A model generated the notes under the pieces. The model had not been told where the DNA came from. It saw only the letters and a program-made list of their open reading frames with translations, and did no database searches. Below, one piece after another: positions 1-64,000 of a stretch of 64,000 bases of DNA. A program made the position numbers and the translations under genes. This DNA is from Xylanimonas allomyrinae (lineage in GTDB: Bacteria; Actinomycetota; Actinomycetes; Actinomycetales; Cellulomonadaceae), in NCBI RefSeq assembly GCF_004135345.1, contig NZ_CP035495.1, forward strand, positions 1,798,001-1,862,000. Direction: 5' to 3'. Each line of letters starts with the position of its first letter. The first letter of the stretch is position 1.

Positions 1-224
1 GCCTGTGGGACCACGCCGTCGGCCCACCCGCCCCAGCAACGTCCTGACCACCCAGCCCCGACGGGCACGACCGGAGAACCGCAGTGGAAGAGCCGTCCAG
101 AGCGGCGGGTTCCGCACGCCCATCTCCGGTTATCCACAACCACGCTCCCCGAAACGCCACCGACGACCATCAAGAACCATCGACGGTGGATTCAGGCTCA
201 GGTCGAGGCGCGTCCTGCGCGAGC

Positions 225-305
225 ACCTCACGTACGGCGCCTGACCTGCACTGACGCCAGTCGGACGCTCCGTACGTGGTCCGTACGTGGTGCCGTACGC
301 CGTGC
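225..305. promoter_or_regulatory. CGTACG repeat cluster upstream of the primase gene
   Basis: The palindromic hexamer CGTACG occurs four times, at 231-236, 271-276, 282-287 and 294-299. The second and third copies lie in a perfect 11-bp tandem repeat (CCGTACGTGGT, 270-280 and 281-291). The last three copies are 11-12 bp apart, about one helical turn, and end about 40 bp before the primase-polymerase start. This is what an operator array or iteron-like binding site looks like. The binding protein is unknown; the ParB-like protein or the GntR-array protein of the same element are candidates. The rest of 1-340 holds no gene I can support. Confidence 0.5.
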
Positions 306-340
306 GTTCGCGGTAACGGTGGCGGCCGAGCGTGGTGGGC

Positions 341-1246
341 ATGTCAACACCGGCCGACCTCACCTCGTCGCGGCTCTCACCGCTGCGTCGTGCCGCCGCC
401 GCGCCCTCGCTGCCGGCGGCCGCGGCCTCGCTGGCGCGGGCCGGGGTGCCTGTGTTTCCGTGCGCGCCGACGGGTAAGCAGCCGCTGACGCAGCGCGGGT
501 TCCTGGACGCGACCACCGACGTCGACCAGGTCGCGGCGTGGTGGCGGCGTCGTCCGGACGCGAACATCGGCGTGCCGACCGGTGAGCGATCGGGGTTCGA
601 CGTCGTCGATGTGGACCTGCACCCGGGTTCGTCGGGGTTCCCGGCGTTCGAGCGGGCCCGCCGCGGCGGCCTGGTGGCGGGGTGGTCGGTGGTGGTGCGC
701 ACGCCCTCGGGCGGGATCCACGCCTACTTCCCGCACTCTGCGGGGGTTGAACAGAGGTCGTGGCAGTCGCCGCGCACGCACATCGACTTCCGCGGGGACG
801 GCGGGTATGTGGTCGCGCCGCCGTCGTGGTGCCTGACGCCGGTCGGGCCGCGTCGGTACGAGCTGGTCGCGGTGTCTGGCCGCGACCCGCATCCGGTGGA
901 CGCCGGCGCGTTGCGGGCGTTCCTCGATCCCCCGCGCCCGACGCCGTCACCGTCGGGTGCGGGCGTACTGCCTGGGGTGGGTGCCTCGCCGGATCGGTTG
1001 GCGGCCTGGGTCGCGAGCCGCCCGGAGGGCGGGCGCAACGCCGGGCTGTTCTGGGCGTCCTGCCGGATGGTCGAGGGCGGGTTCGACCTGCCCTCGACGG
1101 TGGGCGCTCTTGCCGAGGCCGCGCAGCACGCCGGCCTTCCGCGGCGGGAGGTCGAGGCGACGATCCGCTCGGCCTTCCGCCGCACTGCTGCCCTGCCCGC
1201 TCCGGGCGGTCTGCGCCCGGCCCCGACCCCGGAGGTGTCGACGTGA
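341..1246 (+). CDS. Bifunctional primase/polymerase (prim-pol) replication protein
   Basis: The protein has 301 residues and an N-terminal archaeo-eukaryotic primase (prim-pol) domain over roughly residues 25-200. The GVPVFPCAPTGKQP opening, the metal-binding VVDVD motif (Asp90 and Asp92) and the GGIHAYF motif with His127 are all visible. Such enzymes make primers on single-stranded DNA and start replication of plasmids and integrative elements; here it most likely serves the excised or transferring element. The C-terminal part (EGGRNAGLFWASCRMVEGG) resembles the accessory helical region seen after prim-pol domains in actinobacterial elements; no helicase domain is present. An upstream in-frame GTG at 332 is an alternative start. 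The end overlaps the next gene by 4 bp (GTGA). Confidence 0.85.
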   Translation: MSTPADLTSSRLSPLRRAAAAPSLPAAAASLARAGVPVFPCAPTGKQPLTQRGFLDATTDVDQVAAWWRRRPDANIGVPTGERSGFDVVDVDLHPGSSGFPAFERARRGGLVAGWSVVVRTPSGGIHAYFPHSAGVEQRSWQSPRTHIDFRGDGGYVVAPPSWCLTPVGPRRYELVAVSGRDPHPVDAGALRAFLDPPRPTPSPSGAGVLPGVGASPDRLAAWVASRPEGGRNAGLFWASCRMVEGGFDLPSTVGALAEAAQHAGLPRREVEATIRSAFRRTAALPAPGGLRPAPTPEVST

Positions 1247-1638
1247 TCCCCGCCCCGTACCAGCCTGGCCGACCACCGCAGTTCCAGCCCTTCCCGACGA
1301 TGACAGCCCCACACGCGGCGTCGAAGGTGAGCCTGCCCGACCCGATGGCCGTGCACCGCGACCCGTCCCGCCGCCGCCTGACCGGTGGGACGCTCGCGTC
1401 CCATGCCCGTGTCACGGGCGACTACCAGTGGACCCGGCTGGCGGACCTGTCGGTGCTCGGGTCCCAGGCGCTCGTCGGGCGAGGGATCTCGCTCGAACGG
1501 GCCGTCATGCGGCACGCCTACGCCATCCCCCGCACCTCCGTGCGCGCGATCCGTCAGCACCGCGCCGCCCGGACAGCACCGCAGGCGACGCCGTCGCCGT
1601 CCGCCGCGACCCGTTCGACGTCGGCGGTGGACCTGTGA
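1243..1638 (+). CDS. Hypothetical protein, 131 aa
   Basis: I do not recognise this protein. It starts at GTG 1243, overlapping the primase stop by 4 bp, after a good GGAGG ribosome-binding site. The first 40 residues are proline-rich and probably disordered. The middle (about 50-100: GDYQWTRLADLSVLGSQALV, then GRGISLERAVMRHAY) looks helical, and the C-terminus is Ala/Ser/Thr/Pro-rich. Overlaps on both sides place it in one transcript with the primase gene and the gene at 1635. A role in replication or maintenance of the element is only an inference from position. Confidence 0.6.
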   Translation: MIPAPYQPGRPPQFQPFPTMTAPHAASKVSLPDPMAVHRDPSRRRLTGGTLASHARVTGDYQWTRLADLSVLGSQALVGRGISLERAVMRHAYAIPRTSVRAIRQHRAARTAPQATPSPSAATRSTSAVDL

Positions 1639-2531
1639 ACGGCGACGACGCCGGCCTCGCCACCGTGGACCGCGTCGGCGTGGATAGCGTCGGCGTGGAT
1701 GGCGGCGGCGTGGACCTGACCGACGCCGAGCAGCTGCGGGTGGTGCTGGCGGACCTGGGCCGTGATGGTCGCCGGTCGTGGGCGTCGGATCCGCGGGCGG
1801 CAGAGCTGATGCGGGTGTGCGAGCGAAAGTATGCGTGGCTGGCGCGCCGGTACGGGCGGACCCCGCACGACGCTGTCGTGGCCGCGTTCCTGCAGCTGCG
1901 CAACCCGGCGACCGTGACCGCGACGAACCCGTGGGCGCTGGTGACGACGGCGGTCGGGTCGATGCTCAAGGCCGACGCGCTCGCCGAGGAACGCCTGTGC
2001 TCGGAGCGGTCCGCCCGCCACCGCAGCGAGACGCCCGTGCATGCCGCGCAACGCTGGGACGAGACGGCCTGGGACCTGCTCGGCGACAGCATCGCGGCCC
2101 CCGCCCTGGAACCGCAGGTGCTGCGCTGCCGTGTCGGGGATGTCGAGCCCGATGAGGTGCGGGCCGCGCTCGACACCGCCGTGAGCGTGCTCGTCGCGCA
2201 CGGATGGCCGGCGGGAACCGCGGGGCTCGGCATCGACTACGTCGCCGAGCGTCTCGCGACGCTCCCCGACCGCAGAGGCGCGTTCGCGAAGCTGCGCCGC
2301 GACAGCCATGCTCTCGTCCTGCTCGACCTGGCCAAGCCGTCGTGGGTGGCGCTGCTGACCGCCGTGCTGGGCGACCCGCGCCGCCCCGAGGTCAGCGCCG
2401 CGGGCCGTGGGCTGCTGCTGCGGTGCCTGCTCGGCGAGAGTGTCGAGGAACTGGCTGCCGATCCGATCATCGCGGCCGTCTTGACCGGTTCTTCCCCGGC
2501 CCCGGCCACGCCGGGGGTGCGTCGTGGTTGA
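1635..2531 (+). CDS. Hypothetical protein with a weak sigma-70 region-2-like segment
   Basis: The 298-residue protein begins at GTG 1635, overlapping the previous stop. Residues about 50-115 (ERKYAWLARRYGRTPHDAV, then AAFLQLRN, then NPWALVTTAVGSML) have the layout of sigma-factor region 2: a conserved helix, an acidic HDAV turn and a following helix. No convincing region 4 helix-turn-helix follows, so sigma activity is doubtful. The C-terminal half has well-defined helices (GIDYVAERLATLPDRRGAF, RDSHALVLLDLAK) of unknown fold. It sits between the primase and the ParB-like gene. I would call it a replication or regulatory protein of unknown function. Confidence 0.55.
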   Translation: MNGDDAGLATVDRVGVDSVGVDGGGVDLTDAEQLRVVLADLGRDGRRSWASDPRAAELMRVCERKYAWLARRYGRTPHDAVVAAFLQLRNPATVTATNPWALVTTAVGSMLKADALAEERLCSERSARHRSETPVHAAQRWDETAWDLLGDSIAAPALEPQVLRCRVGDVEPDEVRAALDTAVSVLVAHGWPAGTAGLGIDYVAERLATLPDRRGAFAKLRRDSHALVLLDLAKPSWVALLTAVLGDPRRPEVSAAGRGLLLRCLLGESVEELAADPIIAAVLTGSSPAPATPGVRRG

Positions 2532-3516
2532 GGTGGTGCCGGGGATCGAGCGGGCCATCGACTCGATCCGGGTCGGGCGCCGGTACCGGGTCGACCTCGG
2601 CGACATCGACACCCTGGCCGCGTCGATCGGCCGGCTCGGGCTGATCCAGCCGATCACGATCACACCGGACGGCGTCCTGGTGTGCGGGCAGCGCCGCCTC
2701 GAGGCGCTCAAGCGGCTCGGGCACCGCACGGTGCGCGCGTGGGTGCGGTCGGGGATCTCCTCGGACCTGACCTTGTTGCTCGCCCAGCGTGACGACGTCG
2801 CCACCGTCAAGCCGCTGACCGTCCTGGAGAAGGCCGACCTGTACCGGGAGGCCAAGGCCGTGTTCGAGGAGGACGCCGCCCGACGGCAGGCCGCCACCCG
2901 GTTCGGCACCACCCCACACGCACCGGACCACGGCGACGACGCTCGCGGCGACGTCGTTGCTGGTGGCGGCGGTTCCGGCGAAACGCCGGAACCGCACGGG
3001 CACCTCGACTCGCGCCACAAGGCGGCCCACCTCGTCGGCGGCACCTCCGGGTACAAGCGGTACGAGCAGATCGCCTGGCTCACCGACCTGCGTGAGGACA
3101 CCACCGGCGACGTCGTCGTCCGTGAGCATGCGGGCGAGGCGCTGCGCCGCATCCAGGCCGGCGCCCCGGTCGGGCCTTTGTACGAGCGGGTCAGGCGGGA
3201 GGTCGCAGGGATCGTCACCAGCCCGCGCCCCGCACCGGCGCCGTCGAGGCCGGCGTATCGGGCGGGGCGCCCGCGTCCGCCCGCAGCGCACCCGGCGAGG
3301 GTGCTGGGGCCGCGGGCGGGCACGATCCGGCAGTTCCTCGACACGATCACCGCTCTGGACGGGTGGACCGAACGGTTCGACGCCGACGCGATCGGGCGAG
3401 GCATGTCCGAGGTCGAGTGGGGCACGTTCGACCGGGTGCGTGAGGCGTTCGACAAGTTCGCCGTCGTCGCCCGCGCTGGCCGGGAGGCCGCCGACGCGCA
3501 CCGGGTCCGGCCATGA
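2524..3516 (+). CDS. ParB/Srx-fold nuclease-like protein
   Basis: Residues about 10-95 form a ParB N-terminal domain: the DLGDIDTLAASIGRLGLIQP motif, then ITPDGVLVCGQRRLEALKRLGH, which carries the G-x-R-R-L-x-A-L signature of ParB/sulfiredoxin-fold proteins. ParB domains bind centromere-like DNA and CTP in partition systems, but many ParB-like proteins on mobile elements are nucleases or regulators. The C-terminal half contains a second helical segment (TIRQFLDTITALDGWTERF). There is no adjacent ParA, so classical partition is unlikely. GTG 2524 lies inside the previous gene (8-bp overlap), which indicates translational coupling. Confidence 0.75.
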   Translation: MVEVVPGIERAIDSIRVGRRYRVDLGDIDTLAASIGRLGLIQPITITPDGVLVCGQRRLEALKRLGHRTVRAWVRSGISSDLTLLLAQRDDVATVKPLTVLEKADLYREAKAVFEEDAARRQAATRFGTTPHAPDHGDDARGDVVAGGGGSGETPEPHGHLDSRHKAAHLVGGTSGYKRYEQIAWLTDLREDTTGDVVVREHAGEALRRIQAGAPVGPLYERVRREVAGIVTSPRPAPAPSRPAYRAGRPRPPAAHPARVLGPRAGTIRQFLDTITALDGWTERFDADAIGRGMSEVEWGTFDRVREAFDKFAVVARAGREAADAHRVRP

Positions 3517-4240
3517 ACACCACCACCGGGCTGGGCACCCGCCGGGTCATCGTCGCCGTCGCCGCGGCCGTCGTCGTCGTGCTGGTGTTCACGGCCGCTG
3601 TCCTCTTGTGGCACAGCCACAGGGGCCACGTCCCCGCGGCCGATGCCGCCGCCACCGGCGCCCCCGACGGCAGCGTCGTCGACGGCGCGCCCGCCCCGGG
3701 GACCCCGGCCTTGGAGGTGGCGTCGTCGCCACCGGCGATGACGCCACCTCCCTGTCGCTGCCGCCGGTCGGATCGTCCACGGACCCGGTCCTGTTCGCCA
3801 GGACACTGGCGGCCGCCCTGTTCGCGTGGGACACCTCGGCGTCCGTGCCGCGGGAGGCGTACCGGCAGCGGATCCTTGACGTCGCCGACCCGTCCGGCAT
3901 CGAGACCCCGGGGCTTGTCGATGACCTGATCGCCTACCTGCCTACCGCCGCCGCGTGGGACTTCCTCGCCGGGTACGCGACACGCCAGTGGCTCACCGTC
4001 ACCGACGCCGTGATCCCCGCCTCGTGGGCGGGCATCGTCGCGAACGCCCCGCCCGGGTCGCTCGCCGATGGGACGAGCGCGGTCACCCTCACCGGGGTCA
4101 GGCACCGTGCCGGAGTATGGGAAGGCGACCCGGTGCAGGAGAGGTTCTCGGTCGAGCTCACCGTGTTCGTGGTCTGCGAGCCGACCTACCCGACCTGCCA
4201 CGTGCTGCGCCTGAGCGCACCCGGCACGGCACTGCGGTGA
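3513..4240 (+). pseudogene. VirB8-like conjugation membrane protein, split by a frameshift
   Basis: The first reading frame (from ATG 3513) encodes a short cytoplasmic tail, one membrane helix (VIVAVAAAVVVVLVFTAAVL) and a low-complexity linker. The continuation lies in another frame from about 3,715 on. It encodes a conserved extracytoplasmic domain (DPVLFARTLAAALFAWDTS at its start; VCEPTYPTCHVLRLSAPGT at its end) ending at 4240. Joined, they give a bitopic protein of about 240 residues of the type found between ParB and the cell-wall hydrolase in actinobacterial conjugation modules. I compare it with VirB8/TcpC scaffold proteins by topology and position. The shift falls in a GC-rich stretch without a clear slippery heptamer. 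It is either a real mutation or a sequence error. Confidence 0.65.
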
Positions 4241-5433
4241 CCACCGTGCGCCGCCTCCTGCTTGCCACCGCCACCGCGGTCGTCCTGCCCCCGGCCCTCC
4301 TGATCGGGCTGCTCCTCATGGCGGCAGCCCAGGCCACCCCGACCTGCGGGCGCGGGCAGACCGTGACGGCGGTGCCGGACATGCTCGCCGCCCGCACCAC
4401 GGACGGCACCCCGATCACGATGGGGCGGGTCCAGCTCGAGCACGCGGCCACCCTGATCGACGTCGGCGCCACCGTTGCCGGTGTCGGACGTGACGGCGTC
4501 GTGGTCGCACTGATGGCGGCCCTGACCGAGTCCGGGCTGCGCAACTACGCCAACACCACCGCCTACCCGGCCTCGGGCACCCTGCCCCACGACGCGGACG
4601 GGTCCGATCACGACTCGCTCGGCATCTTCCAGATGCGCCCGGCCGCCGGGTGGGGGTCCGTCGCCGAACTCATGGACGTCACCTACCAGGCCCGCGCGTT
4701 CTACGGCGGGCCTACCGGCCCGAACCACGGCACCCCGCGCGGGCTGCTCGACCTCCCCCGCTGGCGCGACCTCTCGCCGGGGCAGGCAGCCCAGGGCGTC
4801 GAGGTCTCCGCCTTCCCGGACCGGTACGCCCGATACGAGCCCGTCGCCGAGGCCATCCTCGACGCCCTCACCACCGCGTCCCATGCTCCAACTGCGACGT
4901 CGGGGGACACCGTGGCGGCGGGGCCGGCGCCGGTCCCATCTGTCGGGGTCGTGCGCTACCCGCTGCCCGACAACACGGGGGTGCGCACCAGCGGGTTCGG
5001 GATGCGCACCAACCCGGTCCTGCACGTGCGCCGCCTGCACGAGGGCGTCGACCTCGCCGCCCCTCAGGGCACCCCGATCCTTGCCACCGCGGCAGGCCGG
5101 GTCGTCGCCGCCGGGCCCCGAGGCGGGCTGGGCAACGCCGTCGCGATCGAACACCACCTGCACGCACAGGCCGTCGTGTCCGTGTACGGGCACATCGCCG
5201 CCGACGGCACCCACGTCCGCGTCGGGGACCTCGTCGCGGCCGGGGACTGGATCGCCGACGTCGGCTCGACCGGCAACTCGACCGGCCCCCATCTGCACTT
5301 CGAGATCCGCCCCGGCGGCCTCGACCACCCGGCCATCGACCCGACCGCGTGGCTGGCCTCCGCCACCGGCGGCACCACCCCCTCCCTTCCCGCCGGCCTC
5401 GCGGCGTGCACGACCCCAGCGGTGCGCGCATGA
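4237..5433 (+). CDS. Bifunctional cell-wall hydrolase (SLT-like plus M23 peptidase) of the T4SS
   Basis: This 398-residue protein has an N-terminal signal or anchor helix (residues 4-32), then a lysozyme/SLT-like region. In that region Glu98 of LTESGLRNY, followed by SLGIFQMRP and GWGS, matches soluble transglycosylase and phage-lysozyme folds. From about residue 245 there is an M23/LytM metallopeptidase domain with zinc ligands His268 and Asp272 (HEGVD) and the HLHFE motif (His352, His354). Such enzymes act outside the membrane and open peptidoglycan for the conjugation channel, like VirB1 or the Gram-positive Orf14/CwlT proteins. GTG 4237 overlaps the VirB8-like stop, and its own stop overlaps the next ATG. 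Confidence 0.85.
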   Translation: MTTVRRLLLATATAVVLPPALLIGLLLMAAAQATPTCGRGQTVTAVPDMLAARTTDGTPITMGRVQLEHAATLIDVGATVAGVGRDGVVVALMAALTESGLRNYANTTAYPASGTLPHDADGSDHDSLGIFQMRPAAGWGSVAELMDVTYQARAFYGGPTGPNHGTPRGLLDLPRWRDLSPGQAAQGVEVSAFPDRYARYEPVAEAILDALTTASHAPTATSGDTVAAGPAPVPSVGVVRYPLPDNTGVRTSGFGMRTNPVLHVRRLHEGVDLAAPQGTPILATAAGRVVAAGPRGGLGNAVAIEHHLHAQAVVSVYGHIAADGTHVRVGDLVAAGDWIADVGSTGNSTGPHLHFEIRPGGLDHPAIDPTAWLASATGGTTPSLPAGLAACTTPAVRA

Positions 5434-5732
5434 GCACCGGGGCGGGCGTCACCGGGGTGCCCGCGGGGAGGGTGAGCCCGGACTTCACCGCCGTCGCCGC
5501 CGACGACCAGCTCGTCTCGATGCTCGGCGCACTGCTCACCGTCGCCCTCCTCGTCGCAGTCGCGGTCCTGATCGTCTCGGCGACCGCGTGGGCCATCGCC
5601 ACCGCCGCCGGGTCCTGGCAAGGCGCGGCGCGGGCCAGGGCCGGTGTCCTGGTCTCCCTGGCCGGTGCCGCGCTGACCGGCGGGGCCCTGGCCTGGACCA
5701 ACTGGCTCCTTGACACCGGCGCCCACCTGTAG
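5430..5732 (+). CDS. Small two-helix membrane protein (conjugation module)
   Basis: The 100-residue protein has two clear membrane helices, about 33-58 (LGALLTVALLVAVAVLIVSA) and about 72-92 (GVLVSLAGAALTGGALAWTN). It starts at ATG 5430, overlapping the hydrolase stop (ATGA). Its size, topology and position before a second small membrane protein and the VirB6-like protein suggest a T4SS inner-membrane or pilin-like subunit (VirB2/VirB3 type). No family motif decides between these. Confidence 0.7.
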   Translation: MSTGAGVTGVPAGRVSPDFTAVAADDQLVSMLGALLTVALLVAVAVLIVSATAWAIATAAGSWQGAARARAGVLVSLAGAALTGGALAWTNWLLDTGAHL

Positions 5733-5759
5733 CCCGACATCCGAGAACGGAGTACCGCC

Positions 5760-6062
5760 ATGACCCCCTCCCGTGCCACCACCGTGCTGGCCGACATCTC
5801 CATCGACCCGAACACCACCGGCCTGCCCGGCATCTCCGCGCTACGCGACATCGTCGGCGCCGTCATGACGATCGGCCTGATCCTCGCCGTGCTCGCGGTG
5901 ATCGTCGCGGCGATCGTGTGGGCTTTCGGGTCCAACACCTCCAACCCCACCTACGCCAGCCGCGGCAAGACCGGCGTCATCGTCGCCGTCGCCGCAGCCG
6001 CCGTCTGCGGGGCAGCGGTCACCCTCGTCAACTTCTTCTGGGGAGTGGGCCAGACCGTCTGA
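5760..6062 (+). CDS. TrbC/VirB2-like small membrane protein (DUF6112 type)
   Basis: This is a 100-residue protein with a short N-terminal segment, a first membrane helix (about 35-58), a positively charged loop (NPTYASRGKTG) and a second helix (about 74-93). The two-helix layout with a basic loop matches VirB2/TrbC-type pilins and the DUF6112 proteins next to SCO6880-type genes in actinobacterial elements. The ATG at 5760 follows a GGAG ribosome-binding site. It is separated from the previous gene by 27 bp, the only real gap in this stretch of the module. Confidence 0.7.
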   Translation: MTPSRATTVLADISIDPNTTGLPGISALRDIVGAVMTIGLILAVLAVIVAAIVWAFGSNTSNPTYASRGKTGVIVAVAAAAVCGAAVTLVNFFWGVGQTV

Positions 6063-6088
6063 ACCCCGACCGCCTGAGAGGAGCTTTC

Positions 6089-7366
6089 ATGGACCTGTGC
6101 TCGATCCCCGGGGTGGCGTCGGTGTGCGACGCCGCCGCAACCGCCGCCGCCGGCACCGTCGAGTCCCTCCTGATGGGCCTGACCGCAGCCGTCTCGACCG
6201 GAGCGGCCGACCTGATGCGCGGCATGTGGGCGGCGTTCGAGACGACGACGTTCGTCGACCTCACCACCGACGGCTTCACCCGCGTCTACAACATCGTGTT
6301 CGGCGTCGCCGTGTTCGTCATGCTCGCGTTCTTCCTGCTCCAGCTCATCACCGGCATGCTGCACCGCGAACCCGCCGCAATGACCCGGGCCGCCCTCGGC
6401 CTGGGCAAGTCGATCCTGGGGTCGTTCGTCGTGGTGACCGTGATCGCCGCCGGGCTGGAGATCACCGACCGGGTCGCCACCGCCATGATCGACGCTGCGG
6501 GCACCACCTTGACCGAGGTCGGCGACCGCATCACCCTGCTGACCACGGGCACCGCCCTGACCGCGGCCAGCGGTCCCGGCGGTGCGATCCTCGTCGTCCT
6601 GCTGCTGTCCAGCGTGACCCTGTGCGCGGGGCTGATCCTGTGGCTCAGCCTCCTGATCCGCAAGGCCCTCCTGCTGGTCGCCATCGCGTTCGCCCCCGTC
6701 GCCCTCGCGGGCGCCACCTGGGACTCGACCCGCGGATGGGTCGGGCGGTGGGCCAACGTCGTCATCGCGCTGATCGTCTCGAAGATCGTCGTCGTCGTCT
6801 TCCTCCTGCTCGCCACCGCGCAGATCACCGCCCCCGTCTCCGCCGACCTGACCTCCCTGTCCGACCCGCTGAGCGGGATCGTGCTGCTCCTGGTCGCCGG
6901 GTTCGCGCCCTACATGACCTACAAGGCCATCACCTTCATGGGCTTCGACATGTACCACGCCATGTCCGCCGAACAAGAAGCCAAGCAGGCCCTCAACCGG
7001 CCCGTTCCCGTCCCCGCCCGGTTCCTGAACCGCGCCGAGACACCGCGGATCCTCGGCACCCCTGGCGCAACCGCCGACGGCGGCCCGACCCCCACGCCAC
7101 GGCCCGCACCCTCCTCACCGGGCGTGCCCACCGGGCACGCGGCCGCGCACGCCGCAACCACCGGGGCGAGCGCGGCGCCCGCCAGCGGCGGGACCTCGGC
7201 CGCAGCCGCCGGCGGCGGGGCAGCCGCGGCCGGTTCCGCAGGCCCGATCGTCGCCGGGGCGATGGCGGCCAAGGCCGCCGCGGACGCCGGACCCCGGGCC
7301 GGCGCGTGGGTCGCCGGGCAGTCCACACGCGGGGCCGACGCCGCACAGGACGGGGCGCACCGGTGA
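6089..7366 (+). CDS. VirB6/TrbL-like polytopic conjugation protein
   Basis: The 425-residue integral membrane protein has about six hydrophobic segments between residues 65 and 285, for example VVVTVIAAGLEITDRVATAM and ILVVLLLSSVTLCAGLILWL. The conserved block IRKALLLVAIAFAPVALAGA and the GFAPYMTYKAI segment are typical of TrbL/VirB6-type channel components. The last 120 residues are an Ala/Gly/Pro/Thr-rich cytoplasmic tail with little conservation. The start ATG 6089 follows an excellent AGGAG site. Its stop overlaps the next gene (GTGA). It is expected to form part of the inner-membrane translocation pore. Confidence 0.8.
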   Translation: MDLCSIPGVASVCDAAATAAAGTVESLLMGLTAAVSTGAADLMRGMWAAFETTTFVDLTTDGFTRVYNIVFGVAVFVMLAFFLLQLITGMLHREPAAMTRAALGLGKSILGSFVVVTVIAAGLEITDRVATAMIDAAGTTLTEVGDRITLLTTGTALTAASGPGGAILVVLLLSSVTLCAGLILWLSLLIRKALLLVAIAFAPVALAGATWDSTRGWVGRWANVVIALIVSKIVVVVFLLLATAQITAPVSADLTSLSDPLSGIVLLLVAGFAPYMTYKAITFMGFDMYHAMSAEQEAKQALNRPVPVPARFLNRAETPRILGTPGATADGGPTPTPRPAPSSPGVPTGHAAAHAATTGASAAPASGGTSAAAAGGGAAAAGSAGPIVAGAMAAKAAADAGPRAGAWVAGQSTRGADAAQDGAHR

Positions 7367-8808
7367 GCACCGAGCCCGAGATCCGTCCGGTCACGTTCTC
7401 CCGACTGCCGCGCCGCGGGATCATCCTCGGCCTGTCCGGACCCCGCCTCATCGCCGCCGGGACCGGCGCGACCCTCCTGGTGCTGGCCCTGTACACCGGC
7501 GGCGGCGCCCCGCTCCTGGCCGCACCCCTGGCCGCCCTGCTGGCCGGTGCGGCCATGGTCCCGGCGGGCGGGCGGACCGCCGTCGAGTGGGCGCCCGTGA
7601 CCGCCCGCTGGATCCGGCGCACCCTGACCGGGCAGACCGCCTACCGCGCCCGCATCGGCCGCCCGCGCCCCGCCGGAACCCTCGCCCTGCCCGGGGACGC
7701 CGCAGCCCTGCGCGAGGTCACCGACCCCGACACCGGCGCCGTCTACGTCCACGACCCCCACCGCGGCACCCTGACCGCCATCCTCGAGGTCCGCCACCCC
7801 GCGTTCGTCCTCCTCGACCCCACCGAGCAGAACCGCCGCGTCACCGCCTGGGCCCGCACGCTCGCCGCCGCGTGCCGCTCCGGACGGATCGCCGACCTGC
7901 AGGTCCTCGAACGCACCCTCCCGGACTCGGGCAAACCCCTGCACGACTGGTGGCACGCCCACGGAGCACGCGACGGATCCTGGGCCGCCCAAACCTACGA
8001 ACAGCTCATCGAACGTGCCGGACCCGCCGGGCAACGCCACACCTCGACGATCTCGCTCACCCTCGACATCCGCGCCGCCGCACGCACCATCCGCACTTCC
8101 GGCGGCGGCCTGAGTGGCGCCGCCGCAGCCCTGCGCCACGAGGTCGACGCGATGATCCTCGCCCTGAACGCCGCCGACATCACCACCACCGCCACCCTGA
8201 CCCCCGGCGACCTCGCAGTGTCGTTGCGCACCGCGTACGACCCGGCCGTGGCCGCCACCCTCGAACGTCACGGCACCCTCGGGCGCGACCTCGCCACCGC
8301 CGGACCCCTCGCCGTCACCGAGACGTGGGCGCACCTGCGCTCCGACTCCGCGCACCACGCCGTGCTCTGGATCAGCGAATGGCCCCGCTCGTACGTCTCG
8401 CCCGGCTTCCTGCAACCCCTGCTCGCCGCCACCGGCGTCCAGCACACCTTCACCATGCACTTCACCCCCGTGCGCGCCGACGTCGCCGCCCGCACCATCC
8501 GCCGAGCCAAGACCGGCCACCTCTCCGACGCCGCCCAACGCGCCCGCCTCGGACAGACCGAAGACGCCGCCCACACCGCCGAATACACCGACGTCCTCCA
8601 ACAAGAAGCCGACCTGACCGCAGGGCACGGCCTCCTGCGCGCCACCGGACTCATCACCGTCAGCGCGGCCGACCCCGCCGACCTCGAACACGCCGTCGCC
8701 GTCGTCGAGCAGGCGGCCATCCAGTCCTCGTGCGAGACCCGCCGCCTATGGGGCCAGCAAGCCCAGGCCTTCGTCTGCGCTGCCCTCCCCCTCGGACGCG
8801 CAACATGA
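7363..8808 (+). CDS. SCO6880/PrgI-type T4SS protein (VirB4 N-terminal partner)
   Basis: The 481-residue protein has a PrgI-like N-terminus with two membrane helices (about 20-70), then a long soluble domain with FVLLDPTEQNRRVTAWARTL and HHAVLWISEWPRSYVSPGFL. This matches the SCO6880 family of actinobacterial conjugative elements. That family corresponds to the substrate-facing N-terminal part of VirB4/TraE proteins fused to a PrgI membrane unit. The ATPase half is the separate gene at 10271, so the VirB4 function is split between two genes with a toxin-antitoxin pair inserted between them. The GTG start overlaps the VirB6-like stop. Confidence 0.8.
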   Translation: MSTEPEIRPVTFSRLPRRGIILGLSGPRLIAAGTGATLLVLALYTGGGAPLLAAPLAALLAGAAMVPAGGRTAVEWAPVTARWIRRTLTGQTAYRARIGRPRPAGTLALPGDAAALREVTDPDTGAVYVHDPHRGTLTAILEVRHPAFVLLDPTEQNRRVTAWARTLAAACRSGRIADLQVLERTLPDSGKPLHDWWHAHGARDGSWAAQTYEQLIERAGPAGQRHTSTISLTLDIRAAARTIRTSGGGLSGAAAALRHEVDAMILALNAADITTTATLTPGDLAVSLRTAYDPAVAATLERHGTLGRDLATAGPLAVTETWAHLRSDSAHHAVLWISEWPRSYVSPGFLQPLLAATGVQHTFTMHFTPVRADVAARTIRRAKTGHLSDAAQRARLGQTEDAAHTAEYTDVLQQEADLTAGHGLLRATGLITVSAADPADLEHAVAVVEQAAIQSSCETRRLWGQQAQAFVCAALPLGRAT

Positions 8809-8845
8809 CCGCGCCGACGCACACCACGCCCGCCGCACACGACCC

Positions 8846-8870
8846 GGTAATGTGTACACATCGGTACACA
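8846..8870 (+). promoter_or_regulatory. Toxin-antitoxin promoter and operator
   Basis: A perfect palindrome TGTGTACACA (8851-8860) is followed by a further GTACACA half-site (8864-8870). It overlaps a possible -10 element TAATGT (8848-8853) and ends 15 bp before the antitoxin ATG. Phd/YefM-type antitoxins repress their own operon through such palindromes; that this site does so is an inference. Confidence 0.5.
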
Positions 8871-8885
8871 GCCTGGGAGGCCCTC

Positions 8886-9134
8886 ATGTCCGTCACCCCC
8901 GTCGGGATCCGCCGGTTCCGTGCGGACCTGGCCACCTACGTCGACTCCGACACGCCCGTCGCCGTCCAGCGTCACGGGCACACGGTCGGGTTCTTCATCC
9001 CCGTCAAGGTCGACCTGACCGCCGAGCGGGCCGTGTTCGCCGCCGCGACCGCGAAGCTGGACGCGCTCCTGGCCGACGAGGACGTCGAGGCCGCCCTGCG
9101 CGACTTCGAGGACCTGCGCGCATCGGAGACGTGA
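8886..9134 (+). CDS. Phd/YefM-like antitoxin
   Basis: The 82-residue protein opens with SVTPVGIRRFRADLATYVDS and continues with DTPVAVQRHGHTVGFFIPVK. This is the beta-alpha-beta DNA-binding fold of Phd/YefM antitoxins, in which the antitoxin refers to a partner by the phrase 'hrg...vgfliP'. The acidic helical C-terminus (DVEAALRDFEDLRASE) would wrap the toxin. The ATG follows a GGGAGG site. The stop overlaps the toxin start (TGATG), the usual coupling of such pairs. It should neutralise the PIN toxin and repress the operon. Confidence 0.8.
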   Translation: MSVTPVGIRRFRADLATYVDSDTPVAVQRHGHTVGFFIPVKVDLTAERAVFAAATAKLDALLADEDVEAALRDFEDLRASET

Positions 9135-9589
9135 TGGAGGCCGCCACGGCGGTCGTCCTGGACGCCAACATCGCCCTGCGTGCCGTGCTCGGCGCCGGCG
9201 CACGACGCATCATCGCCGAGCACGCCGGGCCGACCTGGATGTGCGCGCCCGCCGTCGCGTTCGCCGACGCGCGCCGCCACCTGCCGGTGATCGCAGGTCG
9301 GCGCGGCTGGTCACCAGACGCGCTCAAGGCCGCCCTCGACGCGCTCGACGCCCTGGAGCACCTCGTCCACCCGATCGACGCCGAGACCTACCACGGCGCG
9401 CTCGGCGAGGCGCACCTGCGCATCGACGTGCGCGACCCAGACGACGCGCCCATCCTCGCGACCGCGCTCACCCTGGCCTGCCCGGTCTGGACCGAGGACC
9501 AGGACTTCTTCGGCACCGGCGTCCCGACCTGGACCACCGACCGCGTCGAGCTCTACCTCTCTCCCGACCGCCCCGCCACCACCGCATAG
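9134..9589 (+). CDS. PIN-domain toxin (VapC-like ribonuclease)
   Basis: The 151-residue PIN domain has the first metal-binding Asp in VVLDANIALRAVLG (about residue 10), and a second acidic cluster in RIDVRDPDDAPILATALTLA followed by TEDQDF. These acidic residues coordinate Mg2+/Mn2+ in VapC-type endoribonucleases, which cleave tRNA or rRNA and stop growth. Paired with the Phd-like antitoxin directly upstream, it forms an addiction module expected to stabilise the element. It sits in the middle of the conjugation operon, between the two halves of the VirB4 function, and is probably a later insertion there. Confidence 0.85.
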   Translation: MEAATAVVLDANIALRAVLGAGARRIIAEHAGPTWMCAPAVAFADARRHLPVIAGRRGWSPDALKAALDALDALEHLVHPIDAETYHGALGEAHLRIDVRDPDDAPILATALTLACPVWTEDQDFFGTGVPTWTTDRVELYLSPDRPATTA

Positions 9590-9637
9590 CAGACGACCAC
9601 GGCCGCACGACGCTCCGGGCCGACGGCGCGCCTGCCC

Positions 9638-9754
9638 ATGCTCCCGACGGCGGTGTGGCGGGCGGCGCGTCGCCGGCGGGACCGGTTCGCGTTCGCGCCC
9701 GCGCTCGTCGCCGGGCTCTACCGCGCCGTCGCCGTCATGCACCTGACCGGCTGA
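9638..9754 (+). CDS. Possible small ORF, 38 aa
   Basis: A short basic ORF (ATG 9638, stop TGA 9752-9754) encodes an arginine-rich helix followed by a hydrophobic segment (FAPALVAGLYRAVAVMH). It has no clear ribosome-binding site and I recognise no family. It fills most of the 230-bp gap between the toxin gene and the gene at 9822. It may be chance coding in GC-rich DNA. Confidence 0.25.
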   Translation: MLPTAVWRAARRRRDRFAFAPALVAGLYRAVAVMHLTG

Positions 9755-9821
9755 CGTGCTCACGGGCTGACGCGGCCGCTGGCAGGCACACCTTCCTGGT
9801 GACCACACCCTGGAGGCCGTC

Positions 9822-10274
9822 ATGAACTACCCCGAGAGCCCCGTCACGTCCGCGGAACAGGCCGCGACGGCGATGAAGGCGCTGGCCCGCGCCACCCGCA
9901 CCTTCGAGGACCCGGCAGACACGCACTGGACCGTGGGGAACCTGCTCTCGATCGCCGGGTCGTTCATCGAGGTGCTCGAGAACCTCGCCCATGCCCACCG
10001 TGCGAGCATCGAGGCAGCCCACGACGACGCGGGCCGCCACGCCGCCGGGCTCGCGTTCTGCCTGACCGCCGCCGACGACCTGCACAAGGCTGCCCTCGCG
10101 CACGCCGACGCCTACCGCAGGCTCGACGAGGCAGCCAGCGCGTCGAGCCGCATCGCCTGGCACACCGACCCACCCATCACCCACGGCGTCGACCACGCCC
10201 CGACGGCGACGATCACCCCCATGCGCCCCTACCGGCCGAACGTCACGGCGGACGCGACGGGGCCCATGCCGTGA
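9822..10274 (+). CDS. Hypothetical helical protein, 150 aa
   Basis: I do not recognise this protein. It is mainly helical (about 10-110: SAEQAATAMKALARATRTF, GNLLSIAGSFIEVLENLAHA, ADDLHKAALAHADAYRRLDE), without membrane segments, and has a disordered C-terminal tail. A good GGAGG site precedes ATG 9822, and the stop overlaps the VirB4-like gene. It is therefore co-translated with the T4SS ATPase and may be a structural or accessory part of the transfer apparatus. Confidence 0.6.
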   Translation: MNYPESPVTSAEQAATAMKALARATRTFEDPADTHWTVGNLLSIAGSFIEVLENLAHAHRASIEAAHDDAGRHAAGLAFCLTAADDLHKAALAHADAYRRLDEAASASSRIAWHTDPPITHGVDHAPTATITPMRPYRPNVTADATGPMP

Positions 10275-11749
10275 CCGAGGACCGCGTCCACGCCTCCGTG
10301 CTCGTGACCCCTGCCGGAGAACGCCGCGGCCGGCGACGAGCCCGCCGGGCCGCAGCCGACGCCGTCGCAGCCCGCAGCCTCGCCCAGACGCGAGCCGCAG
10401 CGCGCACCACTCACGCGGCCGACCTGGCCGCCCGACGCGCGACCCGCTACCTGCCCGCAGCCGGCGAACCCGGCCCCGCCGCGCTGCGCACCCCGGGCCG
10501 CTTGCGCCTCCCGCAGCACCAAGACACCTCCGCCACGTGGGCGGGCGCGTACCCGTTCCTCGCCGAGGGCGGCCTCGGCGCCGACGGCGTGTTCATCGGT
10601 CAAGACCACAACTCCGGGTCCGCGTTCGTCTACGACCCCTGGGTCCTCTACCAGCGCGGCCTGATCACCGCCCCGAACATGGTCATCGCGGGCATCGTCG
10701 GCGCCGGAAAGTCCGCCCTCGCCAAGTCCCTGTGCACCCGCTCGATCCCGTTCGGACGCCGCGTCTACGTCCCCGGCGACCCCAAGGGCGAGCACACCGC
10801 CGTCGCCCGCGCCGTCGGCGGCATCGCCATCGAGCTCGGCCACGGCACCACGAACCGCCTCAACCCCCTCGACGAAGGCCCCCGCCCCACCGGCCTCGAC
10901 GACGAGCAGTGGCGCACCCAGGTGGCCGCGCGCCGCCGCGACCTCGTCGGAGCACTGACCGAGACCGTCCTCGAACGACGCCTGACCCCGCTCGAGCACA
11001 CCGCCCTCGACGTCGCGCTCACCGACACCGTCGCCGCCGCGACCGTCCCGATCCTGCCCATGGTCGTCGACCGGCTCCTGACCCCCGACGACACCACCCT
11101 CACCGAAGACGGGCGCCTCGCCGGACACGCCCTGCGCCGCCTCGTGGCCGGCGACCTCGCCGGCATGTTCGATGGCCCCTCCACCGTCCGCTTCGACCCC
11201 ACCGCCCCGATGATCACCCTCGACCTGTCCGCCGTCGCCGAGAACACCACCGCCCTGTCCCTGCTCATGACGTGCGCGTCAGCCTGGATGGAGTCCGCGC
11301 TCCTCGACCCCGACGGCGGCCAACGGTGGGTCCTGTACGACGAGGCCTGGCGGCTCATGGCCCACCCCGCCCTCCTGCGCCGCATGGACGCCCACTGGCG
11401 GCTCGCCCGCCACTACGGCATCGCGAACGTCCTCGTCTTCCACAAGCTCTCCGACCTCGACAACGTCGGCGACCACGGCTCCACGGCACGCGCCCTCGCG
11501 TCCTCACTTCTCGCCAACGCCGAGACCCGCGTCATCTACCGCCAAGAGACCGACCAGCTCGGCCCCACCGCGACCACGCTCGGACTCACCCGAACCGAGC
11601 GCGGACTCCTGTCCGAACTCGGGCGCGGGCAAGCACTCTGGCGGATCCGCGACAGATCCTTCCTCGTCACTCACCAGATGGTCCCCGACGAGCTCGCACT
11701 CTTCGGCACAGATGCACGCCTCGGCCAAGAACTCCGCAAGTTCCCGTGA
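10271..11749 (+). CDS. VirB4-like conjugation ATPase
   Basis: The 492-residue ATPase carries the Walker A motif GAGKS (Lys147) within MVIAGIVGAGKSALAKSL, and the Walker B motif VLYDEAW (Asp357, Glu358). A preceding GDPKGEH block and the RLNPLD motif are typical of VirB4/TraE/HerA ATPases. It powers assembly of and substrate movement through the conjugation channel at the inner membrane. The N-terminal 70 residues are an Arg/Ala-rich extension. The usual VirB4 N-terminal domain is supplied separately by the SCO6880-type protein at 7363. The gene ends the first half of the transfer operon; an IS remnant follows. Confidence 0.87.
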   Translation: MTEDRVHASVLVTPAGERRGRRRARRAAADAVAARSLAQTRAAARTTHAADLAARRATRYLPAAGEPGPAALRTPGRLRLPQHQDTSATWAGAYPFLAEGGLGADGVFIGQDHNSGSAFVYDPWVLYQRGLITAPNMVIAGIVGAGKSALAKSLCTRSIPFGRRVYVPGDPKGEHTAVARAVGGIAIELGHGTTNRLNPLDEGPRPTGLDDEQWRTQVAARRRDLVGALTETVLERRLTPLEHTALDVALTDTVAAATVPILPMVVDRLLTPDDTTLTEDGRLAGHALRRLVAGDLAGMFDGPSTVRFDPTAPMITLDLSAVAENTTALSLLMTCASAWMESALLDPDGGQRWVLYDEAWRLMAHPALLRRMDAHWRLARHYGIANVLVFHKLSDLDNVGDHGSTARALASSLLANAETRVIYRQETDQLGPTATTLGLTRTERGLLSELGRGQALWRIRDRSFLVTHQMVPDELALFGTDARLGQELRKFP

Positions 11750-11899
11750 TTCTCGACGGTTTCCGGGCGAACATGAGCGTGGGCTTGCGGGGATCGGTGA
11801 TCAGTCCTCACGTTCCCCCGAATACCAGTTCTGGGTATCTGCGTGAGTGAAGTCAACCGTCACCTGGTCCACGGTGGCGTTCGAAGAACCGCGCCCGTA

Positions 11900-12412
11900 G
11901 GCCTGTCCACAACGAGCCCGCATGTCACGGCATCGGCCGGTCCCGTGGCGGGTTGACGACCAAGGTCCACCACGCCGTCGACGGAAAGGTCGACCGCTGG
12001 CCGCGGTCGTCGCGGCCGGACAGTGCCACGACGGCAAGCAGCTCGAACCGGTGCTCGCCGACATCTGGGTCCCCCGGGTCGACGGCGGGCGCCCGCGGAC
12101 CATGCCCGACGCGCTGCTGGGCGACAAGGCGTACTCCTCCGCAGCGATCCGGTACGAGCTGCGCGGGGCGCGGGATCAAGGCCGTGATCCCCGAACGGGA
12201 CGACCAGAAGGCCAACCGCAAACGCAGAGGCTCGGCCGGCGGAGGCGACCAGGCCTGAACACCGAGAAGTACAAGAAGCGCAACGTCGTGGAGCGGTCCT
12301 TCAACCTGCTCAAGCAGTGGCGCGCCCTGGCCACCCGCAACGACAAGCACGCCACCATCTACCGCGGCGCCGTCGTCCTGGCCGCCATCATCGTCTCGCT
12401 ACGCAGTGAAGA
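11900..12412 (+). mobile_element. IS5-family transposase remnant, frameshifted
   Basis: Three reading frames together spell the C-terminal half of an IS5-type (IS427-like) DDE transposase. The pieces are RSRGGLTTKVHHAVDGK; then GRPLAAVVAAGQCHDGKQLE and ALLGDKAYSSAAIRYEL; then KAVIPERDDQKANRKRRGS; and finally KYKKRNVVERSFNLLKQWRA to about 12,410. The catalytic DKAYSS Asp and the NVVERSFN Glu region are present. The N-terminal half is missing, and at least three frameshifts divide it. No complete terminal inverted repeats are visible, so this is a dead fragment that marks a past insertion between the VirB4-like and ArdC-like genes. Confidence 0.75.
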
Positions 12413-12449
12413 GACACGGCCTAGTGGCTGGGTGCGGCACGATGGTGCA

Positions 12450-12950
12450 ATGCCAGCCGTGACACCCGGTGGCGTCGCCGTCCGTTGTGCTACGCCTGAC
12501 GACGCGATCGCCTGCGCCTCGGTCCACTACACCTCATGGGTGGAGACCTACTCCGGTCTCCTGTCGGTAGCGCACTGGGAGACCGACACCCTGGAGCGCC
12601 GGATCGAGAAGTGGTCTCGCCGCCTTGACGACGGCGCGGTGGTCACGATCGCGGAGGTGGACGGCGCAGTAGTCGGGTTCGCCATCGGTGGGGCTGGGCG
12701 GCAGATCGGAGATCACTCGCCCGTGCGCGAGCACGAGTTGCAGTCGCTATACGTCCTGGCCGACCACCACGGCACAGGTGCCGGGCAAGCGCTGCTCGAC
12801 GCGGTCGTCCCACCTGGCCCCGCGCAGCTGTGGGTCGCTGAGAAGAACCCCCGAGCGCGGCGGTTCTACGAGCGCAACGGCTTCTTGCCAGACGGCGAGC
12901 GCTTCTTCGACGAGCGGCTGGGCATCGCGGAGGTCCGCCTCGTGCGCTGA
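12450..12950 (+). CDS. GNAT-family N-acetyltransferase
   Basis: The 166-residue protein has the GNAT fold: an N-terminal strand-helix (VAVRCATPDDAIACASVHYT), motif A with the acetyl-CoA loop LYVLADHHGTGAGQALLDAV (Q/R-x-x-G-x-G/A type), and motif B with NPRARRFYERNGFLPDG. The substrate is unknown; small-molecule or protein acetylation, including drug resistance, is possible but not shown. I chose ATG 12450; the longer open frame upstream belongs to the transposase remnant. It probably arrived with that insertion and is not part of the transfer module. Confidence 0.8.
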   Translation: MPAVTPGGVAVRCATPDDAIACASVHYTSWVETYSGLLSVAHWETDTLERRIEKWSRRLDDGAVVTIAEVDGAVVGFAIGGAGRQIGDHSPVREHELQSLYVLADHHGTGAGQALLDAVVPPGPAQLWVAEKNPRARRFYERNGFLPDGERFFDERLGIAEVRLVR

Positions 12951-13004
12951 GCGCATGCCTGGTCGCGAACTCGGGCAGCCGAGCGGAAGTCGGTTGGCCG
13001 GGAG

Positions 13005-13526
13005 TCAGCGAAGGTTCTGCCGGCTGCTCGGCTTCGTGCCGAGATGGAACGCCGCGGTCAGGACGCCGATGAGCAGGAGGGCGGCGGGTCGCCCGTCGTT
13101 CGATGCGGCCAGCCGCCCGGGGAGGTCGTCCACCTGGTCCGAGATATGACCCAGGTACGCGATGGTCGTCCAGCCGTTGACTACCTGTTGCTGGGGCGCG
13201 CCTTCGGTGCGGGCGTTGTTGGCGTTGTCGTCTGCCTCGATGGCCGCGATCGTTGCATCATGGCGCGTCGCTTCGGGCTCGGCCGGGGCGCCTGCGACGA
13301 ACACGACAATTGCGGCGAGGGCGGCCACGGCGAACCCGATGCGCCGCACAAGTTCGATCAGATGGGTCCCGGCGCCACGCGCGGATCCCCCGCCGTCCTG
13401 CTGCACCGAATGCGTGGCGTGATCCGTCGCCTGCGGAGCAGGCGTCGACGCGGCGTCCCCGGGCAACGGCTCAGGCTTGGGCGCTGTTGCCTTGTCGCCC
13501 TCGGGTACGGGGGTCGGCTCAGCCAT
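13005..13526 (-). CDS. Hypothetical membrane protein, 173 aa
   Basis: The protein starts at ATG 13526 after a GAGGA site, on the strand opposite to the transfer genes. It has a disordered Pro/Ala/Glu-rich N-terminal 60 residues, a first membrane helix (RIGFAVAALAAIVVFVAGAP), a polar segment with a possible short helix (HDATIAAIEADDNANNARTE), and a second membrane helix near the C-terminus (AALLLIGVLTAAFHLG). I do not recognise a family. Two helices with a polar loop could fit an entry-exclusion or immunity protein, but nothing in the sequence proves it. Confidence 0.55.
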   Translation of the reverse strand: MAEPTPVPEGDKATAPKPEPLPGDAASTPAPQATDHATHSVQQDGGGSARGAGTHLIELVRRIGFAVAALAAIVVFVAGAPAEPEATRHDATIAAIEADDNANNARTEGAPQQQVVNGWTTIAYLGHISDQVDDLPGRLAASNDGRPAALLLIGVLTAAFHLGTKPSSRQNLR

Positions 13527-13756
13527 CGCGGTTGTCCTCACTTGTCCGGGCCGTGCGCGAAGGTGCGCTGACCTCGCCGTCAGTGTCTCGAACACTCAGA
13601 CCTGGTCCGGTCCTTTGGCGCCTGTCGCGTTCGGTTGCGTCGCTAAGAGGCGGTTGCCTGCACCGGGCGGCGCGCAGCAGCGCGGGCTTCTGCATGATCG
13701 GGCCCTGGAATGTGATCGGCACACCTACATGACGTCCCCGATCGTGGAGGCTCGTC

Positions 13757-14806
13757 ATGGAGTTCGACCGTTCCTCGCTCTCGGAGCGTGATGCCAAACT
13801 CGATGCCGTTCACGAGCGTCTCGCGCGGGCTGTCGAGGACCTGACGTCGGCTGAGGACTGGCGTCGTATGGCGGTGTTCGCGGCGAGGTGGCCGGCCCGG
13901 TCGTGGGCGAACAACCTGCTGATCCTGGTGCAGCATCGCGCGGCGTTCGAGGCGGGCCTGGTCCCGTTCCCGGATCCGGTGTACCCGGCGGGGTACGGGC
14001 AGCTGAAGGCGATGGGGTATCAGGTTCGCCGCGGGCAGCATGGGTACGCGATCCTGGCGCCGGTCACGCAGCGGCTGGTGGCCCGTAATCCGGACACAGG
14101 CCCGTGGCGGGCACTGGAGCGTTCCGAGAAGCCTGCACCTGGGGAGACGGTGCGGACCCGGCTGGTCGGGGTGCGTCCTGCGACGGTCTTCGATGTCACG
14201 CAGACGGACTTCGACGTCGACTCGCTGCCCAAGCCTCCCCCGTTGTTGGTGGGAGCGGCTCCGCCCGGGCTGTGGGACGGCCTGGCCGTCCAGGTCGCCG
14301 AGCGCGGGTTCCGGCTCGCGCTCGTGGCGGACGCTGACGCGCTCGGCGGAGCGAACGGCCTGACGAGCTACCGCGACCTGGTCGTCTCGGTGCGCGGGGA
14401 CATGGACGGTGCGGCGAGGGTCAAGACGCTGGCGCACGAGCTGGCGCACGTGATGCTGCACGGGCCGGACAACCCGGACGGGCTGGCGCACCGGTCGGTC
14501 GCGGAGGTCGAGGCGGAGACGGTCGCGCTGATGGTGGGTGCGGCGCATCAGATGGACACGAGCACGTACACGGTGCCGTATGTGTCGACGTGGGCGTCGC
14601 GGGTCGAGGGCAAGACGCCGGTCGAGGTCGTCCTGGAGACCGCGGAGCGGTCCCGCAGGGCCGCCGCCACCGTCCTGGACCGCCTCGACACCGTGCAGGT
14701 AGGCCGCATCGAGCTTCCCGCCCGGCGCCCGGCACCCCGGCCGCCCGATCCGGCGCAGGCACCGGCGGTCGCGCCGGCACCTGTCGTGGACGGAGCACAG
14801 CCATGA
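13757..14806 (+). CDS. ArdC-type protein: ssDNA-binding domain plus zincin peptidase
   Basis: The 349-residue protein begins with an ArdC-like N-terminal domain (about 10-120), including the block DWRRMAVFAARWPARSWANN and the GYQVRRGQHGYAILAP motif. It continues with an IrrE/ImmA-like zincin domain with the HELAH metal-binding motif (His227, Glu228, His231) in KTLAHELAHVMLHG, plus the downstream EVEAETVALMV glutamate. ArdC proteins bind single-stranded DNA and protect incoming DNA against restriction early in conjugation. The gene opens a second transfer operon with the VirD4 gene. A good GGAGG site precedes ATG 13757. Confidence 0.85.
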   Translation: MEFDRSSLSERDAKLDAVHERLARAVEDLTSAEDWRRMAVFAARWPARSWANNLLILVQHRAAFEAGLVPFPDPVYPAGYGQLKAMGYQVRRGQHGYAILAPVTQRLVARNPDTGPWRALERSEKPAPGETVRTRLVGVRPATVFDVTQTDFDVDSLPKPPPLLVGAAPPGLWDGLAVQVAERGFRLALVADADALGGANGLTSYRDLVVSVRGDMDGAARVKTLAHELAHVMLHGPDNPDGLAHRSVAEVEAETVALMVGAAHQMDTSTYTVPYVSTWASRVEGKTPVEVVLETAERSRRAAATVLDRLDTVQVGRIELPARRPAPRPPDPAQAPAVAPAPVVDGAQP

Positions 14807-15342
14807 AGCACCCTGAGCAGTCCGCTGTCACGTTGCGTCGTGCCACGATCACGGTGCTCGACGACGGCTCCCTTGCCGTGACCCTGGACGGTGAACCGTT
14901 CGACGGGGCCGCCGAGTGGCTCGCGGTCGGGGAGCCCGCGATCCGTGCCGTGCTGCCCGCCCTGGCGGGCGCGGCCGGTCAGACGGTGCGGGTCGACATC
15001 CACCTGCCGGGCGGGCGCCACCTGGTCGAGTACCTCACCCCCGACGACGTCGGCGACGGGGATGCCCCGGCTTCGGCGTCGCCACCGGCCGGGGCGCAGC
15101 CTGTGCGCCGTTCGGGTGGCGGGACGGTGTTCGGGGTCGCGGAGCAGGGTTTCCGGCCGGGTGAGGTGGTCTCGGTCGCCGTTGTCGTCGCCGCGACGCA
15201 CGCCGACGCGACAGGTCTGGCGACGTTGCGGATGCCGCCTGGGCTCCTCGCGGGTCGCCCGCTGGAGCTGATGCTCCTCGGGCACACCTCGGGTGTCGTC
15301 GTCGTGCACGACCCGCACGCCATCCCTCAGGTCGCGGCGTGA
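14803..15342 (+). CDS. Hypothetical protein, 179 aa
   Basis: I do not recognise this protein. ATG 14803 overlaps the ArdC stop and the end overlaps the VirD4 start, so it is translationally coupled on both sides. Two regions are beta-rich: RRATITVLDDGSLAVTLDGE near the start, and VVSVAVVVAATHADATGLAT followed by GRPLELMLLGHTSGVVVVH near the end, joined by a Pro/Ala/Gly-rich linker. There is no membrane segment. Its position suggests an accessory factor of the coupling protein. Confidence 0.55.
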   Translation: MKHPEQSAVTLRRATITVLDDGSLAVTLDGEPFDGAAEWLAVGEPAIRAVLPALAGAAGQTVRVDIHLPGGRHLVEYLTPDDVGDGDAPASASPPAGAQPVRRSGGGTVFGVAEQGFRPGEVVSVAVVVAATHADATGLATLRMPPGLLAGRPLELMLLGHTSGVVVVHDPHAIPQVAA

Positions 15343-17162
15343 ACGCCGGGCGGCCCGTGCCGGGCGGGAACGGCGCGCTGGGGAACGTCGCGATCGGCGT
15401 CGTGGTGGCCGGGCTCGCCCTGGCCGCGCTGCTGCGCGCGGCGGCATCAGTGGCCGCGTTCGTCACCGGTCGGGAGCCGCCGAGCGGGGGTCTTGCCGAG
15501 AGCCTGCACGTCCTGACCCGGCCCGGGGTGCCCGGTCAGGTGTTCGACGTGGCCGGCCTGGACCCGGTCACGTACTGGACGTCCGTCACCCTTCTTGCTC
15601 TGGCCGCGGGTGCCCTGCTCGCCGCCGGGTGGCGGGTCGTAGGCCCCGGTGCCCGGGCGGACGGGTTCGCGACCCGCGGCGACATCGCCCGGCACGCCTC
15701 GGCCCGCGCCCTGTTGAAGCGGTCAGCGCACCTGCGCCCCTCCGTGCACCGCCCGTCCCCGGGCGACGTCGGGTACCTGCTGGGGCGGGTGAACGGGAGG
15801 CGGGTGTGGGCGTCGGTCGAGGACTCCTTCCTGGTCATCGGCCCGCCACGCATGGGCAAGGGCGAGCACCTGGTCATCAACGCCGTCCTGGACGCACCGG
15901 GCGCCGTGGTCACGACCTCAACCCGCCCCGACACTCTCGCCGTCACCCTCGAGGCGCGCCGCCGTCGCGGCCCCGTCGCGGTGTTCGACCCGCAGGGCCT
16001 CGCTGCGGGGCTGCCGGCCGGGTTGCGGTGGTCCCCGATCCGCGGGTGCCAGGACGAGGCCGTCGCCTCGTTGCGGGCGCGCGGGCTCGCCTCGACGACG
16101 GGGTTCGGGGGAAACGACACCGACAACGGCGGGTACTGGCAGGGCCTGACCAAGACCGTCCTGGAGTGCCTGCTGCACGCCGCCGCGCTCGCCGGGCGCA
16201 CGGCCGCCGACCTGTACATGTGGTCCAAGACGCCGTCCGCGGCAGCCGAGGCCGTCGCGATCCTGTCCGCGCACGAGCATGCCGCACCACGGTGGGCGGC
16301 AGCGTTGAACGCGCAGATCAACGCCGACCCGCGCACCCGCGACTCCGTGTGGGGCGGGGTGTCCCTGGCGTTGGCGTCCTTGAACACGCGCGCGGTCATG
16401 GACGCCGTGACCCCGCCGGCCGGGCAGGAGTTCGACCCCGAGACGTTCCTGGGCGCGAACGGCACCGTCTACCTGCTCGCCACCTCGGCCGGGTCCGGTG
16501 GGGTCGCCCCGCTGGTGGCCGCGTTCATCGAGGACCTCACCGAGACCGCTCGGCGCCTCGCGGCTCGCTCCCCCGGCCAGCGCCTCGACCCGCCCCTGCT
16601 GCTCGCGCTCGACGAGATCGGCAACCTCGCCCCCCTGCCCACGCTGCACCAGCTCATGTCCGACGGCGGAGGGTCCGGGATCACGGTCATGCCGGTGCTG
16701 CAGTCCTGGGCGCAGGCCCGCAACGCGTGGGGTGAGCACAGGGCCGGAGCGATCTGGGACGCCGCCATCGTCAAGATCCACCTCGGCGGTTCCGCCGTCG
16801 CACGCGACCTGCAAGACCTCTCCGCCCTCCTCGGCGACCACGACGAGACCACCCGGTCGCGCACCTTCGGCCCCGACGGCACCACCTCCTCCCAGGAGTC
16901 GGTGCGCCGCGTACCGGTCATGTCCCCGCAAGCACTGCGGGCCATCGAGCGCGGCAAGGGGCTCATCCTGCTGCGCTCGGTCGCCCCGATGATCGCCACC
17001 CTGCGCCCCTGGCGCCGCCGGCCCGACGCGAGACAGCTCCTGGCCGACCAGGCCGCCACCGAGGCCGCGCTGCGCGCACCCGCGTCATCCACAACCCCGT
17101 CCCAGCCCACCCCGCACCCCGTCACACGTGCGCTCACTGGACCTCGAGAGGACACACCATGA
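15339..17162 (+). CDS. VirD4/TraG-type coupling protein
   Basis: The 607-residue protein has two N-terminal membrane segments (about 15-45 and 75-100) followed by a large ATPase domain. Walker A is GPPRMGKGE (Lys174) and Walker B is LLLALDEIGN (Asp425). The ITVMPVLQSWAQARNAWG block, which contacts the neighbouring subunit, and a C-terminal GLILLRSVAPMIATLRPW segment complete the TraG/VirD4 signature. It forms the hexameric coupling pump that brings the relaxase-DNA complex to the secretion channel. It confirms a T4SS of the double-strand-nicking, ssDNA-transferring kind rather than the FtsK/TraB-type transfer of AICEs. Confidence 0.88.
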   Translation: MNAGRPVPGGNGALGNVAIGVVVAGLALAALLRAAASVAAFVTGREPPSGGLAESLHVLTRPGVPGQVFDVAGLDPVTYWTSVTLLALAAGALLAAGWRVVGPGARADGFATRGDIARHASARALLKRSAHLRPSVHRPSPGDVGYLLGRVNGRRVWASVEDSFLVIGPPRMGKGEHLVINAVLDAPGAVVTTSTRPDTLAVTLEARRRRGPVAVFDPQGLAAGLPAGLRWSPIRGCQDEAVASLRARGLASTTGFGGNDTDNGGYWQGLTKTVLECLLHAAALAGRTAADLYMWSKTPSAAAEAVAILSAHEHAAPRWAAALNAQINADPRTRDSVWGGVSLALASLNTRAVMDAVTPPAGQEFDPETFLGANGTVYLLATSAGSGGVAPLVAAFIEDLTETARRLAARSPGQRLDPPLLLALDEIGNLAPLPTLHQLMSDGGGSGITVMPVLQSWAQARNAWGEHRAGAIWDAAIVKIHLGGSAVARDLQDLSALLGDHDETTRSRTFGPDGTTSSQESVRRVPVMSPQALRAIERGKGLILLRSVAPMIATLRPWRRRPDARQLLADQAATEAALRAPASSTTPSQPTPHPVTRALTGPREDTP

Positions 17163-17479
17163 CCCACCCGCTGAGCGTCGAGCACTACGCGACCTACGCC
17201 CGCGCCCGGTCCGCGCTGCGCGCCCTCGACCTCGGCGCCCCGACCCGACCCCTGGGGTGGGGGTACCGGGACGTCGTCCAGCTCCTCGACCTGCTCCACC
17301 TCGACGAGGGCATCACCCACATCTTCGAGGTCGACGCGCCCCGCCCCGACCTCGTCGCCGGCGCCCGCACCGCGATCACCGCACTGACCGCGTTCGGCAA
17401 GCCGCCCGCCGCGCTCGACGCCGTCGTCGCCGCGCTCGACGCCGCCTACGCCGCCGAGCTGGCCGCCCAGGACGCGTGA
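17159..17479 (+). CDS. Hypothetical small protein, 106 aa
   Basis: ATG 17159 overlaps the VirD4 stop (ATGA) and the stop overlaps the next ATG (TGATG). The protein is helical and soluble (EHYATYARARSALRALDL, YRDVVQLLDLLHLDEGITH, PDLVAGARTAITALTAF) and has no recognisable motif. The tight coupling to the GntR-array protein suggests that the two act together, perhaps as a partner or an assembly factor. Confidence 0.55.
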   Translation: MTHPLSVEHYATYARARSALRALDLGAPTRPLGWGYRDVVQLLDLLHLDEGITHIFEVDAPRPDLVAGARTAITALTAFGKPPAALDAVVAALDAAYAAELAAQDA

Positions 17480-20400
17480 TGTACGGGCAGCGCATCGACG
17501 AGCTGCTCGACGCGCTCGACGCGCTGACCCACGACTTCCGCGATGTCGGGCAGGACCTCGGCGGGCCGGGGAACCCCGTGCCCGGCCGCGCGGACCTCAT
17601 CGCCCAGGTCACCCGGCTGCACCAGCCCATCGCGCGCGCCGTCGCGCTGCTGGCCCACCACGCCGCCGAGGAAGATGCCCGCCTCACCGCCGACGACACC
17701 TACCAGCGGCTCGCCCGCGCGGCTGCCGCACGTCACGGCGCCAGGGCCGCCGCGGGGGTCGCCGCCCGCCAGGCAGCCCCCGCCCCCCGCGAACCCGTCC
17801 GTGACCGAGCCGTCCCGGGCCGGGCCGTGGGTGCGGTCCCCGAGCACGACAGACCACCGGCACGCCCCGCGATCACCGATGAAGCCCGGATCGACGAGGC
17901 CCGCAAACGGGTCACGAACCAGTTCCTGACCGGGTCGGACCTGACAGCCGCGAACGCTGCCGCACGCACAGTGCGCGCCTACCCGTCCCTGGCCGCCAGG
18001 TCGACGACACCCCTGGCCGGCGCCGCCCGCGACCTGCGCACCGCCACGAGCAGCCCGGACCGGCCCGCGCTGCACGCGGGGGACCTCGACGTCGTCGTGC
18101 ACCCGATGGTTGCCCGGTGGCGCGACGCGGCCCGCGCGGCGATCCTCCTGACCGACCAAGAGCTTCCCGCCCTCGGGCCCCTGACCAGCACACAGGTCGC
18201 CGCTCTCGCAGCCGACGCCGCACTCCTACGCGACGCCCTGACCTCCCTCGCCGCCGGGTGGGAGAAGAACCTGCACGACCACGGCGAGACCCTGACCTGG
18301 CCGGACCTGCCCGCCGTCCCGGCCCTCTCGGCCAGCCCGGACTGGGGCATCGACCGGCTCGGCTGGACCCCACCACGACCGCCGCGAACCCGCCCCGGCC
18401 GACGCGACGGCGTCGCCGAGACCCTCTGGGCGCTCGAGACCCTTGCCGCCGGCCTCCACGCGGCGACCCCGCACGCCCGCGCCGCCACCGAGGCCGCCGC
18501 ATCCCTGACCCGCATCAGTGAGCACGCCACCACCCTCGGCCGGCACCCGCGCGTGTGGTCCGCCCGCGTCGGAGTCTTCGAGTCCCTGTGGCTGCGCCTC
18601 CAGGACGTCCACTCCGGGGCCGGCGCCCAGCAAGGCGTCCTGCTGGCCATCGACGCCGCCAACGCCTTCGCCGACGTCCGCGCCCTGGCCCCCGACGAGG
18701 AGACCGCACTGCTCGACGCCGTCGCGGCCACCAGCGCCGCCCTGCACGCCGCGGTCAGCCACGCGACCCGCACCCACCTGTACGCCGTCATCACCGACTA
18801 CCGCATCGGCCCCGTCGTGCGAGCCACCCGGCAGCTGCTGCCCGTCTACCAGCTCGCGACCCCCGAACACGCCCCCGACCTCAACGACGCCATCGACGCC
18901 CTGCAACCCCTCCCCACGGTCGACCGCCCGAACCCCGACCCCACGGCAGGCCGAGCCACTCCGCAGGGAACCCGCGTCGCGGGTGGCGTCCGCGACCGCC
19001 TGAGCCGACGGCTTCGCACCTACGCCGAAGCCGTGCCACCGGCCCCCGTCCCGACCTCGCCGCCCACCGACCCTGCCGTCGCGCGCGCCTACCGGCGGAT
19101 CCGCACGCGCATCGCCGACAACGCCCACCAAGGCCCGCTGCCTCCGCTGGCCACCCTCGCGCGCGACACCTCCGGGCGTCGTCCAGGCCGGAGCGCGGCG
19201 ACGCTCGCTGTCGCCCACCTCGTCGCCGACGGCCACGCCACACTCACCGAGCACCACGCCCCCGACGGCGGCGCACTGGCCGTCACCATCGGCGCCCGCA
19301 CCACCAAGGCCACCTACGCGACCATCTACACCCAGCTGCGCACCCAGATCGAGAACGGCCTCTACACCGGCCGCCTGCCGCGCACCAAAGACCTCGCGGC
19401 CGAGCACGGCGTCACCACGACAGTCATCCACCACGCCGCCGCAGCCCTGGCCCGCGACGGGCTCGTGTACCGCGTGCGCGGGTCCGTCGGCGGCGGCACC
19501 TACGTCGCACCCCGCCCCACCGCCGCCCCACCACCACTGTGGCGCATCATCCGCGACGACCTGCGCACCCGCATCACCACCGGCACCCTCACCGGCCAGA
19601 TCCCGAGCCTGGACCAGCTCGCCCGCGACTACGGCGCAAGCACCTCGACCATCCACCGGGCCATCAGCCACCTGACCACCGACGGCCTGCTCTACCAGCG
19701 CCTCGCCGGCCCCGACCACGGCGGCACGTTCGTCATCGGCCCCGACGACCCTCTCCCCGAGCCGCAGTGGCGCCCACTCCACGACACCCTACGCACGGCG
19801 ATCCTCGACCAGACCCTCACCGGAGACCTGCCCACACCCGCCACCCTCGCCCGCCAGCACGACGTCGACCCGCTCGTCGCCGCGACCGCCGTCGCCCGTC
19901 TCGCCGCCGAGGGCCTCGTCTACCACCGCATCAGCGGCAACCGGCGCGGCCTGGCCATCACCCCGCGCACCGACCGGCCGAACACCACCCGCGCCCACGC
20001 GATCTACACCGACCTGCGCGCCACCATCATCGACGGCACCGCCACCGGCCGCCTGCCGTCTCGCACCCAGCTCGCCCGCGAGTACGGCACCAGCACCGGC
20101 CCGCCCGGCGAAGCCATCCGCCGCCTCGTCGCCGAGGGCCTGGCCCGCACCGTCACCGGAACCGGCCCGAGCGCCGGAACGTTCGTCGCGACCGCACCAC
20201 CCGAACCGCCGCGACCCGGCACGCCCTGGACAAAGATCCACGACCTCATCCGCGACCGCATCACCGACGGCACCTACACCGGCCGCCTCCCGCGCCCGCG
20301 CGACCTCGCCGCCGAACACCACGTCAGCACCACCACGATCTACAAGGCACTACGACGCCTGGCCGCCACCGGCCGCGTCCAGACCGTCAACGACGGCGCC

Positions 20401-20730
20401 CGCTCCGGCACCTACGCCATCACACCCGACGCCGAACCCGCACCGACGACCCGGTGGCGCATCTACGACGACCTGCGCGCCCGCATCCAACGCGGCGACC
20501 TCACCGGCCGGCTCCCCACGCACGCGACCCTCGCCGCGCACTACGGCACGAGCACCAAACCCATCGCGTTCGCCGTGCACGCCCTCGCCCACGAAGGCCT
20601 CCTCGACGTGCGCCCCGGCCACGGCACCTCCGTCGTGCCCCGCACACCACCGCGGCCCGGAACAACGCGCGGCCAGGCCTCACCGCACGACGGTCTCCCC
20701 CCGGCACCCGCTGCGGGTCCAGACCTGTGA
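17479..20730 (+). CDS. Protein with seven tandem GntR-like winged-helix domains
   Basis: The 1083-residue protein is exceptional. After a helical N-terminal part (1-525, no known family) it has seven consecutive winged helix-turn-helix units of the GntR type, starting near residues 529, 610, 687, 761, 837, 915 and 991, with a period of 74-81. Each unit follows the pattern IY-x2-LR-x2-I-x-G-x-x-TGRLP-x4-LA-x-(E/D)-(Y/H)-G-x-(S/T)-(T/S)-x2-I-x2-A-x2-L-x2-(E/D)GL, then a wing ending in GGTYV or GTFV. Units 2, 3, 5, 6 and 7 are the best; unit 4 lacks the canonical recognition-helix start, and unit 1 is diverged. No ligand-binding domain is present. It likely binds an array of sites as a nucleoprotein organiser, regulator or replication/transfer factor of the element. 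ATG 17479 is coupled to the previous stop; the open frame extends further upstream, but that part is a shadow of the previous genes. Confidence 0.8.
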   Translation: MYGQRIDELLDALDALTHDFRDVGQDLGGPGNPVPGRADLIAQVTRLHQPIARAVALLAHHAAEEDARLTADDTYQRLARAAAARHGARAAAGVAARQAAPAPREPVRDRAVPGRAVGAVPEHDRPPARPAITDEARIDEARKRVTNQFLTGSDLTAANAAARTVRAYPSLAARSTTPLAGAARDLRTATSSPDRPALHAGDLDVVVHPMVARWRDAARAAILLTDQELPALGPLTSTQVAALAADAALLRDALTSLAAGWEKNLHDHGETLTWPDLPAVPALSASPDWGIDRLGWTPPRPPRTRPGRRDGVAETLWALETLAAGLHAATPHARAATEAAASLTRISEHATTLGRHPRVWSARVGVFESLWLRLQDVHSGAGAQQGVLLAIDAANAFADVRALAPDEETALLDAVAATSAALHAAVSHATRTHLYAVITDYRIGPVVRATRQLLPVYQLATPEHAPDLNDAIDALQPLPTVDRPNPDPTAGRATPQGTRVAGGVRDRLSRRLRTYAEAVPPAPVPTSPPTDPAVARAYRRIRTRIADNAHQGPLPPLATLARDTSGRRPGRSAATLAVAHLVADGHATLTEHHAPDGGALAVTIGARTTKATYATIYTQLRTQIENGLYTGRLPRTKDLAAEHGVTTTVIHHAAAALARDGLVYRVRGSVGGGTYVAPRPTAAPPPLWRIIRDDLRTRITTGTLTGQIPSLDQLARDYGASTSTIHRAISHLTTDGLLYQRLAGPDHGGTFVIGPDDPLPEPQWRPLHDTLRTAILDQTLTGDLPTPATLARQHDVDPLVAATAVARLAAEGLVYHRISGNRRGLAITPRTDRPNTTRAHAIYTDLRATIIDGTATGRLPSRTQLAREYGTSTGPPGEAIRRLVAEGLARTVTGTGPSAGTFVATAPPEPPRPGTPWTKIHDLIRDRITDGTYTGRLPRPRDLAAEHHVSTTTIYKALRRLAATGRVQTVNDGARSGTYAITPDAEPAPTTRWRIYDDLRARIQRGDLTGRLPTHATLAAHYGTSTKPIAFAVHALAHEGLLDVRPGHGTSVVPRTPPRPGTTRGQASPHDGLPPAPAAGPDL

Positions 20731-20777
20731 GTGGCGAAACGACTCTGCGGTGGCTCTCAGCGTGTCTGTGAACGTGG

Positions 20778-21075
20778 TCAGCGGGTCAGGCGGCTGAGCT
20801 GCCAGGTGGAGGCGGCCCAGACCATGGCTTCATGGGTGACGGGGAGTGCTTCGAAGTCGCGCACGAGGCGGCGGTGCTTGACCAGCCACCCGAAAGTGCG
20901 TTCCACGACCCAGCGGCGGCGCAGCAGGACGAACCCCTTGCCAGCGTCTGGGCGGATGACCGGCCATGGTCAGCCCCCAGGTCAGTTTGGCGCCCTCGAC
21001 GAACCGGCCGGCGTACACGCCGTCGGCTCAGACGAGCTCGATCGTGGAGAACGTCTCGCGTAGTGCCGCGGTGAT
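20778..21075 (-). mobile_element. IS5-family transposase C-terminal remnant (left copy)
   Basis: On the minus strand, two frames spell the end of an IS5-type transposase. The first piece is TIELV, a stop, then ADGVYAGRFVEGAKLTWGL (21,040-20,960). The second is [40 protein letters not shown] and [11 protein letters not shown] to the stop at 20778. The [12 protein letters not shown] motif contains the catalytic glutamate region. An internal stop and a frameshift show that it is inactive. A second, shorter fragment of the same transposase lies at 28,205-28,313 in the opposite orientation. Confidence 0.75.
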
Positions 21076-21141
21076 CCTGAGCGCGCCGTCGCAGTGACCC
21101 GCCACTGTGCTTCGCCGGGCGAACCGTCCCCGGCGAGGGCG

Positions 21142-21315
21142 TCACGTAGCCGGGCGGCGTGGGCTGCCGGCGTGCAGAGCGCCGCGACAAGGATCGACCC
21201 CCGCACCGGCGAACTCGTCGAGCTGGGCCGACGGCGTGTCGATCGCACGCTCGCGGACCGGCTGGGGCAAGTCGATGAGCCGCGCGCGGACGGTGTCGAG
21301 GTAGTCCTTAGCCAC
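21142..21315 (-). pseudogene. HAAS-domain membrane regulator, N-terminal remnant
   Basis: A GTG start 3 nt after the PadR stop opens a frame that begins VAKDYLDTVRARLIDLPQPV and continues RERAIDTPSAQLDEFA. This matches the short helical HAAS signalling domain that follows PadR regulators in actinobacteria, usually as the N-terminus of a membrane protein. After about residue 40 the sequence loses protein character, and it stops at 21142 near the IS remnant. The gene was probably cut by the insertion. Confidence 0.5.
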
Positions 21316-21318
21316 AGG

Positions 21319-21600
21319 TCATCCCTTCCTCAGGATGTCGGGCATCGCGAAGCTCAGGTGGGACCACGCCGCTGCGCCGTCGGCCAGCAACGCGTCGCCA
21401 TCGGCGGTCAGCCGGTAGTACTTGCGCGGCGGCCCGCCGGGCGACTCCGACCATCGGGTGCTCACCAGCCCCGCCTTGTCGAGCCGGGCGAGCAACGGGT
21501 ACACCGTGCCCGGCGTCGCACTGAGCGCCGGATAGGCGCCGAGGCTCTCGATGATCTCGATCGCATAGCGCCAAGCGGACACGTCGCACGGTGATCGCAC
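21319..21600 (-). pseudogene. PadR-family regulator, N-terminally truncated
   Basis: The sequence GTVYPLLARLDKAGLVSTRW followed by ESPGGPPRKYYRLTADGDAL is the PadR winged helix: recognition helix, wing, and the GPPRKYY motif. The first helix that normally begins PadR proteins (VLELCVLALL type) is absent, and no start with a ribosome-binding site precedes the conserved part. The annotated start is a GTG at 21600 only for want of a better one. Upstream there are just 44 bp to the response-regulator stop. It is probably a remnant that once controlled the neighbouring transporter or HAAS gene. Confidence 0.6.
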
Positions 21601-21644
21601 GTCGCCCGGCGATGACGGCGAGGGTGGCCGTGGTGGCCGGCGGG

Positions 21645-22331
21645 TCAGGACTGAGCGAGCGGGTCGCCGGCCCGGGCTGCGAGGAGTGCCGCCTCGACCC
21701 GGTTGCGTGCGCCGGTCTTGCGCAGGATCGCGGTGACGTGGACCTTCACGGTGCCCTCGGCGAGGAAGAGCAGGTTGGCGATCTCTGTGTTGGAGCGCCC
21801 GTCACCGATCAGGGCGATCACCTGCTGCTCGCGGTGGGTGAGCCGAGCGACCAGGCGCACGGCCTCCTCGCGGCGCGCGAGACCTCGCCCGAGTCCAGCG
21901 TCGAGGATCTTGCGGGAGATCGACGGGGAGAACCAGGCGCCACCGGTGGCGACCGCGTGGACGGCCAGGAGTAGCTCGCGCGGGTCCCCGGACTTGAGTA
22001 CGAACCCGTCGGCCGCGTGACGCATCGCCCCCGCGACGTACTCGTCCTCGCCGAACGTGGTGACCATGAGGCAGGGCAGCGCGCCGAACAGCCGCCGGAC
22101 CTCGGCCAGGGCCGAGAGCCCGTCCGCGGAGGGCCCGTCTTCCGAGGATCCACCGCCCATGCGCACGTCGAGCAGGACGACGTCGGGGCGGTATGCCTGG
22201 ATCGCCGGGACCACCTCGGCGCCCGAGGCGCACTGGGCCACGACGCGCAGGTCGTCGTCGGTCTCGAGGATTGCGACGATCCCGGCGCGCACGAGCGGTT
22301 CGTCGTCGGCGACCAGGAGGCGCAGCGTCAT
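21645..22331 (-). CDS. NarL/LuxR-family response regulator
   Basis: The 228-residue protein has a receiver domain (about 1-125) with the acidic pair in LLVADDEP, the phosphorylated Asp in VVLLDVRMG, and the conserved Lys in DGFVLKSGDP. A C-terminal LuxR helix-turn-helix follows (LTHREQQVIALIGDGRSNTE, IANLLFLAEGTVKVHVTAIL). It is the DNA-binding output of the two-component system and probably controls the ABC transporter or PAP2 genes transcribed in the other direction. ATG 22331 overlaps the stop of the small membrane protein upstream. Confidence 0.88.
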   Translation of the reverse strand: MTLRLLVADDEPLVRAGIVAILETDDDLRVVAQCASGAEVVPAIQAYRPDVVLLDVRMGGGSSEDGPSADGLSALAEVRRLFGALPCLMVTTFGEDEYVAGAMRHAADGFVLKSGDPRELLLAVHAVATGGAWFSPSISRKILDAGLGRGLARREEAVRLVARLTHREQQVIALIGDGRSNTEIANLLFLAEGTVKVHVTAILRKTGARNRVEAALLAARAGDPLAQS

Positions 22332-22750
22332 CGGGCGGCTCCTTCCACCAGGGCCGTCGAGACGACCAGGTCCTGGTCCCAGCAGATCTCGTAGGCGTCC
22401 TCGAACTCGTCCGCGAACGGGTTGGTGGTGATGGCGAAGTAGTCGCAGCCGGGGCGGCCGCCGTCCGGCCGCGGCAAGGTGTACCTGGGCAGCAGGTGGC
22501 CGATGTCGGTGCGCGCGTCGCCGACGCGGATCTGCCCGAACTGTTCCGCCGTGAGCAGCGCGCGGTCGGCTTCTCGGCTGTTGGCCACCGCGAGCCCGAC
22601 AGTCACCGCACCGAGGGTCACGGCCGGGATGGCGATCGCGGCGCCGACCAGGATCGTCCCGCGTCGTCGCGCCCGGCTCAGGCCCGCCACCAGCCCGCGC
22701 GCCGAGTCCGGGGCCGGAGACTGCACTTGCCGACCGGTCTCGCCGAGCAT
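22328..22750 (-). CDS. Single-helix membrane protein between kinase and regulator
   Basis: The 140-residue protein has a basic cytoplasmic N-terminus, one membrane helix (ILVGAAIAIPAVTLGAVTVG), and an extracytoplasmic domain. That domain contains FGQIRVGDARTDIGHLLPRY and the cysteine-bearing segments PGCDYFA and YEICWDQD. The 'rvGdtr..v..lLp' pattern recalls small periplasmic SmpA/BLIP-like folds. The reading frame overlaps the last 73 bp of the kinase gene and 4 bp of the regulator gene. Its place inside the two-component operon suggests an accessory sensor or modulator; that is inference. Confidence 0.55.
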   Translation of the reverse strand: MLGETGRQVQSPAPDSARGLVAGLSRARRRGTILVGAAIAIPAVTLGAVTVGLAVANSREADRALLTAEQFGQIRVGDARTDIGHLLPRYTLPRPDGGRPGCDYFAITTNPFADEFEDAYEICWDQDLVVSTALVEGAAR

Positions 22751-23783
22751 GCGGGGAACCTCGCTCGAAGAGTGAACCGGCCCTCACGGGCTTCGACGTC
22801 GAGCATGCCGCCCGCCGCCATGACCCGGGACTGGAGCGAACGAAGCCCCGTGCCACCCGTCCGGGGCGCCTGCTCCCCTCTGGCCGCTGAGGTCGGATTC
22901 GACACTGTGACCACCACCCACGGACCGTCGTCCTCGACCCGCACCGTCACGGGCTGCGACGGAGCATGACGCAGCGCATTCGTCAGGCCCTCGCGCACGA
23001 CGGACGCGGCGAGGACTGCGGCCTGCTGCGCGACCCCGCCGAGCCTCTTCTGACCGGTCATGGTGACGTCGGCACCGGCGAGGCGGGCGTCACAGACCAG
23101 CCCAGCGACGTCGGGAGGATCCGCTACGACGCGACCCACCCGCCCCCGGGCTCGGAGGCACCGCGCAGGCTCCGCACGGACACGCCGAGCCGTTCGACGG
23201 CCTCGCCCACCTGAGACCGGGCCAGCCCGATCGAGCTCCTCGTGGCGCCTGTCAGAGCACGGTCGAGCTCGAGCCGTCCCAAGTTCAACGCCACCAGGCT
23301 CAATGCGTGTCCCACGTCGTCGTGAAGCTGCTCAGCGAGCCGCAGGCGCTCGTGCGCGAGCTGGGACTCCAGACGCTGCTCGCGCGCCTCATGCTCGCGC
23401 ACGACGGCAGCCGCCGCGCTCGACTCCAGGTCCCGTCGCCCGCGCCACGCCACCGCCACCAGCCAGGGCAGCACCCCGGCGCACAACCCGCGGGCCACGG
23501 CGATCAGCACATCGCTGACCAGCACCGTGCCGCTCAGCGCGAGGACCGCCCCCGCCATCACCGCCACACCGCAGGCCGCAAGCCCCCATCGCAGGCCGGT
23601 GCCGAACCAGCCGATGACCACAGCCACGAAGGCCAGCGGCACAAGCCACCACGGCGCGACCCCCGCGAAGATGAACAACACGACGAGGGCGGCCGCCCCC
23701 CAGGGCTCGGCACGCGTCATAGACCCACGACTCACACCCCCATCGTCGGCGCCCGGCACCCACACTGCGTCATCCCGCGGCAC
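22678..23783 (-). pseudogene. Sensor histidine kinase (NarL-type), split by a frameshift
   Basis: The first frame (from GTG 23783) encodes about five membrane segments and the HisKA_3 dimerisation helix with the phospho-acceptor His in RLRLAEQLHDDVGHALSLVA. It stops at 23124. The continuation in another frame has the HATPase block VVREGLTNALRHAP and GTGLRSLQSRVMAAGG and ends at 22678. The switch lies near 23,133-23,147, where the minus strand reads GGGGGCGGGTGGG, so a one-base indel in a G-rich run rejoins the two halves. It would phosphorylate the response regulator. It may be functional if the indel is a sequence error. Confidence 0.75.
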
Positions 23784-23863
23784 GACATGACCGGCCAGCT
23801 GATACCACCACGGTCATACCCGGTTCCTGACCAGCGGCAGATGGATGCCCCGCGGACGGTTCC

Positions 23864-23876
23864 TAGCGTCGTTGAC
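23864..23876 (+). promoter_or_regulatory. Leaderless promoter of the PAP2 gene
   Basis: A TANNNT -10 element (TAGCGT, 23864-23869) lies 7 nt before ATG 23877, so transcription would start at or next to the start codon, a common actinobacterial arrangement. No ribosome-binding site is visible, which supports leaderless initiation. Confidence 0.45.
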
Positions 23877-24640
23877 ATGCCCAGATTCGCTGCTACCGCT
23901 GCCCCCGACACGGGCTTCGCGGCCCGCTCGCCTCCGCCGCCGTACTCACAATCCTCACCGCGATCACCTACGCGCCCCGGGCTTCGCTGTTCACCCATCT
24001 CACCGAATCGGTCAACGGGTCTCGCGTCGAGGATCTCGTCGTACGGCTCGCCGACAAGGGGTTGCTGCTTCTAGTTGCCACCGCCGGAATCCTCGCCGTG
24101 GTCACCTGGCTGCGCGACCGTCCCGGGTTCCTGCGGCTCGCCGTCGGCGGGCTCGGCGCGATCGTCTCCTACGCCACCAGCGAGGCCGTCAAGACCCTCG
24201 TGGCCCAGCCGCGCCCCTGTCACACCCTCGACGTCGTCACCGCGCTCACCTGCCCAACGGCCACCGACTGGTCCTGGCCCAGCAACCACGCCACGATCGC
24301 AGGGTCGATCGCCGTCGCGTGCCTCCTCGTCGCACCCCGCCTCTGGCCACTGCTGGTTCCACTCGCCGCAATCGTGGCCACCGCACGCGTCGGCGCAGGA
24401 GTCCACTACCTGCACGACATCACCGCAGGCCTCGCCCTCGGCACCCTCATCACCGCGCTCATCAGCACCTACGCCACCCCTGCGCTCGCCCGCATCCCCT
24501 TGGTGCAGCGGGCGACGCGTCGATCAGCGCCCCGCGCTGATCCTCCTCGTCGCCGCGCGATCTCGACAGGTGCACTGCACGTGCCACCCACCGCCCACCC
24601 AGAGGAAGGGTCGACGAGCCGGGGGCTGCTCGGCGGGTGA
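23877..24640 (+). pseudogene. PAP2-family membrane phosphatase, probably frameshifted near its start
   Basis: From about 23,910 one frame encodes a membrane protein with the three PAP2 motifs: KTLVAQPRP, then PSNHA, then RVGAGVHYLHD with the catalytic His and Asp. This is typical of undecaprenyl-pyrophosphate or lipid phosphatases acting on the outer face of the membrane. This frame has no usable start codon before an upstream stop, apart from a TTG at 24062 that would delete the first membrane helix (ASAAVLTILTAITYAPRASL). The ATG at 23877 is in another frame, so a one-base indel near 23,910 is likely. It may recycle the undecaprenyl carrier or confer cell-wall drug tolerance with the adjacent transporter. 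Confidence 0.7.
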
Positions 24641-24800
24641 CAGAGCCTGCCGCCGGAGGCTGACGGCTCGCGTCGCCCAGCCAACCTAGGGATGCCCGTG
24701 GCCGGATGGGGAGCAGCCTCCGGGGCGACGCCGGCGGTTGCCTGCAGTTCGCAGTCTCGTACCACCTTCACCCTTCCTCCCATTCCACCCGGAGCTATCT

Positions 24801-25618
<818 letters not shown>

Positions 25619-25619
<1 letters not shown>

Positions 25620-28182
25620 TGCTGACCCTGACCCTGGCGCAGATGCGCCGCTCGCTGCCCCGCCTCACGGCCGCCGGCATCGCCATCGTCATCGGCGCAG
25701 CGTTCGTCGCCGCCACCCTGCTCGCCGGCAACCTCATCACCCGCGCCACCTACGACGCGATCGCCGCGCAGTACGCGCACGCCGACCTCGTGATCGAGGT
25801 TCCCGACGGGGCAGCACTGACCGACGCCGACGTCGAGGCGGCCCGCACCACGCCCGGCGTAGCCGTCGCGGCCGGCACACTGCAGTCCCTCCAGTCGCTG
25901 GCGAGCGGCGCGCGCACCATCTATCAGGCCGTCATCCCGACCGCGCCCGACCCCCGCCTGATACCCCTGACGCTCGCCGACGGCGACTGGCCGGCAGGCC
26001 CAGGGCAGATCGCACTCCCGCCGGACGTGGCCGACCGGCTCGGCGTCGACGTCGGCGACGCCGTCAAACTGGACTCGACGAGCCAGGCCCAGGACTCCCA
26101 GGTGGTCACGGTCACCGGGCTGGTCAACGACCCGAGGAACGCCTACGGCGGCCAGGGCGGAGCCGCGGTGATGGACGCCGCCGCGCTGCACGCGCTGGTC
26201 ACCGCTCAGGCCGGCGGCTACCCCGACGCCGTCGCCTACACCGACGTCGCCGTCGTCCTGGCGGGCCGCGCCGACATCGAGGCCGTCCGTACCGCGCTGC
26301 GCGACGCCGTACCGACGGCAAGCGGTGTCGTTACCCCCGACGAGCACGCCCAGGCGAAAGCCGACGCGATGACCGGGGCGACAACGTCATCTTCGTGGTG
26401 TTCGTCCTAACATTCGCTGCGATCGCGCTCGTGGTGGCCGGGCTGGTGATCGCCAACACGTTCCAGGTGCTAGTCGCTCAGCGCACCCGGACCCTCGCGC
26501 TCCTGCGCGCGGTCGGCGCCAGCAAGCGCCAGGTCGGCCAGAGCGTCCTGGTGGAGGCCGCGGCGCTCGGTCTCGCGGCATCGGCGCTCGGCGTGCTGGC
26601 CGGCTGCGGCCTGGGCCAGACCGCTCTGTCCATCGCCCGCCGGAGTGAGGCCGCGGTCTTCATGCCTGCCACGATCAATGTCACCTGGCAGGTGGTCGTC
26701 GCCCCGCTCCTGGCGGGTGTCGCCGTGACCGTCCTCGCTGCGCTCGCGCCCGCACTCGCCGCCACCCGAGTCGCGCCGCTGGCCGCAATGCGTCCCGACG
26801 ACGGCCCCGCTGCCGACAAGAGGACGTCCGGCCGCGTCCGGCTCGTGGCGTCGCTGCTGGCGGTCGTCGCGGGGTTGGCCCTCCTGGGCCTGGGCGCGTG
26901 GCTCGGCACAGCGCGAGCAGAGGTGAACTCCGGGCTCGTCGCCGGTGTGACCGGCGGCACGATCTCCTTCGTGGGCGTCGCCGTCTCGGCCGTGTACTGG
27001 CTGCCACACGTGGCCTCATGGTCGGGGCACCTCATCGGCCTGACTGGGCCGACAGCCCAGCTCGCCGCCGCGAACACCCGGCGCAATCCGCGACGCACCA
27101 CGGCGACGTCGACGGCACTGCTCATCGGCGTCACCCTCGTCACCACGATGTCCACGGGTGCCGCCAACGCCCGCGCGAGCCTGGACGGCGTCCTCGACAA
27201 GAGGTACCCCATCGACCTGCTGGTCCAGTCGAGTGGCTACGAACTGGACGGCGCGCTCACGGCGCTGCCGCCGGACGTCGTCGCGGCGGTCAGGAGGACC
27301 AACGCTGTGACCGCGATGGTGCAACCGCTCGACGCCACCCTCACGCTCGCTGGTGCAACCGCGATCGGTCGCGACCCAGCCGATATCACGGCGATGGGCA
27401 TCGACCCAGCCGCCGGGCAGACGACGCTCACGGACGACTCGATCATCGCGGGCCTGGCACCCGGCGTCGTCGTCGTCCCGCCCTCCCAGGCTAAGGCGTG
27501 GCGCATCACGGCCGGTGACGACGTCACGCTGAGCGGGCCGGACGGGACGATTACGCTCACCGCTGCGGTGGCCGGCGAAGACGGCCCAGGCGCCTGGATC
27601 CTGGATCCGGCAGACCTCAATGTCGTCGCCGCACAAACCGCCTCCAGCCAAATGTGGGCGTCGCTGCGCAACGGCGCCGACGACGTCGCGGCCATCCAGG
27701 ACGCGATCTCCGAGACCGGCAAAGCCGTCGTCGTCGCTGGAGTCGCGGTCCAGCGCGAGTCGTTCCAGGACGTCATCGACACTGTCCTCGGCGCGGTCCT
27801 GGGCCTGCTGGCGGTCGCCGTCGTCATCGCCCTGATCGGCGTGGCCAACACCCTGTCGCTGTCGGTCTTCGAGCGACGCCGCGAGTCGGCCACGCTCCGA
27901 GCCATCGGCGTCACCCGCGGCCAGCTACGCCGGATGGTTGCCGTAGAGGGCATGCTCATCTCCGGCGTCGGCGCAGCCCTCGGTATCACGACCGGACTGC
28001 TCTATGGGTGGTGCGGAGCAATGGCGGCACTCGGCGCCTTAGGAGACGTGCGCTTCGAGACACCGTGGCGCGACATTGCACTCACGATCGTCATCGCTCT
28101 GGTCGCGGGCCTTGTCGCCTCCGTACTGCCCGGCCGCTCAGCGGCCAAGCCCTCCCCCGTTGAGGCACTCGCCACCGAGTAG
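25619..28182 (+). pseudogene. FtsX/MacB-type ABC permease with one frameshift
   Basis: Two frames together give a permease of about 854 residues with the usual design: an N-terminal helix, a large extracytoplasmic MacB-PCD domain, three helices (IFVVFVLTFAAIALVVAGLV onward), a fourth helix, a second extracytoplasmic domain, and three C-terminal helices ending GRSAAKPSPVEALATE. Conserved TLALLRAVGASKRQV and ATLRAIGVTRGQLRRM loops contact the ATPase. The first frame ends at 26410. The run GGGG at 26375-26378 is where one extra G would rejoin the frames (TGGDNVIFVVF). This is more likely a homopolymer error than a true loss. Its partner ATPase is directly upstream. Confidence 0.8.
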
Positions 28183-28204
28183 CACGCCCGGGCGGTTGGT
28201 ACTG

Positions 28205-28313
28205 GTGTCAACGGCTGGTGAATCCGGGTTCGTCCTGCTGCGCCGCCGCTGGGTCGTGGAACGCACCTCTGGGTGGCTGGTCAACCAACGCCGCCTCCTG
28301 CGTGTTCACAGGC
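28205..28313 (+). mobile_element. IS5-family transposase fragment (right copy)
   Basis: The plus strand here encodes [19 protein letters not shown] and NQRRLLRVH, matching base for base much of the fragment at 20,886-20,950 on the other strand. Only about 35 codons remain, with no terminal repeats. With the left copy it brackets the two-component/PAP2/ABC block in inverted orientation, as in an old composite transposon or two independent insertions. Confidence 0.7.
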
Positions 28314-28382
28314 ACGCTCTCAGCGGAGCCGCGCTCGCGCCGCGGACGCGAACCACGGGACCCCGGCAAGGTCGAGTGCCGT

Positions 28383-28882
28383 TCACACGTCGGCGACGCT
28401 GGCCGGCGGGCGTCGCATCACCGCGGCCTGCTCGACGATCACCGCCAGGCTGCCACGCGGATCCAGGTCGAGCTGATCGAGCAGGAACTCGTCCGGCGAG
28501 AGCGGATCGATGCCCAGCGGCGCGAGCGCCTCACGAGGGAAGTCGTCAAGGTTGCGCGTCACCACAGGGTCGGTGCGGCCCCGGACGGCGGCAGCCACAC
28601 CGTGCCGGTCGTCCGGGTCGGGCACCGCAAGCCTGCCGCGAGCGGTTCCCATCCGTGCACGCACGCGTCATCGAAGACCTCGGTCAAGGCGCGCAGACGG
28701 GACTCGGTCCGGGACGGGGCCAGGTCCGGGCGCACGGCCCGCATCGCGCGCCGCACGTCATCAAGGACCTTTTCGCTCCACACCGGGCGGAACAGGTCCC
28801 GCGCGGCAAGCCGCAGAGGTGTGTCGGCGAGCGCGACGGGGACCAGGACGTTCGCGTCTAGCAGCGCGGTGAACGACGCCAC
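28383..28882 (-). pseudogene. PIN-domain toxin, split by a frameshift
   Basis: The first frame (GTG 28882) has the PIN opening ASFTALLDANVLVPVALADT and ends in the wrong frame after WEPLAAGLRC. The second frame supplies VPDPDDRHGVAAAVRGRTD and VVTRNLDDFPREAL, the conserved acidic and TxN/D motifs, to the stop at 28383. A one-base loss near 28,625 separates them. It would be a VapC-type ribonuclease paired with the HTH antitoxin remnant 3 nt upstream. Its two halves and the truncated partner suggest a dying module next to the IS fragment. Confidence 0.65.
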
Positions 28883-28885
28883 GCC

Positions 28886-29134
28886 TCACCCCCGATGCCG
28901 GGCGCGGTCCAGGGCGTCCGCGTAGTCGCCCGCAGACTGACCGGAGAGGTCGTCCTCGCCCGCCTGACGCGTCATCTCCTCCAACCCGAGCCGGCGCGCG
29001 ACCCGGCGCCGGTCCCGGAACTCCGGCACATCGCTCAGCCGCAGCCGGCGATGCCGCCCCACCCCCGCCGGAGGCAGCACCGGACGTTCCAGCCGCGCAG
29101 CGTCCTCGACGACACGAACCCACCCCAGCCACAA
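28886..29134 (-). pseudogene. Excisionase-type HTH antitoxin, N-terminally degraded
   Basis: The block GVGRHRRLRLSDVPEFRDRR, RVARRLGLEEMTRQAGEDDL and YADALDRARHRG matches the second half of the short HTH antitoxins that partner VapC/PIN toxins (usual pattern: ...vGrHRRvrlaDvlay..rr...). The preceding HTH helix is missing; the residues upstream do not resemble it in any frame. It lies 3 bp before the PIN gene, as expected for an antitoxin-toxin pair. Confidence 0.5.
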
Positions 29135-29257
29135 CTCGCAAGAATCGAACCCCCGGTGCTGTCACCGGCATCGCGCCGCGTCCGCCGTCGCCTCGCACAC
29201 CTGAAGCGCAACAGCGGCCGTCCGTCCTGGGCGCCGTGTGGCATCCAGGAGGTCGCG

Positions 29258-29737
29258 GTGTCCATCCCGACCAGGCAGTGCATCGTCGGCGAGATCGCCT
29301 CCGCACCGCACATGTCCAAGACCACCGACGGCGGTGAGCGGTACTTCGCCCGCATCAAGATCAAGGCCCGCCGACCGCGCCCCGACGGCACCTACGGACC
29401 CCCGGCCGAGACGTTCCACAACCTCGTCGCGTTCGGCCGCGCCGCCCAACGGGCCCGCACCCGCGTGCGCGAGGGCGACGTCATCGTCGCCGCCGGGTAC
29501 GTGCGCGAGTACGTCCACACCGTGGCCGGCGTCGAGCGCCGCGACGAGGAGTTCGTCATGCGCTGGTTCGGGCACGACGCCTGGCGCACCACCTACCGCA
29601 TCGCCCGCACCGGCCACCACCGCTCCGAGGCCGCTGCACGGCGCACCACCGCCCCGGCCGAGGTCGGGTACGCGACCCTCGCCGAGGGCCTCGCCGCCGC
29701 CGCCGAGGACGCCCTGCACGCCGGTGGTGCGCGATGA
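29258..29737 (+). CDS. ssb: Single-stranded DNA-binding protein (element-encoded)
   Basis: The 159-residue protein has an OB-fold: TRQCIVGEIASAPHMSKTT, RYFARIKIKARRPRPDG, TFHNLVAFGRAAQRARTRVR, GDVIVAAGYVREYVHT. The last block is the SSB motif 'kGd.v.v.G.l..r.y'. The C-terminus lacks the acidic DDDIPF-type tail of the chromosomal SSB, which is common for plasmid and ICE versions. It would coat the transferred strand or support element replication with the primase-polymerase. GTG 29258 follows AGGAGG with a 7-nt spacer. It starts an operon with the next three genes (4-bp overlap). Confidence 0.8.
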   Translation: MSIPTRQCIVGEIASAPHMSKTTDGGERYFARIKIKARRPRPDGTYGPPAETFHNLVAFGRAAQRARTRVREGDVIVAAGYVREYVHTVAGVERRDEEFVMRWFGHDAWRTTYRIARTGHHRSEAAARRTTAPAEVGYATLAEGLAAAAEDALHAGGAR

Positions 29738-30252
29738 GCGGGCACCCGTTCGGTGACGACCTGCCCCCGGGCCCGGTCAACTGGAACGAGCTCCTCCCCG
29801 AGCAGGCCGAGGAACAGTGGTGCGCCCTGGACGCCTGGGTGACCTGGCTGCGCCGCGCCTACGGCCTGTCCCCCATGGAGATCCCGCCGTTCTGGCACCG
29901 CCACGACGAGCTCGTCTGGGAACTCTCCGCCCTGCACCAGCACTGGCTCGCCTGCTACGGCGACGGCGCCGCCCTGTCCGCACCCATCCAGTGGCACCGT
30001 GACTTCCGCGAGGCCCGCACCCGGCTGCGTGAATGGGTCGCGGCCTGCGGCACCGACATCGCCTCCGACCGGCCCACCCTCAACCCGACCTGGCCCGGCG
30101 AACCACCCACCGACGCCGACGCCGACGCCGACCCCACCCGGGTGCTCACGGACCGCGCCGCGGACTTCCGAGCCACCGTCGAGGCCGACATCGCCGTCCG
30201 TGAGGCCACCCTCGAGGTCTACCTCACCGCAGTCCGCGAAGCGGACGCGTGA
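29734..30252 (+). CDS. Hypothetical protein, 172 aa (DUF4913-like layout)
   Basis: The protein has a tryptophan-rich helical domain: CALDAWVTWLRRAYGLSP, FWHRHDELVWELSALHQHWL, IQWHRDFREARTRLREWVAA. The 'WV.wL...y', 'W..H.e....l..l...W' and 'WHRDF..A...L' spacing recalls DUF4913 proteins, which are frequent on actinobacterial plasmids and conjugative elements next to SSB or relaxase genes. Its function is unknown. ATG 29734 overlaps the SSB stop, and its stop overlaps the next gene. Confidence 0.5.
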   Translation: MSGHPFGDDLPPGPVNWNELLPEQAEEQWCALDAWVTWLRRAYGLSPMEIPPFWHRHDELVWELSALHQHWLACYGDGAALSAPIQWHRDFREARTRLREWVAACGTDIASDRPTLNPTWPGEPPTDADADADPTRVLTDRAADFRATVEADIAVREATLEVYLTAVREADA

Positions 30253-31256
30253 TGGAGCTCCACGCCGGCCAGTACCAGGCCCTCATCGCGGACCTCACCG
30301 CCATCACCGACCACCTGCAAACCAGCGCCCACGACGCCTACCGGTCCATCCACGGCCCCCTGTGGCACGGCCTGCACACCCTCGGCTTCACCGGCGGGCA
30401 CGTCCTGGCCCAGGGCGACGGCGCCTCGACCCTCCTGCTACGCCCCGACGCCGCCGAACACCAGCAAGAGGACTACAGCGCCCGCATGACCACCCTCGAC
30501 GACGTCGAGACCACCACCGACGCGGCCACCGTCATCCGCGGCGGGCAAGGCGACTACGACCTCGTCATCAACACCCTGCCCATCGCCGACGTCCACCTAC
30601 GCGACCCCGCCCGGTGGAGCACCCGACTCCACCTCCACTACGCCCAGGCCCTCGCCTCCATCCGCCTCACCCGACCCGGCGGCATCGCCGCCATCCTGGC
30701 CACCCACGACCTCCTCGACGTCCCCAACGACGTCCTGCGCAGACACCTGAACCGCGACGCAGACTTCCTCGGCGCCATCCGCTTCCCCTCCGGGTTCTGG
30801 CGACCCCAAGCCGGGACCGACAACGTCGTCGACCTCATCCTGCTCACCCGAACCAACGACGGACCCCACCGCGCCGGACAGTTCCCACCGTCAGCGCCCG
30901 TGACCCTGCACGGGCACGAGATCGCGATCACCCGGCACTACACCGACACACCCCTGCACCTCCTCGGCACGCACGACGCCGAAACCACCCCCTGGGGCCG
31001 CCCCACCATCACCGTCACCCCCAACACAGGCCGCACCGTCGTACCGCGCCTGCACGAAGCGCTCCAAGACATCGCCACCACCGCCATCGAGCACGAGCTC
31101 ACCACCGCGCCCACCGGCACCATCCAGACCATGTGGGCCATCAAGGCCGGCCCCTACGTCCCCGACCTGCTCCAGATCCCCGGCAACGCCATGAAGGCAC
31201 CCAACCCCGACCTGTGGATGCGCCCCAGCGCACCCGGCCCCGACATCGACCTCTGA
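30252..31256 (+). CDS. Methylase-fold protein with degenerate catalytic motif
   Basis: The 334-residue protein resembles the N6-adenine methylase module of the large methylase-helicase proteins of mobile elements. Matching blocks are YDLVINTLPIADVHLRDP, then the helix AQALASIRLTRPGGIAAIL, then FLGAIRFPSGFWRPQAGTDN and VVDLILLTR. In active enzymes the first block reads NPPF/NVPF; here it is NTLP, and the SAM-binding glycine motif is not convincing either. The helicase half is absent. It may be a catalytically dead DNA-binding or regulatory derivative. ATG 30252 overlaps the previous stop (TGATG); the xis gene follows after 30 bp. Confidence 0.6.
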   Translation: MELHAGQYQALIADLTAITDHLQTSAHDAYRSIHGPLWHGLHTLGFTGGHVLAQGDGASTLLLRPDAAEHQQEDYSARMTTLDDVETTTDAATVIRGGQGDYDLVINTLPIADVHLRDPARWSTRLHLHYAQALASIRLTRPGGIAAILATHDLLDVPNDVLRRHLNRDADFLGAIRFPSGFWRPQAGTDNVVDLILLTRTNDGPHRAGQFPPSAPVTLHGHEIAITRHYTDTPLHLLGTHDAETTPWGRPTITVTPNTGRTVVPRLHEALQDIATTAIEHELTTAPTGTIQTMWAIKAGPYVPDLLQIPGNAMKAPNPDLWMRPSAPGPDIDL

Positions 31257-31286
31257 CACCCCGAACCAGCAGCCCAGGAGGAGAAC

Positions 31287-31499
31287 ATGCCCGCCCAGCC
31301 GCACCACCGCACCGACCACGACCTCGTCCCCCTGCACGACGCCGCCGAACACTTCCACGTCTCCATCAAGACGCTCCGGCGCCGCATCTCCGACGGCACC
31401 ATCACCGGCTACCGCATCGGCCGCCTCGTCCGCGTCGACCTCGACGACGTCGAAGCGAGCCTCCTCCACGAGATCCCGGCGGTCCGCAGCGCCTTCTAG
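31287..31499 (+). CDS. xis: Excisionase/recombination directionality factor (Xis-like HTH)
   Basis: The 70-residue protein has the MerR/excisionase helix-turn-helix: VPLHDAAEHFHVSIKTLRRR followed by ISDGTITGYRIGRLVRVDLD, which includes the wing (RIGRLVRV). Such proteins bend attachment-site DNA and push the integrase toward excision. A strong AGGAGG site precedes ATG 31287. It converges with the integrase gene, and a hairpin lies between the two. Expression with the SSB operon would link excision to transfer functions. Confidence 0.8.
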   Translation: MPAQPHHRTDHDLVPLHDAAEHFHVSIKTLRRRISDGTITGYRIGRLVRVDLDDVEASLLHEIPAVRSAF

Positions 31500-31518
31500 T
31501 GGCGACCTCCACGACGGC

Positions 31519-31551
31519 CAGGGGGACTCGGGCACTGCCCGAGGCCCCCTG
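31519..31551. terminator. Bidirectional terminator between xis and int
   Basis: A hairpin with 15-nt arms (31519-31533 and 31537-31551), one mismatch and a 3-nt loop sits between the convergent stops of xis and int. Pyrimidine-rich sequence follows on the plus side, and no long T-run is present. Confidence 0.55.
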
Positions 31552-31558
31552 CCTCCTT

Positions 31559-32829
31559 CTAGGCGCTTCGCACGGCCGACTTCGCCGCGGCGGCGACTTG
31601 CTCCAGGGCGCGCTCGCTCATCCGGTTGGCGAGCTCGCGGTCACGCTCCATCGTCGCGTGCTGGTATCGGAGCACCACCTTGATGTCCGAGTGACCACCG
31701 CGGCGCATCAGTTCCGCGAGGGTCGCACCTTCCTGGGCGAAGAGCGTCAGGCCTGTGTGTCGAAGGTCGTGGAAGCGGAAGCCCGGCGGCAGCCCAGGAA
31801 CGCTGTCGCGCGCCTCCGCCCAGACATAGCCGAATTTCGTGTTCGAGAGGGGCATCCGGCTGAGGCTCTTAGCCGGCACGACCGGAGACATCGCCTCGCG
31901 CGCGACGTTCTCGGCCAGGTGCGCGGCCAGCCGGTCACGCATGATCCTCGGGACGCTCATCGACCGCTTGCCTGCCTCCGACTTCGGATCGGTGTAGTCC
32001 CCGGTGTTTGCGTTGAGCTGGCGGCGCACGTACAGCGTGGCGGTGCCGTCGTCGTGCCACCGGATGTCCCGGCGCTGAAGCCCGAGCACCTCGCCCCGCC
32101 GCAATTGACACCACGCCGCCAGCAGCACGAAGACTCGCCATTGCGGTGGCGTCGCGCAGTAGACGGCCTCGACCTGGACTGGGTCGATGACATCCTCGCC
32201 CGGGTCGTGGTCCGCTCCGTGACGCACCGACTCCTGCTTGCGGATGCGCACGTCAGGAGCCTTGGGGATGATCCCGTCACGCGCGGCCTGGCGCAGGATC
32301 ATCATGAGGACGACCAGCACGGGCCGCGTGACGCCGTTACGCGTCGCCTTCCGGTTCACCTCCGCCGGGATCTTGTCGAGTTTCGCCGTGAACTCACTGA
32401 TTCGCTCGACCGTGATCGTACGCACCGGAGTGTCGCCGAACTCTGGGACGAGGTAACCGGTGACCTTGCTCCGATACGTTCGCACCGTGCCAGCCGCGCG
32501 CATCTTGCCCGACCGGTTCGGGGTCCCCTCGATCAGCGCCATCCAGCGTCCGGAGTACTCGCGGAAACCGGTCGACTGGGCTTCCGCGGCCGCCGCAACG
32601 GCTTGACGGCGCGCGGCGACCAGCGCCGGCGGCTCCCACACGCCCTGCGCGATCACCGTTTGGGTCCGAGCAAGCCAGGCCCGAGCGTCAGTCTTTGTCT
32701 GGAACGTGAGTGCCTTGTCGTCCTCGGTGCGGGCCGTATACGTCCGTCCGTCCGGGCGGGGTACCGAACCTGCCATCGCCCCGATGGGAGCTTGCGCAGG
32801 CTTCCCCAGGTCTCTCGTGCGGTACTCAT
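31559..32829 (-). pseudogene. int: Tyrosine integrase of the element, frameshifted at a GGAC repeat
   Basis: A strong AGGAGG site precedes ATG 32829, which opens the arm-binding domain (WGSLRKLPSGRWQVRYPAR). The frame is lost at three tandem copies of GTCC on the plus strand (GGAC on the coding strand), 32742-32753. The remaining 400 residues continue in another frame (GRTYTARTEDDKALTFQTKT onward). They contain the core-binding domain and the catalytic residues: Arg in CQLRRGEVLGL, the HDLRH box, Gly-Gly-His in GGHSDIKVVL, and the nucleophile Tyr in RYQHA. A fourth repeat unit would restore one frame exactly. An internal ATG at 32776 could give a protein without the first arm strand. Integrates the element by site-specific recombination when intact. 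Confidence 0.75.
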
Positions 32830-32868
32830 CGCGCCCTCCTGGGCTTCCTGAGACGGCGGCCATCGGTC

Positions 32869-33054
32869 GTGCCACTCCGTGCCACGAACCGCGTGCCACT
32901 CGCAACTCCCGCGGAATTCTGCGGCTCGCAGGCGGTTGAAGCGGCTTGCTGTGGCACGAACGGGCACGCCGCGGGTGGCGCACCGGACCACAATGGCCGT
33001 CGGCGGGCTCTCCGTCGACACGTGGAAGGTGTGCGCGTGCCACCTGCGTGCCAC
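32869..33054. repeat. Six GTGCCAC sites next to int (candidate arm-type sites)
   Basis: GTGCCAC occurs at 32869-32875, 32879-32885, 32893-32899, 33037-33043 and 33048-33054, and inverted (GTGGCAC) at 32951-32957. The first three are 10 and 14 bp apart and the last two 11 bp apart, roughly one helical turn. They lie between the integrase start and nrdF, exactly where arm-type integrase or excisionase binding sites of an attachment region are expected. The stretch 32830-33190 holds no gene I can support. Confidence 0.5.
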
Positions 33055-33114
33055 ATCGGGTGGGCGTTGCTGTCCATGTCTGTCCTCCTGGGTCTCGTTC
33101 AGGAGGCACGCAAA

Positions 33115-33152
33115 GAGGCCCGGAACCGCAGAATCCTGCGGTTCCGGGCCTC
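33115..33152. terminator. Strong hairpin downstream of nrdF
   Basis: A perfect 17-bp stem (33115-33131 with 33136-33152, loop AATC) lies 39 bp after the nrdF stop on the minus strand. On that strand it is followed by a short TTT. It is the probable end of the nrdHIEF transcript and marks the chromosomal side of the element boundary. Confidence 0.7.
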
Positions 33153-33190
33153 TGGCCAGCCGGTTCGGGCTTCTGGTCCTGAGAGGTCTC

Positions 33191-36349
<3,159 letters not shown>

Positions 36350-36353
<4 letters not shown>

Positions 36354-36781
36354 GCTGAGATCAGTGACTGTCGTGGCCAAAATCGTCCCAATCCGTCACG
36401 GACGCGCTGCGCGTCCTCAGTTGTCCCCAGGAGCTCGAAGGCGTACAGGTACGGCACGTGGCACTTCGAGGCGATGATGTCACCGGCGATGCAGTAGGCA
36501 GCGCCGAAGTTGGTGTTTCCCGCGGCGATCACGCCACGGACGAGCGATCTGTTGTGCTCGTCGCCCAGGAACCGGCGCACCTGCCGGGGCACGGCCCCGC
36601 CCTCGTTCCCCCCGCCGTAGGTGGGGGCCATGAGGACGTAGGGCTCGTCGACGGTCAGGAAGCCGTCCGCCGGGCGGAGCGGGATGCGGTGGACCGAGAT
36701 GCCGAGCTCGTCCAGACGTAGCTTCTGGACGAACCTGTGGGTGTTCTCGGACACGCTGGAGAAGTAGACGAGCGAGCCCAT
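36350..36781 (-). CDS. nrdI: NrdI flavodoxin-like protein
   Basis: This 143-residue flavodoxin fold protein supplies oxidant (superoxide) to the NrdF dimanganese site for radical formation. The FMN phosphate loop is [18 protein letters not shown], followed by the typical [16 protein letters not shown] and [19 protein letters not shown] blocks. It is full length. Its stop overlaps the nrdE start (GTGA), and nrdH lies 50 bp upstream. Confidence 0.95.
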
Positions 36782-36831
36782 GTCACTCTCCCCGGGGCGC
36801 CCGCCCGTGGCGGGCGCTTCGCACGGTGGTG

Positions 36832-37077
36832 TCAGGCGGTCGCAGCCTGGCGGGCCATGGCGAGAGCGCCGATCTGGTCCGGGCGGAATCCCGACCAGTG
36901 GTTGTCACCGGCCACCACCACGGGTGCCTGCAGGTAGCCAAGGCCACGGACCATCTCCAGCGCCTCGGCGTCCTGCGTGATGTCCACGACCGTGTAGTCG
37001 ATGCCCTTCTTGTCGAGGGCACGGTAGGTCGCGTCGCACTGCACGCAGGCCGGCTTGCTGTAGACGGTGATGCTCAT
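36832..37077 (-). CDS. nrdH: NrdH glutaredoxin-like redoxin
   Basis: The 81-residue thioredoxin-fold protein has the CVQC redox motif in [20 protein letters not shown] and the NrdH signature WSGFRPDQI near its end. It passes electrons from thioredoxin reductase to NrdE. ATG 37077 follows an AGGGAG site and is the first gene of the operon, 84 bp downstream of the NrdR boxes. Confidence 0.95.
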
Positions 37078-37160
37078 GTTCGCTCCCTGACCTGGACTGA
37101 CACCCGTGAAGTTACGTCGGTGTGGTTCACGCGAGGGCCTGAAGGTCCCGCAGGCCACAA

Positions 37161-37207
37161 ACACTACACCTAGTGGTGCACGCACGCGCCACAACGAGAT
37201 GTAGTGG
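37161..37207 (-). promoter_or_regulatory. Two NrdR boxes upstream of nrdHIEF
   Basis: The imperfect palindromes ACACTACACCTAGTGGT (37161-37177) and ACAACGAGATGTAGTG (37191-37206) match the NrdR box pattern (ACACTATATNTTGTGT type) and are centred about 30 bp apart, as in other nrd promoters. The ATP-sensing repressor NrdR would bind both and shut off the operon when dATP is high. The repressor gene is not in the window. Confidence 0.65.
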
Positions 37208-37345
37208 TTCGCCGTGTCGTGTGACCATGCCCACGATCGTGCCACGAGCCACCGACATTGCCTTGGAACGACGCGGAACGCACCCGCCGGAGGACGCCTG
37301 GCACCGTGCCGCGCGTCACCGCAGTGGCGCCGATCGAGCACCCGG

Positions 37346-38791
37346 TCAGCCCGGATCGACCGCCGTGACGGGAGGCACGACCCCAGACGTCGCGAGCCGC
37401 CGGTACCAGTGGGCCGAGTCCTTCCAGACCCGCTCCCCCGTGGCGTAGTCCACACGGATGATCCCGAACCGGCGCGAGAACCCGTAGCCCCACTCGAAGT
37501 TGTCGAGCAGCGACCACGCGAAGTACCCGCGCACGTCCGCACCAGCGTCGATCGCCGCGCCCGTCGCCACGACATGGTCGTGCACGTACTGCACGCGACG
37601 CGCGTCGCGCACCCGGCGGCGACCCGCGTCGTCGACCGACTCCTCGTCGTCGAACGCAGCGCCGTTCTCCGTGACCGCGAGCGGCAGGCCCGGGTAGCGC
37701 ACCGAGAGACCGAGCAGAAGGTCGGTCAGCCCGCCCGGCTCGATGTTCCACCCCATCGCCGTGGAGGGGCCGTCGTGCGGCACGAACTCGACGTCGTCGA
37801 CGGCGATCCACGGCGAGTGCGCCGAGGCGCCGTGGCCGTCGGCCCCCGCGTCGGCGCTGCCCGGCTCCACGCCGCGCACGGTCACCGTCGAGTAGTAGTT
37901 GACGCCCAGCAGCGCCAGCGGCTGGTGGACCAGCGCCGTGTCGCCGTCCCGGACGAAGCCCCAGTCGGTCACCGCGGCGGTGTCGGCGAGCAGGTCGGCG
38001 GGGTAGGCGCCGTCGAGCAGCGGGCCCAGGAAGGCGCGGTTGGCGAGCGCGTCGATGCGACGCACCGCGGCGCCGTCGGCGTCGGAGGTGGCATCGGCCG
38101 GCCTGATCACGTGGAGGTTGAGCGTGACGGAGACCCGGGCTCCCGGCAGCACCTCGCGGATGGCGGCGGCCGCCAGGCCGTGGGCGAGGTTCAGGTGATG
38201 CACCGCGGCGAGCGCGGCCGCGGGCTCCGTCCGGCCGGGTGCGTGCACGCCCGAGCCGTAGCCGAGGTACGCCGAGCACCAGGGTTCGTTGAGCGTCGTC
38301 CATACCTCCACGCGATCACCGAGCTCGCGCGCCATCAGGCGCGCGTACCGCGCGAACGCCTCCGCCGTGGCGCGCACCGCCCAGCCGCCCTCGTCCTCCA
38401 GCTCCTGCGGGAGGTCCCAGTGGTAGAGCGTCACGAACGGCCGGACACCGCGTTCCCGCAGTGCGTCGAGCAGCCTCACGTAGAACGCCACGCCCTCCGG
38501 GTTGAGCGGCCCGCGCCCGCCCGGTTGCACGCGCGACCACGAGATCGAGAGCCGGTAGGCACCGAGCCTGAGGCGCGCAATGTGCTCCACGTCCTGCGCC
38601 CAGCGGTGGTAGTGGTCGTCGGCGACGTCGCCCGTGTCCCCGCCGTGGACGCGCCCCGGGGTGTGCGAGAAGGTGTCCCAGATCGACGGCGTGCGCCCGC
38701 CCTCGCCGGCACCGCCCTCGATCTGGTACGCGGCAGTCGCCGCGCCCCAGAGAAACCCGGGCGGGAACCCGCGTCCGTCGCCGTCCGTCAC
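37346..38791 (-). CDS. GH1 beta-glucosidase
   Basis: The 481-residue enzyme has the family-1 signature at the N-terminus ([19 protein letters not shown]), the acid/base Glu in TLNEP (near residue 168) and the nucleophile Glu in TENG (near residue 373). The [12 protein letters not shown] block and the final [12 protein letters not shown] segment also match. No signal peptide is present, so it would hydrolyse cellobiose or other beta-glucosides inside the cell. It is a single gene, 84 bp or more from nagA, with a LacI-type operator just upstream. Confidence 0.92.
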
Positions 38792-38870
38792 GTCGGTCTG
38801 CCCCTCTCGGAACGTCGCTCGGGACGCCGGCCCACCTGGCGCCGCCGGGTCCCCTGCCGAAGCACACCCG

Positions 38871-38882
38871 CGAAACGCTTCG
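38871..38882. promoter_or_regulatory. Candidate LacI-family operator before the beta-glucosidase
   Basis: CGAAACGCTTCG is a near-perfect palindrome with a central CG, the typical form of LacI-family operators, 80 bp upstream of the beta-glucosidase start. Sugar-responsive repression is likely but the regulator is not in the window. Confidence 0.4.
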
Positions 38883-38925
38883 ACGTCAAGAGCCCCCGAG
38901 GGTCCGCGTCAGGAACCGGCTGCGG

Positions 38926-40119
38926 TCAGGCGACGTCACGCCCCGCACGGATCACGCGCACCGGCCGCAGCTCGTCGTCTGTCACCAGCACGTCCGCACG
39001 CCGCCCGGCGACGAGGCCGCCGACGTCGGTCAGGCCCAGCGCGCGCGCCGGAACCCACGAAGCGGCCCGCACGGCGTCGGCGAGCGGAACGCCCGCGGCG
39101 ACCGTCGTCCGCACGACGTCGATCAGTCGCGCCGTACCGCCGGCGATCGCCCCGCCGTCGGTCAGCCGCGCGACGCCGCCGGCGACCGTGACGGCCATCG
39201 GGCCGAGCTCGTACGAGCCGTCGGGCATGCCGGCCGCCGCCATGGCGTCCGTCACGAGCGCGACCCTGTCGGCACCGAGCATCTCGATGACCGAGCGGAT
39301 CGTCGCAGGGACCAGGTGGATGCCGTCGGCCACCAGCTCGGGGACGATGTCGCCGCGGGCGGCCGCCGCGAGGCACGCCGCGACCGGGCCGGGCGCACGG
39401 TGGTGCAGCGGCGGCATGCCGTTGAACAGGTGCGTGGCCGTCATCTCGAGTCCACGCTCGCGCAGCGCCGGCGCGACCTGGGCGATGAGCGCCTCGGCCT
39501 GCTCAGCCGTCCCCGAGGTGTGGCCCAGCGACGGGACCGCGCCCGCGGCGATGAGCGCCTCGGCCGCGCCGCCCGGCCCGGCCACACCCGGGACCTCGGG
39601 CGCCACCGTCATCGAGCGCAGGTGCCCACCCGATGCGGCCACCAGGTCACGGACCAGCGCCGGGTCGCCCGCGACCAGGTGCTCGGGGCTCTGCGCACCA
39701 CGGCGCTCGTAGGACAGGAACGGTCCCTCGGCGTGGATGCCCGCGATCTCGCCCGCCTCGGCGAGCGCGCCGAGAAGCTCGGCGCGGGCCAGCAGCGTCT
39801 CCCTGCTCGCGGTGACCAGCGAGGCGAGCATCGTCGTCGTACCGTGCGAGCGGTGCTCGTGCACCGCCACGAGAGCATCCTGCGCGGTGGTCGCGTCGGG
39901 GAAGCTCGAGCCGCCACCACCGTGGTCGTGGACGTCCACGAGGCCCGGCAGGATCGTCGCCCCCTCCGACGGCGGTGGCGTCACGGGAGCGCTCGCGGCG
40001 GGACCGGCGTACGCGACCCGGTCACCATCCAGGACGAGGACGCCGTGGTCGACGACGGCGTCGGGCAGCACGAGGCGACCGCGGAGAGCAATGGGAGCGG
40101 GGGCGTCGGACAACGTCAT
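38926..40119 (-). CDS. nagA: N-acetylglucosamine-6-phosphate deacetylase
   Basis: This amidohydrolase of 397 residues converts GlcNAc-6-phosphate to glucosamine-6-phosphate in amino-sugar use and cell-wall recycling. It shows the family layout: ILPGLVDVHDHGGGG (metal-binding His-x-His), then GIHAEGPFLSYERRGAQSP with the metal Glu, then SLGHTSGT, THLFNGMPPLHHRAPG and LVTDAMAAAGMPDG with the catalytic Asp. ATG 40119 is chosen; an in-frame ATG 9 bp upstream is possible. It is separated from nucS by about 97 bp and is transcribed in the same direction. Confidence 0.92.
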   Translation of the reverse strand: MTLSDAPAPIALRGRLVLPDAVVDHGVLVLDGDRVAYAGPAASAPVTPPPSEGATILPGLVDVHDHGGGGSSFPDATTAQDALVAVHEHRSHGTTTMLASLVTASRETLLARAELLGALAEAGEIAGIHAEGPFLSYERRGAQSPEHLVAGDPALVRDLVAASGGHLRSMTVAPEVPGVAGPGGAAEALIAAGAVPSLGHTSGTAEQAEALIAQVAPALRERGLEMTATHLFNGMPPLHHRAPGPVAACLAAAARGDIVPELVADGIHLVPATIRSVIEMLGADRVALVTDAMAAAGMPDGSYELGPMAVTVAGGVARLTDGGAIAGGTARLIDVVRTTVAAGVPLADAVRAASWVPARALGLTDVGGLVAGRRADVLVTDDELRPVRVIRAGRDVA

Positions 40120-40216
40120 GCCGCCCATCCTCGCGCACCCGGCCGCGTGGAGGTAGGGCAAGGCGTGCGTCTCGCCGCACCGTCGCTGACCGAACGATCA
40201 ACGACGCAGCGCGCCG

Positions 40217-40912
40217 TCAGAACAGGCGAGCCTCGGCGTCGTCCAGGCCGCGCATCGCCGCGTAGTCGAGGACCAGGCAGCCGATCCCGCGGTCGGTGGC
40301 CAGCACGCGCGCCTGCGGCTTGATCTCCTGGGCGGCGAACACGCCACGCACCGGGGCCAGCAAGGGGTCGCGGTTGAGCAGGTCGAGGTAGCGGGTGAGC
40401 TGCTCGACGCCGTCGATGTCGCCACGGCGCTTGATCTCGACCGCGACGTGCCCGCCCCCGGGAGCCCGCGCCAGGATGTCGACCGGGCCGATGGCCGTCA
40501 TGTACTCGCGGCGCACCAGCGAGTGACCGTCGCCCAGCAGCGCGATCTGCGCCGCGAGCAGCTCCTGGAGGTGTGCCTCGACCCCGTCCTTCACCAGTCC
40601 CGGGTCCACCCCGAGCTCGTGGCTCGAGTCGTGGGTCACCTCGTGCAGCTCGATCTCCAGCCGGTCGTCCGACTTCGCGTGCTGCACCGTCCACACCTGC
40701 GTCACCCCGCGGGCCGCCGCGTCGTCGTCAGGTTCGGACGCCTTGAGCGTGCAGGGCGGGCTCATCCAGTTGAGCGGCTTGTACGAACCGCCGTCGGAGT
40801 GCAGCAGCACGCTGCCGTCGGCCTTGACCACGAGCAGCCGTGTCGCGAGCGGCAGGTGGGCCGTCAGCCTGCCCGAGTAGCGGGCCGAGCAGGTGGCGAC
40901 GACAAGGCGCAC
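40217..40912 (-). CDS. nucS: NucS/EndoMS mismatch-specific endonuclease
   Basis: The 231-residue protein is a full-length NucS, the enzyme that replaces MutS/MutL in most Actinobacteria by cutting both strands at mismatches. The N-terminal DNA-binding part ([30 protein letters not shown]) and the RecB-like nuclease core ([20 protein letters not shown] with catalytic Asp, Glu and Lys) are clear, and the C-terminus ARLF resembles the beta-clamp contact. GTG 40912 follows GGAGAA. It ends the ATP synthase gene string (atpC, DUF2550, nucS). Confidence 0.93.
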
Positions 40913-40960
40913 GAGTTCTCCTTGCGGGCGACGACGCGGGGAGGCGGATCGCTATCGGTG

Positions 40961-41380
40961 TTACAGGACCAGGTCGCGCCGCCCGGGCGGCGCCGCCTCG
41001 AGCCACGAGGCGAGGCCAGCGTACGCGGCCGCGGACATCGACAGCTCGAAGTCGATGTCGTCGTACCGGCAGCGGACCAGGTACTGGCCCGCCTGGTCGG
41101 CCTGGTCGAGCGGCACGCGCCCGGTGACCTCCAGCCGGTCACGCAGCCAGGTGCGCGCCGCCCGCGGCGACAGCGACCAGCACCGATACCAGTCGATACG
41201 CCCCACCGCGTAGTGCGCGATCCCCAGCGTGAAGGCCACGCGCGGGTTGCCCGCGGCACGCGCGTGACACGGAAACGAACCGACCCGGTGCGACAGCGAG
41301 CGCAGGCGAGACGCGCCGAGCGCCAGGACGAGCGCCACGATCACGACGACCGCGAGCACTCCCCAGACGACGGCAGGCAC
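40961..41380 (-). CDS. DUF2550 single-helix membrane protein
   Basis: The 139-residue protein has an N-terminal membrane helix (VVWGVLAVVVIVALVLALGA) and a cytoplasmic domain with GSFPCHARAAGN, GIAHYAVGRIDWYRCWSLSP and CRYDDIDFELSMSAAAYAGL. This is the DUF2550 family, which always follows atpC in actinobacteria. Its function is unknown. It lies 10 bp after atpC. Confidence 0.9.
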   Translation of the reverse strand: MPAVVWGVLAVVVIVALVLALGASRLRSLSHRVGSFPCHARAAGNPRVAFTLGIAHYAVGRIDWYRCWSLSPRAARTWLRDRLEVTGRVPLDQADQAGQYLVRCRYDDIDFELSMSAAAYAGLASWLEAAPPGRRDLVL

Positions 41381-41390
41381 GGCGCTGGCC

Positions 41391-41666
41391 TCAGGCCTCG
41401 GACCCGGTGACCGGGGTGATCTCGTCGGCCACGACCGTCACGAGATTGTCGTCGACCGAGACGAAGCCGCCCGTGACGTGAACCTCGAACGCGACGCCGT
41501 CGTCGGGGATGACCCGGACGGTGCCGGGGCGCAGCACGGCGAGGATCGGCGTGTGCCCGGACAGGATGCCGATCTGTCCGTCCACGGACGGGGCGCTCAC
41601 CTGGTGAGCGATCCCGGACCAGACCTTGCGGTCGGTGGCGACGAGGTCGACGCTCAGCTCTGCCAC
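41391..41666 (-). CDS. atpC: ATP synthase epsilon subunit
   Basis: This 91-residue central-stalk subunit has the beta-sandwich opening AELSVDLVATDRKVWSGIAH and the conserved GQIGILSGHTPILAVLRPGT. It lacks the C-terminal helical hairpin, a common shortening in actinobacteria. GTG 41666 follows GAGGAG with the correct spacing. It is the last gene of the F1Fo set. Confidence 0.95.
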   Translation of the reverse strand: MAELSVDLVATDRKVWSGIAHQVSAPSVDGQIGILSGHTPILAVLRPGTVRVIPDDGVAFEVHVTGGFVSVDDNLVTVVADEITPVTGSEA

Positions 41667-41751
41667 GAAGTGCTCCTCACAGTTGCGGGGACGAAGGGGA
41701 CGGCGGCCCGCGCTCGCCCGGGCGGGACGGGCGCGGGCCGCCGGGACGCCG

Positions 41752-44159
<2,408 letters not shown>

Positions 44160-44162
44160 GTG

Positions 44163-45794
<1,632 letters not shown>

Positions 45795-45817
45795 GGCTTG
45801 TTCTCTCCTGTGGTTTC

Positions 45818-46632
45818 TCAGCCGGCCAGCCGACGGCGGGCGTCGGCCAGGCGGGACAGCACGGTGTTGTCGACGACGTCGGCGCCGATCTGGATGCGCA
45901 GGCCGCCCACGACGGCCGGGTCCTGGGTCACGTAGACCTGCACCTGGCGTCCGTAGGCCCGCTCCAGCAGCGAGCCGAGACGTTCTTCCTGGGCTGGGGT
46001 CAGCTCGACGGCACTGGTCACGGTCGCGACCAGGCGCTCACGCCGCTCGGCGATGATGCCGCCCACGGTCACGAGCGACGCGACGAACCGGCGGCCTCGC
46101 GGGGCCGCCGTGGCGCGCCGGGCGATGGCCGCGGTCGCGCGGTCCACCTTGCCGGCGAGCAGGGCGTCCACGAGGGCGATGCGCCGCTCGGGCTTCGAGG
46201 TCGGGTCGGTCAGCGCCCGCCGGGCCTCGCGCTGGCCCTGCAGGGCGCGGGTGATCCGGAAGATCTCGTCCTCGACCGTCTCGAGCGTGCCGCGCGCCTC
46301 GGCGTCGGCCAGCGTCGCTGCGATCGCGAGGCGTTCGACGGCGTCGGGCAGGTCCTTGTCCGCCGACCAGCGGGCGCTGGCCATCGAGCGGACGAGGTCG
46401 ACCACGCGCGGGTCGAAGTGCGGGGCGAGCACGCCGCCGGCAACGGCCTCTTTCGACGCGGGAGGCAGCGACGGGTCGGAGAGCGTGCGACGCAGGGCGC
46501 CGGACGAGTCCAGCGCGTCGACGACGGCGAAGAGCTCGTCGCCGATCCTCAGCGCGCCCTCCCCCGCGGCACGCAGCACCGGCTCGAAGCGCGCCTGCGC
46601 CGCGGCCAGCGATGCGCCGCTCGTCCCGCGCA

Positions 46633-46633
<1 letters not shown>
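45818..46633 (-). CDS. atpH: ATP synthase delta subunit (b-delta stator)
   Basis: This 271-residue protein starts at ATG 46633, overlapping the atpF stop. The C-terminal half is the canonical delta domain ([40 protein letters not shown]); the longer N-terminal helical part is normal for actinobacteria. It links the b subunit to the top of F1. Confidence 0.95.
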
Positions 46634-48426
<1,793 letters not shown>

Positions 48427-48542
48427 GGATTCGCGCACAGCCTACCGGATGATTTGGCGTGGTCCGCTCGTTGAGATGGCCCCGGATGACTGCTATCAGG
48501 CGGCTTGTGAAGACCGGTACAAATAGTTGCCTCGGTAATCGG

Positions 48543-48983
48543 TCATGGCTGGACATACGGGACCCGACCCCGCGAGACCGCACGGTAGTCGAGCAGCGAG
48601 GAGCCGATCGCGCCGACCGCGACGACGACGAACAGCACCCACGGGTGATAAAAGTCGCGCCCGCGCAGCACCGCGAGCACCACGATCAGCACGGCGATCT
48701 TGGCGACCCACGTACCCATGACGATCCCCGCCATCGCCGTCGGGCTCGACCCCACCGAGCGCAGCATCGACCAGATGGTCGCCGCGCAGAAGAACCCCGC
48801 GAGGCCGACGCCGACCAGCGCCCCCCACACGCCCGCGGCACCGGCGACCAGCGCGCCGACACCGACGCCGACCACCGCCAGCAACCCCAGGAAGGCCACG
48901 ATGTCCCGCAGCGCCTTGCGCAGCACCCGTCGCTCCGGAACTGCGTCGCCCGGCGGCGCGTCATGAGTGGGTGGGTTCGTCAT
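48543..48983 (-). CDS. atpI: AtpI-like membrane protein
   Basis: The 146-residue protein has four membrane helices (DIVAFLGLLAVVGVGVGALV and following) and the usual place between wecA and atpB. Actinobacterial AtpI-like proteins are poorly conserved in sequence; assembly of the c-ring or Mg2+ transport has been proposed for the family. Its start overlaps the wecA 3' end by 23 bp. Confidence 0.8.
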   Translation of the reverse strand: MTNPPTHDAPPGDAVPERRVLRKALRDIVAFLGLLAVVGVGVGALVAGAAGVWGALVGVGLAGFFCAATIWSMLRSVGSSPTAMAGIVMGTWVAKIAVLIVVLAVLRGRDFYHPWVLFVVVAVGAIGSSLLDYRAVSRGRVPYVQP

Positions 48984-50154
48984 CGCCTACGTCCTCCAGT
49001 CGCGAATTGGGCGTCACCTGTCGCGCCACGGGCACGGCGCCCGTCGCGACGTCGTCGTCGAGCAGCCGCCCGTGCGTGCGCAGCGGGCCGAGAGTGACCG
49101 CGAGCGCCGCCGCCGCCGCGATCGTCGTGCCGATCAGCACCTCGTGCCACTCCCACCACACCAGGGCGGCGCCCCCGAACGCGAACACCGCCGTCCACAC
49201 GTAGAGGATGACGACGGCGCGGCGGTGGGAGTGCCCGAGCGCGAGCATGCGGTGGTGCAGGTGCATGCGGTCGGGGTGGAACGGGGACTTGCCGGACGCC
49301 AGGCGGCGCACGACCGCCATGCCCATGTCGACGAACGGCAGGAGCACGACGGCGACCGGCAGCAGCAGCGGCACGGACGCGGGCACGCTCTGGGCGGCCG
49401 AGGTGAGGTCGGTCCTGATCTGGCCCGTCATCGTGATCGTCGCACCGGCGAGCACCAGGCCCAGCACCATCGACCCGGAGTCGCCCATGAAGATGTGCGA
49501 CGGGTGGAAGTTGTGCGGCAGGAAGCCGAGGCACGCGCCCACCAGCACCGCCACCAGGAGGGAGGCGAGCGAGGAGTAGTCCTGCGGGCTGGTCTGCGTC
49601 GTGAGCCCGTAGGTGTACAGGAAGAACGCCGAGCCGCCGATGGCGATGATCCCGGCCGCCAGGCCGTCGAGCCCGTCGACGAAGTTCACCGCGTTCATGG
49701 TCGCGACCACGACGAAGATCGTCACGAACAGCGACAGCCGCGAGCCGGGGATCAGGAGCTGGCCGGGAACGGGCCAGGTCGTGAGCTGGACGTGCATCAA
49801 CGCCATGAAGCCGCCCGCCAGGATCTGCCCCGCAAGCTTCGTCATCCAGTCCAGGTCCCACACGTCGTCGGCCCAGCCCAGCAGGGCCACGATCACGGCG
49901 CCGCCGACGATGCCCCACACCTCGGGCTGGGTGAAGACGCCCCTCAGGAACGGGACGCGTGAGGCCACGAGCACCGCCACCACGATGCCCAGCAAGATCG
50001 CCAGGCCCCCGAGCCGGGGCGTCGGGAGGGTGTGGACGTCGCGCTCGCGCACCGCGGAGATGGCGTTCGTGCGGCGCGCAAGCCAGCGCGCCGCAGGCGT
50101 CGACAGGTAGGTGACGGCCGCAGCGACGAGGAGCAGGAGGAGGTAGACCCTCAC
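48961..50154 (-). CDS. wecA: Undecaprenyl-phosphate GlcNAc-1-phosphate transferase
   Basis: The 397-residue integral membrane protein of the MraY/WecA family has ADDVWDLDWMTKLAGQILAG, the catalytic NFVDGLDGLAAG, the FMGDSGSMVLG aspartates, and the cytosolic His-rich loop HPDRMHLHHRMLALGHSHRR, which distinguishes WecA-type from MraY. It starts a lipid-linked glycan (teichoic acid, arabinogalactan-like linker or other wall polymer). GTG 50154 overlaps the tsaC stop. Confidence 0.9.
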   Translation of the reverse strand: MRVYLLLLLVAAAVTYLSTPAARWLARRTNAISAVRERDVHTLPTPRLGGLAILLGIVVAVLVASRVPFLRGVFTQPEVWGIVGGAVIVALLGWADDVWDLDWMTKLAGQILAGGFMALMHVQLTTWPVPGQLLIPGSRLSLFVTIFVVVATMNAVNFVDGLDGLAAGIIAIGGSAFFLYTYGLTTQTSPQDYSSLASLLVAVLVGACLGFLPHNFHPSHIFMGDSGSMVLGLVLAGATITMTGQIRTDLTSAAQSVPASVPLLLPVAVVLLPFVDMGMAVVRRLASGKSPFHPDRMHLHHRMLALGHSHRRAVVILYVWTAVFAFGGAALVWWEWHEVLIGTTIAAAAALAVTLGPLRTHGRLLDDDVATGAVPVARQVTPNSRLEDVGDDEPTHS

Positions 50155-50855
50155 CCGTCGGCCCCGTTCGCGGAACCAGCCGGCGCGTCGTCGTGCGGAC
50201 CGTCGAGCGCGACGATGCCGGGAACCACCTCACGCAGCCGGTCGAGCCCGACACGCCCCGCACGCACCAGGCGCAGCGGCGTCACGGTCGCGTCCACGAC
50301 GGTCGAGACCCCGCCGGGCACGGCACCGCCGTCGAGGTAGAGCGCGACGGCGTCGCCGAGCTGCTCGCGTGCCGAGGCGGCGTCGAGCGGGGCGTCCTCG
50401 CCGGAGCGCTGCGCGCCGGTGACGGCGAGCGGTCCGGTGCGACGCAGCAGCGCCAGCGCCGCCGGGTGGTCGGGCATGCGCAGCGCGACCGTGCCGCGCG
50501 CGTCGCCGAGGTCCCACCGCAGCGAGGGCTGCGCCGCCAGCACCAGAGTCAGAGGCCCCGGCCAGAACTCCGCGACCAGCGCACGCGCCTCGGCCGGGAC
50601 GTCGGCGGCCAGCCCGTCCAGCGTGCGGACGTCGGGCACGAGCACGGGGACGGGTGTCCGGGCGTCGCGGCCCTTGGCGGCACCGATCGCGGCGACCGCG
50701 TCAGGGTCGAACGCCTCGGCGCCCACGCCGTAGACGGTGTCCGTCGGGATCGCCACGAGCCCACCGCGCCGGACCGTGTTGACGGCCTCGTCGATCGCGG
50801 GCCCCCACGCCTGGGGATCCGTGACGTCGTGGACGACGCCATGCACGCTGCTCAC
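50151..50855 (-). CDS. tsaC: L-threonylcarbamoyladenylate synthase
   Basis: The 234-residue YrdC/Sua5-type enzyme makes threonylcarbamoyl-AMP for t6A37 of ANN-reading tRNAs. The family motifs GGLVAIPTDTVYGVGAEAFD, AAIGAAKGRDARTPVPVLVP and FWPGPLTLVLAA are present. It lacks the extra C-terminal Sua5 domain. GTG 50855 lies 4 bp after the prmC stop. Confidence 0.93.
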   Translation of the reverse strand: MSSVHGVVHDVTDPQAWGPAIDEAVNTVRRGGLVAIPTDTVYGVGAEAFDPDAVAAIGAAKGRDARTPVPVLVPDVRTLDGLAADVPAEARALVAEFWPGPLTLVLAAQPSLRWDLGDARGTVALRMPDHPAALALLRRTGPLAVTGAQRSGEDAPLDAASAREQLGDAVALYLDGGAVPGGVSTVVDATVTPLRLVRAGRVGLDRLREVVPGIVALDGPHDDAPAGSANGADG

Positions 50856-50859
50856 CGGG

Positions 50860-51750
50860 TCAGTGTTCCACGAGGGCGGCCGTCCTCCGTGCGACGACCA
50901 TGCGCGGGCGCGCGGAGAGATCGGTCCTCGTCGCCGCGGGCGTGAACGCGCCCGACGCGTCGACCATCGCGCGGGCCGCCGCAGCCTGGACCTCCGCGTG
51001 CTCCATGACGTACAGGCCCCCGGGCCGCAGCAGGCGCGCTGCCGCAGCCGTCACCCCCCGCGGCACCTCCAGGCCGTCGGGCCCGAGGCCGTACAGGGCG
51101 ACCGCCGGGTCGTGGCGTGCGACCTCGGGGTCGCGCGGCACCGCGTCGGGCGGCACGTAGGGCGGGTTGGAGACGACGACGTCGACGGTCCCGTCGAGCT
51201 CGTGCAGCGCCGTCCGGGCGTCGCCGCGCACGAGGTGGACGCAGCTGCCGGCAGTGTTGCGGGCCGCCCAGGCGTGCGCCGCGGCGTCGAGCTCGACCGC
51301 GTGGACGCGGGCGTCGGGCACCTCGTGGGCGACCGCGAGCGCGATCGCCCCCGAGCCGGTGCACAGGTCGACGACGACGGGACCCACGTGTCGTTCGGCG
51401 ACCAGGCGCGACGCCTCGTCGATCGCGACCTGCGCGACGGTCTCCGTCTCGGGCCGCGGCACGAACACCCCCGGACCGACCGCCAGCTCCAGATGCCGGA
51501 ACGGCGCCGAGCCCGTCAGGTGCTGCAGCGGCTCGCGTGCGACCCGGCGCGCGAGCAGGCCCGCGAACGCCGTCGCTGCGGCGTCGGGCACCGGGGCGTC
51601 GAGGACCGCGAGCCGGCGCACCTCGCTGCGGCCGGTGTGCAGGACGTGCGCGAGCAGCAGCTCGGCGTCGACGCGCGGGCTGGGCACGCCCGCCGCGGCG
51701 AGCGCCGTCGTCGCCTCGCGCAGGAACGTGGCCGCGCGCGGCCTAGGCAC
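50860..51750 (-). CDS. prmC: Release factor glutamine methyltransferase
   Basis: The 296-residue SAM-dependent enzyme methylates the GGQ glutamine of release factors. It has the N-terminal helical domain, the SAM loop [19 protein letters not shown] and the catalytic NPPY motif in [14 protein letters not shown] 51750 overlaps the prfA stop by 8 bp, so the enzyme is made together with its substrate RF1. Confidence 0.93.
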
Positions 51751-52828
51751 CGGCAGCCGCCAGACGCGCGGCCTCGTCCGCGTCGATCGCCGAACGGACG
51801 ACGGGCTCGAGGTCGCCGTCGAGCACCTGGTCGAGGTTGTAGGCCTTGTAGCCGGTGCGGTGATCGGCGATGCGGTTCTCGGGGAAGTTGTAGGTGCGGA
51901 TGCGCTCGGAGCGGTCCACGGTGCGCACCTGCGAGCGGCGCAGGTCCGCGGCCTGCGCCGCGGCGGCCTCCTGCTGCGCGGCCAGCAGGCGCGCGCGCAG
52001 CACGCGCATGGCCTGCTCCTTGTTCTGCAGCTGCGACTTCTCGTTCTGCATCGACACGACGATGCCGGTGGGAAGGTGCGTGATCCGCACGGCCGAGTCG
52101 GTCGTGTTGACCGACTGCCCGCCCGGGCCCGAGGAACGGTAGACGTCGATGCGCAGGTCGTTCTGGTCGATCGCGACCTCGCCAGGGTCGTCGACCTCGG
52201 GGAAGACGAGCACCCCCGCGGCCGAGGTGTGGATGCGGCCCTGCGTCTCGGTGACGGGCACACGCTGCACGCGGTGCACCCCGCCCTCGTACTTCAGGTG
52301 CGCCCAGACGCCGTCCGCGGGGTCGCGCACCGAGCGCGCCTTCACGGCGACCTGGACGTCCTTGTAGCCGCCCAGGTCGGTCTCGGTCGACTCGAGCACC
52401 TGGGTGGACCAGCCCTTGCGCTCCGCGTACCGCAAATACATGCGCAGCAGGTCGCCCGCGAACAGGGCGGACTCCTCGCCGCCCTCGCCCGCCTTGATCT
52501 CCAGGATGGCGTCGCGCCCGTCGTCGGGGTCGCGCGGGACCAGGACGCGGCGCAGGTGCTCGGCCGCGCCGGCCGCGGCGGCCTGGAGGCTGGGCAGCTC
52601 GGCCGCCAGCTCGGCGTCGAGCTCGGCGAGTTCGGCCGCCGCGGTCGCGTCGTCGCGCGCGGCCTTCCAGGCGCGGAAGGCGCCCACGACCTGGTTCAGC
52701 TCGGCGTACCGTCGCCCGAGCGTGCGCGCGCGCCCGGCGTCGGCGTGCACGGCGGGGTCGGCGAGCGCCCGCTCGATCTGCGCGTGCTCGTCCAGCAGGG
52801 CACGCACGCTCCCGAAGTCCTCAGTCAT
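51743..52828 (-). CDS. prfA: Peptide chain release factor 1
   Basis: RF1 (361 residues from ATG 52828; a longer frame begins at 52864) ends translation at UAA/UAG. The GGQ motif is in [20 protein letters not shown], and the [18 protein letters not shown] block of domain 2 is intact. The start at MTEDFGSV is chosen by comparison with the family. It precedes prmC and follows rpmE. Confidence 0.95.
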
Positions 52829-52896
52829 CCCCGTATCGCTCCCGCCAGTCGTGCCCGCGCTCACCGAGATCGTGCCCGCCCGGAGGCGGGAAGCAA

Positions 52897-52977
52897 GGAG
52901 CGCCGGTGGTCCGGCTTCCGAAGCGCGACTGCCCCTGGAGAGGTTGTCGTGCGAGTCGGGCGGACCACCGGCGCTCC
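52897..52977. repeat. Long perfect inverted repeat between rpmE and prfA
   Basis: GGAGCGCCGGTGGTCCG (52897-52913) is repeated inverted, without a mismatch, at 52961-52977. The 47-nt spacer contains a smaller hairpin (GCTTCCGAAGC). It begins 8 bp past the rpmE stop on the minus strand and would fold into a cruciform or a long stem in the mRNA. There is no T-run, so it is either a rho-type terminator, a processing site or an attenuator between the two genes. Confidence 0.6.
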
Positions 52978-52984
52978 CGGGGTG

Positions 52985-53200
52985 CTACTTGGCGGCCTTC
53001 TTGCCGTAGCGAGCCTCGAAGCGGGCCACACGGCCACCGGTGTCGAGGATCTTCTGCTTGCCCGTGTAGAACGGGTGGCAGGCGCTGCAGACCTCGACGC
53101 TGATCTGGCCGGCGGTCTCGGTGCTGCGCGTGGTGAAGGTGTTGCCGCACGTGCACGTGATCTGCGTGACCACGTACTCGGGGTGGATACCGGACTTCAT
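52985..53200 (-). CDS. rpmE: Ribosomal protein bL31
   Basis: The 71-residue protein [20 protein letters not shown]... has two zinc-type CxxC pairs (CTCGNTF and [13 protein letters not shown]), so this is the zinc-binding (C+) form. ATG 53200 follows AAGGAG. It is divergent from the glycosyltransferase gene. Confidence 0.96.
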
Positions 53201-53320
53201 GATGCTCCTTGGGATGGTTGCCGCCGGGTCGTCCCGCTGACTGCGGGCCGTGAACCGGCAGGCCGACAGATCATTGTGCCAGACAGCGCCCGCATCCGGG
53301 AAACCCGCCCCCGCGCCCCG

Positions 53321-53333
53321 TACGATCCGCAGC
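53321..53333 (+). promoter_or_regulatory. Leaderless promoter of the glycosyltransferase gene
   Basis: TACGAT (53321-53326) is a TANNNT -10 element placed 7 nt before ATG 53334, and no ribosome-binding site is seen. A leaderless transcript starting at the ATG is expected. Confidence 0.5.
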
Positions 53334-54470
53334 ATGCCGAGGACCCTGATCGTCACCAACGACTTCCCACCCCGCCGTGGCGGCATCGAGTCCTTCGTGC
53401 GCGCTCTCGCCGACCGCCTCGGCGACGTCGTCGTCTACACCGCGTCCATGCCCGGGGACGGCGACGTCGACGCGACGCTCCCCTACCCGGTGGTCCGCGA
53501 CCGTTCCGGGACGCTGCTGCCCACGCCCCGCGTGCGCGACGCCGTCGTGCGCACGCTGCGCGAGCACGGGTGCGACCGCGTGCTGATCGGCTCCTCGGTG
53601 CCGCTCGGGCTGCTCGCCCCGGCGCTGCGGGCGGCCGGGGCCCGGCGAGTCCTCGCCGTCACGCACGGCCACGAGGTGTGGTGGTCGCGCCTGCCCGGCA
53701 CGCGGCAGGCGCTGCGCCGGGTCGGCGACGGCGTCGACGTGCTCACCGACATCTCCGACTGGACGCGCGCACAGATCGGCAAGGCGCTGTCGGACGCCGG
53801 CCGCGCACGTCAGACGCGCATGGCCCCCGGAGTCGACACCGACCGGTTCCGCCCCGGGTGCGGCGGCGTCGACGTGCGCGCGTCGCTGGGGTTCGACGAC
53901 GCGACGCCCGTCGTCGTGTGCGCCGCCCGGCTGGTGCGACGCAAGGGGCAGGACATGCTCATCGACGCGTGGCCGCGCGTGCAGCGGGCGGTGCCCGGGG
54001 CGCGCCTGGTGATCGTCGGCGACGGTCCGTACCGGTCGCGGCTGGAGCAGCGCGCCGGTCGGCGCGGCGTGGCCGACGTCGTCACGTTCGCCGGGTCCGT
54101 GCCGTGGGAGCAGATGCCGGGGTGGATGGACGCGGCCGACGTGTTCGCGATGCCGTCCCGGTCACGGCTGCTGGGCCTCGAGCCCGAGGGGCTCGGGATC
54201 GTGTTCCTGGAGGCGGCCGCGTGCGAGAAGCCCGTCGTCGTCGGGCGCAGCGGCGGCGCGCCCGAGGCGACCGACGACGGCGTCACCGGTCACGTCGTCG
54301 ACCCGCGCGACCCGGACGAGATCGCACGCCGCATCGTCGAGCTCCTGACCGACCGCGCGGCGGCCGCGCGGATGGGTGCGCTCGGGCGCGAGCGCGTCCT
54401 GGCGTCCTGGCAGTGGGACCAGGTGGGCGCCACGGCGCGCCGCCTGCTCGACCTGCCGCCGGCGGCCTGA
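53334..54470 (+). CDS. GT4 glycosyltransferase, PimB-like
   Basis: The 378-residue GT-B enzyme begins with [20 protein letters not shown] and has the conserved [13 protein letters not shown] and [20 protein letters not shown] (E-x7-E) motifs of GT4. The [10 protein letters not shown] opening and the place next to rho/rpmE are typical of PimB-type mannosyltransferases, which add the second mannose to phosphatidylinositol mannosides from GDP-mannose. The exact acceptor cannot be read from the sequence. It is a monocistronic gene ended by the hairpin at 54520. Confidence 0.85.
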
Positions 54471-54519
54471 CGGTCTGGCGGTTTGTCGATCTGGCGGGAC
54501 GCGTCGCTGCCCCGAAACG

Positions 54520-54559
54520 CCAGAAGCTCGCAGGCCCGGACGGGCTTGCGAGCTTCTGG
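54520..54559. terminator. Bidirectional terminator between glycosyltransferase and rho
   Basis: An 18-bp stem (54520-54537 with 54542-54559, one G-T pair, 4-nt loop) lies between the convergent stops of the two genes. No T-run follows on either side. Confidence 0.7.
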
Positions 54560-54591
54560 ACGGGACGCTCAGCGGCGTGACATCGGGCGGG

Positions 54592-56544
54592 TCAGATTGT
54601 CTCGCCCGCGGTCTCGTCGGTCAGGCTGCCCGGCGTCGTCTTCTGCACGTGGAGCAGGAACTCCACGTTGGTCTTGGTCTTCTTGAGCTGACCCAGCAGC
54701 AGCTCGATCGCCTGCTGCTGGTCGAGAGCGCCGAGCAGGCGCCGCAGCTTGTAGACGATCTGCAGCTCGTCGCGCGACATGAGGATCTCCTCGCGGCGCG
54801 TGCCCGAGGAGTTGACGTCCACGGCCGGGAAGATGCGCTTGTCGGCGAGGTTGCGCGACAGCCGCAGCTCCATGTTTCCGGTGCCCTTGAACTCCTCGAA
54901 GATGATCTCGTCCATCTTCGACCCGGTCTCCACGAGCGCCGAGCCCAGGATCGTGAGCGATCCGCCGTTCTCGATGTTGCGGGCCGCGCCGAAGAACTTC
55001 TTCGGCGGGTAGAGCGCCGCGGCGTCCACACCACCCGACAGGATGCGGCCCGACGCCGGCGCGGCCAGGTTGTACGCACGCGACAGGCGGGTGATCGAGT
55101 CGAGCAGCACGACGACGTCCTGACCGAGCTCCACGAGGCGCTTGGCGCGCTCGATGGCCAGCTCGGCGACGATCGTGTGGTCGGACGCGGGCCGGTCGAA
55201 CGTCGAGGCGATGACCTCGCCCTTGACCGACCGCTCCATGTCCGTGACCTCTTCGGGCCGCTCGTCCACGAGCACCACCATGAGGTGGACCTCGGGGTTG
55301 TTGGCGGTGATCGAGTTGGCGATCTGCTGCATGATGATCGTCTTGCCGGCCTTGGGCGGCGCGACGATGAGGCCGCGCTGGCCCTTGCCGATCGGGGCGA
55401 CGATGTCGATCACGCGCGGCGTGAGCTTGGTGGCCTCGGGGTTCTCCAGGCGCAGGCGCTCCTGCGGGTACAGCGGCGTGAGCTTGGTGAACTCGGGCCG
55501 CAGACGAGACTCCTCGGGCGTCATGCCGTTGACCGAGTCGAGGCGCACCAGCGCGTTGTACTTCGAGCGCGCGCTGTTGCCCTGCGGCTGCTGCTCGCCC
55601 TCGCGGGGCTGGCGGATCGCGCCGATGACGGCGTCGCCGCGGCGCAGACCGGCACGCTTGACCTGGTTGAGCGACACGTACACGTCGTTCGGCCCGGGCA
55701 GGTAGCCGCTGGTGCGGATGAACGCGTAGTTGTCGAGGATGTCGAGCACGCCCGCGACGGGCAGCAGCACGTCGTCCTCGCGGACCTCGACGTCCTCGCC
55801 GCCGACGACGTCGGGGGCGCCGCCGCGCGGGTTGCGCCCGCGCTTGCGGTCACGGCCGCGGTCACGACCACGACGACGCCGCGAGCCGCGGTCGTCGTCC
55901 GGGCCGAAGCCGCGGTCGTTCTGGCGGTCGTTCTGGCGGTCGTTCTGACGGTCGTTCTGGCGGTCGTTCTGGCGGTTCTCGGTGCGCTGCTGTCCCTCGC
56001 CGGACTCGCCCTGCGATCGGTTCTGGCCGCCCTGACCCTGCTGGCCCGAGCCCTGCCGGCGCTGACGCGGTGCGGCGACGGCCTCGGCCAGCTCGGCCAG
56101 GCGTGCTGCCCGGTCGGCGTCGGACGCCGGCTGCTCGCCGCGCGCCGGTCGATCCGCCCGCGGCTGCTCAGTGCGGGGCTGCTCGGTGCGGGGCTGCTCG
56201 GTGCGGGGCTGCTCGGTGCGAGGCTGCTCGGTGCGGGGCTGCTCGGCGGCGGCCGGCCGGTCGCCGCCGGTCGCTCGCGTGGCGCGCCGCGATCGGCGCG
56301 GCTCGGCCGACGTCGCAGCCGCGTCCGCCCGCACGGCCGGTGCCGCGGAGGTAGCCGACGTGGCGGCTGCCGCCGGCGCGCTGCCGCCCGCACGGCTCGC
56401 GCGGATCGCCTCGGCGAGCTCGCCCTTGCGCATCCGGGACGTGCCCTTGACCCCCATCTGGGAGGCCAGCGCCTGGAGCTCGGCAAGCTTCATCGAGCTC
56501 AAGGCCCCGGACGTGTTCGCCCGGGTGTCGGTGGTGTCTGTCAC
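54592..56544 (-). CDS. rho: Transcription termination factor Rho
   Basis: The 650-residue Rho has the N-terminal SAP-like segment (MKLAELQALASQMGVKG), the RNA-binding cold-shock domain (GVLDILDNYAFIRTSGYLPG), the ATPase P-loop PPKAGKTIIMQQIANS, and the Q/R loops (LDSITRLSRAYNLAAP). Between the SAP and RNA domains lies a 190-residue, Arg/Asn/Gln/Asp-rich insertion of the actinobacterial kind with two sets of short repeats, (EQPRT)n and (RQND)n. GTG 56544 is chosen; the frame extends 54 bp further upstream. Confidence 0.96.
   Translation of the reverse strand: MTDTTDTRANTSGALSSMKLAELQALASQMGVKGTSRMRKGELAEAIRASRAGGSAPAAAATSATSAAPAVRADAAATSAEPRRSRRATRATGGDRPAAAEQPRTEQPRTEQPRTEQPRTEQPRTEQPRADRPARGEQPASDADRAARLAELAEAVAAPRQRRQGSGQQGQGGQNRSQGESGEGQQRTENRQNDRQNDRQNDRQNDRQNDRGFGPDDDRGSRRRRGRDRGRDRKRGRNPRGGAPDVVGGEDVEVREDDVLLPVAGVLDILDNYAFIRTSGYLPGPNDVYVSLNQVKRAGLRRGDAVIGAIRQPREGEQQPQGNSARSKYNALVRLDSVNGMTPEESRLRPEFTKLTPLYPQERLRLENPEATKLTPRVIDIVAPIGKGQRGLIVAPPKAGKTIIMQQIANSITANNPEVHLMVVLVDERPEEVTDMERSVKGEVIASTFDRPASDHTIVAELAIERAKRLVELGQDVVVLLDSITRLSRAYNLAAPASGRILSGGVDAAALYPPKKFFGAARNIENGGSLTILGSALVETGSKMDEIIFEEFKGTGNMELRLSRNLADKRIFPAVDVNSSGTRREEILMSRDELQIVYKLRRLLGALDQQQAIELLLGQLKKTKTNVEFLLHVQKTTPGSLTDETAGETI
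55913..55972. repeat. 12-bp tandem repeat in rho (RQND units)
   Basis: Five copies of CGGTCGTTCTGG, one with a final A, run head to tail and encode repeated Arg-Gln-Asn-Asp on the minus strand. The period is a multiple of three, so copy-number change keeps the frame. Confidence 0.85.
56171..56245. repeat. 15-bp tandem repeat in rho (EQPRT units)
   Basis: Five copies of GTGCGGGGCTGCTCG (one with a single change) plus a partial sixth encode Glu-Gln-Pro-Arg-Thr on the minus strand. Near-identity at DNA level suggests recent slippage. In-frame period. Confidence 0.85.
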
Positions 56545-56748
56545 GAAGGACCCTTCCCCCTCGTTCGCGGGGCGTCCGGCGGTGTCGCCAGGACGCATGA
56601 GCCTCGCGTCAGCGGTACATCGACGTCACTGGCGGGGCTCGTCGGCCTTCTTCTCGGCACCGCGTCAGCGTCCACGTGCGGGTACAGGGCAAGAGATGCG
56701 CTGAAACCTGCGCGGTTCGATGGGGGGTGGCTCCGAGTTCGACCGGGA

Positions 56749-56776
56749 AACGCCTTGCGCGAAAACGCCTTGCGCG
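56749..56776. repeat. 13-bp direct repeat in the rho leader
   Basis: AACGCCTTGCGCG occurs at 56749-56761 and 56764-56776, a 15-bp period, in the 250-bp stretch between rho and thrB. A possible rho -10 element on the minus strand (TACGAT, 56804-56809) lies just upstream. The long leader could serve Rho autoregulation; nothing else is seen in 56545-56796. Confidence 0.45.
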
Positions 56777-56796
56777 CTTGGCCGATGCTTGAAGGC

Positions 56797-57753
56797 TTAC
56801 TGAATCGTACCACTCGGTGTCCCGCGGGCACTGACCACTCGACGCGCTCGCGCACCCTCGGCGGCGACGCCCGGCCGCAGCGCCCGCCATCCGGCGACGC
56901 CGTCGACCAGCCCGGCGAGCACGCGGTCGAGCGCCGGCACGTCGTCGTCAGGAGCGAGGACGAGCACGGTGGGGCCCGCTCCCGAGACGGTCGCGGCGAA
57001 ACCCTCTGCACGCAGCGCGTTCAGCAGCTCGGCCGACGACGCCATGACCTCCGAGCGGTACGCCTGGTGCAGCCGGTCCTCGGTCGCCGCGAGCAGCAGC
57101 TCCGGCCGCCGCGCGAGCGCCTCGACCAGCAGCGCGGCCCGGCCTGCATTGAAGGCGGCGTCGGCGTGCGGCACGTCGGCGGGCAGCACGGCCCGCGCAC
57201 GCGACGTCGCCAGGCGCGCGTCGGGCACCAGCACCGTCGCGACGATCGACGGGTCGACCTCCAGACCCACGGCTCGCGGGCCGTCCGCCTCCTGCCACGC
57301 CACGGTCGCGCCGCCGGTGATCGCGGGGGCCGCGTTGTCGGGGTGACCCTCGAACTCGGTCGCGATCGCGAGCACGGCACGCGAGTCGAGCACCCGCGGG
57401 TCGGCGAGCAGCGCCCGCGCCGCGACGACGCCCGCGACGACCGCGGCGGCCGACGACCCGAGCCCGCGACCGTGCGGGATCGCGTTCGAGCACGTCATCC
57501 GCAGCCCCGTCTGCGACGCCCCCACGAGGTCGAGCGTGTGCCGCAGCGCGCGCACCACCAGGTGCTCCTCGTCGGTGGGCACCTGGCCGGCGCCCTCCCC
57601 GTACACGTCGACCACGACGCCGTCGCTCGCCACGAGGCGCACCTCGAGCTCGTCGTAGAGCGCCAGGGCCAGCCCGAGCGCGTCGAACCCGGGGCCCAGG
57701 TTGGCGCTGGTCGCCGGGACCCGGACGACCACGTGGTCGGCTCCGAACTGCAC
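56797..57753 (-). CDS. thrB: Homoserine kinase
   Basis: The 318-residue GHMP kinase makes O-phosphohomoserine for threonine. VPATSANLGPGFDALGLALA at the N-terminus and the ATP loop IPHGRGLGSSAAAVVAGVVA are classic. Ends the hom-thrC-thrB operon, 27 bp after thrC. Confidence 0.96.
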   Translation of the reverse strand: MQFGADHVVVRVPATSANLGPGFDALGLALALYDELEVRLVASDGVVVDVYGEGAGQVPTDEEHLVVRALRHTLDLVGASQTGLRMTCSNAIPHGRGLGSSAAAVVAGVVAARALLADPRVLDSRAVLAIATEFEGHPDNAAPAITGGATVAWQEADGPRAVGLEVDPSIVATVLVPDARLATSRARAVLPADVPHADAAFNAGRAALLVEALARRPELLLAATEDRLHQAYRSEVMASSAELLNALRAEGFAATVSGAGPTVLVLAPDDDVPALDRVLAGLVDGVAGWRALRPGVAAEGARARRVVSARGTPSGTIQ

Positions 57754-57780
57754 GGGCGGGCTCCTCTCAGTCCGGTCGGG

Positions 57781-58851
57781 TCACTCGAGCCCGAGCGCGT
57801 CGGCGATCGAGACGACGTCGGCGGTGACCCGCACCGGCTCGACCTCGTCGCCGTCGAGGGTGCGCAGCGCCCAGCCCGGGTCCTTGAGGCCGTGCCCGGT
57901 GACCGTGATCACGATGCGGGCACCGGCCGGGACGAGACCCGCCTCGGCCCGGGCGAGCACTCCCGCGACACCCGCCGCGGACGCAGGCTCGACGAACACG
58001 CCGACCTCGCTCGACAGCAGGCGGTGTGCGGCGAGGATCTGCGCGTCCGTGACGGCCTCGATGACGCCGCCCGACTCGTCGCGCGCCGCCACGGCCTGGT
58101 CCCACGAGGCGGGGTTGCCGATGCGGATCGCGGTCGCGATGGTCTCGGGCTGGTCGATCGGGTGGCCCTTGACGATGGGCGCCGCGCCCGCGGCCTGGAA
58201 GCCCCACATGACCGGCGCCTTCGACGCCGGACCGTCGGCCGCGTACTCGACGAAGCCCTTGCGGTAGGCGGTGATGTTGCCGGCGTTGCCCACCGGCAGC
58301 GCGTGGATGTCGGGGGCGTCGCCGAGCGCGTCGACGATCTCGAACGCGGCGGTCTTCTGGCCCTCGATGCGGTCGGGGTTGACCGAGTTGACGAGCTCGA
58401 CCGGGTAGGCCTCGGCGAGCTTGCGCGCCGCGACCAGGCAGTCGTCGAAGTTCCCGTCGACCTGGAGCAGCACCGCGCCGTGCGCGATGGCCTGCGACAG
58501 CTTGCCCATCGCGATCTTGCCGTCCGGCACCAGCACCGCGCAGGTCATCCCCGCGCGCGTGGCGTAGGCGGCGGCCGACGCCGACGTGTTGCCCGTCGAG
58601 GCGCACACCACGGCCTTCGCGCCGCGGCCCGCGGCGGCCGAGATCGCCGTCGTCATGCCGCGGTCCTTGAACGAGCCGGTCGGGTTCATGCCCTCGACCT
58701 TGACCCAGACCTCGGCGCCCGTGCGGGCCGAGAGCGCCGGCGCCGGAACGAGCGGCGTGCCGCCCTCCCCCAGCGTCACGATCGTCTGCTGCACGTGCGC
58801 AGGCAGACGGTCGGCGTACTCGGCGATGACGCCGTTCCATTGCTTGGCCAC
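57781..58851 (-). CDS. thrC: Threonine synthase
   Basis: The 356-residue PLP enzyme has the cofactor lysine in [20 protein letters not shown] and the phosphate loop [15 protein letters not shown]. It converts O-phosphohomoserine to threonine. GTG 58851 lies 8 bp after the hom stop. Confidence 0.96.
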
Positions 58852-58859
58852 TGGGCTCC

Positions 58860-60185
58860 TCAGCTTCCCTCGACTCGCAGGACGGAGATGATCTCGCGCA
58901 CGGCCTCCAGCCCCGCGACGGCGTCGACCGTCGCGGCCAGGGACGCCTCGCGTGCGGCGTGCGTGGTGATGATCAGGTGCGCCGTCTCGGCCTTCTCGTC
59001 CGACGGCGCCTGCCGCACCGTGTCGATCGAGACCCCGTGGTCGGCGAGCACGCCCGCGACCTGGGCGAGCACGCCCGGCCGGTCCGCGACGGCGAGGCGC
59101 ACCTGGTAGCGGGTGACCGCCGCCTGCGACGGCAGCACCGGGAACGCCTGATCCTTCGACTCGCGCAGGCCCTTGCCACCCGTCAGGCGCCGCCGCGCGA
59201 CCGACACGACGTCGCCGAGCACGGCCGACGCCGTCGGGCGTCCGCCCGCACCCTGGCCGTAGAACATGAGCGGGCCGGCGCCGTCGGCCTCGACGAACAC
59301 GGCGTTGAACGCGCCGCGCACCGCCGCCAGCGGGTGGCTGTCGGGCACGAGCGCCGGGTGGACACGCACGGAGATCTCCCCGTCGTCGACCGGGCCGATG
59401 ACCTCGGCGACCGCGAGCAGCTTGATGACGTGACCGGTGCGGCGCGCCCAGGCGACGTCGGCGGCGCTCACGCCGCGGATGCCCTCGCGCGCGACGTCCT
59501 TGAGCGCGACGCGGGTGTGGAACGCGAGGCTGGCGAGGATCGCGGCCTTGGCCGCGGCGTCGAACCCGTCGACGTCGGCGGTCGGGTCGGCCTCGGCATA
59601 CCCGAGCGCCTGCGCCTCCTTGACCGCCTGGTCCAGGTCGAGGCCCTCGGTCGCCATCTTGTCGAGCACGTAGTTGGTGGTGCCGTTGACGATGCCGAGG
59701 ACGCGGCGCACGTGGTCGCCGGCGAGCGACTCGCGGATGGGACGCACGATCGGGATCGCCCCGGCGACCGCGGCCTCGTAGAGCAGGTCGACGCCCGCGG
59801 CGTCGGCGGCCTCGAACAGCTCGGGGCCGCGCTCGGCCAGCAGCGCCTTGTTCGCGGTGACGACGGCGGCCCCGGCGCCGAGCGCCCGGACGATGAGCGT
59901 GCGCGCCGGCTCGATGCCGCCCATGACCTCGACGACGACGTCGGCGCCGTCGACCAGCGCCTCGGCGTCCGTCGTCAGCAGGTCGTGCGGGATCACGAAC
60001 CCGTCGTCCGTGACGCGCTCGGTGTCGAGCGAGCGCACGGCGATGCCGGTCAGCTCGACGCGCGTACCGACGCGGGCCTCGAGGTCGATCGGGTTGGCGA
60101 GGATGCCGCGGGCGACCTCGGTGCCCACCACACCACAGCCCAGCAGCGCGACACGCAGCGGGGCAGGGCTCGACGTCTCGGGCAC
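58860..60185 (-). CDS. hom: Homoserine dehydrogenase
   Basis: The 441-residue protein has the NAD(P) loop [17 protein letters not shown], the catalytic [20 protein letters not shown] and [10 protein letters not shown] blocks, and a C-terminal ACT domain ([20 protein letters not shown]) for threonine feedback. GTG 60185 follows GGAGG. A possible -10 (TATCCT on the minus strand, 60221-60226) lies upstream. Confidence 0.96.
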
Positions 60186-60275
60186 GGGGCACCTCCGGTC
60201 AGCAGGGGGATGTCGGCCCCAGGATAGGGCGTCGGCGCGGTCGGGACGCCCGACGTCCGCCACACGAGCGCCGCC

Positions 60276-60299
60276 GGTGTCGCCCCGTGTCGCGACACC
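60276..60299. terminator. Weak hairpin between lysA and hom
   Basis: GGTGTCG (60276-60282) pairs with CGACACC (60293-60299) across a 10-nt loop, 12 bp after the lysA stop. There is no T-run; the 125-bp gap may hold both a lysA terminator and a hom promoter. Confidence 0.35.
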
Positions 60300-60310
60300 G
60301 CGGGCCCCGA

Positions 60311-61684
60311 TCAGCCGACGTCGAGCGCGAGCAGGTCCTCGACCGTCTCGCGGCGCACCAGGACGCGCGAGCCGCCGTCGGCCACCCCGACGACGGGCGG
60401 GCGCGTGAGCAGGTTGTAGTTCGAGGCCATCGAGCGGCCGTAGGCACCGGTCGCGGGCACCGCGAGCAGGTCGCCTGCCCGCACGTCCTCCGGCAGGTCG
60501 ACGTCGTGCACCACGATGTCCCCCGACTCGCAGTGCTTGCCGACGACGCGGGCACGCACGCGGGCGGCGTCGCTGTCGCGGCCCACGATCTCGGCGTGGT
60601 AGCGGGCGTCGTACAGCGCCGGGCGGATGTTGTCGCTCATCCCGCCGTCGACCGAGACGTACAGACGCGTCCGTGTCGTGCCGTCCTGGTCGGTGACCAG
60701 GACGGGCTTGACGGTGCCGACCGTGTAGAGCGTGATGCCCGCGGGGCCGACGATCGCGCGCCCCGGCTCGATCGAGATGCGCGGCAACGCCGTGCCCTCC
60801 TGCGCGCACACCGCGGCCACGGCCTGCGCGACCGACGCCGCGACGCCACGCGGGTCGAGCGTCTCCTCCCCGGGCAGGTAGGCGATCCCGTAGCCGCCGC
60901 CCAGGTCGACCTCGTCGACCAGCACGCCCGTGCGTGCCGCCAGGTGGGCGCGCAGGCGCAGCACCGACCGGGCCGCCTCGACGAACCCGGCGGCGTCGAG
61001 GATCTGGGAGCCGATGTGGCTGTGGATCCCGAGGAGGCGCAGGCTCGGACGCGCGAGGACCCGCAGCAGCGCCTCGACCGCGGGCGCGTCGCCGCCGCCC
61101 GGCCCCGCGTTGACCGACAGGCCGAACTTCTGGTCCTCGTGCGCCGTCGAGATGTACTCGTGCCCGCCCGCGTGCACGCCCGTCGTCACGCGCACCATGA
61201 CGGGCGCGACGACGCCGCGCGCGGCCGCGAGGTCCGCGACCCGGTCGATCTCGACGAGCGAGTCGACGATGATGCGCCCGACGCCCGCGTCGAGCGCGGC
61301 GGCGATCTCGGCGTCGGACTTGTTGTTGCCGTGCAGGCCCAGCTCGGCGCCGGGCAGGCCCGCGCGCAACGCCACCGCGAGCTCGCCGCCCGAGGCCGTG
61401 TCGACCCGCAGGCCCTCCTCGCGCGCCCACCGCGCGACGGCGACCGTCAGCAGCGCCTTGCCGGCGTAGTACACGTCGACACCCGTGCCCACCTGCGCGA
61501 ACGCGTCCTCGAACGCCGACCGGTAGGCCCGCGCGCGCTCACGGAAGTCACGCTCGTCGAGCAGGTAGGCGGGCGTGCCGTGCTCGGCCGCGAGCGCCGT
61601 CACGCTCACCCCGCCCAGCACCAGCACGCCGTCGTCCCCGCGCCCGGCCGACGACGGCCAGGGCGCGCCGAGCGGCGCGGTCAC
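60311..61684 (-). CDS. lysA: Diaminopimelate decarboxylase
   Basis: The 457-residue PLP enzyme forms lysine from meso-diaminopimelate. The cofactor lysine is in [19 protein letters not shown], and HSHIGSQ, GGGYGI and the KHCESGD substrate motif are present. GTG 61684 overlaps the argS stop (GTGA). Confidence 0.96.
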
Positions 61685-63378
61685 ATCCGCTCCGGGGCGG
61701 ACACGCCGAGCAGGCCCAGGCCGTTGGCCAGCACCTGGCGGACGGCGTCGTTGAGCCACAGGCGGGTGCGGTGCGTGTCGGTGACGGGCTCGTCGGGGTA
61801 GGGCAGCACGCGCCGCTGGCCCTCGGCGTCCTTGGCCTGGTACCAGGAGTGGAAGTCACCCGCGAGCGCCTCGAGGTAGCGCGCGACGCGGTGCGGCTCG
61901 CGCAGCGCGGCCGCCTCGCCGACGACGCGCGGGAACTCGGCCAGGCGCCCCAGCAGCACGGCCTCGGCCGGGTGGTCGAGCAGCGACGGGTCGAAGCCGT
62001 CGGCGCGCGCCACGCCGCGGTCGGCGGCGTTGCGGTCCACGGCGGCCGTGCGCGAGTGCGCGTACTGCACGTAGTAGACCGGGTTCTCGTTCTTCTGGCT
62101 GGTCAGCAGGTCGAGGTCGAGGTCGATCGTCGAGTCGGCGGCGAAGCGCGCGAGCGAGTAGCGCGCGGCGTCCACGCCGACGGCGTCGACCAGGTCGTCG
62201 ATCGTGATGACGGTGCCCGCCCGCTTGGACATGCGCACCGGGGCGCCGTCCCTGACGAGGTTGACGAGCTGGCCGATGAGGATCTGCAGGTTCTTGTGCG
62301 GCTCGTCTCCGAAGGCCGCGCACACGGCCATCATGCGGCCGATGTACCCGTGGTGGTCGGCGCCGAGCATGATGATGACCTCGTCGGCACCGCGCTCACG
62401 CTTGTCGAGGTAGTAGGCGATGTCGCCCGCGATGTAGGCGGCCTCGCCGTCGGACTTGATGACGACGCGGTCCTTGTCGTCGCCGAAGTCGGTGGTGCGC
62501 AGCCAGGTGGCGCCGTCGGCCTCGAAGATGTGGCCCGCCTGGCGCAGGCGCTCGACGGCGCGGTCCACGGCCCCGGACTCGTGCAGCGAGTCCTCGTGGA
62601 AGTAGACGTCGAAGTCGACGCCGAAGTCGTGCAGCGACTTCTTGATCTCGCCGAACATCATCTCCACGCCGCGGGCGCGGAACGCCTCCTGCGCCTGGTC
62701 GTCGGGCAGCGTCGCCGGAACCGGCTCACCCGCGGCGACGGCCTGCGCGGTGACGGCGTCGGCGACCTCCTGGATGTAGGCGCCGCCGTAGCCGTCCTCG
62801 GGCGCCTGCTCACCGCGGGCGGCCGCGAGCAGGGAGCGCGCGAACCTGTCGATCTGCGTGCCGTGGTCGTTGAAGTAGTACTCGCGCGTCACCTGCGCGC
62901 CGCTCGCCTCGAGCACACGGGCGAGCGAGTCGCCGACGGCGACCCACCGCACGCCGCCGATGTGGATCGGTCCCGTGGGGTTGGCCGAGACGAACTCGAG
63001 GTTGATGTGCTTGCCGGCCTCGGTCGTGTTGCGGCCGTACGCCTCGCCCGCCTCGACGATCGAGCGGGCCAGCTCGCCCGCGGCGGCGGCGTCGAGCGTG
63101 ATGTTGAGGAACCCGGGGCCGGCGATGTCGACCCGCTTGATGCCGGCGACCGTCCGCAGGCGGGCGGCGACATCCTCGGCCAGCGCGCGGGGCGTGGTGC
63201 CCGCCTTCTTGGCGAGCTGGAGGGCCACGTTGGTGGCCCAGTCCCCGTGCTCTCGCTGCCGCGGTCGCTCCACGTGCACCCGGGCCGGGACGGCCGCCGG
63301 GTCGAGGGCGAGGGTGCCGTCGGCCACGGCCGAGGCGAGGGCAGCGCTGAGGGCTCCAGAGAGCTCGTCGGGGGTCAC
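61681..63378 (-). CDS. argS: Arginyl-tRNA synthetase
   Basis: The 565-residue class I synthetase has the HIGH-type motif ([13 protein letters not shown]), the KMSK-type loop ([11 protein letters not shown]) and the C-terminal DALR anticodon domain. GTG 63378 is transcribed from a leaderless promoter. A tRNA-Arg gene lies divergently 165 bp away. Confidence 0.97.
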
Positions 63379-63384
63379 CCGGCG

Positions 63385-63390
63385 ATTCTA
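63385..63390 (-). promoter_or_regulatory. Leaderless promoter of argS
   Basis: On the minus strand TAGAAT lies 6 nt before GTG 63378, giving a start site at or next to the start codon. No ribosome-binding site is present. Confidence 0.55.
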
Positions 63391-63501
63391 CGTGGGGGGC
63401 GTAGCGGATTTCGGCGGCGCGCACCGGCGTCGGACGCGTGCACCCGGTGCGGTGCGCGAGCGGTGCCCGGGCCCGATGCCCGAGGAGGGCGGAGAGGCTG
63501 G

Positions 63502-63507
63502 TAGTCT
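63502..63507 (+). promoter_or_regulatory. Probable -10 element of the tRNA-Arg gene
   Basis: TAGTCT lies 37 nt before the tRNA 5' end, allowing a leader of about 30 nt. No good -35 hexamer is seen. The rest of 63391-63543 shows nothing else. Confidence 0.4.
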
Positions 63508-63543
63508 CGGTTCGGCCACGCGGCAGGACGCTGCGTCGGTTCC

Positions 63544-63616
63544 GCGCCTGTAGCTCAGTGGATAGAGCGTCTGCCTCCGGAGCAGAAGGTCGGGGGTTCG
63601 AGTCCCTTCAGGCGCA
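63544..63616 (+). tRNA. tRNA-Arg (anticodon CCG)
   Basis: A 73-nt cloverleaf: acceptor GCGCCTG pairs with CAGGCGC, the D loop contains AGCTCAGTGGATAGAGC, the anticodon loop CTCCGGA sits on the stem TCTGC/GCAGA, and the T-arm has GGTTCGAGTCC. CCA is not encoded. It reads CGG, a frequent codon in this genome. Such tRNAs are common integration targets, but no integrase is adjacent here. Confidence 0.95.
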
Positions 63617-63967
63617 CCGTGCTGGTACGAGAACCTCGGTCCTCAGGGCTCCTGAGGCCGGGGTTCTCGGCAGACCAGCCATGACAGACCCGAGGAGGCC
63701 GTCCGCGAGGGCGGCCTCTCGTGCGTCGCCGGGGATTCCTGGGGTGAGCGGCATCCTCCTGGGAATCTCGACCGGCGGACCCAGGGAGTCGCACACGGCG
63801 ACGGCCCGCACCTGGATGCCCAGGTACGGGCCGTTCTCGCGCCTGAGCGCGCTCACGCGGGTTGCCTCAGCCGCGCAGCACCGCGCCGATGACGTGGTTC
63901 CGCACGGACGCCGACCCGGCGGCGCCGCTGCGGGCGCCGCCGGGTCGTACCAGTGGAAGCGTCACGT
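63617..63967. other. Intergenic stretch with terminator hairpins
   Basis: No gene is supported here. Directly after the tRNA a long hairpin (63629-63647 with 63651-63668, one mismatch and one bulge) should end its transcript. A second stem (GAGGCCGTCC with GGGCGGCCTC, near 63,695-63,720) follows. The open frames on the minus strand lack codon bias and ribosome-binding sites. Confidence 0.6.
63913..63946 (-). terminator. Terminator hairpin of the gene entering from the right
   Basis: A perfect 14-bp stem (63913-63926 with 63933-63946, 6-nt loop) lies 22 bp beyond the stop of the partial frame at 63968 on the minus strand. Confidence 0.6.
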
Positions 63968-64000
63968 CAGCCGCGGCGGCGTCGAGCGATCAGCATCGAG
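63968..64000 (-). CDS. Partial gene, C-terminal tail only
   Basis: The last ten codons of a minus-strand frame read SMLIARRRRG and stop at 63968, just before a strong hairpin. A hydrophobic end followed by an arginine cluster resembles the cytoplasmic tail of sortase-anchored or other C-terminally anchored proteins. The rest lies beyond the window, so this is a weak call. Confidence 0.35.

Follow-up and report, generated by a model that had tools for sequence, protein, structure and literature searches.

A conjugative-element protein with seven tandem GntR-type winged helices in Xylanimonas allomyrinae

Regulators of the GntR family carry one winged helix and a ligand domain per protein, and they rank with the best known of the one-domain DNA readers in bacteria. 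A gene in a conjugative element of Xylanimonas allomyrinae, which a sequence-only reading had described as encoding seven such winged helices in a single chain, raises the question of what a protein of this design is and what it may do on element DNA. Here we analysed the window (the whole stretch of 64,000 nucleotides in which the gene lies) and related elements, focusing on the fold of the units, the N-terminal half of the protein, the DNA-contact residues and possible DNA targets.

Seven winged-helix units in one chain

The gene occupies 17479..20730 on the plus strand and encodes 1083 amino acids, and its open reading frame, start and stop were confirmed. Its ATG at 17479 overlaps by one base the TGA of the preceding gene (17159..17479, plus strand), which encodes a 106-residue partner here called small, and third-codon-position GC in the frame is 0.82-0.96 in 300-base steps. 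The Pfam family PF00392 matched the whole protein at E 6.1e-49 and 164 bits (curated cut-off 27), and five stretches were individually significant in the window protein, as compared with seven in the orthologue P0002 and six each in P0003 and P0004. Those five are unit 2 (19309..19518), unit 3 (19534..19746), unit 5 (19987..20199), unit 6 (20221..20430) and unit 7 (20449..20646), all on the plus strand and all further supported by leave-one-position-out profiles and AlphaFold2. The remaining two, unit 1 (19072..19293, plus strand) and unit 4 (19762..19971, plus strand), were recovered by the leave-one-position-out profiles, in which the profile for each unit was built without the tested position and compared with 200 shuffles (194-200 of which returned a score). 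Window units 1-7 scored 23.7, 73.5, 75.3, 56.4, 67.4, 81.1 and 75.2 bits, shuffles reached at most 6.6-8.5 bits depending on the unit position (7.7 for unit 1 and 8.5 for unit 4), and the lowest-scoring unit across all four array proteins was unit 7 of P0004 at 14.7 bits. Units 1 and 4, noted earlier as diverged, have indeed the lowest scores in the window protein, unit 1 being the most diverged. The units start at residues 532, 611, 686, 762, 837, 915 and 991, with spacings of 79, 75, 76, 75, 78 and 76, so that the regular tandem period proposed before is measured at 75-79 residues.

Structure prediction gave the same picture. With the array modelled by AlphaFold2 as a single sequence, the order helix-helix-helix-strand-strand, including that of unit 4, was predicted seven times at a mean pLDDT of 67.3 and a pTM of 0.27, the relative placement of the units being undefined. 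In ten-residue blocks, the cores of units 2-7 mostly had a pLDDT of 63-91, falling to 38-57 in wings and linkers; for unit 1 pLDDT was 53-65 over most of the unit and <40 at its end, so its three helices and two strands are of low confidence. Unit 6, modelled with the other six units as its alignment, was predicted as a winged helix (pLDDT 77.7, pTM 0.63) whose top PDB matches were the GntR DNA-binding domains of PdhR, GabR, DasR and AraR, with E <= 0.001 in two rows only. The recognition helix of unit 5 reads S-T-G-P-P in the window protein and S-T-G-[PA]-P in the orthologues.

The protein departs from the whole-protein architecture of GntR regulators, in which one N-terminal winged helix is followed by a ligand or oligomerisation domain. 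No ligand domain was present among the matches listed (best 25 of 28 for Pfam, best 25 of 33 for NCBIfam), FCD, UTRA and aminotransferase-like domains included, and all NCBIfam GntR equivalogs among those matches fell below their cut-offs. Neither a MOBF/TrwC nor any other Pfam relaxase domain was found among the Pfam matches listed for the whole chain or when the N-terminal half was scanned alone. A seven-unit array of GntR winged helices was not described in the literature searched, in agreement with the earlier view that the design is without described precedent.

Orthologues in two species of the same genus share 49-50% identity with the window protein and keep all seven units, and a fourth, distant array protein (28% identity) likewise has seven. 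Homologues with varying repeat number, which the sequence-only reading had proposed to look for, were not found among these: all four known arrays consist of seven units. In 7/7 trios, the units that hold the same position in the three close orthologues group together (support 0.64-1.0), mean unit identity being 54.7% at the same position and 35.0% between different positions, and the units of the fourth array cluster apart. Because the seven distinct units match by position, the order of the units is older than the split of the three orthologues. The array has so far been found only in the host genus; named-genome scans and viral contigs yielded no relatives, and neither did tblastn searches with all 1083 residues among plasmids or phages.

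Protein X and its conjugative elements

The array is seven GntR-type winged helices behind a conserved conjugative-element protein, which we call X. The X domain of the window protein (17479..19062, plus strand) was recognized by a profile built from 21 stand-alone X proteins alone (30.1 bits, best shuffle 2.9). Scanned by itself, the N-terminal half matched no Pfam family at E <= 0.05; the whole-chain Pfam scan gave one below-cut-off match in it (HTH_PafC, E 0.02), and no family was found among the NCBIfam and PHROGs matches listed and no match in PDB sequences. The description of the N-terminus as belonging to no known family therefore stands as far as database families are concerned, but the domain is no orphan: it belongs to a conserved protein of such elements that stands alone elsewhere. 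X matches were obtained in 39/197 genomes of another actinobacterial family. Stand-alone X proteins resemble the array protein in their N-terminal domain, in a small overlapping gene that usually precedes them (where located) and in their backbone neighbours; they differ in length, mostly 430-450 aa in the elements of that family and 472 aa for the second X of the host genome, and in that the loci read contain no winged-helix units. GntR units were absent from X in 25/25 loci of the other family (read with a profile for which some N-domain sequences were incomplete, being taken from gapped alignment rows), in 21 wider loci largely overlapping these, and in the second X of the host genome. Because X stands alone elsewhere without GntR units, the array is an addition to a pre-existing conjugation-element protein.

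The array-less second X of the host genome has its own small overlapping gene and follows, at a distance of about 1.2 kb, the reading frame with the only TrwC relaxase match of this genome. Absence of X in early searches is weak evidence, because the early profile A2 missed genomes found later (G624, G669, G864 and G930 were matched by a better profile); some searches scored only 2-3 candidates per genome. No relatives of a stand-alone X were found by tblastn against plasmids, and no published name for these proteins was found. A 334-aa gene at 30252-31256 was considered as an X paralogue and rejected (hhalign probability 1%, partly incomplete input); it is DarB-like.

X is an accessory protein of an actinobacterial T4SS conjugative-element family, and across elements its gene adjoins the backbone genes for TraG, SSB, the excisionase (xis) and the integrase (int). 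In the window, the plus-strand backbone run begins with a bifunctional primase/polymerase gene (332..1246, PF09250) and includes an ArdC-like protein (13868..14806; the Pfam match is weak in the window, above cut-off in orthologues and supported by synteny), the TraG/VirD4-type coupling protein (15339..17162, PF12696 and PF02534), small and the array gene, SSB (29258..29737, PF00436) and an excisionase-like HTH protein (31287..31499, PF12728 just above its cut-off). A tyrosine integrase gene on the minus strand (31559..32656, PF00589) marks the right element end and adjoins an nrdF-like gene. The array gene does lie directly behind TraG here, as stated for the coupling-protein operon, but this position is not fixed in relatives: in the genome G010, as in several other-family elements, the X gene stands beside xis/int and not beside TraG. 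The possibility that X is the missing relaxase, raised by Pfam scans of the genes in the window element, was rejected, as TrwC genes exist as separate genes of the element family. In a search of seven genomes, G003, G010, G1033, G1059, G1043 and the second element of the host genome had a TrwC relaxase 13-16 kb beyond the primase gene, and in G799 it lay on a contig different from that of X; none was found in the window's own element.

DNA-contact residues and candidate targets

In GntR domains, Arg45 (FadR numbering) is described as reading a base, guanine, and Arg49 as contacting the backbone (PMC7797058, PMC4333415). Arg45 is kept in 1/7 window units (unit 1, where the alignment is doubtful) and Arg49 in 0/7; over all 28 units of the four array proteins they occur in 6/28 and 3/28, respectively, and never both within one unit. 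In the GntR regulators of the same genome each occurs in 6/7; these controls had the top GntR scores in the genome and are therefore biased to canonical ones (8 loci taken, 7 aligned). Arg35 occurs in 6/28 array units against 3/7 of these regulators. The claim that most units keep the DNA-recognition pattern holds for the fold and fails for the base-contacting arginines. Since nearly all units are without Arg45 and Arg49, classical operator reading at seven sites, and with it the suggested binding of seven spaced sites by one chain in the usual GntR manner, is doubtful. Net charge is +19, +19 and +21 in the arrays of the three close orthologues and +6 in that of the fourth, distant protein. 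The N-terminal parts of P0001, P0003 and P0004 have -2, +1 and -4; the value for P0002 (+30) was excluded, as it includes an Arg-rich stretch upstream of the likely start. Window units 1-7 carry +4, +4, 0, +2, +3, +4 and +4, and the seven host GntR domains -1 to +6 with a mean of about +1. Conservation is marginally highest in the recognition-helix columns (60% vs 51-57%, without a significance test).

Direct repeats of 11-12 bp at 270..304 (plus strand), upstream of the primase gene, were picked up by repeat scans as a weak candidate target of the array. In this upstream region, 9-13 bp repetition was equalled by 0/60 shuffles in G003 and 2/60 in the window, and by 9-52 of 60 in eight other elements, including array-bearing G010 (37), in which the repeats are absent; the array-less second element of the host genome matched the window (2/60). 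Ranked against other stretches, the repetition was the best of 298 windows for G003 and unexceptional for our element, where 76/218 were as good. Repeat scans of nine intergenic stretches and a tandem-repeat scan gave no other clear candidate, and the upstream region showed no unusual folding (z -0.42). A motif in front of the primase gene, CTGACCTGCRNAAAC, was examined as the oriT of the element and rejected as not element-specific: it is present in 39/39 other-family genomes with an X match and 36/39 without (20/39 of the latter being listed without a match and 19 assumed so because they were missing from the match rows). The core of the motif, TGAYCTGC, precedes the primase gene in 9/10 elements but not in the second element of the host genome. 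No oriT was identified.

Proposed role and comparison with known systems

We favour the array as a multivalent DNA-binding tail that holds the X/small complex on element DNA at a DNA-processing or control site, with a probability of roughly 0.45. This reading draws on the seven winged helices seen by profile and prediction, their position-specific conservation, the net positive charge of the array, the adjoining of X to backbone genes and the place of the second X behind a TrwC relaxase frame; against it count the replacement of nearly all Arg45 and Arg49 and the weakness of the upstream repeats as a candidate target. Each unit would add a weak contact, possibly wing- or backbone-based, through its own surface, and a single chain might extend over one long segment of the element, some 70-90 bp at a spacing of about one helical turn between units, so anchoring the X/small complex; array-less relatives would need another factor to bring X to DNA, or X there would have to work untethered. 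A DNA-processing role of the array protein, as suggested before, is possible. Only tentatively do we consider a bolder form, in which the seven units, each specialised by position and no longer reading GntR operators, recognise one long composite site as a single-chain reader and build a nucleoprotein complex there, on which X and small act in transfer, replication or excision, the design having perhaps evolved twice in the genus.

The main rival is a transcriptional repressor, with the array bound to the control region upstream of the primase gene, repressing transfer genes, and X as sensor or oligomeriser. The GntR origin of the units, the repeats of G003 and, more weakly, of the window, and the control of pSAM2 replication and transfer by the GntR repressor KorSA (PMC3218068) speak for it; we hold it rather unlikely, because those repeats are unexceptional within the window element, missing in G010 and equalled in an array-less element, Arg45 and Arg49 are lost, a single operator would need one dimer and not seven distinct units, and the X gene of relatives lies at the opposite backbone end, by SSB, xis and int. 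The same loss of arginines, together with the identity kept at each position, the conserved G-[PA]-P in the unit 5 recognition helix and the initial D of the unit 4 helix, both in the three close orthologues, would suit winged helices that serve mainly to bind proteins, in a scaffold that assembles T4SS, SSB or integrase partners and does not read DNA sequence. GntR winged helices as a rule bind DNA, however, the array is net positive and no partner was identified, which makes a scaffold improbable. Many linked, mostly positive units without canonical contacts might instead coat the element or competing DNA through many weak non-specific contacts, as in nucleoid-like silencing or exclusion; we give this little credence, since position-specific conservation argues for specific surfaces and the neighbourhood of stand-alone X offers no such hint. 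Decay or functionless repeat expansion, to which the lost arginines and the much diverged unit 1 could point, is already disfavoured and very improbable, because three species, at about 50% protein identity, retain an open frame with seven ordered units, and codon-position GC is as in working genes.

A natural, conserved seven-unit GntR array in one chain would offer a case in which multivalent recognition of composite DNA sites can be tested. The array also points to the unnamed protein X and its small partner in actinobacterial conjugative elements, and the function of X is now directly addressable because array-bearing and array-less versions coexist in one genome.

Each array unit resembles by profile and predicted fold the GntR regulators of the HutC and FadR subfamilies (NagR/YvoA, DasR, FadR, PdhR and AraR), from which the protein differs in having seven units placed C-terminal to an element protein, no ligand domain found and almost no Arg45 or Arg49. 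Tandem winged helices within one chain also occur in SelB, an elongation factor with four in a row that are not GntR-derived and bind RNA. KorSA of pSAM2 shares with the array protein the GntR domain and an actinobacterial integrative element; it is described as an ordinary GntR-family regulator, and neither an array nor an X domain is mentioned in the passage on it (PMC3218068). TcpK of pCW3 differs as a dimer of a 102-residue single unit that is structurally MarR/MukF-like, and resembles the array protein in having a winged helix and serving a conjugative system: this relaxosome accessory is described as binding tandem 9-bp oriT repeats in a wing-centred mode, and so sets a precedent for winged helices that bind DNA by other than the usual contacts (PMC6137059).

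Seven winged helices in one chain

The X-array gene (17479-20730, plus strand) is a real gene encoding 1083 amino acids, with an in-frame third-position GC of 0.82-0.96 and an ATG that overlaps the preceding gene's stop codon by one base. The whole protein matched PF00392 (GntR) at E 6.1e-49, and five stretches, corresponding to units 2, 3, 5, 6 and 7 of the C-terminal array, were individually significant; in the orthologues this held for seven units in one and six each in two others. Units 1 and 4 were tested by profiles from which their own position was left out, and scored 23.7 and 56.4 bits, where the best shuffles reached 7.7 and 8.5, respectively. AlphaFold2 applied to the array as a single sequence gave a pattern of three helices plus two strands, repeated seven times (mean pLDDT 67.3, pTM 0.27), unit 1 being weakest and the relative placement of the units undefined. 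Unit 6, modelled with the other six units as alignment, was predicted as a winged helix (pLDDT 77.7) with GntR DNA-binding domains as top PDB matches, and the solved chains nearest to the units by sequence were YvoA/NagR and DasR. Neither profiles nor structure prediction reduced the number of winged helices below four, the count that would have spoken against the sequence-only reading of seven.

Relatives of the array and of the N-terminal half

Among 11 genomes of the genus, the window genome included, seven contained some match to the window protein and four a strong one (E 2.3e-14 or better); the remaining three held single GntR stretches only, at E 3e-5 or weaker. The same four genomes alone passed E 1e-12 among 221 genomes of the family, namely the window genome, two species with close orthologues (G003, 50% identity; G010, 49%) and a more distant one (G004, 28%), whose locus lies on a 9-kb contig of an assembly 79% complete. 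Seven units were found by the unit profile in all four proteins, the last unit of G004 being weak (14.7 bits). Searches of 386 genomes of the phylum with an array profile and of 396 genomes of the order with a full-length profile returned only the window's own protein at strict E, with two to three candidates scored per genome. Mean unit identity among the three close orthologues was 54.7% for the same position versus 35.0% for different positions, and their units grouped by position in the tree in 7/7 cases. Since the seven G004 units clustered together (support 0.69), an independent second amplification to seven is possible in that line.

The N-terminal half, X, matched no Pfam family at E 0.05 when scanned alone, nor did five of its stand-alone homologues; none of the NCBIfam and PHROGs matches listed covered it, and PDB sequences gave no match. 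The first X profile led to a 439-aa stand-alone homologue (E 5.7e-10) whose genome belongs to another family. In that family an improved profile matched 39 of 197 genomes, and the largest open frame tabulated was not above 733 aa. No GntR unit was present in ORFs of at least 60 aa at the 25 X loci read. A profile built from 21 stand-alone X proteins, with no array proteins, recovered all four array proteins at 28-30 bits (three close ones) and 88.8 bits (G004), the best shuffle reaching 2.9; the array protein is related to this stand-alone element protein. At 21 X loci of 15-20 kb, X was adjoined by the small gene in 20 and accompanied by SSB in 18, TraG in 15 (plus two weak) and Int or Xis anywhere in 17, with no GntR unit in any. 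An upstream ORF overlapped the X start in 18 of 25 loci (by 1 base in 17 and 4 bases in one), these 18 being the loci where the X start was located. The narrow distribution of the array suggests that it was gained by X rather than lost elsewhere.

The window element and its counterpart in the same genome

The backbone runs from a primase/polymerase gene (starting at 332) through a weakly ParB-like protein, an M23 peptidase, two DUF6112 genes (the second also pilin-like), TrbL-, EccE- and VirB4-like genes (TrbL- and VirB4-like below Pfam cut-offs) and an ArdC-like gene to TraG (15339), the small gene and the X-array gene; apparent cargo, SSB (29258), a DarB-like gene, xis and a minus-strand integrase (31559) beside nrdF follow. 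Most of the backbone genes are common to G003 and G010. Placement in the coupling-protein operon, as read earlier, holds for the window, where the gene follows TraG and small, but is not constant, since the G010 gene directly adjoins int, away from TraG.

The backbone protein at 30252-31256 had no Pfam match; among PHROGs it matched DarB-like antirestriction (E 2.4e-18), and G003 and G010 carry homologues. The apparent cargo at 21645-28182 comprises, by eye, a minus-strand response-regulator-like gene followed by genes on the plus strand. The leading plus-strand gene (24801-25619) resembles a G003 P-loop ATPase; none of this cargo was found at the corresponding place in G003 or G010. An ORF predicted at 12051-12950 matched DDE transposase and GNAT acetyltransferase profiles and is perhaps an insertion remnant with cargo. 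ARAGORN called a tRNA-Leu(gag) at 31383-31476 (minus strand), overlapping the excisionase-like gene; the call may be spurious or mark an att-related relic. In elements of two families the primase gene has to its left a Tad/Flp-like pilus cluster, with T2SSE and T2SSF genes by Pfam and short ORFs that by eye are pilin- or TadE-like. In the window genome the cluster occupies L024:4139-12280 (some 36-28 kb to the left of the window), and it is also seen in G003 (L028), in a G010 counterpart and in G1033, a genome with an element of the same kind (L079:91-5506); it may belong to this conjugative element family.

The window genome has a second X, which stands alone and is 472 aa long (2,192,699-2,194,003, minus strand). 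It has its own small overlapping gene, and the 60 kb read there contained no GntR units. It lies about 1.2 kb behind a 1224-aa frame carrying the genome's only TrwC relaxase match, and backbone genes from primase to EccE-like occur at least 14 kb beyond the relaxase; the remaining backbone genes (VirB4, TraG, SSB, int) were absent from the stretch read. As the TrwC-primase distance resembles that of five other elements (13-16 kb), we take this locus as a further member of the element family that is opened in a different way. The TrwC match spans G000:C1:2197678-2198739, and none was found across the window's own element (G000:C1:1758001-1862000), which may be transferred in trans.

DNA contacts and possible role of the array

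Canonical DNA contacts have nearly all been lost in the array units. Arg occupies the base-reading Arg45 position (FadR numbering) in one of seven window units (unit 1, a doubtful case), and the backbone-contacting Arg49 position in none (roles of the two positions from PMC7797058 and PMC4333415); across all 28 units the counts are 6 and 3, and no unit has both. Host GntR regulators kept Arg45 and Arg49 in 6/7 each, these controls being the 7 aligned of the 8 best-scoring loci and hence biased to canonical ones. What we infer of the DNA binding, target and biological role of the array protein favours, with a probability of roughly 0.45, an array that would serve as a multivalent DNA arm, tethering X and its partner to the element DNA. 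Repression of transfer genes by the array protein is a weaker candidate. The array carries a net charge of +19 to +21 (+6 in G004), and we read it as probably binding DNA by changed means; a switch to protein binding appears less likely than this. A role as protein scaffold is rather doubtful, silencing is less probable again, and decay is very improbable. Recognition-helix columns were slightly the most conserved between orthologues (60% vs 51-57%, without significance test), and the recognition helix of unit 5 reads STGPP, STGPP and STGAP in the three close ones.

The primase gene is preceded by direct repeats, 11-12 bp long, both in the window (270-304) and in G003. As a candidate target for such a DNA arm they are a lead only: the G003 repetition was the best of 298 windows, 76 of 218 windows were as good as that of the window element, the G010 region had no such repeats, and the second, array-less element of the window genome scored similarly. 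Separately, the motif CTGACCTGCRNAAAC occurred in 75 of 78 genomes of f45, an actinobacterial family with stand-alone X, mostly in more than one copy and in either orientation (reversed control pattern, 0/78). Of the 30 contexts read (L087-L116), some coincide with the ends of tRNA genes or with terminator-like stems. In 9/10 elements the core is also present ahead of the primase gene.

The building block of the array is a known fold. Literature searches for proteins with two or more GntR domains, in tandem or repeated, and for winged-helix arrays gave no such protein among the matches listed, and as far as these searches go the seven-unit architecture, conserved within one genus, is unreported. 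A precedent for DNA binding by changed means is TcpK, which binds oriT repeats in a wing-centred mode (PMC6137059).
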